The position numbers and the translations under genes were made by a program. Positions 1 to 64,000 of a DNA stretch of 64,000 bases are shown piece after piece. Position 1 is the stretch's first letter. Each line of letters starts with the position of its first letter. The stretch comes from Ophiura sarsii (Eukaryota > Echinodermata > Ophiuroidea > Amphilepidida > Ophiuridae), in contig CM069447.1 in the NCBI GenBank assembly GCA_035610835.1, positions 76,583,982 through 76,647,981 on the forward strand. The letters are read 5' to 3'. Below the pieces are notes generated by a model that saw nothing but the letters and a program-made list of their open reading frames with translations, was not told the DNA's origin and made no database searches.

Positions 1-790
1 GTTGCTAAGTATGATACGAGTACTATATTTAAATTGGACTGTCCCCTACACCATACGGCCCGTGCTCTTCTATGGGCGCACATCCCCATTGGAACGCCCA
101 TTGAAAAGCGTGCTATGGATTCTGGGTATAGGTCGGCAATCGTTTTTCCTGGTTCCTTTCTCGGAGTTCCTCTTCATATTCTTTGTTATGAAACATTCCT
201 CATTTCGGTCTTTTCAACATATCAATTTTTCATATGGGATCGACGGTCTCGGTTTGTCAATAATTATGATTTCAATAGCCCCCGGCCCCTTCTTCCACAC
301 GCATACACATCTTGAAAATCGGCTTTTCGAACATGGGTGATCAATAATTTCGCATTCATACTTAAATATGGGTTAGATCCGTAGTACAACGTGACTGTTT
401 CAACTTTTTAATAAATCAAACACTACAACCTGTACAGAAAACCCGGCCAAAGTTTTAAAATGTCAAGCTGCAATCCGAGATTGTGTAAGGGTCTATTTCC
501 CGTGGAAGCTTACTATTATTATGAAGTGTGGAACAGTCTCTTCATACACAGACACTAATGTACAGATGGGACGCTCGTTCGTCACCGCACACCGCGATAC
601 CCATTCCGTTTAGCGATCACAAACACGCAGCTGTATCTATTGAACCACCATGCTTCGGTCAAATACGTATGCATGGCTCAACTAATTTATCGATTTATAA
701 ATCAGCTCGGTTAAGCGATGCATGTTCGACCTCCATGCATCGTTTATAACCGTATGCATGGTGTATGGTACTGGTGCTGTTACATTCCAG
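1..790. other. Region with no recognised gene upstream of the ankyrin exons
   Basis: Both strands have open frames up to 112 codons, but none shows a recognisable domain, splice context or codon pattern. The last bases (TTACATTCCAG, ending at 790) are a good splice acceptor for the first ankyrin exon. At least part of this stretch is therefore probably intron, with the upstream exon outside the window or unrecognised. Confidence 0.5.
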
Positions 791-892
791 GATGAGGAAA
801 CTCCTCTCTGGGCAGCATCCCGTTATGGTCATACTGAAGTGTGCAAAGTACTGATTACTGATGGCAATGCAGATGTCAACAAAGCAAACAAA
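791..892 (+). CDS. Ankyrin-repeat exon 1 (internal exon of a multi-exon ankyrin gene)
   Basis: The exon encodes exactly one 34-residue ankyrin repeat: a TPLWAA turn/helix-1 start, the GHTEVCKVLI second helix and a DGNADVNKA loop. It is bounded by an acceptor (TTACATTCCAG) and a donor (GTAAGTAAATG). Its length is 102 bp and it is phase 0 at both ends, so it can be duplicated or skipped without breaking frame. Ankyrin repeats are protein-interaction scaffolds, but no partner or neighbouring domain (death, NACHT, kinase, ion channel) is visible, so the specific role is unknown. Exons 1 to 4 lie at steps of 228, 232 and (after removing an insertion) 227 bp. The adjoining introns are also alike, so the exon plus intron was tandemly duplicated. 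No start or stop codon of the gene is seen in the window, so it may be an internal part of a longer gene or a decaying fragment. Confidence 0.8.
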
Positions 893-1018
893 GTAAGTAA
901 ATGATAACATAACCATATAAAATATTTCTATTTAAATTTGAAATAACCAAACCTATTTTGTTTTTTAGAGATACATAATTGTACAACAACTGTCTTGTGT
1001 GTATCTGTTACATTACAG

Positions 1019-1126
1019 AATGGGAATACTCCTCTGTGGGCAGCCGCTGCGTCTCGTAATGGTCATACTGAAGTGTGCAAAGTACTGATTACTGATGGCA
1101 ATGCAGATGTCAACAAAGCAAACAAA
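1019..1126 (+). CDS. Ankyrin-repeat exon 2
   Basis: One ankyrin repeat of 36 codons, starting with NGNTPLWAA after the acceptor CATTACAG and ending before GTAAGTAAATG. It is two residues longer than its neighbours because of two extra alanine codons in the first helix (WAAAAS against WAAS in exon 1). The frame is kept and the exon is phase 0-0. An insertion in helix 1 is unusual for a canonical repeat and may distort the fold or simply reflect relaxed constraint. Confidence 0.78.
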
Positions 1127-1250
1127 GTAAGTAAATGATAACAAAACCACATAAAATATTTATATTTTAATTTGAAATAACCAAACCTATTTTGTTTTTT
1201 AGTGATAAATAAGTGTACAACAACTACTTTGTGTGTCTGTTACATTCCAG

Positions 1251-1352
1251 TCTGGGCAAACTCCTCTGTGGGCAGCGTCTGGTAATGGTCATACTGAAGT
1301 GTGCAAAGTACTAATTACTGATGGCAATGCAGATGTAAACAAAGCAGACAAA
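1251..1352 (+). CDS. Ankyrin-repeat exon 3
   Basis: One 34-codon ankyrin repeat (SGQTPLWAAS, then NGHTEVCKVLI and ADVNKADK), acceptor TTACATTCCAG and donor GTAAGTAAATG, phase 0-0. The following intron is enlarged from about 125 bp to 652 bp by the TIR element at 1429-1952. The splice sites themselves are untouched. Confidence 0.8.
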
Positions 1353-1425
1353 GTAAGTAAATGATAACAAAACCACATGAAATATTTATATTTTAATTTG
1401 AAATAACCAAACCTATTTTGATTTG

Positions 1426-1428
1426 TTA
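1426..1428 (+). repeat. Target-site duplication TTA, left copy
   Basis: TTA directly precedes the TIR element and is matched by TTA at 1953-1955. The homologous intron after exon 2 has a single TTAGTGATAA at this place, which serves as an empty site. Confidence 0.7.
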
Positions 1429-1952
1429 GGGGAGACGTCAAAACTCGACCGCCCGTTGACCGCCGGCTACGTACGGTTCCGCCCGGTTCTTTCAGGTCAA
1501 ATGTTTTACTGGTATATGAATATTCACGCATGCAACACTGAACAACCGCCGGTTGACTTAATGCTGTAATCGGACCAATTTACACTATCAATCTGTTACT
1601 TTGCGGTCATAATAGCTCTCTCTATAATCGTTCTATAAAAATAACCATTCATAGACTTTCGGTATTGATTTAAAAAAGTTAATTGAGCTATAAACAGATT
1701 GAAAAAGCCAACCCCAGCGAGAATCAATAGCTGCATTGTACTGGTTGTCAACTGATCTCTTGAGATCCCATTACCTCAAGATTGTATTGCTCACGCGTGT
1801 GACAAGGCACTTACAACCGGTCGTGTTCACCAGAGTGTAACTATTTGACCTCATTATGTGTGTATATTATAACAGACGACACGTTTTGTGAGAACCGGGC
1901 GGAACCGGCCGTAACCGGCGGTCAACGGGCGGTCGAGTTTTGACGTGATCCC
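1429..1952. mobile_element. 524-bp non-autonomous TIR element (MITE) in the ankyrin intron
   Basis: The two ends are inverted copies of each other over about 62 bp, sharing CGTCAAAACTCGACCGCCCG, then TTGACCGCCGG, then GGTTCCGCCCGGTTCT. The element is flanked by TTA on both sides (or TA, if the duplication is read as 2 bp). The interior is AT-rich and non-coding, so any transposase was supplied in trans. The paralogous intron downstream of exon 2 lacks the element, and its sequence joins cleanly across the insertion point. A 3-bp TTA or 2-bp TA duplication fits PIF/Harbinger-like or Tc1/mariner-like elements, and I cannot decide between them. Confidence 0.8.
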
Positions 1953-2004
1953 TTAGTGATAAATAATTGTACAACCACTACTTTGTGTGTCTGTTACATT
2001 CCAG

Positions 2005-2106
2005 GATGGGGAGACTCCTCTGTATAGAGCGTCTATTAATGGTCATACTGAAGTGTGCAAAGTACTGATTACTGATGGCAATGCAGATGTTAACATAGCA
2101 GACAAT
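2005..2106 (+). CDS. Ankyrin-repeat exon 4
   Basis: One 34-codon ankyrin repeat (DGETPLYRASINGHTEV, ending ADVNIADN), acceptor TTACATTCCAG, donor GTAAGTAAATG, phase 0-0. It departs from the other three at the TPLW position (TPLY) and in helix 1 (RAS instead of AAS), so it is the most diverged copy. After the donor the intron similarity stops within about 15 bp, which marks the 3' edge of the tandem exon-intron duplication. Confidence 0.76.
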
Positions 2107-2738
2107 GTAAGTAAATGATCATTTGATAATGGCAATGGTAATACCACATTATAACTTGTCGGCATACTATCTGTAACAAAATCTACTAGGATTTGTCACC
2201 AATATTCATTACTTTACTATTTAAAATACAATACAACAATGTTCATAACTTGTACAAGTATAAAGCAAAAATAATATCATTTGTGTGTATATTTATTTCA
2301 CAAGAAAAAAACATTATAGAGCAATCACAATTGTTATAATATTAAAATAAATATAATTAAAAAAAACATTAAACATAATGCCAACCAACCGTGACCTCAC
2401 AGCAGCGGTGAAGTCAAACCAATGTTATGACCATGCTCTTAATCCCTCCACCAAAAGGTGGTAATTGAGTAGCGGATAGACACATAAGTTGATCAATATT
2501 AACAGCCATGGAGGGAAGTATAGTGAAGTATAAGTTGGAAATGTAACGGGGTCGCCGTCGGATAAGTTTAAAACTGTCCAGCTTTTGTCAGGATTAGATC
2601 TGACTTCTTCAGGACCAAATTATTATAATATTAAGCAAAACATAGAGATTGTCACTTTTCTTTTGTTATCATCATTTGGTCTGCCCCTTGCCCAATGACT
2701 TGAGAGTAGGTGCCTTTTCCTACTTGTGAAAGAGCTGT
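2107..2738. other. Non-coding stretch downstream of ankyrin exon 4
   Basis: AT-rich sequence with short A runs near 2340-2380. No further ankyrin exon, splice-bounded frame or transposon end was found. It may be the remaining intron. Confidence 0.4.
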
Positions 2739-2754
2739 GGCTCTGAAAAGAGCC
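2739..2754 (-). terminator. Histone-type mRNA 3' stem-loop, orphan
   Basis: Read on the minus strand, the 16 bases are GGCTCTTTTCAGAGCC: a 6-bp stem with a 4-base TTTC loop, identical to the animal replication-dependent histone 3' stem-loop consensus (GGYYCTTYTCAGRRCC). The flanks are also histone-like: AAC just upstream and ACA just downstream. In the family this element is bound by SLBP, and the mRNA is cleaved a few bases after it. No histone open frame could be recognised on the minus strand in the preceding 300 bases (2755-3050), and no clear purine-rich downstream element follows. It is either the end of a decayed or translocated histone gene, or a chance match. Confidence 0.45.
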
Positions 2755-3545
2755 GTTCAGATGGATTGCCGCTTTATCACTGAACAGAGATGGTAGCTCT
2801 ACACGTATGTTGCCACTGACCTATTATAATTTTGACCCATTCCAAAGGACTGCCCCTCCTCTACTACAGACTACAAACAGTCTAATGCACAATTGTGCGG
2901 TTGCTGATTGTAAAGATCGTTTGACGCTGTAATGAACTTGAGCAGGGTATAATGGTTCATTACAAGTCTGTTATCGATTGCCGGGATTTGATTTATAGGA
3001 AATAAAGAGCGCCACATGTGGCTGATATATTTGACGTCATTTCTTGTTGATAATTCATTGATTTTAATCGTTAGAGAAGTCGCATATATATTATTTACTT
3101 TTAATGTACTTTATTTTTTCAACCAGGTTCTCATGATAATCAATATCATCCACAAAACATGCTTTTTTGTTGCACTTAATAGTCAATATAGATGTTAATT
3201 CGTTATTTTCCTACTATATTCAACAACTTAAATGGAGAAAATATCCCGTGAAAATATGTCGTTTTGTCATGAAAGATGTGTTATGCTATAAGAGAGTCTT
3301 GAACACTGCTTGTTGCTGATAAACAACATCATGGCGGAATATGATAATGTTTGTCTTCACTATCATTATCCGTGGTAAACAAATGGGGCTATTTCATACT
3401 CAACTTGAATTGGGGTGGCCATTTTGGACGCCATATTGAATAACCCCTTAGCAATATAAAATTATTTTTAGTAACATCCTGAATATATTCTAGGACCATG
3501 AAAGTAAGTAAAAAAGTGGGTTTGAGGCAGTCCTACTGTGTGGAT
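2755..3545. other. No recognised gene
   Basis: Inspected for a histone reading frame on the minus strand and for exons on the plus strand. Short open frames only; nothing assignable. Confidence 0.4.

Positions 3546-3585
<40 letters not shown>
3546..3585 (+). repeat. Poly-G run, 40 bases
   Basis: An uninterrupted run of 40 G. Such a run can form G-quadruplexes and is prone to slippage and sequencing error, so its true length is uncertain. Open frames crossing it as polyglycine are artefacts. Confidence 0.95.
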
Positions 3586-3774
3586 CGCTAACCCTCTGTA
3601 TACATACCCGACTTTCGAGTCTGATTTCATTGAAGCATTTCTTCTTCATGATTAAAAACCCATGTCCATCTGTCAGTTTTTAAGGCCTTTCTACTAATGT
3701 TTTGTATTTTCAATTCTTTTTGCTCGCTGCAATACATGTTGTATGCCTAAATACCCTATTATGCTAATTGATTT

Positions 3775-4330
3775 TTTTAGTTATAAACCTTCTTTTTATA
3801 TCCCCACCTGGTTTTTTTCTTCGTTTTTTCTTCTTCATTTTACACTTTTATTTATGATCTCATTTATTTAGTTATTTATTATTTATTTTCTTATTCCTTT
3901 ATATTATTATTTACCCATTTTATTTCTTTATCTATCTAGTTATTTTTTTATAATTGAAATTTACACAGTTATAACATCATAGAGTCGGTACCCTGGGTTT
4001 CACGCCCGTCTTTTACTATAGACGATCATCGGCCAACTGACAACATTTGTATTACTATTTGTTTTTATCCTTCATCTTCACTAGGTTCGGTGGTTTTGGT
4101 CTGTGGCGACACAGTAGTTATTTCTTTTATTTACTTATTTAAATATATACTTGTATTCTTAGCCCCTTTTTATTTATCTATTTATTCATTAAATTATTTA
4201 TTCATTTTTGTTTATTTGATTGATTGATTTACTTTTGTCCCAAATTCGCTCCGCCAAACTCCGCTCTGTTTTTCTGTACTTTTTGAGTTTGTTTTCAAGT
4301 AAACGTGATTGACTTTGTTTTAATATCTTG
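3775..4330. repeat. AT-rich low-complexity tract (TTTATTTATT-like)
   Basis: Two stretches, about 3780-3960 and 4120-4230, are dominated by T with TTTA/TTAT motifs. They lie directly before the LINE remnant. They may be simple decay, or the 3' tail of an older element. Confidence 0.45.
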
Positions 4331-4440
4331 CTAGAAGCAAACAATACATCTATTCGCATTTTTTTGAACCCCGTACACCTTTATTTTCGCGCCACAAGAA
4401 CGGCTGAATTCTGCACCATCGTCGGACTTCGCTACTGTAA

Positions 4441-5260
4441 GTGAACCAGGCCACCAGAAAAAACCGCACGTATCTTTACACAAATTTCCCGGTCTCATCC
4501 TTCTGTGCCATCACCATCGACCAACTCCTCTTTCTAACCAGCTTTTTACGACCCCATTTCACTGATAAAATACCTGAAATATTGTCGCTAACTCGACTGA
4601 TTGTCCACACACAGGCAACATGTCGGTATCACGACCGAATTAACCCGTTGAATTTGACTCGACCGCCTACCCCTAGAGTTAAGTTCCGGATGTTAAATAA
4701 AAGTGGGGTGCACCGTCTCCGCATATACAAATCATGTGATAACCAAATCAACAGTTCACGGTATAATTGTTCCCTTCTTGATGACAACTGCCTATGTTTT
4801 GTCATACACTTACGCTACCAACGTTACCAAACCGTGAAGTGGACTGTATTACAGATCTACACTATTTCTGGGCTACCCCCGGGGAAAATTACCACTCCTT
4901 CTTCGAGTTAACCTACTTGCCGGTACAAATCCTGGCCCAGCATCAAGACCTCCTCCAATTGCTATTAACCAGCCTATCATCAAATGGCGTGGCCGAAAAC
5001 CGAAATGGGCGTGTGGTATTTGCAAAAATGACTGTGTAGTCACTGTGAGCAGAGGTTCCATAGCAATTGTGCTGGTACATCAGATGAAACCGTGTACCTC
5101 TATGTCATCCACAAAGAAGCAGTATGGTTATGCCCAGTATGTGATAACATTAGTATCACCAGCTCCATAAAAAACGAATCCGAAATAGAGGTGAGTAACT
5201 ACTTTGACATCTTGAATATCCTGTAAATCCTGTAATGTCCTCCACGCCTATAAGAAGGAA
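4441..5260 (+). pseudogene. Degenerate LINE ORF1-like region with a PHD-like zinc finger
   Basis: From about 4985 the plus strand encodes, with frame changes, the pattern of the PHD-like cysteine finger found near the end of ORF1 in CR1/L2-type non-LTR retrotransposons: a PKWACGICK start (two Cys), a damaged middle, and WLCPVCDN (two Cys) at about 5128-5151. An SNYFDIL tail at about 5194-5214 matches the usual post-finger segment of these proteins. Upstream, 4441-4911 is open for 156 codons, but I recognise no domain in it; it may be the rest of ORF1 or 5' UTR. The central Cys/His residues of the finger are lost by frameshift, so the protein cannot be made. The endonuclease remnant follows at 5480. 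Confidence 0.55.
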
Positions 5261-5400
5261 AGTTGCGCCACTGAAGAGTTGATGAAACAGGATGGACTTG
5301 TATGAACCGCAGAAGACCAAAGGTAAAACCCTCTATGCCAACGAGTAGGAATGTTACACCACTAAAAGCTCAAAAGATGAAGCGAGATGGACTGTAAAAT
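5218..5400 (+). repeat. Diverged two-copy repeat between LINE ORF1 and endonuclease remnants
   Basis: Two segments, at about 5235-5300 and 5336-5396, resemble each other: each reads as a short ATG-containing stretch followed by a CACTRAARAG core and GATGGACT. This is probably a small tandem duplication inside the old LINE inter-ORF or ORF2 start region. Similarity was judged by eye. Confidence 0.35.
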
Positions 5401-5479
5401 CCACCCGAAAGACCATCAAAACCTGACTGACACAGGACATGGACCAAATGACAAACATAAGCCTTCCAACACCATCAAG

Positions 5480-5696
5480 AAAAAGAAGAGTCCCCGAGCC
5501 CTCAACTTCCTCAACCTTAATTGTAATGGCATTAGATAAGGCACCGCAGCTTGAACTTCTTTTGGACTTGGAGAACATCGATATTGGTATTGGCACTGAG
5601 TCAAATATTGGCGCATATATCTACAATGCTGACATATTCCGACAAATTCCGTATATTTTCCGCAGAGACCACAAATCTGGGGGGGGGGGGGGGTGA
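5480..5696 (+). pseudogene. Start of a LINE ORF2 APE-endonuclease domain, truncated
   Basis: The reading starts with LNFLNLNCNGIR (the strand containing the catalytic Asn of AP-endonuclease-like domains), then in a shifted frame continues with DIGIGTES (GTES carries the conserved catalytic Glu), NADIF and FRRDHKSGGG. This order is that of the first 70 or so residues of L2/CR1-type ORF2. Similarity ends at a 15-base G run (5679-5693) lying exactly where family members have a GGGV motif. The rest of the endonuclease and all of the RT are absent. A stop codon follows the NGIR strand and the frame shifts, so it is a pseudogene. Confidence 0.7.
5679..5693 (+). repeat. Poly-G run, 15 bases, at the endonuclease Gly-rich motif
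   Basis: Fifteen G bases fall on the codons for the conserved Gly-rich strand. Expansion here may have helped to break the frame. Confidence 0.85.
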
Positions 5697-7100
5697 TTTT
5701 TTGTAATCGCAGTAAAAAATAACATACCATACAGGGGCGTATTAGACCCGAAATGCCCCAAAATGTCTAAGAACTAGAAAGATTGTGAATGATTTCATTT
5801 TCTATTCACATTTCAATACCGAGTCATGTTTTATTGACACTAACAACTAATTTTCCAAATAAACTTTACAATATTGATTAAGTTTCAGCAGGCAGACCAG
5901 TTGCCCCATACCCCTTTGGACCACTTGCCCCAACAAATGACGTAGCACTTTGTCGAGATGAAACATTATTCAAACACGCCTGTGACGTAATAAATTGTAC
6001 GCCAAAATGTTTTAAAACATACCACTATTTGTCATAATAATCAATAACTTCAATACATTTCAGAAAAAAGGCAAAACTGCATTTTTGTATTTAGCCATTA
6101 CACAGATTTGTGTAGCCAGCGAGTATCTTTGAATTCGCAAATATTACGGCGTTCGGGTCCTACAAGTAGACGAGTGTCTTTAGATAAAATAAGAAATGGT
6201 GTACTTTGTTATTTGCAAATTCATAAACTAATAACTCTACCAAATGAATACCCTTGGTAATGATTTAAGTTGAAGCATTATTTAAATGATAATATTGATC
6301 CGAAATCCAAATCACCAATGTCCCAAGTTAGCAATGCGCCATTTTACGGTCATTTCAACCACAACGTATGGTTTTAATCATATTTTGGAAAGTCCCTAAA
6401 GCACACTATAATATAGCACTCATCAAATGCAATATGCACCTAGCATCTTAAGACGACTGTACTGCATGTATATATTTACTGTTGCATATCTGTCAATCAT
6501 ATAAAGTACATACATTTTGTAAAACATGATCTAAACCCATATTCATATATTGCCCATACTATCTGTGAATTTTTAATCAGTCACTCAAGGAGTTGGCTTC
6601 AAAGATCTGGAGAAAATCACATGTGTAAATACCCTAAAGTTCCAAATGTTTTGGATTGTAGAAGGTAAGGATATGTGTCAAGTATCAACAAAAGTCGTAC
6701 TGTTCAAAAGAAAGCAGTATGCCCATACAATTACAAAATCCTTCATTTCGGACCACTTGCCCCACGGTCCAGTTGCCCCATATTCCCCTATGTAGTGATA
6801 TTAATGCCTAAATATTATATACATTTTACTATTACTTATTTATATTTCTTGGAATATATTACGCCACTATAATAAACCTGTTATTGTTAATAGGAATACA
6901 TAATCCAATTATTATTAATTATTTCTTCAATTTCACTGTAGGCCTATATAGATCAAGACTCGTTATAGTGTTATAAAATACATTGTTTAATTCAGGTTAT
7001 TAATATCTTAAATGCCTTATTTGTTAATTATACAACTTTAATTTGTTTTCTGATATTTTGATCTCCTAGTGTACTTTCGTGACAGGAGTATACAATATCT
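5697..7100. other. No gene; scattered TTGCCCC words
   Basis: AT-rich spacer. Two places, 5893-5932 and 6747-6782, share the words CCAGTTGCCCCATA and GGACCACTTGCCCCA in swapped order, suggesting a common repeat source. I could not define ends or a target duplication. Confidence 0.4.
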
Positions 7101-7109
7101 AATAATATA

Positions 7110-7128
7110 TAATAATAATAATAATAAT
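7110..7128 (-). repeat. (TTA)n microsatellite, probable 3' tail of the LINE at 7229-7760
   Basis: Short AAT repeats on the plus strand (TTA on the LINE strand) lie about 100 bp past the stop codon of the RT fragment, where CR1-like elements end in short tandem repeats. The adjoining sequence GCGCATTATAAATGCATT fits a LINE 3' end. Confidence 0.6.
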
Positions 7129-7228
7129 GCATTTATAATGCGCCATCTATCTAGACAACCTATTCCGAGGCGCAAACATCAAAACAAATAAAACAAACAG
7201 TTAAAATATAAAAACAGTTACATAGAAA

Positions 7229-7760
7229 TCAACCAGTCAAATCATAAGCAATCTTAAACAGATGAGTTTTTAAAGTCTTTTTGAAACTCTCAAGTGAATC
7301 ACAGAGTCGAAGATCTGAAGGAAGTGAGTTCCACAGTTTAGGTGCACAAGCATAGAAAGCCCGGTCGCCATATGAAGAATATGTCCGAGGAACTGAGAGA
7401 AACTTTTTATCCGAAGATCTGAGGCGACGTGATGGTATGTGTGGATTGAGAAGATCGCTGATATAAGAAGGTGCCATGTCATGTAGGGCTTTCCAGGTGA
7501 GGAGAAGGAGTTTGAAATGGATGCGGTACCGAATAGGTAACCAATGGAGACGCTGTAAAACAGGTGAAATGTGATCAAACTTTCTAGTCCTTGTGAGCAT
7601 TCGTGCAGCAGCATTCTGAGCTCGTTGAAGTTTATTGAGTTGTCGTTCAGTGATCCCATATAATAAAGAATTACCATTGTCAAGACGCGATGTGACTAAG
7701 GCGTGAACAAGTGTAGCAGCAGTATCATCATCAAGCACTTTGCGAATGAATAATGAATGT
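7229..7760 (-). pseudogene. 5'-truncated CR1/Rex-like LINE: C-terminal part of the reverse transcriptase ORF
   Basis: About 175 residues are open on the minus strand. They show the very characteristic C-terminal block of CR1-group ORF2 proteins: VHALVTSRLDNGNSLLYG, then LNKLQRAQNAAARMLT, LHWLPIRYRIHFK, SYISDLL, SYGDRAFYACAPKLWNSLP and a final SFKKTLKTHLF, ending in a natural stop. In family members this segment follows the RT palm and thumb. Upstream similarity reaches HSLFIRK and then stops at an in-frame stop near 7760, so the copy lost its 5' end as LINEs usually do at insertion. The frame is intact over this length, suggesting a fairly young copy, but it cannot encode RT activity. The 3' tail is at 7110. 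Confidence 0.85.
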
Positions 7761-8315
7761 TATTGAAGACAATTTATGCTAATTGTCCTCAGCTAGTTGG
7801 CAGTTACCAAATATTTAATGAGACACTTAAGGGGGGTCTAGGTTGGTCAGATATTAAAATTCAGTGCTTCAGACAAAAATGAGACATTAGCACAGTAGAA
7901 AACTGCTAAGTCTCTGCTTTAAAATGCTTTTTGTTTGAGGTCATTTATATTTTTGGTTCTAATGTTATGGTCAATTGAGTTTCGGGTGTCTCAAAATATC
8001 GGTGGTATTTTGTATATATTTGTATGTAGAAAACGCTCACCCTGCGATTTTAAGCATTTTCAGTTTTAATTATTTTTTGATAAAATAATTGTACCATTTG
8101 ATTAGATTTATTTATTAAAATATTGAATTAATTAATTGCACATCATAAATCATCGAAATTTCAAAGTTAACGTAATTTCTTATGTGTTTCTTTATTTTTC
8201 TCACCCGGTTATATTTAAGCCATTTATCTTTAAAGATCAATAAAAATGCAAATATAATTGCTATTTTTACCCAAAATGGCTCAAAATGTAAAAAGTGGGG
8301 TGACGGGGATGAGAC
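7761..8315. other. No recognised gene
   Basis: AT-rich sequence with no exon-like frame, transposon end or repeat that I could define. Confidence 0.4.
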
Positions 8316-8684
8316 GCAACCTGAAATATAATATCCAGAATTCATGAGATACTAAGAGATATTACTATAAAACAACAATCAGTTGTTGAAGGATATCAAA
8401 GTGTCATGGACGGGAGCCACTGTAACAACTATCAATATTGTTCAGTTATAAAAGTATAGAGTATAAGTCATGCTGGGGTTGTGTAAGGGACTACAAGGAA
8501 TGGGTGTGTGTGGGGGGGGGGGGGGGGGGGGGGGGGGAGGGTGCAACCTGAAAACTAAATTCAGGAACACGTGGTCTCTTAATAAAGAGATAATAATATC
8601 TATCACAACCATTAGTTGTTGGAAGATATAAACGTGTCGTAATAGAAAGTTCATTCTACTCAACATTGTTCAGCTGTAGTAGAG
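8316..8684 (+). repeat. Diverged tandem duplication, two copies about 227 bp apart
   Basis: Copy A (8316-8458) and copy B (8543-8684) both begin GCAACCTGAAA, share an ATCAGTTGTTG/ATTAGTTGTTG core and AAGATATAAACGTGTC-like block, and end in ATTGTTCAG. Between them lies GGGTGTGTGTGG followed by a 26-base G run. A second G-rich patch at 8737-8766 follows copy B. Copies are similar but clearly diverged. Confidence 0.65.
8512..8537 (+). repeat. Poly-G run, 26 bases
   Basis: Uninterrupted G run preceded by a short GT repeat. Polyproline frames on the minus strand across it are artefacts. Confidence 0.95.
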
Positions 8685-8841
8685 GTCTAATTAAATGGAG
8701 GTCAAGCAAACACGATAGAGAGTACATTGTATATATGGGAGGGGGCGGGAGGGGGGCGGGGCGGGAGAAGATGTATTGTAAACGATGCAAATGTTGGTTT
8801 ATTCCGTATTCTAGAACAACCAGGATATATTTAAAAAGTGG

Positions 8842-8941
8842 NNNNNNNNNNNNNNNNNNNNNNNNNNNNNNNNNNNNNNNNNNNNNNNNNNNNNNNNNNN
8901 NNNNNNNNNNNNNNNNNNNNNNNNNNNNNNNNNNNNNNNNN
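8842..8941. other. Assembly gap (100 N)
   Basis: Exactly 100 N, the usual placeholder for a gap of unknown size. It abuts the first base of the 2.4-kb satellite, so the array very probably continues into the gap and the real number of units is unknown. Confidence 0.95.
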
Positions 8942-9349
8942 GAAAGAGTGCAGATGTACTCATTCTTATAAATGGGCGTAATGGCTTGACAACTTTGATT
9001 TATTGTCAAAACAAAACAGGCATATTTCATGTTGGGTCTATATTTTTAAGTTATATAGCCACTGGTATTAAGATATATAGATATAGATACTGGTCTTGAG
9101 ATATATATAAACGACAGGAAGATGTTTTCTCAACGTTTAGCTGATGATATATGAGGTCGAGCATCCATCTGAATTTAAATAACTGGTCATGTCTATAGTT
9201 TCACTGCCATTTTAAGTGAAAAATATACCTCCGTATTTAAAAGTGACCGGTCCCTAAAAGTACTTTGACGCATATTGTTTGAACACGTGACCAGTGTTAT
9301 AACCTATCTGTCGTCCAAATCTGGTGAAGAAATCTTTGTTTAATCTCAT

Positions 9350-9727
9350 GTTATAGCCAAAAGACTTAACACAGATGATTTTTTTAGCAAATGACTCAGA
9401 CAATCAAGGAAAAAAAGGTTGGCACACTTTGTCTTAATTACGGAAAAAAACCCGCCCCTCTCCCCGGAGGCAATGTTGATCCGAGTCATATTATCAGAAG
9501 CCATGGTAGGTCCCCCAACATTGATTGATGGGGGATGGGGAAGGATATAAGAAAGGGGGGAGACTTTTGCTTTCTATTAAACAGTGCTATGTCCCAAGTC
9601 TGATCTCAATTGCGAGCACAGGGATATTTGTAATAAGTTGCGTCAAGTGTGCCAACTATTATTTTCCTTGATTGTCTGAGCGAAATCCTAAATTCACCAT
9701 GTGGGATTGGTTTTTTGGCTATAACTT
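9350..9727. repeat. Imperfect hairpin inside the satellite unit (unit 1 copy)
   Basis: Arms 9350-9427 and 9647-9727 are inverted copies. The best-matching parts are TTATAGCCAAAA (outer) and ACTCAGACAATCAAGGAAAA followed by GTTGGCACAC (inner). The 220-bp loop holds G-rich and C-rich patches. Equivalent hairpins occur in every unit. This hairpin is where the unit-3 duplication and the right end of the array both break. Confidence 0.8.
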
Positions 9728-9822
9728 TAGAACCAAATGCCCGATGCTAACGAGGTTTTGCACGATTATTGTAGGGTATATTGTCAACATTCCCAAAAAG
9801 TTACAAGTATCAATTACGTCAT

Positions 9823-10286
9823 TTAGGGATTGGTCAGTCAATACTTAGGCAACATATACGTCAAAACATGTTATTTTTACAATTTATTTTCATGGATGTG
9901 AAACAAAATGTTGAAGAACAATTAGAGTTCGTATATGTATTAATTGATTTCTAATCAACATTTGATAGACGGCATATTAAGTCAGACAAAAGTGTATTAG
10001 GGACTGGCCATTAATTACTAAGGCTGTCTCTGTATATTAAATGTGTGCGACGATAGGTCTATAATAGGCCTTGCAATTGTTATAGTTCATGCAAACATTA
10101 CTATCTTCAGAAGATAGCAATTAATGACACGATGCCATGTTATGTTCCTAGCATTAAAATATATAATCATGGAAAATAATCATAATAACATTTATTTAAA
10201 AAATAAATAAAGCCACATAAACAGAATGGCTAATACAAACAAAGATAGAAGAACGAAAAGTCACTTTGTGTATTAGGGACTGGTCA
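9823..10286 (+). repeat. Internal duplications in the unit, marked by TTAGGGAYTGGTCA-like motifs
   Basis: Segments starting at 9992 and 10268 are about 85% alike over about 190 bp or more (both run through CTGTCTCTGTAT, GGCCTTG, TTATAGTTCATGCAAACATT and ACTATCTTCAGAAGAT). A shorter, more diverged start (TTAGGGATTGGTCA) lies at 9823, and an inverted one (TGACCGGTCCCTAA) at 9244-9257. The unit was itself built by earlier local duplications. Confidence 0.7.
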
Positions 10287-10571
10287 TTATTTACTAACGC
10301 TGTCTCTGTATGTTAATTGTGTGCGACTATAGGTGTATAATAGGCCTTGTCATTGTTATAGTTCATGCAAACATTACTATCTTCAGAAGATGACACGTTA
10401 TGTTCTTATCATTTAAATATGAAATTATGGAAAATAAATAAAGTCACATATATCAAATAATGCGCCATGAAGACAAAACTCTAAGATAACGTGCCGATTA
10501 TTTAAAAAAATGGACTTTATGATCGTTTAGAAATAAGCTTAGAGGCACACACAAGAAGAAGAAAAATAGAA

Positions 10572-10642
10572 GATTGGGCAAGGATTCGAACCTGGGGCCG
10601 CGGCGTGGAAGTCTCTTATGTTAACCACTACACTAACCGGGC
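10572..10642 (-). tRNA. tRNA-like Pol III module, satellite unit 1, left (degenerate)
   Basis: The 71-base minus-strand segment starts GCCCGGT and has an A box (TAGTGTAGTGGTTAAC) and a perfect B box (GGTTCGAATCC) at tRNA spacing. The anticodon position reads TCC by alignment with glutamate/glycine-type tRNAs, and a T5 Pol III terminator lies 6 bases past the end (10562-10566). However, the acceptor stem pairs at only about 3 of 7 positions and the anticodon stem pairs poorly, so it is probably not a working tRNA. It is better read as a tRNA-derived (SINE-like) promoter. Confidence 0.6.
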
Positions 10643-11145
10643 GTGTGTGCATGTTGTAATTGAATTATACGCTATCAATACACGTGCATTGTTATTGCAG
10701 CGGTGAATCATTGCAACGGTACACCATTACAACTCATCAAATTTCTCATTATTATGAAATGCAAAACTTTTTTTCTCAATGGATTAGTGTTTAGTGGACA
10801 ATGTGAAACTCATAGGCTATCTTTTAGAAGAAATGAATCGCATCTTCGGTATGTTTCAACGGTTCACCCCTGCTGAATTTAAACATATATGACTATAGAT
10901 TTATATTATTTCACCAATGGTACACCGTTGAAAGGTAGGTATGCGGTGCTTAATCTTTGCTTAAAAAGGGTCTATATGAACGGTATTTGTCCTCTAATCC
11001 CTTATCCATTGAAAAATCAGTTCTGTATTTCGTAACAATGACACATTTGATGATTTCTTATGGTGAACCGATGATATTGATTCACCATTGCGATGACAAT
11101 ACACGAGCATTGATAGCGTATAATTCAGTAACAATATGCACACAC

Positions 11146-11216
11146 GCCCGGTTGGTGTAGTGGTTAACATATGAGACTTGCACCCCACTGTCCCGGGTTC
11201 GAATCCTTGTCTAAGC
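11146..11216 (+). tRNA. tRNA-like Pol III module, satellite unit 1, right (degenerate)
   Basis: Plus-strand mate of the module at 10572-10642, transcribed away from it. A box TGGTGTAGTGGTTAAC, B box GGTTCGAATCC, anticodon position TGC by alignment, and a T6 run at 11248-11253 as a possible terminator. About 4 of 7 acceptor pairs and 4 of 5 T-stem pairs form, but the anticodon stem does not. About 80 bases upstream of both modules are also alike (GATTCACC ... ATTGATAGCGTATAATTCA), so the pair arose by an inverted duplication older than the satellite amplification. Confidence 0.6.
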
Positions 11217-12977
11217 TTCTATTCGATAATTATTTATTTGTTGCTTCTTTTTTCTAACAATCATGATTTGCATTATTTGTTTTTAATCAGCACTATCATT
11301 GTGTCTTCTATTTCTTGAATAATCATAATGTCCTAGATTTTGGTACCGAAAGAGTGCAGATGTACTCATTCTTATAAATGGGCGTAATGGCTTGACAACT
11401 TTGATTTATTGTCAAAACAAAACAGGCATATTTCATGTTGGGTCTATATTTTTAAGTTATATAGCCACTGGTATTAAGATATATAGATATAGATACTGGT
11501 CTTGAGATATATATAAACGACAGGAAGATGTTTTCTCAACGTTTAGCTGATGATATATGAGGTCGAGCATCCATCTGAATTTAAATAACTGGTCATGTCT
11601 ATAGTTTCACTGCCATTTTAAGTGAAAAATATACCTCCGTATTTAAAAGTGACCGGTCCCTAAAAGTACTTTGACGCATATTGTTTGAACACGTGACCAG
11701 TGTTATAACCTATCTGTCGTCCAAATCTGGTGAAGAAATCTTTGTTTAATCTCATGTTATAGCCAAAAGACTTAACACAGATGATTTTTTTAGCAAATGA
11801 CTCAGACAATCAAGGAAAAAAAGGTTGGCACACTTTGTCTTAATTACGGAAAAAAACCCGCCCCTCTCCCCGGAGGCAATGTTGATCCGAGTCATATTAT
11901 CAGAAGCCATGGTAGGTCCCCCAACATTGATTGATGGGGGATGGGGAAGGATATAAGAAAGGGGGGAGACTTTTGCTTTCTATTAAACAGTGCTATGTCC
12001 CAAGTCTGATCTCAATTGCGAGCACAGGGATATTTGTAATAAGTTGCGTCAAGTGTGCCAACTATTATTTTCCTTGATTGTCTGAGCGAAATCCTAAATT
12101 CACCATGTGGGATTGGTTTTTTGGCTATAACTTTAGAACCAAATGCCCGATGCTAACGAGGTTTTGCACGATTATTGTAGGGTATATTGTCAACATTCCC
12201 AAAAAGTTACAAGTATCAATTACGTCATTTAGGGATTGGTCAGTCAATACTTAGGCAACATATACGTCAAAACATGTTATTTTTACAATTTATTTTCATG
12301 GATGTGAAACAAAATGTTGAAGAACAATTAGAGTTCGTATATGTATTAATTGATTTCTAATCAACATTTGATAGACGGCATATTAAGTCAGACAAAAGTG
12401 TATTAGGGACTGGCCATTAATTACTAAGGCTGTCTCTGTATATTAAATGTGTGCGACGATAGGTCTATAATAGGCCTTGCAATTGTTATAGTTCATGCAA
12501 ACATTACTATCTTCAGAAGATAGCAATTAATGACACGATGCCATGTTATGTTCCTAGCATTAAAATATATAATCATGGAAAATAATCATAATAACATTTA
12601 TTTAAAAAATAAATAAAGCCACATAAACAGAATGGCTAATACAAACAAAGATAGAAGAACGAAAAGTCACTTTGTGTATTAGGGACTGGTCATTATTTAC
12701 TAACGCTGTCTCTGTATGTTAATTGTGTGCGACTATAGGTGTATAATAGGCCTTGTCATTGTTATAGTTCATGCAAACATTACTATCTTCAGAAGATGAC
12801 ACGTTATGTTCTTATCATTTAAATATGAAATTATGGAAAATAAATAAAGTCACATATATCAAATAATGCGCCATGAAGACAAAACTCTAAGATAACGTGC
12901 CGATTATTTAAAAAAATGGACTTTATGATCGTTTAGAAATAAGCTTAGAGGCACACACAAGAAGAAGAAAAATAGAA

Positions 12978-13048
12978 GATTGGGCAAGGATTCGAACCTG
13001 GGGCCGCGGCGTGGAAGTCTCTTATGTTAACCACTACACTAACCGGGC
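12978..13048 (-). tRNA. tRNA-like module, unit 2 left
   Basis: Copy of the unit-1 left module at +2406; A and B boxes unchanged. Confidence 0.58.
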
Positions 13049-13551
13049 GTGTGTGCATGTTGTAATTGAATTATACGCTATCAATACACGTGCATTGTTA
13101 TTGCAGCGGTGAATCATTGCAACGGTACACCATTACAACTCATCAAATTTCTCATTATTATGAAATGCAAAACTTTTTTTCTCAATGGATTAGTGTTTAG
13201 TGGACAATGTGAAACTCATAGGCTATCTTTTAGAAGAAATGAATCGCATCTTCGGTATGTTTCAACGGTTCACCCCTGCTGAATTTAAACATATATGACT
13301 ATAGATTTATATTATTTCACCAATGGTACACCGTTGAAAGGTAGGTATGCGGTGCTTAATCTTTGCTTAAAAAGGGTCTATATGAACGGTATTTGTCCTC
13401 TAATCCCTTATCCATTGAAAAATCAGTTCTGTATTTCGTAACAATGACACATTTGATGATTTCTTATGGTGAACCGATGATATTGATTCACCATTGCGAT
13501 GACAATACACGAGCATTGATAGCGTATAATTCAGTAACAATATGCACACAC

Positions 13552-13622
13552 GCCCGGTTGGTGTAGTGGTTAACATATGAGACTTGCACCCCACTGTCCC
13601 GGGTTCGAATCCTTGTCTAAGC
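13552..13622 (+). tRNA. tRNA-like module, unit 2 right
   Basis: Copy of the unit-1 right module at +2406; A and B boxes unchanged. Confidence 0.58.
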
Positions 13623-14214
13623 TTCTATTCGATAATTATTTATTTGTTGCTTCTTTTTTCTAACAATCATGATTTGCATTATTTGTTTTTAATCAGCACT
13701 ATCATTGTGTCTTCTATTTCTTGAATAATCATAATGTCCTAGATTTTGGTACCGAAAGAGTGCAGATGTACTCATTCTTATAAATGGGCGTAATGGCTTG
13801 ACAACTTTGATTTATTGTCAAAACAAAACAGGCATATTTCATGTTGGGTCTATATTTTTAAGTTATATAGCCACTGGTATTAAGATATATAGATATAGAT
13901 ACTGGTCTTGAGATATATATAAACGACAGGAAGATGTTTTCTCAACGTTTAGCTGATGATATATGAGGTCGAGCATCCATCTGAATTTAAATAACTGGTC
14001 ATGTCTATAGTTTCACTGCCATTTTAAGTGAAAAATATACCTCCGTATTTAAAAGTGACCGGTCCCTAAAAGTACTTTGACGCATATTGTTTGAACACGT
14101 GACCAGTGTTATAACCTATCTGTCGTCCAAATCTGGTGAAGAAATCTTTGTTTAATCTCATGTTATAGCCAAAAGACTTAACACAGATGATTTTTTTAGC
14201 AAATGACTCAGACA

Positions 14215-14758
14215 ATCAAGGAAAAAAAGGTTGGCACACTTTGTCTTAATTACGGAAAAAAACCCGCCCCTCTCCCCGGAGGCAATGTTGATCCGAGTCA
14301 TATTATCAGAAGCCATGGTAGGTCCCCCAACATTGATTGATGGGGGATGGGGAAGGATATAAGAAAGGGGGGAGACTTTTGCTTTCTATTAAACAGTGCT
14401 ATGTCCCAAGTCTGATCTCAATTGCGAGCACAGGGATATTTGTAATAAGTTGCGTCAAGTGTGCCAACTATTATTTTCCTTGATCTATCAAGGAAAAAAA
14501 GGTTGGCACACTTTGTCTTAATTACGGAAAAAAACCCGCCCCTCTCCCCGGAGGCAATGTTGATCCGAGTCATATTATCAGAAGCCATGGTAGGTCCCCC
14601 AACATTGATTGATGGGGGATGGGGAAGGATATAAGAAAGGGGGGAGACTTTTGCTTTCTATTAAACAGTGCTATGTCCCAAGTCTGATCTCAATTGCGAG
14701 CACAGGGATATTTGTAATAAGTTGCGTCAAGTGTGCCAACTATTATTTTCCTTGATTG
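14215..14758 (+). repeat. 272-bp tandem duplication unique to satellite unit 3
   Basis: Segment 14215-14486 is repeated at 14487-14758. The junction reads CCTTGATCTATCAAGG, so the duplicated piece runs from the ATCAAGG of one hairpin arm to the CCTTGAT of the other: almost exactly the hairpin and its loop. No other unit has it, so it arose within the array. Confidence 0.92.
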
Positions 14759-15655
14759 TCTGAGCGAAATCCTAAATTCACCATGTGGGATTGGTTTTTT
14801 GGCTATAACTTTAGAACCAAATGCCCGATGCTAACGAGGTTTTGCACGATTATTGTAGGGTATATTGTCAACATTCCCAAAAAGTTACAAGTATCAATTA
14901 CGTCATTTAGGGATTGGTCAGTCAATACTTAGGCAACATATACGTCAAAACATGTTATTTTTACAATTTATTTTCATGGATGTGAAACAAAATGTTGAAG
15001 AACAATTAGAGTTCGTATATGTATTAATTGATTTCTAATCAACATTTGATAGACGGCATATTAAGTCAGACAAAAGTGTATTAGGGACTGGCCATTAATT
15101 ACTAAGGCTGTCTCTGTATATTAAATGTGTGCGACGATAGGTCTATAATAGGCCTTGCAATTGTTATAGTTCATGCAAACATTACTATCTTCAGAAGATA
15201 GCAATTAATGACACGATGCCATGTTATGTTCCTAGCATTAAAATATATAATCATGGAAAATAATCATAATAACATTTATTTAAAAAATAAATAAAGCCAC
15301 ATAAACAGAATGGCTAATACAAACAAAGATAGAAGAACGAAAAGTCACTTTGTGTATTAGGGACTGGTCATTATTTACTAACGCTGTCTCTGTATGTTAA
15401 TTGTGTGCGACTATAGGTGTATAATAGGCCTTGTCATTGTTATAGTTCATGCAAACATTACTATCTTCAGAAGATGACACGTTATGTTCTTATCATTTAA
15501 ATATGAAATTATGGAAAATAAATAAAGTCACATATATCAAATAATGCGCCATGAAGACAAAACTCTAAGATAACGTGCCGATTATTTAAAAAAATGGACT
15601 TTATGATCGTTTAGAAATAAGCTTAGAGGCACACACAAGAAGAAGAAAAATAGAA

Positions 15656-15726
15656 GATTGGGCAAGGATTCGAACCTGGGGCCGCGGCGTGGAAGTCTCT
15701 TATGTTAACCACTACACTAACCGGGC
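15656..15726 (-). tRNA. tRNA-like module, unit 3 left
   Basis: Same 71-base module; shifted by 272 bp relative to other units because of the upstream duplication. Confidence 0.58.
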
Positions 15727-16229
15727 GTGTGTGCATGTTGTAATTGAATTATACGCTATCAATACACGTGCATTGTTATTGCAGCGGTGAATCATTGCAA
15801 CGGTACACCATTACAACTCATCAAATTTCTCATTATTATGAAATGCAAAACTTTTTTTCTCAATGGATTAGTGTTTAGTGGACAATGTGAAACTCATAGG
15901 CTATCTTTTAGAAGAAATGAATCGCATCTTCGGTATGTTTCAACGGTTCACCCCTGCTGAATTTAAACATATATGACTATAGATTTATATTATTTCACCA
16001 ATGGTACACCGTTGAAAGGTAGGTATGCGGTGCTTAATCTTTGCTTAAAAAGGGTCTATATGAACGGTATTTGTCCTCTAATCCCTTATCCATTGAAAAA
16101 TCAGTTCTGTATTTCGTAACAATGACACATTTGATGATTTCTTATGGTGAACCGATGATATTGATTCACCATTGCGATGACAATACACGAGCATTGATAG
16201 CGTATAATTCAGTAACAATATGCACACAC

Positions 16230-16300
16230 GCCCGGTTGGTGTAGTGGTTAACATATGAGACTTGCACCCCACTGTCCCGGGTTCGAATCCTTGTCTAAGC
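16230..16300 (+). tRNA. tRNA-like module, unit 3 right
   Basis: Right-hand module of unit 3; boxes and terminator run as in unit 1. Confidence 0.58.
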
Positions 16301-18061
16301 TTCTATTCGATAATTATTTATTTGTTGCTTCTTTTTTCTAACAATCATGATTTGCATTATTTGTTTTTAATCAGCACTATCATTGTGTCTTCTATTTCTT
16401 GAATAATCATAATGTCCTAGATTTTGGTACCGAAAGAGTGCAGATGTACTCATTCTTATAAATGGGCGTAATGGCTTGACAACTTTGATTTATTGTCAAA
16501 ACAAAACAGGCATATTTCATGTTGGGTCTATATTTTTAAGTTATATAGCCACTGGTATTAAGATATATAGATATAGATACTGGTCTTGAGATATATATAA
16601 ACGACAGGAAGATGTTTTCTCAACGTTTAGCTGATGATATATGAGGTCGAGCATCCATCTGAATTTAAATAACTGGTCATGTCTATAGTTTCACTGCCAT
16701 TTTAAGTGAAAAATATACCTCCGTATTTAAAAGTGACCGGTCCCTAAAAGTACTTTGACGCATATTGTTTGAACACGTGACCAGTGTTATAACCTATCTG
16801 TCGTCCAAATCTGGTGAAGAAATCTTTGTTTAATCTCATGTTATAGCCAAAAGACTTAACACAGATGATTTTTTTAGCAAATGACTCAGACAATCAAGGA
16901 AAAAAAGGTTGGCACACTTTGTCTTAATTACGGAAAAAAACCCGCCCCTCTCCCCGGAGGCAATGTTGATCCGAGTCATATTATCAGAAGCCATGGTAGG
17001 TCCCCCAACATTGATTGATGGGGGATGGGGAAGGATATAAGAAAGGGGGGAGACTTTTGCTTTCTATTAAACAGTGCTATGTCCCAAGTCTGATCTCAAT
17101 TGCGAGCACAGGGATATTTGTAATAAGTTGCGTCAAGTGTGCCAACTATTATTTTCCTTGATTGTCTGAGCGAAATCCTAAATTCACCATGTGGGATTGG
17201 TTTTTTGGCTATAACTTTAGAACCAAATGCCCGATGCTAACGAGGTTTTGCACGATTATTGTAGGGTATATTGTCAACATTCCCAAAAAGTTACAAGTAT
17301 CAATTACGTCATTTAGGGATTGGTCAGTCAATACTTAGGCAACATATACGTCAAAACATGTTATTTTTACAATTTATTTTCATGGATGTGAAACAAAATG
17401 TTGAAGAACAATTAGAGTTCGTATATGTATTAATTGATTTCTAATCAACATTTGATAGACGGCATATTAAGTCAGACAAAAGTGTATTAGGGACTGGCCA
17501 TTAATTACTAAGGCTGTCTCTGTATATTAAATGTGTGCGACGATAGGTCTATAATAGGCCTTGCAATTGTTATAGTTCATGCAAACATTACTATCTTCAG
17601 AAGATAGCAATTAATGACACGATGCCATGTTATGTTCCTAGCATTAAAATATATAATCATGGAAAATAATCATAATAACATTTATTTAAAAAATAAATAA
17701 AGCCACATAAACAGAATGGCTAATACAAACAAAGATAGAAGAACGAAAAGTCACTTTGTGTATTAGGGACTGGTCATTATTTACTAACGCTGTCTCTGTA
17801 TGTTAATTGTGTGCGACTATAGGTGTATAATAGGCCTTGTCATTGTTATAGTTCATGCAAACATTACTATCTTCAGAAGATGACACGTTATGTTCTTATC
17901 ATTTAAATATGAAATTATGGAAAATAAATAAAGTCACATATATCAAATAATGCGCCATGAAGACAAAACTCTAAGATAACGTGCCGATTATTTAAAAAAA
18001 TGGACTTTATGATCGTTTAGAAATAAGCTTAGAGGCACACACAAGAAGAAGAAAAATAGAA

Positions 18062-18132
18062 GATTGGGCAAGGATTCGAACCTGGGGCCGCGGCGTGGAA
18101 GTCTCTTATGTTAACCACTACACTAACCGGGC
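18062..18132 (-). tRNA. tRNA-like module, unit 4 left
   Basis: Left-hand module of unit 4, no differences seen from unit 1. Confidence 0.58.
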
Positions 18133-18635
18133 GTGTGTGCATGTTGTAATTGAATTATACGCTATCAATACACGTGCATTGTTATTGCAGCGGTGAATCA
18201 TTGCAACGGTACACCATTACAACTCATCAAATTTCTCATTATTATGAAATGCAAAACTTTTTTTCTCAATGGATTAGTGTTTAGTGGACAATGTGAAACT
18301 CATAGGCTATCTTTTAGAAGAAATGAATCGCATCTTCGGTATGTTTCAACGGTTCACCCCTGCTGAATTTAAACATATATGACTATAGATTTATATTATT
18401 TCACCAATGGTACACCGTTGAAAGGTAGGTATGCGGTGCTTAATCTTTGCTTAAAAAGGGTCTATATGAACGGTATTTGTCCTCTAATCCCTTATCCATT
18501 GAAAAATCAGTTCTGTATTTCGTAACAATGACACATTTGATGATTTCTTATGGTGAACCGATGATATTGATTCACCATTGCGATGACAATACACGAGCAT
18601 TGATAGCGTATAATTCAGTAACAATATGCACACAC

Positions 18636-18706
18636 GCCCGGTTGGTGTAGTGGTTAACATATGAGACTTGCACCCCACTGTCCCGGGTTCGAATCCTTGT
18701 CTAAGC
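18636..18706 (+). tRNA. tRNA-like module, unit 4 right
   Basis: Right-hand module of unit 4, no differences seen from unit 1. Confidence 0.58.
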
Positions 18707-20467
18707 TTCTATTCGATAATTATTTATTTGTTGCTTCTTTTTTCTAACAATCATGATTTGCATTATTTGTTTTTAATCAGCACTATCATTGTGTCTTCTA
18801 TTTCTTGAATAATCATAATGTCCTAGATTTTGGTACCGAAAGAGTGCAGATGTACTCATTCTTATAAATGGGCGTAATGGCTTGACAACTTTGATTTATT
18901 GTCAAAACAAAACAGGCATATTTCATGTTGGGTCTATATTTTTAAGTTATATAGCCACTGGTATTAAGATATATAGATATAGATACTGGTCTTGAGATAT
19001 ATATAAACGACAGGAAGATGTTTTCTCAACGTTTAGCTGATGATATATGAGGTCGAGCATCCATCTGAATTTAAATAACTGGTCATGTCTATAGTTTCAC
19101 TGCCATTTTAAGTGAAAAATATACCTCCGTATTTAAAAGTGACCGGTCCCTAAAAGTACTTTGACGCATATTGTTTGAACACGTGACCAGTGTTATAACC
19201 TATCTGTCGTCCAAATCTGGTGAAGAAATCTTTGTTTAATCTCATGTTATAGCCAAAAGACTTAACACAGATGATTTTTTTAGCAAATGACTCAGACAAT
19301 CAAGGAAAAAAAGGTTGGCACACTTTGTCTTAATTACGGAAAAAAACCCGCCCCTCTCCCCGGAGGCAATGTTGATCCGAGTCATATTATCAGAAGCCAT
19401 GGTAGGTCCCCCAACATTGATTGATGGGGGATGGGGAAGGATATAAGAAAGGGGGGAGACTTTTGCTTTCTATTAAACAGTGCTATGTCCCAAGTCTGAT
19501 CTCAATTGCGAGCACAGGGATATTTGTAATAAGTTGCGTCAAGTGTGCCAACTATTATTTTCCTTGATTGTCTGAGCGAAATCCTAAATTCACCATGTGG
19601 GATTGGTTTTTTGGCTATAACTTTAGAACCAAATGCCCGATGCTAACGAGGTTTTGCACGATTATTGTAGGGTATATTGTCAACATTCCCAAAAAGTTAC
19701 AAGTATCAATTACGTCATTTAGGGATTGGTCAGTCAATACTTAGGCAACATATACGTCAAAACATGTTATTTTTACAATTTATTTTCATGGATGTGAAAC
19801 AAAATGTTGAAGAACAATTAGAGTTCGTATATGTATTAATTGATTTCTAATCAACATTTGATAGACGGCATATTAAGTCAGACAAAAGTGTATTAGGGAC
19901 TGGCCATTAATTACTAAGGCTGTCTCTGTATATTAAATGTGTGCGACGATAGGTCTATAATAGGCCTTGCAATTGTTATAGTTCATGCAAACATTACTAT
20001 CTTCAGAAGATAGCAATTAATGACACGATGCCATGTTATGTTCCTAGCATTAAAATATATAATCATGGAAAATAATCATAATAACATTTATTTAAAAAAT
20101 AAATAAAGCCACATAAACAGAATGGCTAATACAAACAAAGATAGAAGAACGAAAAGTCACTTTGTGTATTAGGGACTGGTCATTATTTACTAACGCTGTC
20201 TCTGTATGTTAATTGTGTGCGACTATAGGTGTATAATAGGCCTTGTCATTGTTATAGTTCATGCAAACATTACTATCTTCAGAAGATGACACGTTATGTT
20301 CTTATCATTTAAATATGAAATTATGGAAAATAAATAAAGTCACATATATCAAATAATGCGCCATGAAGACAAAACTCTAAGATAACGTGCCGATTATTTA
20401 AAAAAATGGACTTTATGATCGTTTAGAAATAAGCTTAGAGGCACACACAAGAAGAAGAAAAATAGAA

Positions 20468-20538
20468 GATTGGGCAAGGATTCGAACCTGGGGCCGCGGC
20501 GTGGAAGTCTCTTATGTTAACCACTACACTAACCGGGC
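20468..20538 (-). tRNA. tRNA-like module, unit 5 left
   Basis: Left-hand module of unit 5, no differences seen from unit 1. Confidence 0.58.
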
Positions 20539-21045
20539 GTGTGTGCATGTTGTAATTGAATTATACGCTATCAATACACGTGCATTGTTATTGCAGCGGT
20601 GAATCATTGCAACGGTACACCATTACAACTCATCAAATTTCTCATTATTATGAAATGCAAAACTTTTTTTCTCAATGGATTAGTGTTTAGTGGACAATGT
20701 GAAACTCATAGGCTATCTTTTAGAAGAAATGAATCAATCGCATCTTCGGTATGTTTCAACGGTTCACCCCTGCTGAATTTAAACATATATGACTATAGAT
20801 TTATATTATTTCACCAATGGTACACCGTTGAAAGGTAGGTATGCGGTGCTTAATCTTTGCTTAAAAAGGGTCTATATGAACGGTATTTGTCCTCTAATCC
20901 CTTATCCATTGAAAAATCAGTTCTGTATTTCGTAACAATGACACATTTGATGATTTCTTATGGTGAACCGATGATATTGATTCACCATTGCGATGACAAT
21001 ACACGAGCATTGATAGCGTATAATTCAGTAACAATATGCACACAC

Positions 21046-21116
21046 GCCCGGTTGGTGTAGTGGTTAACATATGAGACTTGCACCCCACTGTCCCGGGTTC
21101 GAATCCTTGTCTAAGC
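21046..21116 (+). tRNA. tRNA-like module, unit 5 right
   Basis: Right-hand module of unit 5. The 4-bp AATC duplication near 20730-20737, unique to this unit, lies between the two modules. Confidence 0.58.
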
Positions 21117-22879
21117 TTCTATTCGATAATTATTTATTTGTTGCTTCTTTTTTCTAACAATCATGATTTGCATTATTTGTTTTTAATCAGCACTATCATT
21201 GTGTCTTCTATTTCTTGAATAATCATAATGTCCTAGATTTTGGTACCGAAAGAGTGCAGATGTACTCATTCTTATAAATGGGCGTAATGGCTTGACAACT
21301 TTGATTTATTGTCAAAACAAAACAGGCATATTTCATGTTGGGTCTATATTTTTAAGTTATATAGCCACTGGTATTAAGATATATAGATATAGATACTGGT
21401 CTTGAGATATATATATAAACGACAGGAAGATGTTTTCTCAACGTTTAGCTGATGATATATGAGGTCGAGCATCCATCTGAATTTAAATAACTGGTCATGT
21501 CTATAGTTTCACTGCCATTTTAAGTGAAAAATATACCTCCGTATTTAAAAGTGACCGGTCCCTAAAAGTACTTTGACGCATATTGTTTGAACACGTGACC
21601 AGTGTTATAACCTATCTGTCGTCCAAATCTGGTGAAGAAATCTTTGTTTAATCTCATGTTATAGCCAAAAGACTTAACACAGATGATTTTTTTAGCAAAT
21701 GACTCAGACAATCAAGGAAAAAAAGGTTGGCACACTTTGTCTTAATTACGGAAAAAAACCCGCCCCTCTCCCCGGAGGCAATGTTGATCCGAGTCATATT
21801 ATCAGAAGCCATGGTAGGTCCCCCAACATTGATTGATGGGGGATGGGGAAGGATATAAGAAAGGGGGGAGACTTTTGCTTTCTATTAAACAGTGCTATGT
21901 CCCAAGTCTGATCTCAATTGCGAGCACAGGGATATTTGTAATAAGTTGCGTCAAGTGTGCCAACTATTATTTTCCTTGATTGTCTGAGCGAAATCCTAAA
22001 TTCACCATGTGGGATTGGTTTTTTGGCTATAACTTTAGAACCAAATGCCCGATGCTAACGAGGTTTTGCACGATTATTGTAGGGTATATTGTCAACATTC
22101 CCAAAAAGTTACAAGTATCAATTACGTCATTTAGGGATTGGTCAGTCAATACTTAGGCAACATATACGTCAAAACATGTTATTTTTACAATTTATTTTCA
22201 TGGATGTGAAACAAAATGTTGAAGAACAATTAGAGTTCGTATATGTATTAATTGATTTCTAATCAACATTTGATAGACGGCATATTAAGTCAGACAAAAG
22301 TGTATTAGGGACTGGCCATTAATTACTAAGGCTGTCTCTGTATATTAAATGTGTGCGACGATAGGTCTATAATAGGCCTTGCAATTGTTATAGTTCATGC
22401 AAACATTACTATCTTCAGAAGATAGCAATTAATGACACGATGCCATGTTATGTTCCTAGCATTAAAATATATAATCATGGAAAATAATCATAATAACATT
22501 TATTTAAAAAATAAATAAAGCCACATAAACAGAATGGCTAATACAAACAAAGATAGAAGAACGAAAAGTCACTTTGTGTATTAGGGACTGGTCATTATTT
22601 ACTAACGCTGTCTCTGTATGTTAATTGTGTGCGACTATAGGTGTATAATAGGCCTTGTCATTGTTATAGTTCATGCAAACATTACTATCTTCAGAAGATG
22701 ACACGTTATGTTCTTATCATTTAAATATGAAATTATGGAAAATAAATAAAGTCACATATATCAAATAATGCGCCATGAAGACAAAACTCTAAGATAACGT
22801 GCCGATTATTTAAAAAAATGGACTTTATGATCGTTTAGAAATAAGCTTAGAGGCACACACAAGAAGAAGAAAAATAGAA

Positions 22880-22950
22880 GATTGGGCAAGGATTCGAACC
22901 TGGGGCCGCGGCGTGGAAGTCTCTTATGTTAACCACTACACTAACCGGGC
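22880..22950 (-). tRNA. tRNA-like module, unit 6 left
   Basis: Left-hand module of unit 6. This unit carries the 2-bp AT expansion near 21410 shared with units 7 and 8. Confidence 0.58.
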
Positions 22951-23453
22951 GTGTGTGCATGTTGTAATTGAATTATACGCTATCAATACACGTGCATTGT
23001 TATTGCAGCGGTGAATCATTGCAACGGTACACCATTACAACTCATCAAATTTCTCATTATTATGAAATGCAAAACTTTTTTTCTCAATGGATTAGTGTTT
23101 AGTGGACAATGTGAAACTCATAGGCTATCTTTTAGAAGAAATGAATCGCATCTTCGGTATGTTTCAACGGTTCACCCCTGCTGAATTTAAACATATATGA
23201 CTATAGATTTATATTATTTCACCAATGGTACACCGTTGAAAGGTAGGTATGCGGTGCTTAATCTTTGCTTAAAAAGGGTCTATATGAACGGTATTTGTCC
23301 TCTAATCCCTTATCCATTGAAAAATCAGTTCTGTATTTCGTAACAATGACACATTTGATGATTTCTTATGGTGAACCGATGATATTGATTCACCATTGCG
23401 ATGACAATACACGAGCATTGATAGCGTATAATTCAGTAACAATATGCACACAC

Positions 23454-23524
23454 GCCCGGTTGGTGTAGTGGTTAACATATGAGACTTGCACCCCACTGTC
23501 CCGGGTTCGAATCCTTGTCTAAGC
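23454..23524 (+). tRNA. tRNA-like module, unit 6 right
   Basis: Right-hand module of unit 6, boxes intact. Confidence 0.58.
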
Positions 23525-25287
23525 TTCTATTCGATAATTATTTATTTGTTGCTTCTTTTTTCTAACAATCATGATTTGCATTATTTGTTTTTAATCAGCA
23601 CTATCATTGTGTCTTCTATTTCTTGAATAATCATAATGTCCTAGATTTTGGTACCGAAAGAGTGCAGATGTACTCATTCTTATAAATGGGCGTAATGGCT
23701 TGACAACTTTGATTTATTGTCAAAACAAAACAGGCATATTTCATGTTGGGTCTATATGTTTAAGTTATATAGCCACTGGTATTAAGATATATAGATATAG
23801 ATACTGGTCTTGAGATATATATATAAACGACAGGAAGATGTTTTCTCAACGTTTAGCTGATGATATATGAGGTCGAGCATCCATCTGAATTTAAATAACT
23901 GGTCATGTCTATAGTTTCACTGCCATTTTAAGTGAAAAATATACCTCCGTATTTAAAAGTGACCGGTCCCTAAAAGTACTTTGACGCATATTGTTTGAAC
24001 ACGTGACCAGTGTTATAACCTATCTGTCGTCCAAATCTGGTGAAGAAATCTTTGTTTAATCTCATGTTATAGCCAAAAGACTTAACACAGATGATTTTTT
24101 TAGCAAATGACTCAGACAATCAAGGAAAAAAAGGTTGGCACACTTTGTCTTAATTACGGAAAAAAACCCGCCCCTCTCCCCGGAGGCAATGTTGATCCGA
24201 GTCATATTATCAGAAGCCATGGTAGGTCCCCCAACATTGATTGATGGGGGATGGGGAAGGATATAAGAAAGGGGGGAGACTTTTGCTTTCTATTAAACAG
24301 TGCTATGTCCCAAGTCTGATCTCAATTGCGAGCACAGGGATATTTGTAATAAGTTGCGTCAAGTGTGCCAACTATTATTTTCCTTGATTGTCTGAGCGAA
24401 ATCCTAAATTCACCATGTGGGATTGGTTTTTTGGCTATAACTTTAGAACCAAATGCCCGATGCTAACGAGGTTTTGCACGATTATTGTAGGGTATATTGT
24501 CAACATTCCCAAAAAGTTACAAGTATCAATTACGTCATTTAGGGATTGGTCAGTCAATACTTAGGCAACATATACGTCAAAACATGTTATTTTTACAATT
24601 TATTTTCATGGATGTGAAACAAAATGTTGAAGAACAATTAGAGTTCGTATATGTATTAATTGATTTCTAATCAACATTTGATAGACGGCATATTAAGTCA
24701 GACAAAAGTGTATTAGGGACTGGCCATTAATTACTAAGGCTGTCTCTGTATATTAAATGTGTGCGACGATAGGTCTATAATAGGCCTTGCAATTGTTATA
24801 GTTCATGCAAACATTACTATCTTCAGAAGATAGCAATTAATGACACGATGCCATGTTATGTTCCTAGCATTAAAATATATAATCATGGAAAATAATCATA
24901 ATAACATTTATTTAAAAAATAAATAAAGCCACATAAACAGAATGGCTAATACAAACAAAGATAGAAGAACGAAAAGTCACTTTGTGTATTAGGGACTGGT
25001 CATTATTTACTAACGCTGTCTCTGTATGTTAATTGTGTGCGACTATAGGTGTATAATAGGCCTTGTCATTGTTATAGTTCATGCAAACATTACTATCTTC
25101 AGAAGATGACACGTTATGTTCTTATCATTTAAATATGAAATTATGGAAAATAAATAAAGTCACATATATCAAATAATGCGCCATGAAGACAAAACTCTAA
25201 GATAACGTGCCGATTATTTAAAAAAATGGACTTTATGATCGTTTAGAAATAAGCTTAGAGGCACACACAAGAAGAAGAAAAATAGAA

Positions 25288-25358
25288 GATTGGGCAAGGA
25301 TTCGAACCTGGGGCCGCGGCGTGGAAGTCTCTTATGTTAACCACTACACTAACCGGGC
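25288..25358 (-). tRNA. tRNA-like module, unit 7 left
   Basis: Left-hand module of unit 7, boxes intact. Confidence 0.58.
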
Positions 25359-25861
25359 GTGTGTGCATGTTGTAATTGAATTATACGCTATCAATACACG
25401 TGCATTGTTATTGCAGCGGTGAATCATTGCAACGGTACACCATTACAACTCATCAAATTTCTCATTATTATGAAATGCAAAACTTTTTTTCTCAATGGAT
25501 TAGTGTTTAGTGGACAATGTGAAACTCATAGGCTATCTTTTAGAAGAAATGAATCGCATCTTCGGTATGTTTCAACGGTTCACCCCTGCTGAATTTAAAC
25601 ATATATGACTATAGATTTATATTATTTCACCAATGGTACACCGTTGAAAGGTAGGTATGCGGTGCTTAATCTTTGCTTAAAAAGGGTCTATATGAACGGT
25701 ATTTGTCCTCTAATCCCTTATCCATTGAAAAATCAGTTCTGTATTTCGTAACAATGACACATTTGATGATTTCTTATGGTGAACCGATGATATTGATTCA
25801 CCATTGCGATGACAATACACGAGCATTGATAGCGTATAATTCAGTAACAATATGCACACAC

Positions 25862-25932
25862 GCCCGGTTGGTGTAGTGGTTAACATATGAGACTTGCACC
25901 CCACTGTCCCGGGTTCGAATCCTTGTCTAAGC
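25862..25932 (+). tRNA. tRNA-like module, unit 7 right
   Basis: Right-hand module of unit 7, the last in the array; unit 8 is cut off before reaching this part. Confidence 0.58.
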
Positions 25933-26797
25933 TTCTATTCGATAATTATTTATTTGTTGCTTCTTTTTTCTAACAATCATGATTTGCATTATTTGTTTTT
26001 AATCAGCACTATCATTGTGTCTTCTATTTCTTGAATAATCATAATGTCCTAGATTTTGGTACCGAAAGAGTGCAGATGTACTCATTCTTATAAATGGGCG
26101 TAATGGCTTGACAACTTTGATTTATTGTCAAAACAAAACAGGCATATTTCATGTTGGGTCTATATTTTTAAGTTATATAGCCACTGGTATTAAGATATAT
26201 AGATATAGATACTGGTCTTGAGATATATATATAAACGACAGGAAGATGTTTTCTCAACGTTTAGCTGATGATATATGAGGTCGAGCATCCATCTGAATTT
26301 AAATAACTGGTCATGTCTATAGTTTCACTGCCATTTTAAGTGAAAAATATACCTCCGTATTTAAAAGTGACCGGTCCCTAAAAGTACTTTGACGCATATT
26401 GTTTGAACACGTGACCAGTGTTATAACCTATCTGTCGTCCAAATCTGGTGAAGAAATCTTTGTTTAATCTCATGTTATAGCCAAAAGACTTAACACAGAT
26501 GATTTTTTTAGCAAATGACTCAGACAATCAAGGAAAAAAAGGTTGGCACACTTTGTCTTAATTACGGAAAAAAACCCGCCCCTCTCCCCGGAGGCAATGT
26601 TGATCCGAGTCATATTATCAGAAGCCATGGTAGGTCCCCCAACATTGATTGATGGGGGATGGGGAAGGATATAAGAAAGGGGGGAGACTTTTGCTTTCTA
26701 TTAAACAGTGCTATGTCCCAAGTCTGATCTCAATTGCGAGCACAGGGATATTTGTAATAAGTTGCGTCAAGTGTGCCAACTATTATTTTCCTTGATT

Positions 26798-27963
26798 GTA
26801 GATGAGTACGGGAATATGGGTGACGATCCATCTATACAGGGTTGCACAGAAGTTCAATACATCATATCAACATATAATAATGGCGGTAATATTTCAATAT
26901 CTACTAGCGATAGTTACATTATAACATACACTATTGACCTTCAACTACATTACAATATTGATATCTGTGTACTGTTATATAGTGACATTCAATTACATTC
27001 CTACATATTAGTGAAATTAATAGTATTGTACGTCTCACACTCACACATATAAGTTAACAATTAAGAAAGCTAGAGCCATGGCTACGCCATTGCTATACAC
27101 CCCAACCCCACACACACTCTTCTAAACTCCATGTATAAGGTATTGAACGCCAAATTGAATGCATGGTTAAATCCGTGAACTTGATATTCCTTTTACCTAA
27201 TAGTCATGCAAATTATAATAGAAAGTTGCCCAGCGATCTGTGCTACAGCCATTTTCATTTCTTCTAGGCCAACCATGACGGTTTAATCAGGAATTTAACG
27301 CGATGACCAGTTTTATGATTGGATTTAATTATTTGGTAAGTATCAAGATTATCATTCCTGTGTAGTAGTTACTTGCACGGCACGAATTGCGTTAAATCTT
27401 AGATTTGGCAATGGTTTTGGCTTTAATAAATCTCGTTTACAACATGATAATAATACAATATGATGACGTAGGAAAACTATAATATATGTATGTGAAGTCT
27501 ACAAATAATAAGGGCCCTGAAACACTTCAAACGAAATACTGAAAATACACGCATGCAGTTCGTCTAATAATATTATTATGATGTAACATGGGATTTTGAT
27601 TGGTTACGATAATAATTGCATTGGATAACTTTCCGATGTGATAACTATACATGCCATGGTGTTAATCATTTATGTAGTAGTCATGGTAGTCGCTTAATAG
27701 TCCTTACAACTGAGACATATGGTAATTGCGCATTTGCAAAGTTGGACCATACCCAAAGAACGGACGCCCTCCATTTGCTCAAATGTTGTTGTTTTTTTCA
27801 CAGACACATTAAAATTGTTATTTGGTACTCACCTAGTTCTTAAAACATTCTGAACGTTAGCCATCAACAGGGGTGAGTGGGACTAAAAAGTGGAGGATTT
27901 TTGAGCTGTTTGAATTCTGAAATTAGTTCATGATTTTCTGAATAGCCCTCGATGATATTATTA
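26798..27963. other. No recognised gene right of the satellite array
   Basis: Unique AT-rich sequence starting at the array breakpoint. Open frames are short and biased by AT content. No transposon ends seen. Confidence 0.45.
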
Positions 27964-28101
27964 GTTATCCCCTGAATGTTCACACAATTCGGAAAAATAC
28001 CTATGGTTTAGCATGTCATATCACATGAGGCCGCAGGCCGAATGTGATATGACACAAACCATAGGTATTGTTCCGTATTATTTGAACATGCAGGGGATAA
28101 C
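27964..28101. mobile_element. 138-bp near-perfect hairpin (MITE-like)
   Basis: Arms 27964-28025 and 28042-28101 are inverted copies: GTTATCCCCTG at the outer ends, AATACCTATGGTTT in the middle, TGTCATATCACAT at the inner end, with a short GC-rich loop (GAGGCCGCAGGCCGA) that is itself nearly palindromic. There is no coding content. It could be a snapback MITE, or the end of a larger element whose ends I cannot place. Confidence 0.7.
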
Positions 28102-29120
28102 GAATTTATCGTTTAGTCCCAATAAAAATTGTATTTAAACACTCGCGGAATACTAAACGTCAAACAATACTAGTATCTAGTTAGAGCAAGGCAAGGCGTG
28201 GGTTAGACCTTTTTGCGGTATATTTCGGCCTCAGAATGTAACAGAAATCGACTCAGTTGCATTTAAATCATCCGCCATTTTATTTGTTTATCGTATTTTA
28301 AGCAACTCTTCCACAGACGCAAAGCAATCGCTTTACACGTATATCATTTCGCGCCATCTGGTAACGCGGTTAATCGACGATATGGAAATATATCGTGTGG
28401 TTTGACTTGTTGTTTACACGATATGGATCAGATTTCATACGTGTTAACCAATGAGATTGAAGTATGTACACTTACTAAACGATAAAATAGTATATCCTCT
28501 TTTGTTGGGAAATTGATTCTACAGTGCAACAGAGCATAAAGTTCCAAATATTGAATTATAAATATAGTGCCTCCTGATTGTTGTACAACAATGAACATTT
28601 CAATCCTAAGTATGTGTATCATACATCATTAAAACAGCTTTGTTTTAAAGTGCTATTTCGTGTCCTTGTATGATTATCAGCATTGTTACATTTCTTATTA
28701 AACCTGATTTCGGATTGGCCAATACTTGAGTATCCATACACGCTAATCCAACCAGCTACTGCCTACTTCCTTTCATGGCCTTGACTATTTAAACTTTTTA
28801 TCATTATTTAGACTTAGTGCAGGCCTTTAACAGTCTCTGCCTTTAAGGGCGTACCATGTGGTGATTCATGGGTCCTCAGATCAACTTTTTAAAAAAACTG
28901 GTGATACACTACCATAACATTATACTACTGCCAAATTTTAAAATTCCTAAAAGTTTTGGTTCGGTCGTAAAAAATCACCGAAATGTTAGGAACAAATCCC
29001 AGTAAAATGATTACTACGTTCCCTATAAGTATAACTATGCGCACCATGCACATCCCAACGAAAGGAAAACATATTTTGAAACCTCCAGTTGGGTACGCAA
29101 CGAAAGTGAAACAAAATCAT
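28102..29120. other. No recognised gene
   Basis: Contains a small inverted pair, ATATCGTGT (28390-28398) and ACACGATAT (28415-28423), with little else. Open frames here have no recognisable features. Confidence 0.35.
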
Positions 29121-29225
29121 TGGGATCTCATTGGCGTGTCACATTACGCTGACCTTGAAACCGTGACGAACAGCGTCCTTAGCAGTTTTCAAGCCCTTAT
29201 AGTTTGACGCGCCAATGAGATCCCA
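29121..29225. repeat. Inverted pair of GGGATCTCATTGGCG motifs
   Basis: GGGATCTCATTGGCG at 29122-29136 and its reverse complement CGCCAATGAGATCCC at 29210-29224 face each other across 73 bp. Further copies of the motif occur at 29290-29305 and inside the adjoining 1.1-kb inverted repeat. Confidence 0.75.
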
Positions 29226-29340
29226 TTACATAAACAAGTTCATATGGAAGAACTCAAAGCCTTTAACAAATTCAAAAGTAAAAATTGTTGGGATCTCGTT
29301 GGCGCACGGAGATAATCCAGGTCAAAGGTCAAGTTTTACC

Positions 29341-30450
29341 ATTTTGAGCCATTTTCGCACCTCCGTAAATCCATGCGCCATCTTTAAAACACCTTGGAAA
29401 TTACATCTACTTGCAAAGATGGTTTACCTTGAATACAAAATGAAGAAACTGGTTTGGGATCTCAGAGATTTTTTTTTTTAATGATATTTTACAAATTTGC
29501 TTAAGAGCAACTTGCACTGCATGCGAGTCAGTAATAGCAATTTGTGCATTGTCCAAGTTTTTGTAAATCAGTGCGCCAACAAAATCCCATCAACTTTTTG
29601 GTTTATTTGCTTAGATTGGCCACCATTCAATTGATACCACTAGAAAAAACTTTGGGATTTTGATGGCGGTTAATTCTACATGATCGCAAAGTTGAGGTGT
29701 CATCAGCTTTATTCTCGAGCCTTTTTGGGCCATTTATCAAATTATCAGAATATCAGATTCCTTTGGTGAATTTTGACATGTCATATAGGACATTGTTTTT
29801 CATGCATTTTAAACCATTCTCAACCCATCAACATTAATCTGTTGCATGATGTTTCATAAATTGCATATTATGTCTTCAGAATTCAACAACCCTGTCGAAT
29901 TCGGAAAACATGACTTACATATTTTGAAATCGACATTACAGACTAACATAGATGTGTTCAGAATAGTCTAAAATGCATAGAAAACAATGTCCTATATGAC
30001 ATGTCAAAATTCACCAAAGTAATTTGATATCCTGGGACTTGAGACTTGAGTATGAAATGGCTCAAAAAGGCTTGAGAATAAAGCTGATGACACCTCAATT
30101 TCGCGCTCATTTAGAATTCACCGCCATCAAAATCCCAAAGTTTTTTTCTAGTGGTATCTATTGAATGGTGGCCAAACTAAGCAAATAAATCAAAAAGTTA
30201 ATGGGATCTAGTTGGCGCACTGATTTATAAGAGCTTGAACAATGTATGTGGGGCTATTACTGACTCGCATGCACTGTAAGTTGACCTTAAGCAAATTTTT
30301 AAAAATCGTTTTAAAAAAAAATCTTTAAGATCCCAAGCTGGAATCTTCATTTTTGATTTAAGGTAAACCATCTTTGCAACTGGAGATCATTTCCAAGGTG
30401 TTTTAAAGATGGCGCACAGATGTACGGAGGTGCAAAAATATTTTAAGCTT
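29341..30450. mobile_element. 1.1-kb foldback element, arms about 500 bp
   Basis: The left arm (about 29341-29850) and right arm (about 29935-30450) are inverted copies over their whole length. Landmarks pair from the outside in: GCACCTCCGTA with TACGGAGGTGC, ATGGCGCA/TGCGCCAT blocks, GACTCGCATGCA, CACTAGAAAAAA, TGACACCTCAA, and CCTATATGACATGTCAAAAT near the centre. The loop is about 85 bp. Identity by eye is roughly 80-85%, so it is not fresh. No transposase frame exists. The right arm ends near 30450; the left side continues into related GGGATCTCGTTGGCGC motifs, so the true element may start further left (about 29100). Confidence 0.85.
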
Positions 30451-30613
30451 AACAAGAGTGCTTCAGGACAGTGTTTCATGACCATTTTATTTCAAACACT
30501 GCTATATACATATTGCTAAAAAGGTCTAGTATAACGTTGTTAACGTCCCTCACATTGAAATTATGGGACGTGACCCCGTAACCCCCACCCCCCATTTGCG
30601 CCGCATATGTCAC

Positions 30614-30709
30614 TACCCTTCTTCCTCCCCTACCTCCTTTTCTTCCTCCTTCTTCTCCTCTTCCTCCTTCTTCTCTCCTTCTCCTCTTCCTCCTTTTTTA
30701 ACTCTTTTC
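30614..30709 (+). repeat. Pyrimidine-only CTTCCTCCTT tract
   Basis: Nearly pure C/T stretch with CTTCCTCC and CTTCTC repeats, of a kind able to form triplex DNA. Serine/phenylalanine/leucine-rich frames through it are not genes. Confidence 0.85.
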
Positions 30710-31004
30710 TCAATGGGGAGGGGGGAGCCCGTCCAATATCTCGATTTTTTAGCAAGACAGTAATGTTTCTTGAGAGTTTTACACCTATGTACAATTATAA
30801 GCTACAAGTAACAACAAAGTCCAATATTCCGCTACTTTCAACCAGAAAATAATGTTTCTTGAGAGTTTGAAACAATTAATAGTGCTGTTACATGTTGTTA
30901 TCCACATGGTCATTCTGTCTTAAGTATAAATGCAAATATAATTCAAATAAAATCAGTTAACAATTTGATTTACTATATACAGTAGTTTCTTAGTATTTTT
31001 CTTC

Positions 31005-31085
31005 TGAATTATTAGCTCAATTGGTAGAGCGCCGGTCAAGAGTTCCTGAGATCACAGGTTAAAATCATTGATTGGTGGAGTTCAG
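31005..31085 (+). mobile_element. tRNA-derived SINE remnant
   Basis: A good A box (TAGCTCAATTGGTAGAGCG, 31013-31031) is followed at tRNA spacing by a decayed B box (GGTTAAAATC, 31058-31067, against GGTTCAAATC). The flanks do not pair as an acceptor stem. It resembles the tRNA head of a SINE and is a different type from the satellite modules. Confidence 0.55.
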
Positions 31086-31147
31086 ATGAGTTCATTCAGG
31101 TTGTTTAGTATCAATAACGTTTGTAATTTTCACATTTGTTTATACAG

Positions 31148-31193
31148 GAACGACTACACGATGTGTAACTAACACAATGGCTGACAGTGACAG
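31148..31193 (+). CDS. Possible small first coding exon (start codon at 31177)
   Basis: The layout is acceptor TTTATACAG, about 29 bp of leader, ATGGCTGACAGTGACAG in a good start context (ACAATGG), then a donor GTATGT at 31194. It would encode MADSD plus a split codon (phase 2). Highly acidic or small starts split after a few codons are common in animal genes, but no downstream exon could be recognised within the window before retroelement sequence begins. Without expression data this is only a candidate. Confidence 0.25.
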
Positions 31194-31574
31194 GTATGTA
31201 TTACGGTATTAAGGAACCTCGTGAAATGTGTTGCTGCGCATAATCCCGTCGTATTTCTAATCCACAAATAGCGACCGGAAGTACCGACCCGTAGCGATAT
31301 GACTTAATTTGCCATGAAATTAAAGCCAAATTCACTTCACGTCATTTTGAAGAATCGGGCACCAATTTTATCCACGGTACTCTAATAGTCATAGTCTGTT
31401 GGAACTTTGAATGCGCTTACAAATATTGTGACGGTATATAGTCCGATCAAGCCAATTACGAGGGTTGGTCTTCAAGTACCTTTTCAGTGAGGCGTCACTC
31501 CTTAACACGATATAGACAAAAGGATCGCGCTTTCCCTGCTCTTTCCTCTACTTGTGCTTGGAGCCGTAAGTAAT

Positions 31575-31806
31575 GAAAGTGATCGTGGTACGGGATGCAT
31601 AATGACGAGCCTGCTAAAAAGTATGCCACGCACCAACACATGGCCGAAGGAGATATGGTCGTCCTTGCACAACATATCTGACATATATGCAACGCTTTCT
31701 AGAGGACAATGCAGGCATGATTCAAGATCGACAGATTGTCACTCTTGCTAAAGACCGTCGTGCATGGAAGGAACTTGTGGTCGCCTTCTCTGCCGCCGAA
31801 GGATGA
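31575..31806 (+). pseudogene. C-terminal end of a non-LTR retrotransposon ORF2
   Basis: In one frame at about 31649-31806 the plus strand reads RYGRPCTTYLTYMQ, then TLAKDRRAWKELV and SAAEG followed by a stop. This is the characteristic end of RTE-like ORF2 proteins (GRP..TY..Y...L, then LA.DR..W..LV.A.SAA). Just upstream, in another frame, HNDEPAKKYA matches the preceding segment (the usual form is P.DEPAK.Y). The frameshift and lack of the RT domain upstream make it a truncated copy. It belongs to a group related to, but not the same as, the minus-strand copy at 33453. Confidence 0.6.
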
Positions 31807-32556
31807 TGATGAAGGGATGTATGAGTGATTATATTGCGGGATAGTGTGATCAATACAAAGTATGAACCTTAGCCTTTAAACTAATTACCAGACCTTATTC
31901 ATATGAAACCTACTGAAAATGTGCACATGCGCAGACAGTAGATTATTTTGAACCGGGCCAAACATGGCTAAAATCATGAAATTTGCCAAATAAAATCTTA
32001 TTGTGCCTTCAAAATCTAAAAAAAAATGCTTAAATCAATTTGTATAGGTATTTTGATCATTAAACTGAAGATGTACGTTAATGTGTCAATCAAATATGGT
32101 TGTCACAGCCTCTCTTATACTGCTATCGTTGCTACTAGATGTGTATTGTTAATATAATCGTCACATAATTCCAACGCTTTCAGGACATTTGATGATCAGC
32201 TCCTATTGACATCCCCACTATTATTGCTTGATGTACCCAGGGCGGACACACTGCAATACTCAAATAAAATCCCTTCATTGTTCTTAAATCTTTGTTGGTT
32301 TTCAATGTCTTATCGTTGCGGATTTTCATTAATAAATCGTATTTGAGATGGTCCCTTCTTATGTGTATTAAGTAAATCAGATATTGTAAAAGAGTGTCAA
32401 ACAGAGATCATCGAGTGTTCTTATTATTCACCAAATGCTATCTGTTTCTTTTCTTCCATTGTCGAGATATACGCAAATGTATCAATCAACCCATAATTCA
32501 ACCTATTTATATAATATCATTCCAATTGTATTAATAAACATTGAACAGTATACATA
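31807..32556. other. No recognised gene
   Basis: AT-rich spacer between the retroelement tail and the 1,966-bp TIR element. Nothing assignable. Confidence 0.4.
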
Positions 32557-32810
32557 CAGGGTGTCCCTGACAAAAAGGGTGCACATGTTTGCGCAACTTG
32601 TTGACCATGAAGTCCTAAAGTGTAATATATATATGTTTAGACACAAGCAAAGGGAAAACTCTCAGCTTTCAGATGCCGTTTATTACATCTGATTTGAGTT
32701 TGTCAATCCTGAGATATACCCAGTTTATCAAAGCTACCCAAAATCGACGTTGTGCCACTTTTACAGAAAGAATGATTATGAGGGTCAATCAAAACGATAC
32801 TAACATTGGT

Positions 32811-33005
32811 CTATCCATGGGCATCAATCGTCTTGAAACATTGGGGGGTGGGCATTTGACCAGAATTGTTTAAAAGAGGCTGAGGAACACAAGTGATGTC
32901 CTTGGAATAATTATGTGGTAAGGGATTTCTACGAGCAGTTATTTTGGGATCCCTCTGTAGTGCACGCCGCACGTTATCAATTAATGTTATACTGTGTCCT
33001 GCCAC
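32811..33005 (-). pseudogene. Possible transposase N-terminal relic
   Basis: The minus strand reads DNVRRALQRDPKITARR, similar in pattern to the linker and second helix-turn-helix (ENV..VR.AL..DPR.S.RR) of invertebrate mariner-type transposases. It lies within a TIR element of that class. The rest of the frame is not recognisable and no DDE motif is visible. Weak support. Confidence 0.3.
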
Positions 33006-33412
33006 TTTTCATATCTTAGTCTTCCAGTGTTCTTTATTCATATTGGTGCTTGTATCATCTACCTAGTATTTCCAACATGTCCAATACTCCTTTGTAAGGT
33101 ATTCCTAGATGGTACGTGAGTGTTTGGGAAATGAATGGCAAACTCTCTGGTGACTTCTGCTGGACTTCTCGTTTCATGATCCTGTTTTGAAAATCTTAGG
33201 CCCAATAAACATCTTTTGAAACCTCGTCAAAATGACTGGTTCGAATCATGTAACAAACATCTTTATATTCAGTTGGAATACACAGGCACTCATTCTATTA
33301 TTTAAACCTATTCAATCTCTATACAACAATGTTATTTTGCATAACATTGGTGAAGGGCAATCGTACAAGTGGAAGTTGTATCTTAGGAGTAAAATGGCAC
33401 AACATCGATTCT

Positions 33413-33432
33413 GGGTCACTCACTCACTCAGT
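33413..33432 (-). repeat. (TGAG)n tail of the minus-strand RTE-like element
   Basis: A short GTCACTCACTCACTCA run on the plus strand (TGAG repeats on the element strand) lies just past the end of the RT fragment. This is a typical 3' tail for this type of retroelement. Confidence 0.6.
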
Positions 33433-33953
33433 CCGTCGACTTCTGTCGGGCATTAACGATGGCTCTCCAGACACGCCTTATCCTCCATGCAGGACTTTAT
33501 CTCAGCAGGTGTTTGTCCAGTGTCCTGACATAGAATATCCACATAGCTTAACATCGGTCGTCCAGCATTTCTTTTGCCATGAACTGGTTTCCAAAGAACT
33601 AGGTCTGATATCACATCCCCAGAACGTCTGGCACAGTGTCCAGCAAACTGTAGTCGCCTCTTCTTGATTCGTTCACTTACTCTAAGAAGATTACCGTAGA
33701 GTTCTTTGTTGGTGATGTGTAACCTCCAACTAATATCAAGAGCTGATCTAAGAAGCCTGGTGTAACATCCATCCAATAGCTTTCGAACTTTAGTTGTTAC
33801 TGTCCATGTTTCTGAGCCATAGAGAACAATGCTTTCTACTGTAGCTTGGAATAGCTTAATTTTTGTTGATCTTGGTAGGTTGGATCTCCATATCTTGTTC
33901 AGCTTATTACACGCCTTCCATGCTAGTGCCTTCCTTGTTTTGATATCTTGCAT
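33433..33953 (-). pseudogene. RTE-like retrotransposon, region C-terminal to the RT core
   Basis: An intact frame of about 166 codons shows the order LAWKACNKLNKIW, then TKIKLFQATVESIVLYGSE (VLYG.E.W is a family signature), RRLQFAGHCARR, and GKRNAGRPMLSYVDIL. This is the thumb-to-C-terminus section of an RTE-type ORF2, 3' to the RT core found at 34136-34393 on the same strand. A frameshifted gap of about 180 bp separates the two; it includes the LHMNAKKTKYM-like RT motif. The element is nested in the 1,966-bp TIR element and is 5'-truncated near 34405. Confidence 0.85.
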
Positions 33954-34135
33954 GCTGCTCGATGTCCAGGATCCCAGATATTTAAAGTATTTGACTAATT
34001 ACAGACTGATTCCATCAGTAGTTTAATGGTCACTTGATCCTGTTGGTTAAACACCATGTATTTTGTTTTCTTGGCGTTCATGTGGAGGCCAACACTTAGA
34101 GCTGCCATTTCTACTCTTTCCACGAATTTTTGCGC

Positions 34136-34405
34136 CTAGCCAGCAGTGTCCGACACTAGTGCTATGTCATCAGCGAAATCCAAATCTGTTACCATCAGTG
34201 GTCCAACTCTGCGGCTGCGCCTGGGGTTGACTGTAAAACCTAGGACTTCCTCTCTGCCTTCTATGGCAGTTCGCATGCAGTAATCCAGCACTATTATGAA
34301 AAGGTACGGAGCAAGAGTATCACCTTGGAGAACGCCTGCCAATATATCAAATTCATCAGTGTCCCCATCAGGAGTTGTTACTTTAAGCAGCATCTGAAAT
34401 AAGCA
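34136..34405 (-). pseudogene. RT catalytic core fragment of the same RTE-like element
   Basis: The frame reads GVLQGDTLAPYLFIIVLDY (RT motif with QGD), followed by LDFADDIAL, the FADD form of the catalytic YxDD box (two Asp of the polymerase site). A stop (AG of NTAG region) precedes the next segment. Only the last part of the palm is kept. A direct repeat TAAGCAGCATCTGAAA lies at the truncated 5' edge (about 34383-34414), which may be a target duplication or slippage. Confidence 0.85.
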
Positions 34406-34524
34406 GCATCTGAAAGCCAGGTATTTAATATGTTAATATGTATAAACATCTGACACCAACTGTTAGAACTTCAAGGTCAACAAGTTGGGTAAACACGTGC
34501 ACCCTTTTTTAGGGACACCCGGTA

Positions 34525-35069
34525 TAAAGCCAGACTAGAGTATGGATTAGGCAATGGGCCTTTAACCATCATCCGCACGCATTGCACAAAATACATAACA
34601 ATCAGACACATACAAATGATAACGGACATAGCTGGAAATGAATACTAATTTAAAATTGTGGGATAAAAGGACCAATATCAGGAAAGCCTGCTTTCTATAA
34701 TAGAAGTATTGCACTAACAAAATGTGCCCAGAAAACACTATGAGGTGGATTGCACCGAGTGAGCAAGATATATTTAGTTGATGCTCGATGACCATTATTT
34801 GTCATACTTAGAATAAAAAATAGAATATTGATTTGTTGACGCCCGCTTTTTTTTCTGATGGAAATAAGGGGGAAATGGATTGGAGGGAACTCTTATTTGA
34901 ATTTCAAAACGAGGCCTCTAGAACAAATTTCAACACATATGAGCTTGATGTCATAACCCTGTTCTCGCAGGTCACTTGCAAGGCCGGTGTATCTACTGAG
35001 TTTGCGATCATGAGCAGAATTATTATTGTTATGCTCGAATGGAAAAGTGAGTTCAAAAATAATGATCGA
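34525..35069. other. No recognised gene
   Basis: Open frames of about 80 codons exist on both strands, but none has a recognisable feature. Confidence 0.4.
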
Positions 35070-36009
35070 CTTTGAGCCTTGATTGGCGAGGATTGGCAAG
35101 GCTCATACCTATGAAGCTGTGATTGGTAAATTTGGCAAAGGAAAAAAGAACACTTATCATGCTAATGTTGACACTTCTGTTGAATCTCTGCACGTAAAGT
35201 CACTTGTGTGTTACCAATACTTTCTTTTTTTAACCAAAGAAGATTTTTTTCTTCACTTTAATGCACACTCGGTCAAGGCATTATCATTTACTTGATTACA
35301 TTGTGACTCGTAGGACAGATCTTGCAAATGTCTTATTAACAAAAGCAATGAGGGGAGCAGAATGCTCAACTGACCACTACGTGGTATGTTCCCAAATCAG
35401 ACTCCGTTTCTTACTGCCAAGGCAAAAAAAACTCCTATCAATGCACCCAAGAAATTAGATGTCAACAATTTGAAAGATGAAGAACACAAAATGAAACTAG
35501 AAACAGCAATGACCAAATCTCTTCAAGGCAACAAAATCCACTCAGATCCAAATAATGTTGAAGAACAGTGGAAACACCTTAGAGAATCCATCTTCTCAAC
35601 CGCTAGCGAAGTACTTGGTCATCCTAAAAGAACACATCCTGACACGTTCCAAGAACAAGACGACGGATTTCCAGCATTGTTGGATCATTTAAACAGCATG
35701 TAATAACATAAAATCGAAAGTTCAAAAGGAGATCGGAGCTTTGAAGGGCAAACGGTGCAATAAAATACAGCTGAGCTTGAAGCAATGTCGAGCAGAAATG
35801 ACACTCATGGGCTCTTATCAGGTCTAAAAACTATCTGAGGAGTGAGGACCATGCAATAAGTAAATTAGTGGCCCCAGTGAAAACAGTAGATGGGAGCAGG
35901 CTGTGCACTAATTTGAATGATATCACTGAGCGTTGGAGGGAACAATACTGTATTCTACTAAACCAACAAGGTGCAGCTGACCACAAAACTTGTCAAGGGC
36001 TCACTAACT
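35070..36009 (+). pseudogene. RTE-like retrotransposon, 5' part (endonuclease end and linker), interrupted
   Basis: In several frames the plus strand reads in family order: ARIGKAHTYEAVIGKFGKG (endonuclease, after the catalytic Asn strand), then SRHYHLLDYIVTRR and AECSTDHYVV (the DH of STDH is part of the catalytic site), then the linker between endonuclease and RT (EEQWKHLRESIFSTASEVLG), and ERWREQYCILLNQ, the segment just before the RT. The similarity stops abruptly at ACTAACT (36003-36009). The next expected segment is found at 47772, in the same orientation and frame. This is therefore one element split by the insertion at 36010-47778. Confidence 0.8.
36003..36009 (+). repeat. Candidate 7-bp target duplication, left copy (ACTAACT)
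   Basis: The same 7 bases recur at 47772-47778. Both copies sit where the retrotransposon reading breaks off and resumes. Confidence 0.6.
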
Positions 36010-36355
36010 GGATACATGTCATGATCTAGGGCATAGGTTTTTTTCTGAAAAGGAAAATACGAGGACTGTATTTAATTACATTGTCTCTGACAAGGTTGGC
36101 ATGTAGTTGATGCATTTGATATGGTTGAAAAGTACAATTTATTTGTTTTTGGATGCGGAAAGAGAATGCAACATACAGAAGTTGTAAATCTAAACCTAAT
36201 ATATTGATTGTACTTTAAAACAAAGTGGACGTATTTCGCGTTTAACTCTATTTGAAACAAACTCTCAGCACTCTCGACATAAGTATATAATACGTGTAAC
36301 AGGTGTACAAAAGGAACCAATTACTCACTAATTAAAACTGTGAAAACAGTATACT

Positions 36356-39300
36356 TTAATAATTTTCTACAAAATTTCAACACATTTTTTGTACGTAGTC
36401 GTTTTTTAACATTCACCATTATGCATTACGTGCGTGTAGTGTGTGTCTACCTCTCTCTCAATGTTTTTACAAATCCACACATGTTCTTGTACTCTAATAA
36501 TGTTCTCCAAAATTTCAACACATTTTTTTGTACTTAGTCGTTTTTCAACTTTCACCATATGCATTACGTGCGTGTAGTGTGTGTCTACCTCTCTCTCAAT
36601 GTTTTTACAAATCCACACATGTTCTTGTACTCTAATAATTTTCTCCAAAATTTCAACACATTTTTTTGTACTTAGTCGTTTTTCAACTTTCACCATATGC
36701 ATTACGTGCGTGTATCTATGCATTACGTGCGTCTAGTGTGTGTGCGTCTAGTGTGTGTAATTTTCTCCAAAATTTCAACACTTTTTTTTGTACTTAGTCG
36801 TTTTTCAACTTTCACCATATGCATTACGTGCGTGGGGTGTATGGCTCCCTATCTCTCTCAATGTTTTAAAAAATCCACACATGTTCTTGTACTCTAATAT
36901 TTTTCTCCAAAATTTCAACCCATTTTTTGTACTTAGTCGTTTTTCAACATTCACCATATGCATTACGTGCGTGTATAGTGTATGTCTACCTCTCTCTCAA
37001 TGTTTATAAAAACCACACATGTTCTTGTACTCTAATAATTTTCTCCAAAATTTCAACACATTTGTTTGTACTTCGTCGTTTTTCAACATTCACCCTATGT
37101 ATTACGTGCGTGTAGTGTCGTTGTTCAACATTCACCATATGCATTACGTGCGTGTATATATGCATTACGTGCGTCTAGTGTGTGTCTACCTCTCTCCCAA
37201 TGTTTTAACAAATCCACACATGTTCATGTACTCTAATAATTTTCTCCAAAATGTCAACACATTTTTTTTGTACTTAGTCGTTTTTCAACTTTCACCATAT
37301 GCATTACGTGCGTGTATCTATGCATTACGTGCGTCTAGTGTGTGTCTACCTCTCTCCCAATGTTTTAACAAATCCACACATGTTCTTGTACTCTAATAAT
37401 TTTCTCCAAAATTTCAACACATTTTTTTGTACTTAGTCGTTTTTCAACATTCACCACGTATTACGTGCGTGTAGTGTACATGTACATGTACATGTATGTC
37501 TACCTCTTTCTCAATGTTTTTAAAAAATCCACACATGTTCTTGTACTCTAATAATTTTCTCCAAAATGTCAACACATTTTTTTGTACTTAGTCGTTTTTC
37601 AACTTTCACCATATGCATTACGTGCGTGGGGTGTATGTCTCCCTATCTCTTTAAATGTTTTAAAAAATCCACACATGTTCTTGTACTCTAATATTTTTCT
37701 CCAAAATGTCAACACATTTTTTTGTACTTAGTCGTTTTTCAACATTCACCCTATGTATTACGTGCGTGTAGTGTATGTCTACCTCTCTCTCAATGTTTTA
37801 AAAAATCCACACATGTTCTTGTACTCTAATATTTTTCTCCAAAATTTCAACACATTTTTTTGTACTTAGTCGTTTTTCAACATTCACCCTATGTATCTCT
37901 CAATGGTTTTTTTAAAAATCCACGCATGTTCTTGTACTCTCATATTTTTCTCCAAAATTTCAACACATTTATTTGTACTTAGTCGTTTTTCAACATTCAC
38001 CATATACGTGCGTGTAGCCTATTTAGTTATTACTATACCTAACTCTATATGTTTTTAATCCACACTTGTTCTTGTATTCTAAAATTTTCCTCCAAAATTT
38101 CAACACATTTTTTTGTACTTAGTCGTTTTTCATCATTCACCCTATGTATTACGTGCGTGTATAGTGTATGACTACCTATCTCTCAATGTTATTTAAAAAT
38201 CCACACATTTTCTTGTGCTCTAATAAGTTCTCCAAAATTTCAACACATTTTTTTGTACTTAGTCGTTTTTCAACATTCACCCTATGTATTACGTGCGTGT
38301 ATAGTGTATGTCTGCCTATCTCTCAATGTTTTTTAAATCCACGCATGTTCTTGTACTCTCATATTTTTCTCCAAAATTTCAACACATTTTTTTGTACTTA
38401 GTCGTTTTTCAACATTCACCCTATGTATTACGTGCGTGTATAGTGTATGTCTACCTATCTCTCAATGGGTTTTTTAAAAATCCACGCATGTTCTTGTACT
38501 CTCATATTTTTCTTCAAAATTTCAACACATTTTTTTGTACTTAGTCGTTTTTCAACATTCACCCTATGTATTACGTGCGTGTATAGTATATGTCTACCTA
38601 TCTCTCAATGGTTCCAAATTTCAACACATTATTTTGTACTTAGTCGTTTTTCATCATTCACCCTATGTATTACGTGCGTGTATAGTGTATGTCTACCTAT
38701 CTCTCAATTTTTTTTAAAAATCCACGCATGTTCTTGTACTCTCATATTTTTCTTCAAAATGTCAACACATTTTTTTGTACTTAGTCGTTTTTCAACATTC
38801 ACCCTATGTATTACGTGCGTGTATAGTGTAAGTCTACCTATCTCTCAATGTTTTTTAAAAATCCACGCATGTTCTTGTACTCTCATATTTTTCTCCAAAA
38901 TGTCAACACATTTTTTTGTACTTAGTCGTTTTTCAACATTCACCCTATGTTTTACGTGCGTGTATAGTGTATGTCTACCTATCTCTCAATGTTTTTTTTT
39001 AAAAATCCACGCATGTTCTTGTACTCGACTCTCATACTTTTCTTCAAAATTTCAACACATTTTTTTGTACTTAGTCGTTTTTCAACATTCACCCTATGTA
39101 TTACGTGCGTGTATAGTGTATGTCTACCTATCTCTCAATGTTTTTTTAAAATCCACGCATGTTCTTGTACTCTCATATTTTTCTCCAAAATGTCAACACA
39201 TTTTTTTGTACTTAGTCGTTTTTCATCATTCACCCTATGTATTACGTGCGTGTATAGTGTATGTCTACCTATCTATCAATGTTATTTAAAAATCCACACA

Positions 39301-42300
39301 TTTTCTTGTACTCTAATAATTTTCTCCAAAATGTCAACACATTTTTTTGTACTTAGTCGTTTTTCATAATTCACCCTATGTATTACGTGCGTGTATAGTG
39401 TATGTCTACCTATCTCTCAATGGGTTTTATAAAAATCCACGCATGTTCTTGTACTCTCATATTTTTCTCCAAAATTTCAACACATTTTTTTGTACTTAGT
39501 CGTTTTTCAACATTCACCCTATGTATTACGTGCGTGTATAGTGTATGTCTACCTATCTCTCAATGTTTTTTAAAAATCCACGCATGTTCTTGTACTCTCA
39601 TATTTTTCGTCAAAATTTCAACACATTTTTTTGTACTTAGTCGTTTTTCAACATTCACCCTATGTATTACGTGCGTGTATAGTGTATGTCTGCCTATCTC
39701 TCAATGTTTTTTAAAATCCACGCATGTTCTTGTACTCTCATATTTTTCTCTAAAATGTCAACACATTTTGTTGTACTTAGTCGTTTTTCATCATTCACCC
39801 GTGTATTACGTGCGTGTATAGTGTATGTCTACCTATCTCTCAATGGTTTTTTTAAAAATCCACGCATGTTCTTGTACTCGACTCTCATACTTTTCTTCAA
39901 AATTTCAACACATTTTTTTGTACTTAGTCGTTTTTCAATATTCACCCTATGTATTACGTGCGTGTATAGTATATGTCTACCTATCTCTCAATGGTTCCAA
40001 ATTTCAACACATTATTTTGTACTTAGTCGTTTTTCAACATTCACCCTATGTATTACGTGCGTGTATAGTGTATGTCTGCCTATCTCTCAATGTTTTTTAA
40101 AATCCACGCATGTTCTTGTACTCTCATATTTTTCTCCAAAATTTCAACACATTTTTTTGTACTTAGTCGTTTTTCAACATTCACCCTATGTATTACGTGC
40201 GTGTATAGTGTATGTCTACCTATCTCTCAATGGGTTTTTTAAAAATCCACGCATGTTCTTGTACTCTCATATTTTTCTCCAAAATTTTCAACACATTTTT
40301 TTGTACTTAGTCGTTTTTCAACATTCACCATATACGTGCGTGTAGCCTATTTAGTTATTACTATACCTAACTCTATATGTTTTTAATCCACACTTGTTCT
40401 TGTATTCTAAAATTTTCCTCCAAAATTTCAACACATTTTTTTGAACTTAGTCGTTTTTCAACATTCACCCTATGTATTACGTGCGTGTATAGTGTATGTC
40501 TGCCTATCTCTCAATGTTTTTTAAAAATCCACGCATGTTCTTGTACTCTCATATTTTTCTCCAAAATTCAACACATTTTTTTATACTTAGTCGTTTTTAA
40601 ACATTCACCCTATGTATTACGTGCGTGTATAGTGTATGTCTACCTATCTCTCAATGTTTTTTAAAAATCCACGCATGTTCTTGTACTCTCATATTTTTCT
40701 TCAAAATTTCAACACATTTTTTTGTACTTAGTCGTTTTTCAACATTCACCCTATGTATTATGTGCGTGTATAGTGTATGTCTGCCTATCTCTCAATGTTT
40801 TTTAAAATCCACGCATGTTCTTGTACTCTCATATTTTTCTCCAAAATTTCAACACATTTTTTTGTACTTAGTCGTTTTTCAACATTCACCCTATGTATTA
40901 CGTGCGTGTATAGTGTATGTCTACCTATCTCTCAATGGGTTTTTTAAAAATCAACGCATGTTCTTGTACTCTCATATTTTTCTCCAAAATTTGAACACAT
41001 TTATTTGTACTTAGTCGTTTTTCAACATTCACCATATACGTGCGTGTAGCCTATTTAGTTATTACTATACCTAACTCTATATGTTTTTAATCCACACTTG
41101 TTCTTGTATTCTTAAATTTTCCTCCAAAATTTCAACACATTTTTTTGTACTTAGTCGTTTTTCATCATTCACCCTATGTATTACGTGCGTGTATAGTGTG
41201 TGACTACCTATCTCTCAATGTTATTTAAAAATCCACACATTTTCTTGTGCTCTAATAAGTTCTCCAAAATTTCAACACATTTTTTTGTACTTAGTCGTTT
41301 TTCAACATTCACCCTATGTATTACGTGCGTGTATAGTGTATGTCTGCCTATCTCTCAATGTTTATTAAATCCACGCATGTTCTTGTACTCTCATATTTTT
41401 CTTCAAAATTTCAACACATTTTTTTGTACTTAGTCGTTTTTCAACATTCACCCTATGTATTATGTGCGTGTATAGTGTATGTCTGCCTATCTCTCAATGT
41501 TTTTTAAAATCCACGCATGTTCTTGTACTCTCATATTTTTCTCCAAAATTTCAACACATTTTTTTGTACTTAGTCGTTTTTCAACATTCACCCTATGTAT
41601 TACGTGCGTGTATAGTGTATGTCTACCTATCTCTCAATGGGTTTTTTAAAAATCCACGCATGTTCTTGTACTCTCATATTTTTCTCCAAAATTTTCAACA
41701 CATTTTTTTGTACTTAGTCGTTTTTCAACATTCACCATATACGTGCGTGTAGCCTATTTAGTTATTACTATACCTAACTCTATATGTTTTTAATCCACAC
41801 TTGTTCTTGTATTCTAAAATTTTCCTCCAAAATTTCAACACATTTTTTTGAACTTAGTCGTTTTTCAACATTCACCCTATGTATTACGTGCGTGTATAGT
41901 GTATGTCTGCCTATCTCTCAATGTTTTTTAAAAATCCACGCATGTTCTTGTACTCTCATATTTTTCTCCAAAATTCAACACATTTTTTTATACTTAGTCG
42001 TTTTTCAATATTCACCCTATGTATTACGTGCGTGTATAGTATATGTCTACCTATCTCTCAATGGTTCCAAATTTCAACACATTATTTTGTACTTAGTCGT
42101 TTTTCAACATTCACCCTATGTATTACGTGCGTGTATAGTGTATGTCTGCCTATCTCTCAATGTTTTTTAAAATCCACGCATGTTCTTGTACTCTCATATT
42201 TTTCTCCAAAATTTCAACACATTTTTTTGTACTTAGTCGTTTTTCAACATTCACCCTATGTATTACGTGCGTGTATAGTGTATGTCTACCTATCTCTCAA

Positions 42301-44296
42301 TGGGTTTTTTAAAAATCCACGCATGTTCTTGTACTCTCATATTTTTCTCCAAAATTTTCAACACATTTTTTTGTACTTAGTCGTTTTTCAACATTCACCA
42401 TATACGTGCGTGTAGCCTATTTAGTTATTACTATACCTAACTCTATATGTTTTTAATCCACACTTGTTCTTGTATTCTAAAATTTTCCTCCAAAATTTCA
42501 ACACATTTTTTTGAACTTAGTCGTTTTTCAACATTCACCCTATGTATTACGTGCGTGTATAGTGTATGTCTGCCTATCTCTCAATGTTTTTTAAAAATCC
42601 ACGCATGTTCTTGTACTCTCATATTTTTCTCCAAAATTCAACACATTTTTTTATACTTAGTCGTTTTTAAACATTCACCCTATGTATTACGTGCGTGTAT
42701 AGTGTATGTCTACCTATCTCTCAATGTTTTTTAAAAATCCACGCATGTTCTTGTACTCTCATATTTTTCTTCAAAATTTCAACACATTTTTTTGTACTTA
42801 GTCGTTTTTCAACATTCACCCTATGTATTATGTGCGTGTATAGTGTATGTCTGCCTATCTCTCAATGTTTTTTAAAATCCACGCATGTTCTTGTACTCTC
42901 ATATTTTTCTCCAAAATTTCAACACATTTTTTTGTACTTAGTCGTTTTTCAACATTCACCCTATGTATTACGTGCGTGTATAGTGTATGTCTACCTATCT
43001 CTCAATGGGTTTTTTAAAAATCAACGCATGTTCTTGTACTCTCATATTTTTCTCCAAAATTTGAACACATTTATTTGTACTTAGTCGTTTTTCAACATTC
43101 ACCATATACGTGCGTGTAGCCTATTTAGTTATTACTATACCTAACTCTATATGTTTTTAATCCACACTTGTTCTTGTATTCTTAAATTTTCCTCCAAAAT
43201 TTCAACACATTTTTTTGTACTTAGTCGTTTTTCATCATTCACCCTATGTATTACGTGCGTGTATAGTGTGTGACTACCTATCTCTCAATGTTATTTAAAA
43301 ATCCACACATTTTCTTGTGCTCTAATAAGTTCTCCAAAATTTCAACACATTTTTTTGTACTTAGTCGTTTTTCAACATTCACCCTATGTATTACGTGCGT
43401 GTATAGTGTATGTCTGCCTATCTCTCAATGTTTATTAAATCCACGCATGTTCTTGTACTCTCATATTTTTCTTCAAAATTTCAACACATTTTTTTGTACT
43501 TAGTCGTTTTTCAACATTCACCCTATGTATTATGTGCGTGTATAGTGTATGTCTGCCTATCTCTCAATGTTTTTTAAAATCCACGCATGTTCTTGTACTC
43601 TCATATTTTTCTCCAAAATTTCAACACATTTTTTTGTACTTAGTCGTTTTTCAACATTCACCCTATGTATTACGTGCGTGTATAGTGTATGTCTACCTAT
43701 CTCTCAATGGGTTTTTTAAAAATCAACGCATGTTCTTGTACTCTCATATTTTTCTCCAAAATTTGAACACATTTATTTGTACTTAGTCGTTTTTCAACAT
43801 TCACCCTATGTATTACGTGCGTGTATAGTATATGTCTACCTATCTCTCAATGGTTCCAAATTTCAACACATTATTTTGTACTTAGTCGTTTTTCATCATT
43901 CACCCTATGTATTACGTGCGTGTATAGTGTATGTCTACCTATCTCTCAATGTTTTTTAAAAATTGTACTCTCATATTTTTCTTCAAAATGTCAACACATT
44001 TTTTTGTACTTAGTCGTTTTTCAACATTCACCCTATGTATTACGTGCGTGTATAGTGTAAGTCTACCTATCTCTCAATGTTTTTTAAAAATACACGCATG
44101 TTCTTGTACTCTCATATTTTTCTCCAAAATTTCAACACATTTTTTTGTACTTAGTCGTTTTTCAACATTCACCCTATGTTTTACGTGCGTGTATAGTGTA
44201 TGTCTACCTATCTCTCAATGGTTTTTTTTAAAAATCCACGCATGTTCTTGTACTCGACTCTCATACTTTTCTTCAAAATTTCAACACATTTTTTTG
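36356..44296 (+). repeat. Plus-oriented tandem array, about 57 units of about 140 bp
   Basis: The unit contains, in order, CATTCACCCTATGTATTACG, TGCGTGTATAGTGTATGTCT, ACCTATCTCTCAATG, a variable T/A run, ATCCACGCATGTTCTTGTAC, CAAAATTTCAACACA and TTTTTTTGTACTTAGTCG. Typical spacing is 139-143 bp. Short units of about 99 bp, marked by CAATGGTTCCAAATTTC, lack the ATCCACGC-to-CTCC part. A variant with AGCCTATTTAGTTATTACTA recurs at 38017, 40339, 41046, 41751, 42413 and 43117. Units on the left (36.3-38 kb) are the most diverged, those at 39.9-43.8 kb the most alike. Confidence 0.95.
39931..43723 (+). repeat. Higher-order repeat: 1.72-kb block duplicated at a 2,070-bp offset
   Basis: The block 39931-41653 recurs at 42001-43723. 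I compared many lines and found no difference inside the block. Edges show as changes at TTTTTCAATA (left) and AATCCACG/AATCAACG (right). Multi-unit amplification of this sort points to recent unequal exchange within the left array. Confidence 0.85.
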
Positions 44297-44437
44297 ATCC
44301 CGCGCCTGGTGTCCCCCCCCCCCCCCCCCCCAACTTTTGAAAACGGGATGACGCCCTTGGGTATAACAACAGAATTACTCCAACATTTTAACATCAATTT
44401 CGGGGTTGGCATGTAGCAGGCGTAATAAGACAAAATA
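44297..44437. other. Central spacer between the opposed arrays, with a 19-base C run
   Basis: Unique sequence containing C run 44313-44331. It is the only non-repeat DNA in the middle of the foldback and has no gene. It shares the 12-mer GTTGGCATGTAG (44403-44414) with the left end (about 36093-36104), which may be chance or a trace of the ancestral element. Confidence 0.7.
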
Positions 44438-47224
44438 AGTGAATGATGAAAAACGACTATTAGTACAAAAAAATGTGTTGACATTTTGGAGAAAAATATG
44501 AGAGTACAAGAACATGCGTGGATTTTAAAAAAACATTGAGAGATAGGTAGACATACACTATACACGCACGTAATACATAGGGTGAATGTTGAAAAACGAC
44601 TAAGTACAAAAAAATGTGTTGAAATTTTGGAGAAAAATATGAGAGTACAAGAACATGCGTGGATTTTTAAAAAAACATTGAGAGATAGGCAGACATACAC
44701 TATACACGCACGTAATACATAGGGTGAATTATGAAAAACGACAAGTACAAAAAAATGTGTTGAAATTTTGGAGAAAAATATGACTGAGTACAAGAACATG
44801 CGTGGATTTTTAAAAAACATTGAGAGATAGGCAGACATACACTATACACGCACGTTATACATAGGGTGAATTATGAAAAACGACTAAGTACAAAAAAATG
44901 TGTTGAAATTTGGGAGAAAATTATAAGAGTACAACAAATGTGTGGATTTTTAAAAAACATTGACAGATAGGCAGACATACACTATACACGCACGTAATAC
45001 ATAGGGTGAATGTTGAAAAACGACTAAGTACAAAATAATGTGTTGAAATTTGGAACCATTGAGAGATAGGTAGACATATACTATACACGCACGTAATACA
45101 TAGGGTGAATGTTGAAAAACGACTAAGTACAAAAAAATGTGTTGAAATTTTGGAGAAAAATATGACTGAGTACAAGAACATGCGTGGATTTTTAAAAAAC
45201 ATTGAGAGATAGGCAGACATACACTATACACGCACGTAATACATAGGGTGAATTATGAAAAACGACTAAGTACAAAAAAATGTGTTGAAATTTGGGAGAA
45301 AATTATAAGAGTACAACAAATGTGTGGATTTTTAAAAAACATTGACAGATAGGCAGACATACACTATACACGCACGTAATACATAGGGTGAATGTTGAAA
45401 AACGACTAAGTACAAAATAATGTGTTGAAATTTGGAACCATTGAGAGATAGGTAGACATATACTATACACGCACGTAATACATAGGGTGAATGTTGAAAA
45501 ACGACTAAGTACAAAAAAATGTGTTGAAATTTTGGAGAAAAATATGAGAGTACAAGAACATGCGTGGATTTTAAAAAACATTGAGAGATAGGTAGACATA
45601 CACTATACACGCACGTGATACATAGGGTGGTGAATGTTGAAAAACGACTAAGTACAAAATAATGTGTTGAAATTTGGAACCATTGAGAGATAGGTAGACA
45701 TATACTATACACGCACGTAATACATAGGGTGAATGTTGAAAAACGACTAAGTACAAAAAAATGTGTTGACATTTTGAAGAAAAATATGAGAGTACAAGAA
45801 CATGCGTGGATTTTTAAAAAACCCATTGAGAGATAGGTAGACATACACTATACACGCACGTAATACATAGGGTGAATGATGAAAAACGACTAAGTACAAA
45901 AAAATGTGTTGAAATTTTGGAGAAAAATATGAGAGTACAAGAACATGCGTGGATTTTAAAAAAACATTGAGAGATAGGCAGACATACACTATACACGCAC
46001 GTAATACATAGGGTGAATGTTGAAAAACGACTAAGTACAAAAAAATGTGTTGACATGTTGACGAAAAATATGAGAGTACAAGAACATGCGTGGATTTTTA
46101 AAAAACATTGAGAGATAGGTAGACATACACTATACAGGCACGTAATACATGGGTGAATTATGAAAAACGACTAAGTACAAAAAATGTGTTGACATTTTGG
46201 AGAAAATTATTAGAGTACAAGAAAATGTGTGGATTTTTAAATAACATTGATAGATAGGTAGACATGCACTATACACGCACGTAATACATAGGGTGAATGA
46301 TGAAAAACGACTAAGTACAAAAAAATGTGTTGACATTTTGGAGGAACATTTTAGAATACAAGAACAAGTGTGGATTAAAAACATATATAGTTAGGTATAA
46401 CTAATAGGCTACACGCACGTATATGGTGAATGTTGAAAAACGACTAAGTACAAAAAAATGTGTTGAATTTTTTTTGGAGAAAAATATGAGAGTACAATAA
46501 CATGCGTGGATTTTTAAAAAACCCATTGAGAGATAGGTAGACATACACTATACACGCACGTAATACATAGGGTGAATGTTGAAAAACGACTAAGTACAAA
46601 AAAATGTGTTGAAATTTTGGAGAAAAATAGGAGAGTACAAGAACATGCGTGGATTTTAAAAAACATTGAGAGATAGGCAGACATACACTATACACGCACG
46701 TAATACATAGGGTGAATGTTGAAAAACGACTAAGTACAAAAAAATGTGTTGAAATTTTGAAGAAAAATATGAGAGTACAAGAACATGCGTGGATTTTTAA
46801 AAAAACATTGAGAGATAGGTAGTCATACACTATACACGCACGTAATACATAGGGTGAATGTTGAAAAACGACGAAGTACAAAAAAATGTGTTGAAATTTT
46901 GAAGAAAAATATGAGAGTACAAGAACATGCGTGGATTTTTAAAAAAACATTGAGAGATAGGTAGTCATACACTATACACGCACGTAATACATAGGGTGAA
47001 TGTTGAAAAACGACTAAGTACAAAAAAATGTGTTGAAATTTGGGAGAAAATTATTAGAGTACAACAAATGTGTGGATTTTTAAAAAACATTGAGAGATAG
47101 GCAGACATACACTATACACGCACGTAATACATAGGGTGAATGTTGAAAAACGAACTAAGTACAAAAAAATGTGTTGAAATTTTGAAGAAAAATATGAGAG
47201 TACAAGAACATGCGTGGATTTTTA
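44438..47224 (-). repeat. Minus-oriented tandem array, about 20 units of about 140 bp
   Basis: Same unit as the left array on the opposite strand, including the short CCAAATTTC variant (45046-45055 region) and one inverted AGCCTATTTAGTTA variant (about 46380-46410). A 382-bp multi-unit block at about 44868 is repeated at about 45250. This array is less than half as long as the plus array. Confidence 0.93.
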
Positions 47225-47771
47225 TCTAATCTAAATCTAAATACATTTCACGTACATTATGCACAAGATAAATTTTGATGAAAAACTTAAAAAGTACAAT
47301 GATGAATTTTGAAAAACTTAAAAAGTATCACAAAATGTGTTTTTGATATTATTGAGAAAGGTATATAATGTATAGGAACACACATCGTATCTGAGATCAT
47401 ATGGTCTCAGCGTATATGTCGAATGATGAAAAACGATGACAAACAAAAATATACGTATGTTAAATGTTGAAGACGAATACGTATTTTGTGTGGCTCGCAG
47501 TATAATTGGTTGGGTAGGAGTAGATTTGGGTAGTAGTGTGATGGGCTATGTTTAGTATTTCTTAGACGGGCAGCTTCATATTGGGGTTCTGTACAATATA
47601 ATGTTTAATATTTTTGGGTACTGACGGTCAGTTTACGTATATCCCGTATTAAACACGTGGCGCCAAGTTTTTTACACCATACGCGATCATGTACTCGTTT
47701 TTCTATTCCATGCCCTACGCGATCATGTACGCGCGCTTTTCTATTCCATGCCCTAAATGTTGACTTATATG
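47225..47771. other. Right end of the foldback element with decayed units
   Basis: At 47265-47460 weak copies of the array unit remain (GATGAAAAAC, AAAAAGTAC, CAAAATGTGT). From 47460 the sequence is unique. A 30-bp direct repeat containing ACGCGATCATGTAC and TTTTCTATTCCATGCCCTA occurs twice at about 47680-47757. The last copy overlaps the proposed terminal inverted repeat. Confidence 0.5.
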
Positions 47772-47778
47772 ACTAACT
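47772..47778 (+). repeat. Candidate 7-bp target duplication, right copy (ACTAACT)
   Basis: Mate of 36003-36009. If the DNA between the two copies is ignored, the retrotransposon frame runs on without a shift. Confidence 0.6.
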
Positions 47779-48290
47779 AACAAAAAGATGAGCTATGTAA
47801 ACCTATCACAATGGATGAACTTGATAATAAGGCTGTGAATGACACCAGAAGTGGTAAAACGCCAAGGAAGATGGCATACCAACAGATGTACTAAAGACTG
47901 AATTGTTAGACCTATTTCAATGCTTGCTGGCAAGGCGCATGTCTCCCTCAGGACTTTAAAGACGCAATTATTGTTACCATTTACAAAAACAAGTTACAAA
48001 TGTGTCTGTGGAAATCAGAGAGGAATTTCCCTCCTGTCCATAACTGGCAAAATCATGGCAACAATAATCCACAACCGGCTTCAGATTATCGCAGAAGAGG
48101 TACTTCCTAAGAGGCAGTGTGGCTTAGCCTTTAGGGCTGATAGAGCAACCGATGACATGATTTTCACTTTGTTGCAACTTCAGAAGAAGGCGGTAGAACA
48201 GCAGCAACCATTGTACATTAGTATTTGTTGATTTCTCCAAAGCGTTTGATACGGTGTTCAAAGTATACGAATGTCCAGATAGACAATGAT
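47772..48290 (+). pseudogene. RTE-like retrotransposon, 3' continuation (RT domain start)
   Basis: Directly after ACTAACT the frame continues that of the 35070-36009 fragment, with one stop codon, into QKDELCKPITMDELD. Other frames follow with DGIPTDVLKTELLDL, PQDFKDAIIVTIYKN, NQRGISLLSITGKIMA, RQCGLAFRADRATDDMIF and VDFSKAFDTV, the successive fingers and palm motifs of the RT (the AFDTV block holds a catalytic Asp). Several frameshifts and the missing QGD/FADD core show it is dead. Recognisable sequence fades by about 48290. Confidence 0.85.
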
Positions 48291-48724
48291 CAAGTTGTTC
48301 CATGAGGACATGTTCGGAAAGATGTCCACTGGAGGAAATTCTAGTGAAGCTATAACAATCAATTACGGCTTACAGAAAACTTGTTAGACCAGCCCTTTTC
48401 TCTGTCGAGGCATTGATCAAGAGCATTGTTAACATTGTTGACATACCCAGCCAAATATGAACAGATTTCAGGCAGTGTGCAAATGATACTTACTTTAAGC
48501 TAATACTATATCGTCATACTTCATACCTATAAATCCAAAACTGTATAGTTTGAAAGACAAAGGTTCATACGTTGTATTGATCATCAGTATCATATACTCA
48601 CTCATGCATCCCATACCATTCAGTTTCATTATTTATTGACCGACCCTCGTACTAAAATATAGCCGCCAGAATCAAGTCCACAGCCAGTTTATATGAATAT
48701 AATCATGATCGCGGAAGAGACATA
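48291..48724. other. No recognised gene
   Basis: Possibly further decayed RT sequence (CCAGATAGACAATGATCAAG region), but no motif can be placed. Confidence 0.35.
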
Positions 48725-48949
48725 TACAGGGTGCATCAAACAAATTAGGACTATGTTTCATAACGGTATAATTCCTGTTATAATCATTGGACCATGACCG
48801 ATAAATATGAGATAAATCCGATTAAAACTAGCCATTTTTTCGTAAACCATGTCATTTACTGGTTTGTACAATGGGATATACATGTACAGACCATTAAATA
48901 CCATGGTTTACGTTTCAATACGTTACAATAATTATAAACATAGTAAATC

Positions 48950-49108
48950 TATCAGACCCCTCCTGACAGTCTTCAGGAAGTAGAGAATCGCATCAGGGAA
49001 GAGGTGATGGCACTACGTTGCAACCGAGGAATGGTTCGCAGAGCAATGGCACAAATGCTAGATAGAGCAAATAGCTGCATTCGACGTAATGATGGACGTG
49101 TCGAATGA
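48950..49108 (+). pseudogene. Transposase C-terminal fragment (mariner/IS630 type)
   Basis: The frame reads SLQEVENRIREEVMALR, then GMVRRAMAQMLDRANSCIRR, NDGRVE and a stop. This matches the C-terminal helix pattern of invertebrate mariner-type transposases (L..R I..E ... R....F..R...C....G.H.E). It is about 50 residues; a stop precedes it and no catalytic Asp/Glu remain. Confidence 0.6.
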
Positions 49109-49630
49109 CGGTTATGAGATATGCTTTCATACTGGAGCTTTCTCCTCAGAAAGAACACTGAGCAATATTTAACACGGATATGTTGTATCTGAAACATTAA
49201 TTGATGTCGCAGCTGTTTTGTCTTCAAAAGAGAGACTTCTCTACTTTTTTTTAGTTTGTCAAAAACATTATGTATGCAACAACATTGATGTGCAATCGAA
49301 CTATTAATATTAAATAATTATTGTTTGACACAATTACGGAGCATTGCTCTTAACTTTCTTAATGTGTAACTCAGTTAACCAGCCATCCACAGTGGGTTCG
49401 AGAACTGTTTAACAACATTTGTTTTTAATTTGCACAGAATATGCATGCGTCTGATTTGTGGATTATTTAGCCAGTATTGATTTGTGCCAGGATTAAATAG
49501 ATTACCAAACTAATCTTTGCTATTGACTGATATATTATTTGTATATGTTTATAACTATTGTAACGTATTGAAAAGTTAAGCATTTTATTTACTAGTTTGT
49601 ACATGTAGATCCCATTGAACAAACCAGTAA

Positions 49631-49936
49631 TACACCTATCAGTTGTAAGACGCACTATACGACCCCCGGGACCGAGGTGCGTCAACTTCTCATGTACCAT
49701 GACGCAGCCTGTGTCAAAAAACGACGGACCATTGCCATCCAAATACGCATCCTCAGTCAACTATCAGCCCATTCGCACCCATGTAAAGTGACGGACCTTT
49801 ACGCACCCTCCGTCATTTTTTTGACGGATCAAAGGCTGCCACTGACGTACCCTCCGTCAGGAATTATTGGTAAACGACGCACCCACGACGCACCTCTCCC
49901 GGGGGTCGTATAGTGCGTCTTACAACTGATAGGTGT
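49631..49936. mobile_element. 306-bp hairpin MITE nested in the mariner-like element
   Basis: The first and last 40 or so bases are exact inverted copies (TACACCTATCAGTTGTAAGA, CGCACTATACGACCCCCGGG), flanked by TAA on both sides (49628-49630 and 49937-49939). The interior has several GACGSACC-like words on both strands (for example CGACGGACC, GTGACGGACC, TGACGTACCCTCCGTCA), so it can fold into a branched hairpin. The TIRs look perfect, suggesting a young insertion. Confidence 0.85.
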
Positions 49937-50100
49937 ATAAATGACATGGTTTACGAACATTATGCTAGTTATCTTATTTTTCATCAGATTATTTACAGGA
50001 TTTTATACTAATTAATTGGGCTTTACATTGAGACTAAATTGGTATTAAAAGTATTACACCGTCGTAAAACAGAGTCCTATTTTGTTTGATGCACCATGTA

Positions 50101-50788
50101 TAAGGGGCCCAGCGTTAGCGTCGAGATTGGTAGCCACAACATGTGACTTCGTAATTAGATTTACTGTTTACAAATTTAAACGGAAGTATACGTTTAGGAA
50201 ATATGGCATTTTGAGCTCGAATTAGCTGTATACATGTAGTATTTACTCATTTTAGATATAAATGTTTGGTGTCAACAAAATGTTGGTTATCCGCCAGTTA
50301 ATCGGCAATGAAAAACTGGTTATCCGTCGGTACATGTGGTCATTTCGGATGACCAGATAACCGTTATTTCGACCACAGGTAAACCAAACACACGCAATTA
50401 ACAGTTTCCAAACGACTTGACAAATTCAGCTCGTAACGTCGATTTGTTGTTACTGATAGCGTGAGTCGCGCTTTCAGATAGGGTCGTACGTGATATGTAC
50501 AAGTTTATTATTTATATTTGGTATTTTGCATTATTTCTTTTTTTATTAATCACACATTGTCGTTTCAAAGTTCCAAAATAATTGAACAACTTTCTACAGT
50601 ATTATGTACATACTTGGGTACATGATACATGACCTCAGTTTGATGGTGACGATACATGACCTCAGTTTAATGGTGACAGTGCAACACCACATGGTGTTAG
50701 TGTTGGTACTAACTGGTGCTGTGACTATCCATTTTACTTTTTTCTTCTTCCAAAGATCATAAAATATTTTAAGATTATACGTGGCATT
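50101..50788. other. No recognised gene; contains a 27-bp tandem duplication
   Basis: GATACATGACCTCAGTTT plus GATGGTGAC type units lie at 50624-50650 and 50651-50677 with one mismatch. Otherwise unassignable. Confidence 0.5.
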
Positions 50789-51568
50789 TAAGGTGTGGGA
50801 TCTTTCAAGAGGAAGGGTCTGAGCGCCCACCTCGCTGTATTGTATTGCCATCAGTAAACGCCCATAAAACCCTTACAAATAACCTATTACTTGATGATGA
50901 CACTTAGAAATGACAGCCACCAGCCTAGCAAACCAAGGTGGTACCTCCGGATTCAGAGGGAAAAGGAACGGGCAACACCACCAATCCCAACTCTTGTCGT
51001 GTGATGACGCACCAAAGTGAACCGACGTAGAGGACTATGGGGAAAGAGTTAAGACAGGTCATACGATTTGACACATGGAATGTGAGAACTCTATCACAGC
51101 CTGGCACTCTCAGTCATTCAAGTATATGCACAGCCTTTGATGAAGATCTAGGATGTTTTTTACAACTAACTGTAGGAAACTCTCGATGGTATTCCAAAGA
51201 TATCATGATAACCAATGAATTCAACGCCAAAGTTTGAGAAGTTGTTCAAAGTGAAGACGAAACCATGGCAGTGGGCCTGCATGGCTTGGAAAGTAAACAT
51301 GAAAGAGGTAGTACACTCGTGTATTTCTGTGTAGCAAACAGACTTTCTATCACAAACACAACCACACCCGGTACGGAAGTGAACTTGGATATCTCCAAAC
51401 GGTCTCACAATAGCAGCAGGTGAAAGTCTTCTATAAAAAACACTCGATATTTGAGGTGTGGGATCCTTTCAAGAGGAAGGATCTGAGCGCCCACCTCGTT
51501 GTATGTATTTCCATCAGTAAACGCCCATAACATCCTTACAAATAACCTATTACTTGATGATGACACTT
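50789..51568. repeat. Direct repeats of about 118 bp flanking a retroelement scrap
   Basis: Segment 50789-50908 recurs at 51453-51568 at about 90% identity (shared words GGTGTGGGATC, TTTCAAGAGGAAGG, CTGAGCGCCCACCTCG, CCATCAGTAAACGCCCATAA, ATAACCTATTACTTGATGAT). The 544 bp between them holds the endonuclease start at 51037. They could be LTR-like, a duplicated LINE 5' region, or a segmental duplication. Confidence 0.7.
51037..51116 (+). pseudogene. N-terminal scrap of a LINE endonuclease
   Basis: ATG at 51037 opens a frame with IRFDTWNVRTLSQPGT. F.TWNVRTL is the first strand of AP-endonuclease-like domains of RTE-type ORF2, carrying the conserved Asn. Similarity ends after about 27 codons, so it is only the 5' start of an ORF2. 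Confidence 0.6.
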
Positions 51569-51809
51569 CTCTGTCATCTTAAGATTGATAATTGATTTTG
51601 AATAAAAGAGGAAGTTTCTTATTGTTCGAGCTATTTGTTAAGGTTATAGATCCAAGAGGCATTCCATCAGCCCTCTTGTCTTTATACGTTTCCCTGCAGT
51701 TACCCATCTCCACGTCCTAGAAGACTAAGATGTATACAAATGTAGCGCATGTCAGTCGCGTACCACCTGGATAGCCGAGCTTTGCAGCTAGTGCTAACAG
51801 ACGGAGCTC

Positions 51810-51832
51810 GGGGGGGGGGGGGGGGGGGGGGG
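51810..51832 (+). repeat. Poly-G run, 23 bases
   Basis: Preceded by GGAGCTC. Length uncertain for technical reasons. Confidence 0.95.
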
Positions 51833-51876
51833 ATCTGGCCAGTAGGCCTTGGACTATTGGAGTAGCTCTGGGTACT

Positions 51877-51905
51877 ACCATGGAAGTAACTGTTACTTCC
51901 ATGGT
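51877..51905. repeat. Perfect 14-bp inverted repeat
   Basis: ACCATGGAAGTAAC, one base, GTTACTTCCATGGT. It lies just before the 21-bp minisatellite. Confidence 0.85.
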
Positions 51906-51946
51906 TCTACTGATCATTGTCTTACCAGCTATGGTGTAAAATAGTC

Positions 51947-52055
51947 CCAACTATGGGTTAAATAGCTTCTCATCTATGGGTTAAATAGTTCCCCAACTAT
52001 GGGTTAAATTTTTACAAACTATGGGTTAAATAGTTCCCAACTATGGTTTAAATAG
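51947..52055 (+). repeat. Minisatellite, five units of 21-23 bp
   Basis: Units of the form (C)AACTATGGGTTAAATAGTTC, with point changes and small length differences in each. Not phased for a protein. Confidence 0.85.
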
Positions 52056-52179
52056 TGCACCAGGACCAAAGCTAATCAGTATAGCTTGCTCCTTGCTAGA
52101 CCGGGCCAAAATAATTCTGGCTCCAAATTCAATTACGAAAACCACAATGAATTAACAAAGTACTACAAACTCAAAGGTA

Positions 52180-54015
52180 GCTTGGCGGTTGTCAACAAAT
52201 CACTCTATGACGGGCCAGCGGGAAATCGGCACAACATCACGAACTGTTGGTCCTGAGAAGCGTCGTCTAATCTGCCTTCAAACTTCTTGTTGTATCTACA
52301 TACAACATGAGTGCCCTATACCAACTAGGGAAGGTACACCAACTAGTGCAGATACAGATATATACATCATTGGCATACAGGAACATCGCTTGATTAATTC
52401 CAACAACAGGTATGGTCTGATAACAAAAAAATGGGTCCTACAAATCAGCGTCAGGGAGGTGTTGGTATTTTAGTGTCAAAATACAGACACAGATGCCTAA
52501 ATTCTATAAACAACAGAATCATCACTGCCACATTCCATGGTAATCCCAAACTTACCATTACGTCCATTTATGCTCCAACTAAAAGTGCTACTCCTGATGA
52601 CAAAAATGAGTTCTACAACAACTTGGAAAACCATCTTGAGCAGGTGACTCGCAACATCCACTTGAGTTGGGGAGACTTTAATGCCCGAATTGGATTAAAC
52701 AGCAACTCATCACACCCTGAAGTTATTGGACGTAACTGTTTCTATGATATGACAAACAAAAATGGAGAGAGGCTTGTAAGTATGTGCGAAGAATATAAAC
52801 GCCGCCCAGCGCAGTCAAGATTCCCTCAACCCAGACGCCGTCTGTGGACATGGATGCACCCAGCAGGGTCTAAACATCAGCTCGACCACATCCTAATTAA
52901 CAGCAAGTGGACAAACCTATTTCTTAAGGAACTGTAGAGCATAAAACTCTGTGGAACGAGACTCAGAACACCGGATTGTCAGCATCAAGCTCGTGTGTAG
53001 CCTAAGATCTACCAAAGGGAAACCCTGCAAAAGACCGAGGTTTGACTTGGAAAAGCTGCAAAATGCTGACACAAAAGAGGTATTCCAGATTGAGCTGTCA
53101 AATAGATTCGAAATCCTCAAGTGCAACGACACATCCACACCAATAACAGAGAGATACGAACAGTTAGAGAAAGCAGTTTCAGAAGCAGCCGAAAAAGTTG
53201 TTGGAAAACTCAAACCTCATGGCATGCCAACCTGGGTTACGGACAAGACTATTCACCTAAAGTCTGAGAGGGACGCGGCCAAAAGACGTTACCTTGTCTC
53301 AAAGTCACGGCATTACAGAGACAGATGGAGGAAGCTCAACACCTGTTTGAATGAGTCTTACAAGGCAGATGAATCGTCCATGTCAATAAACAGATGGACG
53401 ATCGTCATGAAGTTGACCAGAAAGGTGACTATTCCACCACATGGAAAATCATCCATGATCTCTCTGGGAAAGATAGAAAGTCCAGCGTCAAGGTCAAGAA
53501 AGGAGATGGTACCACCCCCAAAGAATGACAAAGACCTACTTGCAGAATGGAGAAAGTTTTTCAGCTCACTGCTAAACAATGACAGCGGTCACATTCTATA
53601 TGATCTACCATCACCTGCTGCTCAAGACCTGCCCATCCACATTGATCCTCCCACACTTGAAGAAACACAGGAAGCCATTCATCAAATGAAGCCCAAGAGG
53701 CTGCAGGTCTTGGCTGTGAAATCACATCAGAAGCACTTCAAAATGGCGGTGACATATTGGTACAAATTGTCCATGGGTTCTGCATGGAAGTTTACACCAC
53801 CCTGAAACCACCCAACCAGTGGACCACCAGTGTTATTGTTCCTCTACCTAAGAAGGGGCCTCTCTCTTATGACTAACTATAGAGGAATATCTCTTCTGTC
53901 AATTGCAGCTAAAGTATACAACACGATCCTGCTCAACATAATTAGAGATCATGTCGACCCCATCGTCAGCAAATCGACATCCTGAGGAGAATTGTGGCCC
54001 TGATTGGTTACAATA
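52180..54015 (+). pseudogene. Degenerate non-LTR retrotransposon ORF2 (endonuclease, linker, RT start)
   Basis: The order is complete but the frame is broken. About 52345-52400: DIYIIGIQEHRL (endonuclease strand with catalytic Glu). 52440-52937: GGVGILVSK, RIITATFHGNPKLTITSIYAP, LSWGDFNARIG (catalytic D.N pair; the usual form is GGDFNA), GSKHQLDHILIN. 52951 on: SEHRIVSIKL (H of the SDH motif kept, Asp changed to Glu). 53000-53805: the linker with WVTDKTIHL and RRYLVSKS. 53810-53960: VIVPLPKKG, NYRGISLLSIAAKVYNTILL (RT fingers). A final out-of-frame QIDILRRI ends the match near 54015. Three or more frameshifts and at least one stop; QGD and FADD boxes are absent. The clade differs from the RTE-like copies at 33.4 and 35-48 kb. 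Confidence 0.85.
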
Positions 54016-54098
54016 GATATCGACCGACTACCTTAAATACACGGTCCTTTTAAAAACTACATGATCCGCACGTCACCTTGCACCGGGTACGCGAGTAA

Positions 54099-54267
54099 TA
54101 GTTAAACACGCATTAAACTACCCCCGTACCCATGTTTAAAGTTAAACACATTTCGGCGAGTTAGACGCGTGGTTAAGTGTAACAAATGTACGAGAATTGC
54201 GTTTAGTTAAACGCTGTGTCGAAAGTCAAAGTTAAACGGGTCTTTAGCTTAAAACCGTGTTTAACTA
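54099..54267. repeat. Small inverted-repeat segment rich in GTTAAAC
   Basis: TAGTTAAACACG (54099-54110) faces CGTGTTTAACTA (54256-54267). Between them GTTAAAC or GTTTAAC words recur about five more times. Could be a MITE of about 200 bp; no target duplication found. Confidence 0.45.
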
Positions 54268-54336
54268 CGTACGAGGATGCGGGCCAATTTATGTTTTAAT
54301 ATGTTTAGAGTTAAAAGCCCATTTATTACCTATATA

Positions 54337-55012
54337 AACTGCTCACAAAAAGTTGGGAAACTTTTTTTAATCAAGTATATTTTTACTATTTATTACCCTC
54401 TTGTATTATGTTGCATATCGATGGAAAGCTGAAGTGTTCTTCTTCAAGATGATACCAAATTTGTAATGATGGCATGTTGCTGGACTTGGCCACATTAATG
54501 AGAATGAGACAAAGTCACAAATCAAATGTGCCAAAATTAGCAATTTTGTGTTACTGGGTGAACAAACAAATTGACACTGTAATGAAAACAAGCAAGACAA
54601 CTTACTGATCTTAATCCACTTTATTGAGAAAAATTAACAAGTTGTAGGCCACCTGTTAACCCAGTCTTGTAAATACCCAAACAATGGTTTTCTAAAGAGA
54701 TGAGGGTTGGGGTGTGTGTGTTGTGCTCACTGGTGAAAATCTTTGTGTAAACCATTCATGGTTCTCAAGCATGACTGGTTTGATTATTGATCATTACCTA
54801 TCGACTGTTTAGAACAGATAATGGTAATGTTGGCACATTTGATTTGTCTCATTAATGTGGCCAAGTTCATTAACATGTAATCATTGCAAATGTGGTATAA
54901 TTTTAAAGCGGAACACCTCAGCTTTCCATTGATATATAACATATACAAAGAGGGTAATGAATAATAAAAATATACTTGATTAAAAAAAATTCCTAACTTT
55001 TTGTGAGCAGTT
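54337..55012. mobile_element. 676-bp mariner-type MITE with about 220-bp TIRs
   Basis: Ends AACTGCTCACAAAAAGTT and its inverse, flanked by TA (54335-54336, 55013-55014). Similarity of the two ends runs inward about 220 bp (TTAATCAAGTATATTTTTA, ATTACCCTCTT, ATGGAAAGCTGA, TTGGCCACATTAATGAGA). The interior is non-coding. Confidence 0.85.
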
Positions 55013-55014
55013 TA

Positions 55015-56224
55015 CATAGAGTTACTTTTTTAATGACTGTAAATCGTTTCATGTCAGAGGGAACAACGAGCAATTTCAATTATGGACTGAAAGAAATTGT
55101 TCAAGATATTATTATTTATTAATCAAATTGTATGAATTAATTAATTGAAAAGGAAAACTAGTTGAAAATGAATTTCATTTACAGTTCCATGCATGATACC
55201 CTAACCATTCAATTGCAACAAACAATATTGAATTTTATGCTGAAAGTGGCCCAACCTGATTTCTAGACGACATAGTAGACTGTTTATAATTATGAAACAA
55301 AAGCAGTTAAGAACCATATTCAGTAAGAATCAAGGCAATGTTGAAAAATGTGGCAGACTGAAAAATATGAATTTTCTTCATACCTTGTGCATGGATGGAC
55401 CTATGGTCAAAGTCAACAAATATGGAAAAAAATTGGTGTCACATGTATGTTACCATGGTAACGGGCAATTCCATTAATTTGATGATTTTTCTCATTTTTT
55501 GCTGTTTTAAATGCTAATTTTAGCTCAACTTGGATCCCACATTTGTAGCATACAAAATACTTTTTACAAATTCTTGTTTTTATATATGAAAGGGCAGTCC
55601 ACAGTCAAACTAATCCATATTTTTAAAAAAATCTTGGTATTTGCAATTGGACTATACCATGTTTCCAAATAGGGGTGTTTCGTCCCTTTTACAAACTATC
55701 AATTATTAGCCAAATCTAATCACCGTTAACCCTGAAAGTGGCACTTTTTTTCAAATATATTTTGCATGTAGAGAGTAACAATGTTGCTCAATTGAATTTC
55801 AATGAGAAAAGTGTGGGTAATCTTTAAACATGGCTGCAGTGTTTCCAGAAAGATAGGTATTTTTGAAAAATCTTAAAATGCCTATTATCGAAAAACGGAC
55901 AATTAAACAGTGAATTACATATATATATAAGCGTTGATTAGGAGATATATTGAAGATATTACTTGTTTTGTGAATGTTTGCAATAAAATTATATGAAATG
56001 TACTTGTTAAATTTGCCAGAGTTCTCTTTTTTACCTCAAATTAGCAGTATTGCAACATTATGCCATGTTAGTATTAACATATTAGTCCATGAGCCCGTAG
56101 GGTCGGTCAGTACCATGTCAAGGGAGTAAGGCTAATAATGATTTTTGCATTGGTATGGATCCATGAAACCAGAATATGATTGATAGCAAATTCAAAGCGG
56201 TAGCTTTCTGTGTGTTATCAGCAC
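55015..56224. other. No recognised gene
   Basis: AT-rich, with A/T runs. Nothing assignable on either strand. Confidence 0.4.
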
Positions 56225-59200
56225 ATTTTCAAAATGGCCGCCAAAATGCAAACAAAAAGCACACTAATAAACTTATGATGAATATTGGAAACTCTGTCGG
56301 ATGTAAATAACGCAGAACTGTATGTATTAGACCACTAGACACTCATATCCGGATATTTTGCTTTGTTAACACATCTAAATCCAAAATGGCCGCCAAAATG
56401 GCCGCCAAAAATGATAAAATTCCATATATTGGCATATATAAACCAACATGTATGATCAGAGTATAGTTTAACAATGGGATGTATGTGTTAGACCCTTAGA
56501 AACTCATATCTAGTATTTTTGCTTTGATAACATACTTTAAAACCAAAATGGCCGCCAAATGAATGGCCAAAAATGGTAAAAAGTGGTCAGAATTCCATGA
56601 AATAGCATAATATCAACCGAAATGTATGATGAAAAAATATTTTTAACGATGGGATGTATGTGTTAGACCACTAGTAACTCATATCCAGTATTCATGCTTT
56701 GTTAACATAGTTCAAAATCCAAAATGGCTGCCAAAGTGGCCCAAAAATGATTCCCGAAGTGGCTGCAAAAATTGTCAAATTCCATAAAATGGGATAATAT
56801 CAACCTAAATGTAAGATGTAATACAGTTTTAATGATGGGATGTATGTATTAGACCACTAGTAACTCATATCTAGTTTTTTTTGCTTTGTTAGCATACTTA
56901 AAAATCCAAAATGGCCACCAAATGGATCCCAAAATAACTGAACAAATTGTCGAAATTCCATAAAATGGTATAATATCAACCAAAATGTATGAAGAAAGTA
57001 TAGTTTTAACATCGGGATGTATTTATTAGACCACTCGTAACTCATATCCAGTATATTTGCATTGTAAATGTACATTAAATCCAAGATGGCCACCAAAACG
57101 GCCGCTGTAAATGTTAAAATAGTCTACACGAGTGAATGATGATCCACAATAGACATTGTAAGAGTGTATACCGTATTACATCACATTCACAAAATAGTAT
57201 GTTCTAAAACTGCTAAGCTTTTTCCTTTAGATATAAGGCTCATCTCTTTGACAATTTTGATTCTGTATCACTTTCCAAAATGGCTGCCAGAATGGTTTAG
57301 TGTATGTTAAATTACCTAAAACAATTGTTTAAATGACCATTTTATGTAATAGTAATACCCCCAAATATAATAAGACAGCATTTAACATATGTCTATGATC
57401 AAGTTTAGGGGCTGTAGATCTAGTTTGAGTATTTTAAAGTATCCAAGATGTCTGCAAAATGTTAAAATAACTGAAAAACAGTATTAGTTTTATTGCTAGT
57501 GTTACATTAGATATGACCAAAAGATTATATATATAGATTTTAATCCACCAAGTAAACGTATCTGTAGGTGACAAAGTATGATTAAATGGTATAGACTCCA
57601 TATTTTATTCTGGTCATATATATTATTATCAATTGGTGGCCACCCGTGGTAATTATTTTGGCCATTTGGAGATAATTTTAATGAAATGTTCATTATAATG
57701 CCCATCTTAATAACATGACATTGTCAAAATGGAGTCTATACAATTCAATCATCCTTGTCACATATACAAACACATTAACTGGATGGCTTAAAAGCTGTAG
57801 ATATAATAATGTGATCATATATAATATAATACTAACAATAACCTAACACTGATTTTCAGCTATTTTAACCTTTTACAGCCATCTTGGATATTTTAGAATA
57901 CTAAAACTAGATCTACAGCCCCTAGGCTTTATCATAGACATGTAGTGAATGCTGTCCCATTCAATTTGGGGGTATTGGTATTACATAGTACCGGACATTT
58001 ACAATACAAAACAATTGTTTGTTCATTTACAATACAAAACAATTGTTTGTTCATTTACAATACAAAGCAATTGTTTGTTCATTTACAATACAAAACAATT
58101 GTTTGTTCATTTACAATACAAAACAATTGTTTGTTCATTTACAATACAAAACAATTGTTTGTTCATTTACAATACAAAACAATTGTTTGTTCATTTACAA
58201 TACAAAACAATTGTTTGTTCATTTACAATACAAAACAATTGTTTGTTCATTTACAATACAAAACAATTGTTTGTTCATTTACAATACAAAACAATTGTTT
58301 TAGGTCATTCAACATCAACTGAACCATTCTGGCTGCCATTTTGGAAAGTGATTGGAATCAAAATTGTCACAGATGTGGGCCTTATTTCTGAAAAAAATAG
58401 CTTACCAGTTTAGAACATCTATTTGGTGGATTTGATGTAATATACACTCTCACATTATCTATTTCGGATTATCATACACTCATGTATATAGACTATTTTT
58501 ACATTTACAGCGGCCATTTTGGTGGCCATCTTGGATTTAAAGTATGTTATTACAATACAAATAATAGTGGATATGAGTTATTAGTGGTCTAATACATACA
58601 CCCCAATGTTAAAACTATACTTTCATCATACATTTTGGGGGATATTAGCCAATTTTATGGAATTCCAACAATTTGTTCAGTCATTTTGGGACCCATTTTG
58701 GGGCCATTTTGAATTTTTAAGTATGTTAACAAAGCAAAAATACTAGATATGAGTTAGTGGCGGTCTAATACATACATCCCATCATTAAAACTATATTTTC
58801 ATCATACATTTAGGTTGATATTATCCCATTTTATGGACTTTGAAAATTTTGGCAGCCACTTCGGGAACCACTTTGGGGGCCATTTTGGAAGCCATTTTGG
58901 ATTTTGTACTAAGTTAACAAAGCAAGAATACTGTATATGCGTTACTAGTAGTCCAATACATACATCCCATCATTAAAATTATATTTTCATCATGCATTAT
59001 GGTTGATATTATGCTATTTTATGGAATTTTGACAATTTTTGATCATTTTTGGCCATCAATTTGGCGGCCATTTTGGTTTTAAAGTATGTTAACAATGCAA
59101 AAATACGAGTTATGAGTTTCTAATAGTCTAACATATACATCCCATTGTTAGAACTATACTCTGATCATACGTGTTGGTTTATATATGCCAATATATGGAA

Positions 59201-59395
59201 TTTTACCATTTTTGGCGGCCATTTTGGCGGCCATCTTGGATTTTGATGTGTTAACAAAGCAAAAGTTCTGGATATGAGTGTCTAGTGGTCTAATACATAC
59301 AAGACTGCGTTATTTACATCCAACAGAGTTTCCAAAATTCATCATAAGTTTATTAGTGTGCTTTATGTTGGCATTTTGGCGGCCATTTTGAAAAT
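56225..59395. mobile_element. 3.2-kb palindromic foldback element with subrepeated arms
   Basis: The left arm 56225-57600 and right arm 57730-59395 are inverted copies. Landmarks pair from the ends inward: ATTTTCAAAATGGCC, ACTAATAAACTTATGATGAA, GTAAATAACGCAG, then repeated GGGATGTATGTRTTAGACC blocks, GGGGCTGTAGATCTAG, and ATAGACTCCAT around a loop of about 130 bp. Inside the left arm a unit of about 175-186 bp (starts at GGGATGTATG: 56476, 56651, 56837, 57014) is tandemly repeated, each with CCAAAATGGCCGCC-like words; the right arm mirrors this. No transposase is visible. Arms differ by many point changes, so the palindrome is not an assembly fold-over. Confidence 0.88.
58001..58300 (+). repeat. 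28-bp minisatellite, 11 units, in the right arm only
   Basis: The unit is ACAATACAAAACAATTGTTT followed by GTTCATTT, repeated almost perfectly (one copy has AAAGCAATTG). The matching place in the left arm (about 57320) has a single ACAATTGTTT core, so the array grew after the palindrome formed. The units abut with no spacers. Confidence 0.95.
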
Positions 59396-61501
59396 GGCTG
59401 AAAACTCAGCCATCAGCGATATTCTGAAACTAGAAGTTAATACCTTTCCAAAATCCTTTTGTTATTCACACATGAATGTAAATAAACATCACTTATAGTG
59501 ATACAGTAAATGGATGTAGCTGTCAAAAGCAGATTTAAGAAGAATTCTGTTTATTTAATACGAGTCTGTTCTGCCATGAATAAAGTTAAAACTCAACCTA
59601 CCTGGCAACACTTTTTTTTAATATGCACTTTGAAACATGAGCAACATTATCCCTGATCCAAAAATAGTTGTTCTCTATTTTAGACATAACAGGATGATTT
59701 ATTAAATAGTTTGCTGAAATTAAACGTGTATTTTCATACCATGTAATACCGATTTGTTTTGGAAAAAGTCAACACTTTCTGGCAACACTGTTCCAACAGG
59801 TATGAATTACCCATGGATATTTTTACTGGGTCTAGAGCCAGTCTTCAAAACGAAGGTTGCTCAACCTACCAAACCACACCAAACCATACCAAGAATGGGT
59901 GGTTTGCCGTTAGTATATTTACACGAGCATGACTAGGCGACACTATTTGGAACCTAATAGAAACATGGAATTGATGTTTACTTTTAGTGCAGATTTTCAG
60001 TACGATTTTTGGTAGGATTTTCAGTACGATTTTTGGTTTGGTAGGATTTGCCTCTCTCAAACTTATATACAGGCCTGGATTGCCAGTGCAACCGCTATCG
60101 CGGAATTGGGCTTATTTTCAGAAGTCAGGCTACATGTATTTTCTATTGGCAAATAATGAATGAGAGACCACTTGAGCCTTGGTTTGGGTGTTTAAAGTGG
60201 CAACACTGAACCGGCACTGAACGCACGCTCACACGCAACAGACAGACTGGACAATAATGTTAGTGTTGGTTGATCATGTTGATAGCGTCCATGGCCATGG
60301 AAAACGGCCTTACTGGAAATTGCGATTTTTCCACTTTAGAATTAGAAACTGACCAACATATTCCATATAAATGTTGCTAAAGGACTCATATAACTGATGT
60401 ACATGTATGTGATATTTTCTTAATTTATGTGTTATTTTATAGAGTAATTCTCCTTCTAAAAATGACCTATAAAGAAGCCATTTTTTCTTGCTAACTAATA
60501 CGTTTTCACATTTCTAAGTTGCACTACGGGAATAATTGAAGCCTTGTTTAGATAAAATCTTGTGTACGTAAAGTCGTATTTACAGCCGGAATTGTATAGC
60601 TACCCGAATTAAAACTGAGCTAGATTTTGCGGTACGAAATAATAGTCGCCATTTTCGTTTGTGACCTGTTCATTCCGTTGCTGCGATTACCACGCTATAA
60701 TTAGGCTCGTCAATCCTTTTTGTCACAAAATGCGCCCAATTTGAAGTTACCAATTGAAACATAATATAGCGGGGCGCGAAATGGAAACCGTAAACTCTGT
60801 AATTCGTTGTCCTTTGTATCGATTAATCTAGAGCCTTGACAATCCACTTGAGAAATCATGGTAGTTCGAAGTCATGGTAAAGTGCAGGCCTGGATTGCAC
60901 TTAGATATTTTGGTTTGTTTGTTGGAAAGATCGCGTGATTGCAAATGATAGTGAAATGAAACGTTTTTTCTCCATCACAGTGGAGCCTGAGCTAATAGGT
61001 ACATTATCATTTTACGGGAGTGTTGTATGGGCCAGGTGATTCATTCTTGCCAAAAAAAGCCTGACCTTAATTATAGCACTTCGTCATACACCAGGGAGGT
61101 GTAATAGGTAATAACATCTGGTCATACATATTCGTTATTTTATTGTTACAAATGTTAGATTTTTGATGATAAAGACTGGATGTTTAGTTAGTGCAGTCAG
61201 TCATGGACTTCTAATAAGTCCATGGTGCAGTAAATACAATACATAGTCTGACCAAATAATAACTCCTTGGTCTGACGAAAAACAAAGGCAAGGATTGTTG
61301 TTGTTTGTTTACATATAGTGTTGTTGTAATTGTCAAACAAATAATATTTAAAAAATAGCATCAAATAGGAGGGACCCGCCCGCGAGAGGAGCAGCGTTAA
61401 AAATCGGAGCCGGCGCGAGCGAGAAACACGTCTTTTTTTGTTTCTTGGCCTCATCACACTACCTGTTGTGGGATCTGTTGCTATGCTACTTCCTCCTGAT
61501 G
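59396..61501. other. No recognised gene; small repeats
   Basis: Holds a 24-bp two-copy repeat (GATTTTCAGTACGATTTTTG, 59992 and 60016), a shared 13-mer AGGCCTGGATTGC near 60070 and 60888, and three TGGCAACACT words (59603-60205). A CpG-rich patch lies at 61373-61430. None defines a gene. Confidence 0.4.
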
Positions 61502-61760
61502 TGGAGTATTTTATTTTATTTTATTTATTTATTTGGACATACACTTTTGAAACAGTGGCATGAGTCTTCTCGACTGATGCGTCCTTAAAACATATTACAC
61601 AATATTATCACATGTAATAAAAAGGCAGAATATATACAAATATTTACATGATAGGCCTAACATAGAATCATACAAGTTGAATGCTACGTGCGGTCCATGC
61701 ACGTTTTAAGTAGGATTTGTATGTGTATTATACTAGGCCTACGCCTATTCCCGGGGGGCT
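61502..61760 (-). mobile_element. Possible 3' end of a LINE on the minus strand
   Basis: On the minus strand the sequence ends GTGTATGTCCAAATAAATAA and runs into A-rich TAAAA repeats, a common form of LINE 3' tail. No coding part is visible upstream, so only the untranslated end may be present. Confidence 0.35.
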
Positions 61761-61790
61761 ATTATGTCTTCATTGTATGTTTTGAGAGGT

Positions 61791-61838
61791 GTAAATTAGG
61801 CCTCTTTCAACAATGGGACTGACAATGGCCTAATTTAC
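61791..61838. repeat. Small hairpin, 12-bp arms
   Basis: GTAAATTAGGCC (61791-61802) and GGCCTAATTTAC (61827-61838). Confidence 0.75.
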
Positions 61839-62204
61839 ATATATAGCGTGGGGTCGCGATTTTGAATTTGAAGAGCCTTAATACACTAGAGCATTGCACC
61901 TGAATACTTGGAAGGACTTGACAAGTTCACATTCGTAATTCGTTCACGCGTCATCGTTCCGTTGCAGCATCGCTTTTTGTTTAGAACTATATTTTGTCGG
62001 TTATCAGACACGATTTGAGATCTATTTTATAAATAGGTAAGACAGTGATTGGTAATATAATTGTTGTAATATTTTTTTTTTATGAATTATTAACAACGGC
62101 AATTTTGTGTGTGTGCAGGAATGTCCTCGCAGGAATGTCCTCTGCCACTGTTTAAAAGCATGATTAAAGGCATATTATGTGATGTTTTCCGGGGAGCGCT
62201 CTCT

Positions 62205-62236
62205 ATTCATGATTTTTTTAGAAAGAAATCATGAAT
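62205..62236. repeat. Small hairpin, 11-bp arms
   Basis: ATTCATGATTT (62205-62215) and AAATCATGAAT (62226-62236). Confidence 0.75.
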
Positions 62237-62290
62237 ATATTCCAAGTTACAGAGCGATACGATTCCTAAATCCTAATTTACTAGTACCTC

Positions 62291-62369
62291 AAAATCATGG
62301 TTTTAGAGTGAATTTAGAGTAAAAATAAGTTATCCGACAGTTTATTTTCACTCTAAAAACATGATTTTT
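62291..62369. repeat. Hairpin, about 22-bp arms
   Basis: AAAATCATGGTTTTAGAGTG (from 62291) pairs with CACTCTAAAAACATGATTTT (ending 62368), with one bulge, around a 34-base loop. Confidence 0.75.
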
Positions 62370-62772
62370 AGACGGACGCACCGGCGAAACTTGAAAACAC
62401 CTTTAAAATTATGGGGAAAATATAGAATTACAAGCACTTTCACCTTCTCCCGCGTGCAGAAGTTACCCGTATGGTGTAATTTTCCGGGTGAAAATCCAGT
62501 CAAATTTGACATTTTAACTAACGAGACTGCACTAAATTGATCATAAAACTATAGCCGAATTAATAATTTATTGTACTAATAACACGCACGCAGCACAAAG
62601 ATGATCGCGCCCGAAATTATCAAGCTTTGGCTGTGCGCGCCTCACGCAATGTACGCAATACGCTGCTCCAATGTATTCGTTCAATTATAAATTCGACTTA
62701 TAGCAGCTATTTATGCAGTCGTTAAATACGAGCAGGTATGTAAGTACCTATATTTACACGCTCTACGCAGAA

Positions 62773-62922
62773 AAGTGCGCTGCGCAATTGTTGTATAAAG
62801 GTAAAGTGCGCTGCGCACTTTTAACAATTATTCAAAGTGCGCAGATAATCAATATGCGTCCTTTCTAGAATTAGTAAAAGTGCGCTGCGCATTTTTTCGA
62901 ATTATTAAAAGTGCGCAGATAT
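62773..62922. repeat. Cluster of AAAGTGCGC palindromic motifs
   Basis: AAAGTGCGCTGCGCA-type words occur at about 62772, 62802 and 62877, and the half form AAAGTGCGCAGATA at about 62834 and 62909. The segment is a diverged 75-bp tandem duplication. CpG-rich in AT-rich surroundings. Confidence 0.65.
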
Positions 62923-64000
62923 CTAGTCATAGCTATAAATAAGTCGGTAGGTTGTGGTTGGGTCATGAGATACGATTCAAGTGAAACTTATGATCCATAT
63001 TATTTATTTTTTTGACTGATATAAGAAAACACTCTAGCTATTGTCTTGTCTCAGTAAAACACGGGCGCCGGGTGGGGTCACTCCATAGATTTTAGACATT
63101 CGTATATCATATGTATATCAATCTTCTTAATAAAATAAGTAAAGAAAAAAGCTCTTCTTATGGATAGACTATATAATAGTACCATATATTGAATTCCTTG
63201 TGTGACATACGAATGATAACCACAGTAGTCTTTTTTTAGAAGAATTAATCGTCTTCTTAAATCCAACTTAAGAAGATCCGTAGGTTTTATAGGACCTGGT
63301 TATCAGTTCCGTATCCGTGTAGACTGGAACGAATTTGAATTTCGAGGTTCCGACGTTATAGCTTGGAAATTATAAGGCGGGATTATTGTAAGGCGGCCTC
63401 ATAACTGACATATATAGAGGGACTTCGGGTATAGTTGCTATATTTAATGTATAGGCCCGACTATAGGTCTTTGTTTTTACTAAGTACCGTTTCTTCCCCC
63501 ATACATATCCATTCCATCATGATATTAATCCAGTTTCTTATACACTCACAGGCTCCTTTTTGGCCGTTTGCTTTTGAATTCCCTATCTTTCCCCTTCTAA
63601 TATATGTTGAGTTTCAAGTTACTCCGGATAAGTTCAAAGGAATCGTGACTTTACTGCAACATAGCTTAAGATGAGTAAAATCATATCACCGCAAATTCCC
63701 ACAGCAATAACATTGTCCATGGTTTTTAGATTTATATCAGTAATGTTTGGTAATTTTAAAATTGTCTACTTTATTATTAGACCCTAATCGGGTAAAAAGT
63801 TTGGGGTCCGCGGTCACGATGACATTCCTCACACATAAATGGCGTTAACAGCACATGAAGGTGTTTTTTCGGGGTTATGATCGTAAAAAATGCTAGGATT
63901 TATCGTAACACATGCACGACGTGTAGCCTTATTTTACATGTTTATGCATTACAAACGATGCTCTACTCGACAGCACTATGATAAAAATCAGCATGATGCC
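62923..64000. other. No recognised gene
   Basis: Two modest open frames exist (62 codons minus, 79 codons plus), without recognisable features. Sequence is AT-rich and without repeats that I could define. Confidence 0.4.

Follow-up and report, generated by a model that had tools for sequence, protein, structure and literature searches.

The DNA between positions 36011 and 47771 of the window (the whole stretch of 64,000 nucleotides of Ophiura sarsii that was analysed) is, in our judgement, likely to be a member of a dispersed family of non-autonomous foldback DNA transposons, probably mobilised by a transposase of the P/THAP9 type. The unit inserted whole into a copy of a non-LTR retrotransposon, duplicating 8 bp. 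At each end a short terminal inverted repeat, which includes a conserved TAGGGCAT block, is followed by an end domain and then by a long, mirror-oriented array of a 140-bp repeat. As a candidate non-fly family comprising two subfamilies and several complete copies, one of them with a clean empty site, it lets one test the growth of inverted satellite arrays inside transposons, as well as conversion between opposed arms and the seeding of satellite DNA by transposons.

The insert has split a retrotransposon and duplicated 8 bp of target

The features on which the following account is based are these:

35086..36010, plus strand: left half of the retrotransposon (reverse transcriptase region, non-LTR); 893/915 against L040 up to 36009, and protein homologues
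36003..36010, no strand: left target-site duplication, ACTAACTG
36011..36036, plus strand: left terminal inverted repeat, GATACATGTCATGATCTAGGGCATAG, recurring across the genome
36011..36371, plus strand: left end domain, unique, from the terminus to the first array unit
36372..44271, plus strand: left arm, 58 repeat units, each about 140 bp long
44272..44438, no strand: centre, a partial unit to about 44295 followed by unique sequence that includes a poly-C run
44439..47299, minus strand: right arm, 22 oppositely oriented units of about 140 bp, the outermost degenerate
47300..47771, minus strand: right end domain, in which a 38-bp direct repeat (47680-47755) carries two TAGGGCATGG motifs
47746..47771, minus strand: right terminal inverted repeat, CATATAAGTCAACATTTAGGGCATGG
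47772..47779, no strand: right target-site duplication, ACTAACTA
47780..48371, plus strand: right half of the retrotransposon; 582/599 against L040 over 47772-48371

When the flanks are joined, the retrotransposon frame is continuous across the junction with one stop. L040, an uninterrupted paralogous copy that is 98% identical over 302 nt spanning the junction, bears a single ACTAACTA, and its alignment to the joined flanks is gapless. The split of a retrotransposon in one frame, as the preliminary description had it, thus holds; RTE was its name for the clade, and the similarity established here is to reverse transcriptases of the non-LTR type. It had also been asked whether uninterrupted copies carry extra sequence at the junction; of 112 candidate retrotransposon copies 40 were scored, and these agree with the joined flanks across it. 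Set against 12 homologues, the joined frame lacks one residue at the junction and has one extra about 10 residues beyond, and L041, the next copy after L040, is 4 nt longer at the short spot. Because the L040 alignment has no gap, this short spot is older than the insertion, and the host retrotransposon copy was already degenerate when the element inserted.

The duplication had been read as 7 bp, ACTAACT, a motif present in the window at 36003, at 47772 and in three further places. It is in fact 8 bp long, ACTAACTG on the left and ACTAACTA on the right, matching at 7/8 positions in the window. As the empty site reads ACTAACTA, it is the left copy of the duplication that has an A-to-G difference, at 36010. 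This base is G, T, C or A depending on the copy of the element, and therefore the element begins at 36011 and not at 36010, where its left terminus had been placed.

Between these borders lies one unit of 11.8 kb, made up of a left end, 58 plus units, a 0.14-kb centre, 22 minus units and a right end, with one orientation switch only, so that the earlier account of two opposed 140-bp arrays is borne out by the count. The imperfect 26-bp inverted match at the ends was likewise recovered (19/26, P = 7.5e-5 among random window pairs), and TAGGGCATRG occurs three times in the window, every time at the element ends as had been described, with 0.07 occurrences expected. Apart from translations of the array, the list of open reading frames contains no frame of at least 120 aa in the element, and the array open frame used as a protein query gave 756 word-sharing candidates, none of them at E 0.001. 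The 140-bp core was not found as an exact pattern in viral or prokaryote contigs, nor was the left end found in phage records.

The termini recur across the genome, some of them with target duplications

Copies were searched for in the window's own genome (1.57 Gb), with reversed patterns as controls for the terminus counts. The left end domain has 40 matches there, the best ten of which are 88-100% identical over no fewer than 336 of 341 bases. The left terminus was found at 132 places within 3 mismatches of the family 24-mer (control, 0) and the right terminus at 79 within 3 mismatches of its own (control, 0 forward and 1 reverse). Other copies with the same ends, the existence of which the preliminary description had left to a search, are thus at hand, and its claim of one mobile foldback unit is supported by the empty site together with the recurrence of the termini. 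Forty of the 132 left-terminus places belong to one satellite, located on C1, with a 63-bp unit and 40 units among the matches listed.

In 5/11 independent left-right pairs, the window included, the flanks carry an 8-bp duplication with at most one mismatch; the pairs were chosen by eye from the match lists, and part of the octamers were also compared by eye. It is perfect (8/8) at C19 (CGCCCGAG), C6 (TACTTTTA) and C4 (GATAGCGA), while C10 scores 7/8, the same as the window copy. No clear duplication was seen in the remaining 6/11 pairs (0-5/8), namely C6:67.95 Mb (5/8), C5:22.06 Mb (0/8), C119 (2/8), C643 (0/8), an 85-bp copy on C1 (2/8) and a third terminus variant (2/8); these six may be chimeras, rearranged copies or false pairings. 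The C119 and C643 pairs, with such flanks, were not retained as single insertions. Nor were C5:22.05 and C5:22.07 Mb accepted as the two ends of one insertion, since none of the 8 flanking positions agree (0/8). Base counts over 17 left flanks gave no GTANTAC-type consensus.

Opposed arrays are intrinsic to the family, while homogenised arms were found in the window copy only

The array nearest the left end is in plus orientation in 12/12 fetched loci having more than a distant unit; these were drawn from 20 fetched loci, of which six without an A-type unit and two with one distant unit were dropped. With a B-type profile, 7/7 further left-end loci are plus, and one of them, L028, also holds one minus unit. 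At the right end the nearest array is minus in 10/10 loci, the window counted. C10 is a second complete foldback copy, 5248 bp long and of the divergent subfamily B, which has the same opposed-array build as the window copy, and both C19 and C10 offer opposed arrays in complete copies with target duplications. Opposed arrays are therefore intrinsic to the family, their build being common to other copies and to the divergent subfamily. In the C19 centres, inspected for a transposase, only a minisatellite and short open frames were seen.

Arms were compared in three insertions, and in one of these they are nearer to each other than to other elements. This is the window copy, where the left-right distance is 7.7%, against 7.2 and 7.9% within the arms and 8.5-16.7% to the arm sets of other loci, and where the nearest neighbour lies inside the same element for 48/50 left and 17/18 right units. 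The two arms of the window copy are thus homogenised with each other, and this applies to this copy only. At C19 there is no such homogenisation (e.g. in L012, left-right 8.3% vs 7.0% from the left arm to a C5 element), nor is there at C10 (left-right 11.8% vs 4.5% from the left arm to another locus), and because of these figures we dropped it as a general rule. Where it did occur, it might have come about if the inverted arms paired and were copied, in replication or in repair after excision.

Right ends resemble the terminus of a P element

The zebrafish P homologue Pdre2 is described as having the terminus CATACCTGTCAAC and an 8-bp duplication (PMC10983969). Against this sole reference terminus, the right ends of the window, L025 and C10 match at 10/13, 10/13 and 11/13, respectively, and in 3/3 right ends tested no other place in the end domain, whichever the strand, matches Pdre2 as well as the terminus does. 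Left termini, whose first base is G, reach 9/13, a score that does not exceed those elsewhere in the same end domain, and after this sliding control their likeness to Pdre2 was dropped as evidence. Since the right terminus resembles Pdre2 and the duplication is 8 bp long, we infer mobilisation of the P/THAP9 type, most likely by a transposase supplied by coding elements at other sites in the genome. The earlier guess at the P superfamily thus gains from both features and is not proved by them, and its Galileo-like duplication of 7 bp was wrong.

A transposase coded elsewhere, as had been proposed, is plausible: the genome contains 73 matches to the P-type domain PF21787, 21 of them in open frames of at least 600 aa. 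The search for a partner among them gave no coding partner for the element. The PF21787 place nearest to any of the 130 listed terminus places, a list from which 32 of the 132 left places are absent, is 21 kb away and outside the element owning that end. For two P loci with open frames, no termini could be recognised within the 5 kb fetched per locus.

The site consensus for THAP is TXXGGGX(A/T) (PMC3464256). The short motif TTAGGGCA, present at the right end and in the usual form of the left end, fits it and is a candidate THAP site; in the window copy the left end has CTAGGGCA, which departs from the consensus.

Other explanations of the insert

One may ask whether the opposed arrays were made by the assembly, through a hairpin or a misjoin, as the centre has a poly-C run and the locus is known from the assembly alone. 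However, independent ends, both left and right, show the same opposed orientation, and C19 and C10 hold complete foldback copies flanked by target duplications, which makes an artefact very improbable. Still less credible is a satellite array that grew in place or was recombined in, with 7 bases matching by chance: positions 39921-41654 of the left arm do have an exact copy 2070 bp downstream, and expansion within arms therefore does happen, but the paralogous empty site, the recurring termini and the duplications at other copies contradict such an origin of the whole. We give equally little credence to a Helitron-like or Helentron element with tandem repeats, as described in oyster (PMC7492417), even though satellite-like arrays on animal Helentrons are already known. 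Terminal inverted repeats and 8-bp target duplications are present here. To our knowledge, Helitrons make no target duplication.

A different matter is the transposase. The foldback element could be as proposed and yet be moved by a hAT, MULE or other superfamily that duplicates 8 bp, a possibility that we regard as rather unlikely. An 8-bp duplication alone is not diagnostic of P, the left termini do not rise above background against Pdre2, and the similar element Tetris was put in Mutator by its authors on the strength of its 8-10 bp duplications and of what had earlier been suggested for foldback elements (PMC4079207). On the other hand, the right termini argue against it, both by their match to Pdre2 and by its place in the end domain. 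As for hAT, its target octamers prefer T at the second base, and T at this base in 3/17 octamers is at odds with that preference.

Comparison with known foldback and P elements

Returning to a P/THAP9-mobilised foldback family, one may tentatively extend it to a P foldback lineage outside flies, which would have its transposase in common with several families of short elements with related ends, would shed array and terminus as satellites, and would have some arms homogenised via hairpin pairing or gap repair after excision; we hold this to be possible, though doubtful. In the literature sampled, the foldback element put in the P superfamily is Galileo of Drosophila, some subfamilies of which have inverted ends with internal tandem repeats (PMC3573991, PMC4168063, PMC3688188). 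As the right ends are like those of P elements, the present family would be its non-fly counterpart. Both have long inverted ends with tandem repeats which, in the accounts of Galileo, expand and contract. Galileo duplications, however, are given as mostly 7 bp (7-8) with the consensus GTATTAC, whereas here they are 8 bp without that consensus; its end repeats are described in few copies, against 58 units of 140 bp in one arm of the window copy and 22 in the other; and its P membership rests on its transposase, while none was found for the present family.

Tetris, a foldback of Drosophila virilis with tandem repeats of about 220 bp in its ends, shares with the present family a variable middle, the seeding of satellite DNA and, as far as the available text goes, the lack of a coding copy (PMC4079207); it differs in being assigned to Mutator by its authors, and the two are set side by side by description only. 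Pdre2 resembles the present family at the right terminus and in its 8-bp duplications, but it codes for a transposase and has 13-bp terminal repeats, with no long arrays described in the part of the report at hand (PMC10983969). The P-MITEs of Anopheles, which are short and for which the available text describes no opposed arrays, are non-coding, with P ends and 8-bp duplications (PMC1562414); the present elements are likewise non-coding, duplicate 8 bp and have right ends that resemble those of P.

Uninterrupted retrotransposon copies match the joined flanks

The sequence on either side of the element (36011-47771) is a degenerate copy of a reverse transcriptase carrying several frameshifts, and when the two flanks were joined and used as a single query, 822 of 948 candidate proteins reached E <= 1e-5. 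Aligned with 12 homologues, the joined frame falls one residue short of every one of them at the junction and exceeds every one by a residue about 10 residues past it. If a retrotransposon had been split here, as the preliminary description proposed, copies lacking the insertion should exist, and this was borne out: a genome DNA search gave 112 candidates, and all 40 that were scored match the joined flanks through the junction. The best of them (C7:75960402-75960702) is 98% identical, reads CTCACTAACTAACAAAAAG and aligns ungapped with the joined flanks, which explains the one-residue short spot at the junction; the second best is 93% identical and 4 nt longer near the junction. Beyond 35086 and 48371 the best copy and the window differ in sequence. 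It is therefore a separate retrotransposon copy serving as the empty site, and a segmental duplicate is ruled out.

Two opposed arrays form the element

ACTAACT was found at both flanks (36003 and 47772), with three further occurrences in the window. The two opposed arrays of a ~140-bp unit were likewise recovered, as 80 units by profile with only one orientation switch.

Arrays of the element in the window
36372-44271, plus strand: left array, 58 units of ~140 bp (profile search)
44439-47299, minus strand: right array, 22 units of ~140 bp (profile search)

The window contains three copies of TAGGGCATRG, the motif reported for the extreme ends, each of them at the element ends; 0.07 copies would be expected in the window. 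At a threshold of E 1e-5 the element has no match elsewhere in the window. Within the left arm there are exact 1734-bp copies at 39921-41654 and 41991-43724 (spacing 2070 bp), which may reflect either duplication in the very recent past or an effect of the assembly. Among the matches listed from the open-access literature on foldback elements, none describes such an element; they include Galileo, Tetris and oyster Helentrons.

The target duplication is 8 bp long

Of the 20 left ends retrieved, all but L018, whose terminus is altered, have a conserved sequence starting GATACATGTCA, and the preceding base is variable: over 17 left flanks, taken as one per shared flank and with L018 included, it is G ten times, T five times, and C and A once each. 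In the target octamer this base is the eighth, and G stands there in 10/17 left flanks; the empty site of the window copy has A. Complete copies on C6 and C4 lie between exact 8-bp duplications (TACTTTTA and GATAGCGA, respectively), both with A as the eighth base, and the duplicated stretch is thus 8 bp, not 7 bp as first described. The duplication of the C19 copy is CGCCCGAG (8/8) and that of the C10 copy AGAATATG/AGAAAATG (7/8). In 5 of 11 independent left-right pairs, 7 or 8 of 8 flank positions agree; the remaining six agree at 5, 2, 2, 2, 0 and 0 of 8, and such poor agreement would be expected of copies that have recombined or been paired wrongly. According to an excerpt of PMC3573991, Galileo copies exchange sequence with one another. 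In a 0.9-kb unit between C5:65006406 and C5:65007286, the two ends are inverted copies of a third variant of the terminus, GATACCTGTCATGATTTAGGACAG; the octamers flanking the unit disagree, and the variant is listed at other places too.

The opposed build is inherited, while likeness of the arms is not general

Other copies with the same ends, anticipated in the preliminary description, were found in the genome, with 40 matches to the left end and 24 to the right end among the best candidates. With up to 3 mismatches allowed, 132 genome places match the 24-base left terminus, 100 of them listed (reversed pattern 0), and 79 match the right one (reversed pattern 1). Forty of the listed left-terminus places are units of a tandem satellite on C1 (L056, C1:121047653-121050136), whose 63-bp unit contains the element’s left terminus. 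Judged by their identical flanks, the loci at C19:33.80 and C19:34.05 Mb are a single insertion copied by segmental duplication; two further C19 loci, and likewise two C6 loci, are one such insertion each. The 33.80-Mb copy is 7610 bp long with both ends present, and its centre is a different repeat region of 1.8 kb. Short tandem repeats of 1.8-2.6 kb form the centres of the three C19 copies L009, L011 and L012, and the window copy’s centre is 0.14 kb. Units of a second subfamily, B, are related to the window-like (A-type) units yet diverged from them (aligned on the same strand only, they score 67, and shuffled sequences at most 32); this subfamily has a complete foldback of 5248 bp at C10, of which a 1102-bp copy on C6 is a shortened relative, with both ends matching at 95-97%.

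A-type units adjoining the left end are in plus orientation in 12/12 loci (20 were fetched, six having no A-type units and two only one distant unit; the orientation at L020 comes from one short match). With the B-type profile, units are plus in 7/7 further left-end loci, one of which has a single extra minus unit, and units adjoining the right end are minus in 10/10 loci, the window included. Since some loci share one insertion, independent A-type sites number about nine per side. The opposed-array build is inherited in the family.

In the window copy, left-arm and right-arm units differ by 7.7% on average. Within the arms the figures are 7.2% and 7.9%, and distances to 17 sets of arm units from other loci are 8.5-16.7% (the comparison covered units with at least 110 model positions aligned and sets of at least three units). 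The nearest neighbour lies within the window element for 48/50 left and 17/18 right units. Exchange between the opposed arms probably took place in this copy; hairpin-guided copying or post-excision repair could produce the likeness, as could a recent doubling of one arm. At C19 the distance between the two arms is no smaller than that to the left arms in other insertions: in L012 left and right are 8.3% apart, and its left arm is 7.0% from C5 and 6.8% from C4, with the same pattern in L009 and L011. The C10 arms are 11.8% apart, and the left one is 4.5% from another locus. Arms are alike, then, in one of three insertions compared, and the C19 and C10 distances speak against arm homogenisation as a general feature.

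The right end resembles the Pdre2 terminus

The terminus of the zebrafish P homologue Pdre2 is given, in an excerpt of PMC10983969, as CATACCTGTCAAC, with an 8-bp duplication. It agrees with the window right end at 10/13 positions and with the subfamily-B right end at 11/13, and when slid along the end domains on either strand, it scores best at the terminus itself in 3/3 right ends. Left termini agree at 9/13, and other places in the same domain tie or win in 2/2, so that only the right end counts as Pdre2 likeness. In the right end and in the usual left end, TTAGGGCA agrees with a THAP consensus quoted in an extract of PMC3464256; the window’s own left end reads CTAGGGCA in its place. In Galileo, according to a portion of PMC3688188, tandem repeats within the long ends hold extra transposase sites, and by analogy this is a possible role for the arrays described here. 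The P-type transposase domain PF21787 has 73 genome matches, several at one locus, and 21 lie in open frames of at least 600 aa; a coding partner was not found, the closest match being 21 kb from any of 130 listed terminus places. Two results, the control on left termini and the distances between arms at C19 and C10, weaken the reading as a non-autonomous P/THAP9-type foldback element, which we still consider probable. They also weaken the bolder idea of a non-fly P foldback lineage seeding satellites, which seems unlikely.

Other features of the window

A 28-bp repeat pair recurs every ~2406 bp over much of 9053-26233, which suggests a tandem repeat block of larger size, and long poly-G runs together with a 100-base N gap (3546-3585, 8512-8541, 8842-8941) hint at difficult assembly near it. 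Open frames at 52398-53805 belong to a second retrotransposon fragment, the first frame matching an endonuclease-reverse-transcriptase weakly, with a score under the cut-off. On the minus strand, 2713-2759 matches the histone 3' UTR stem-loop at the Rfam gathering score.
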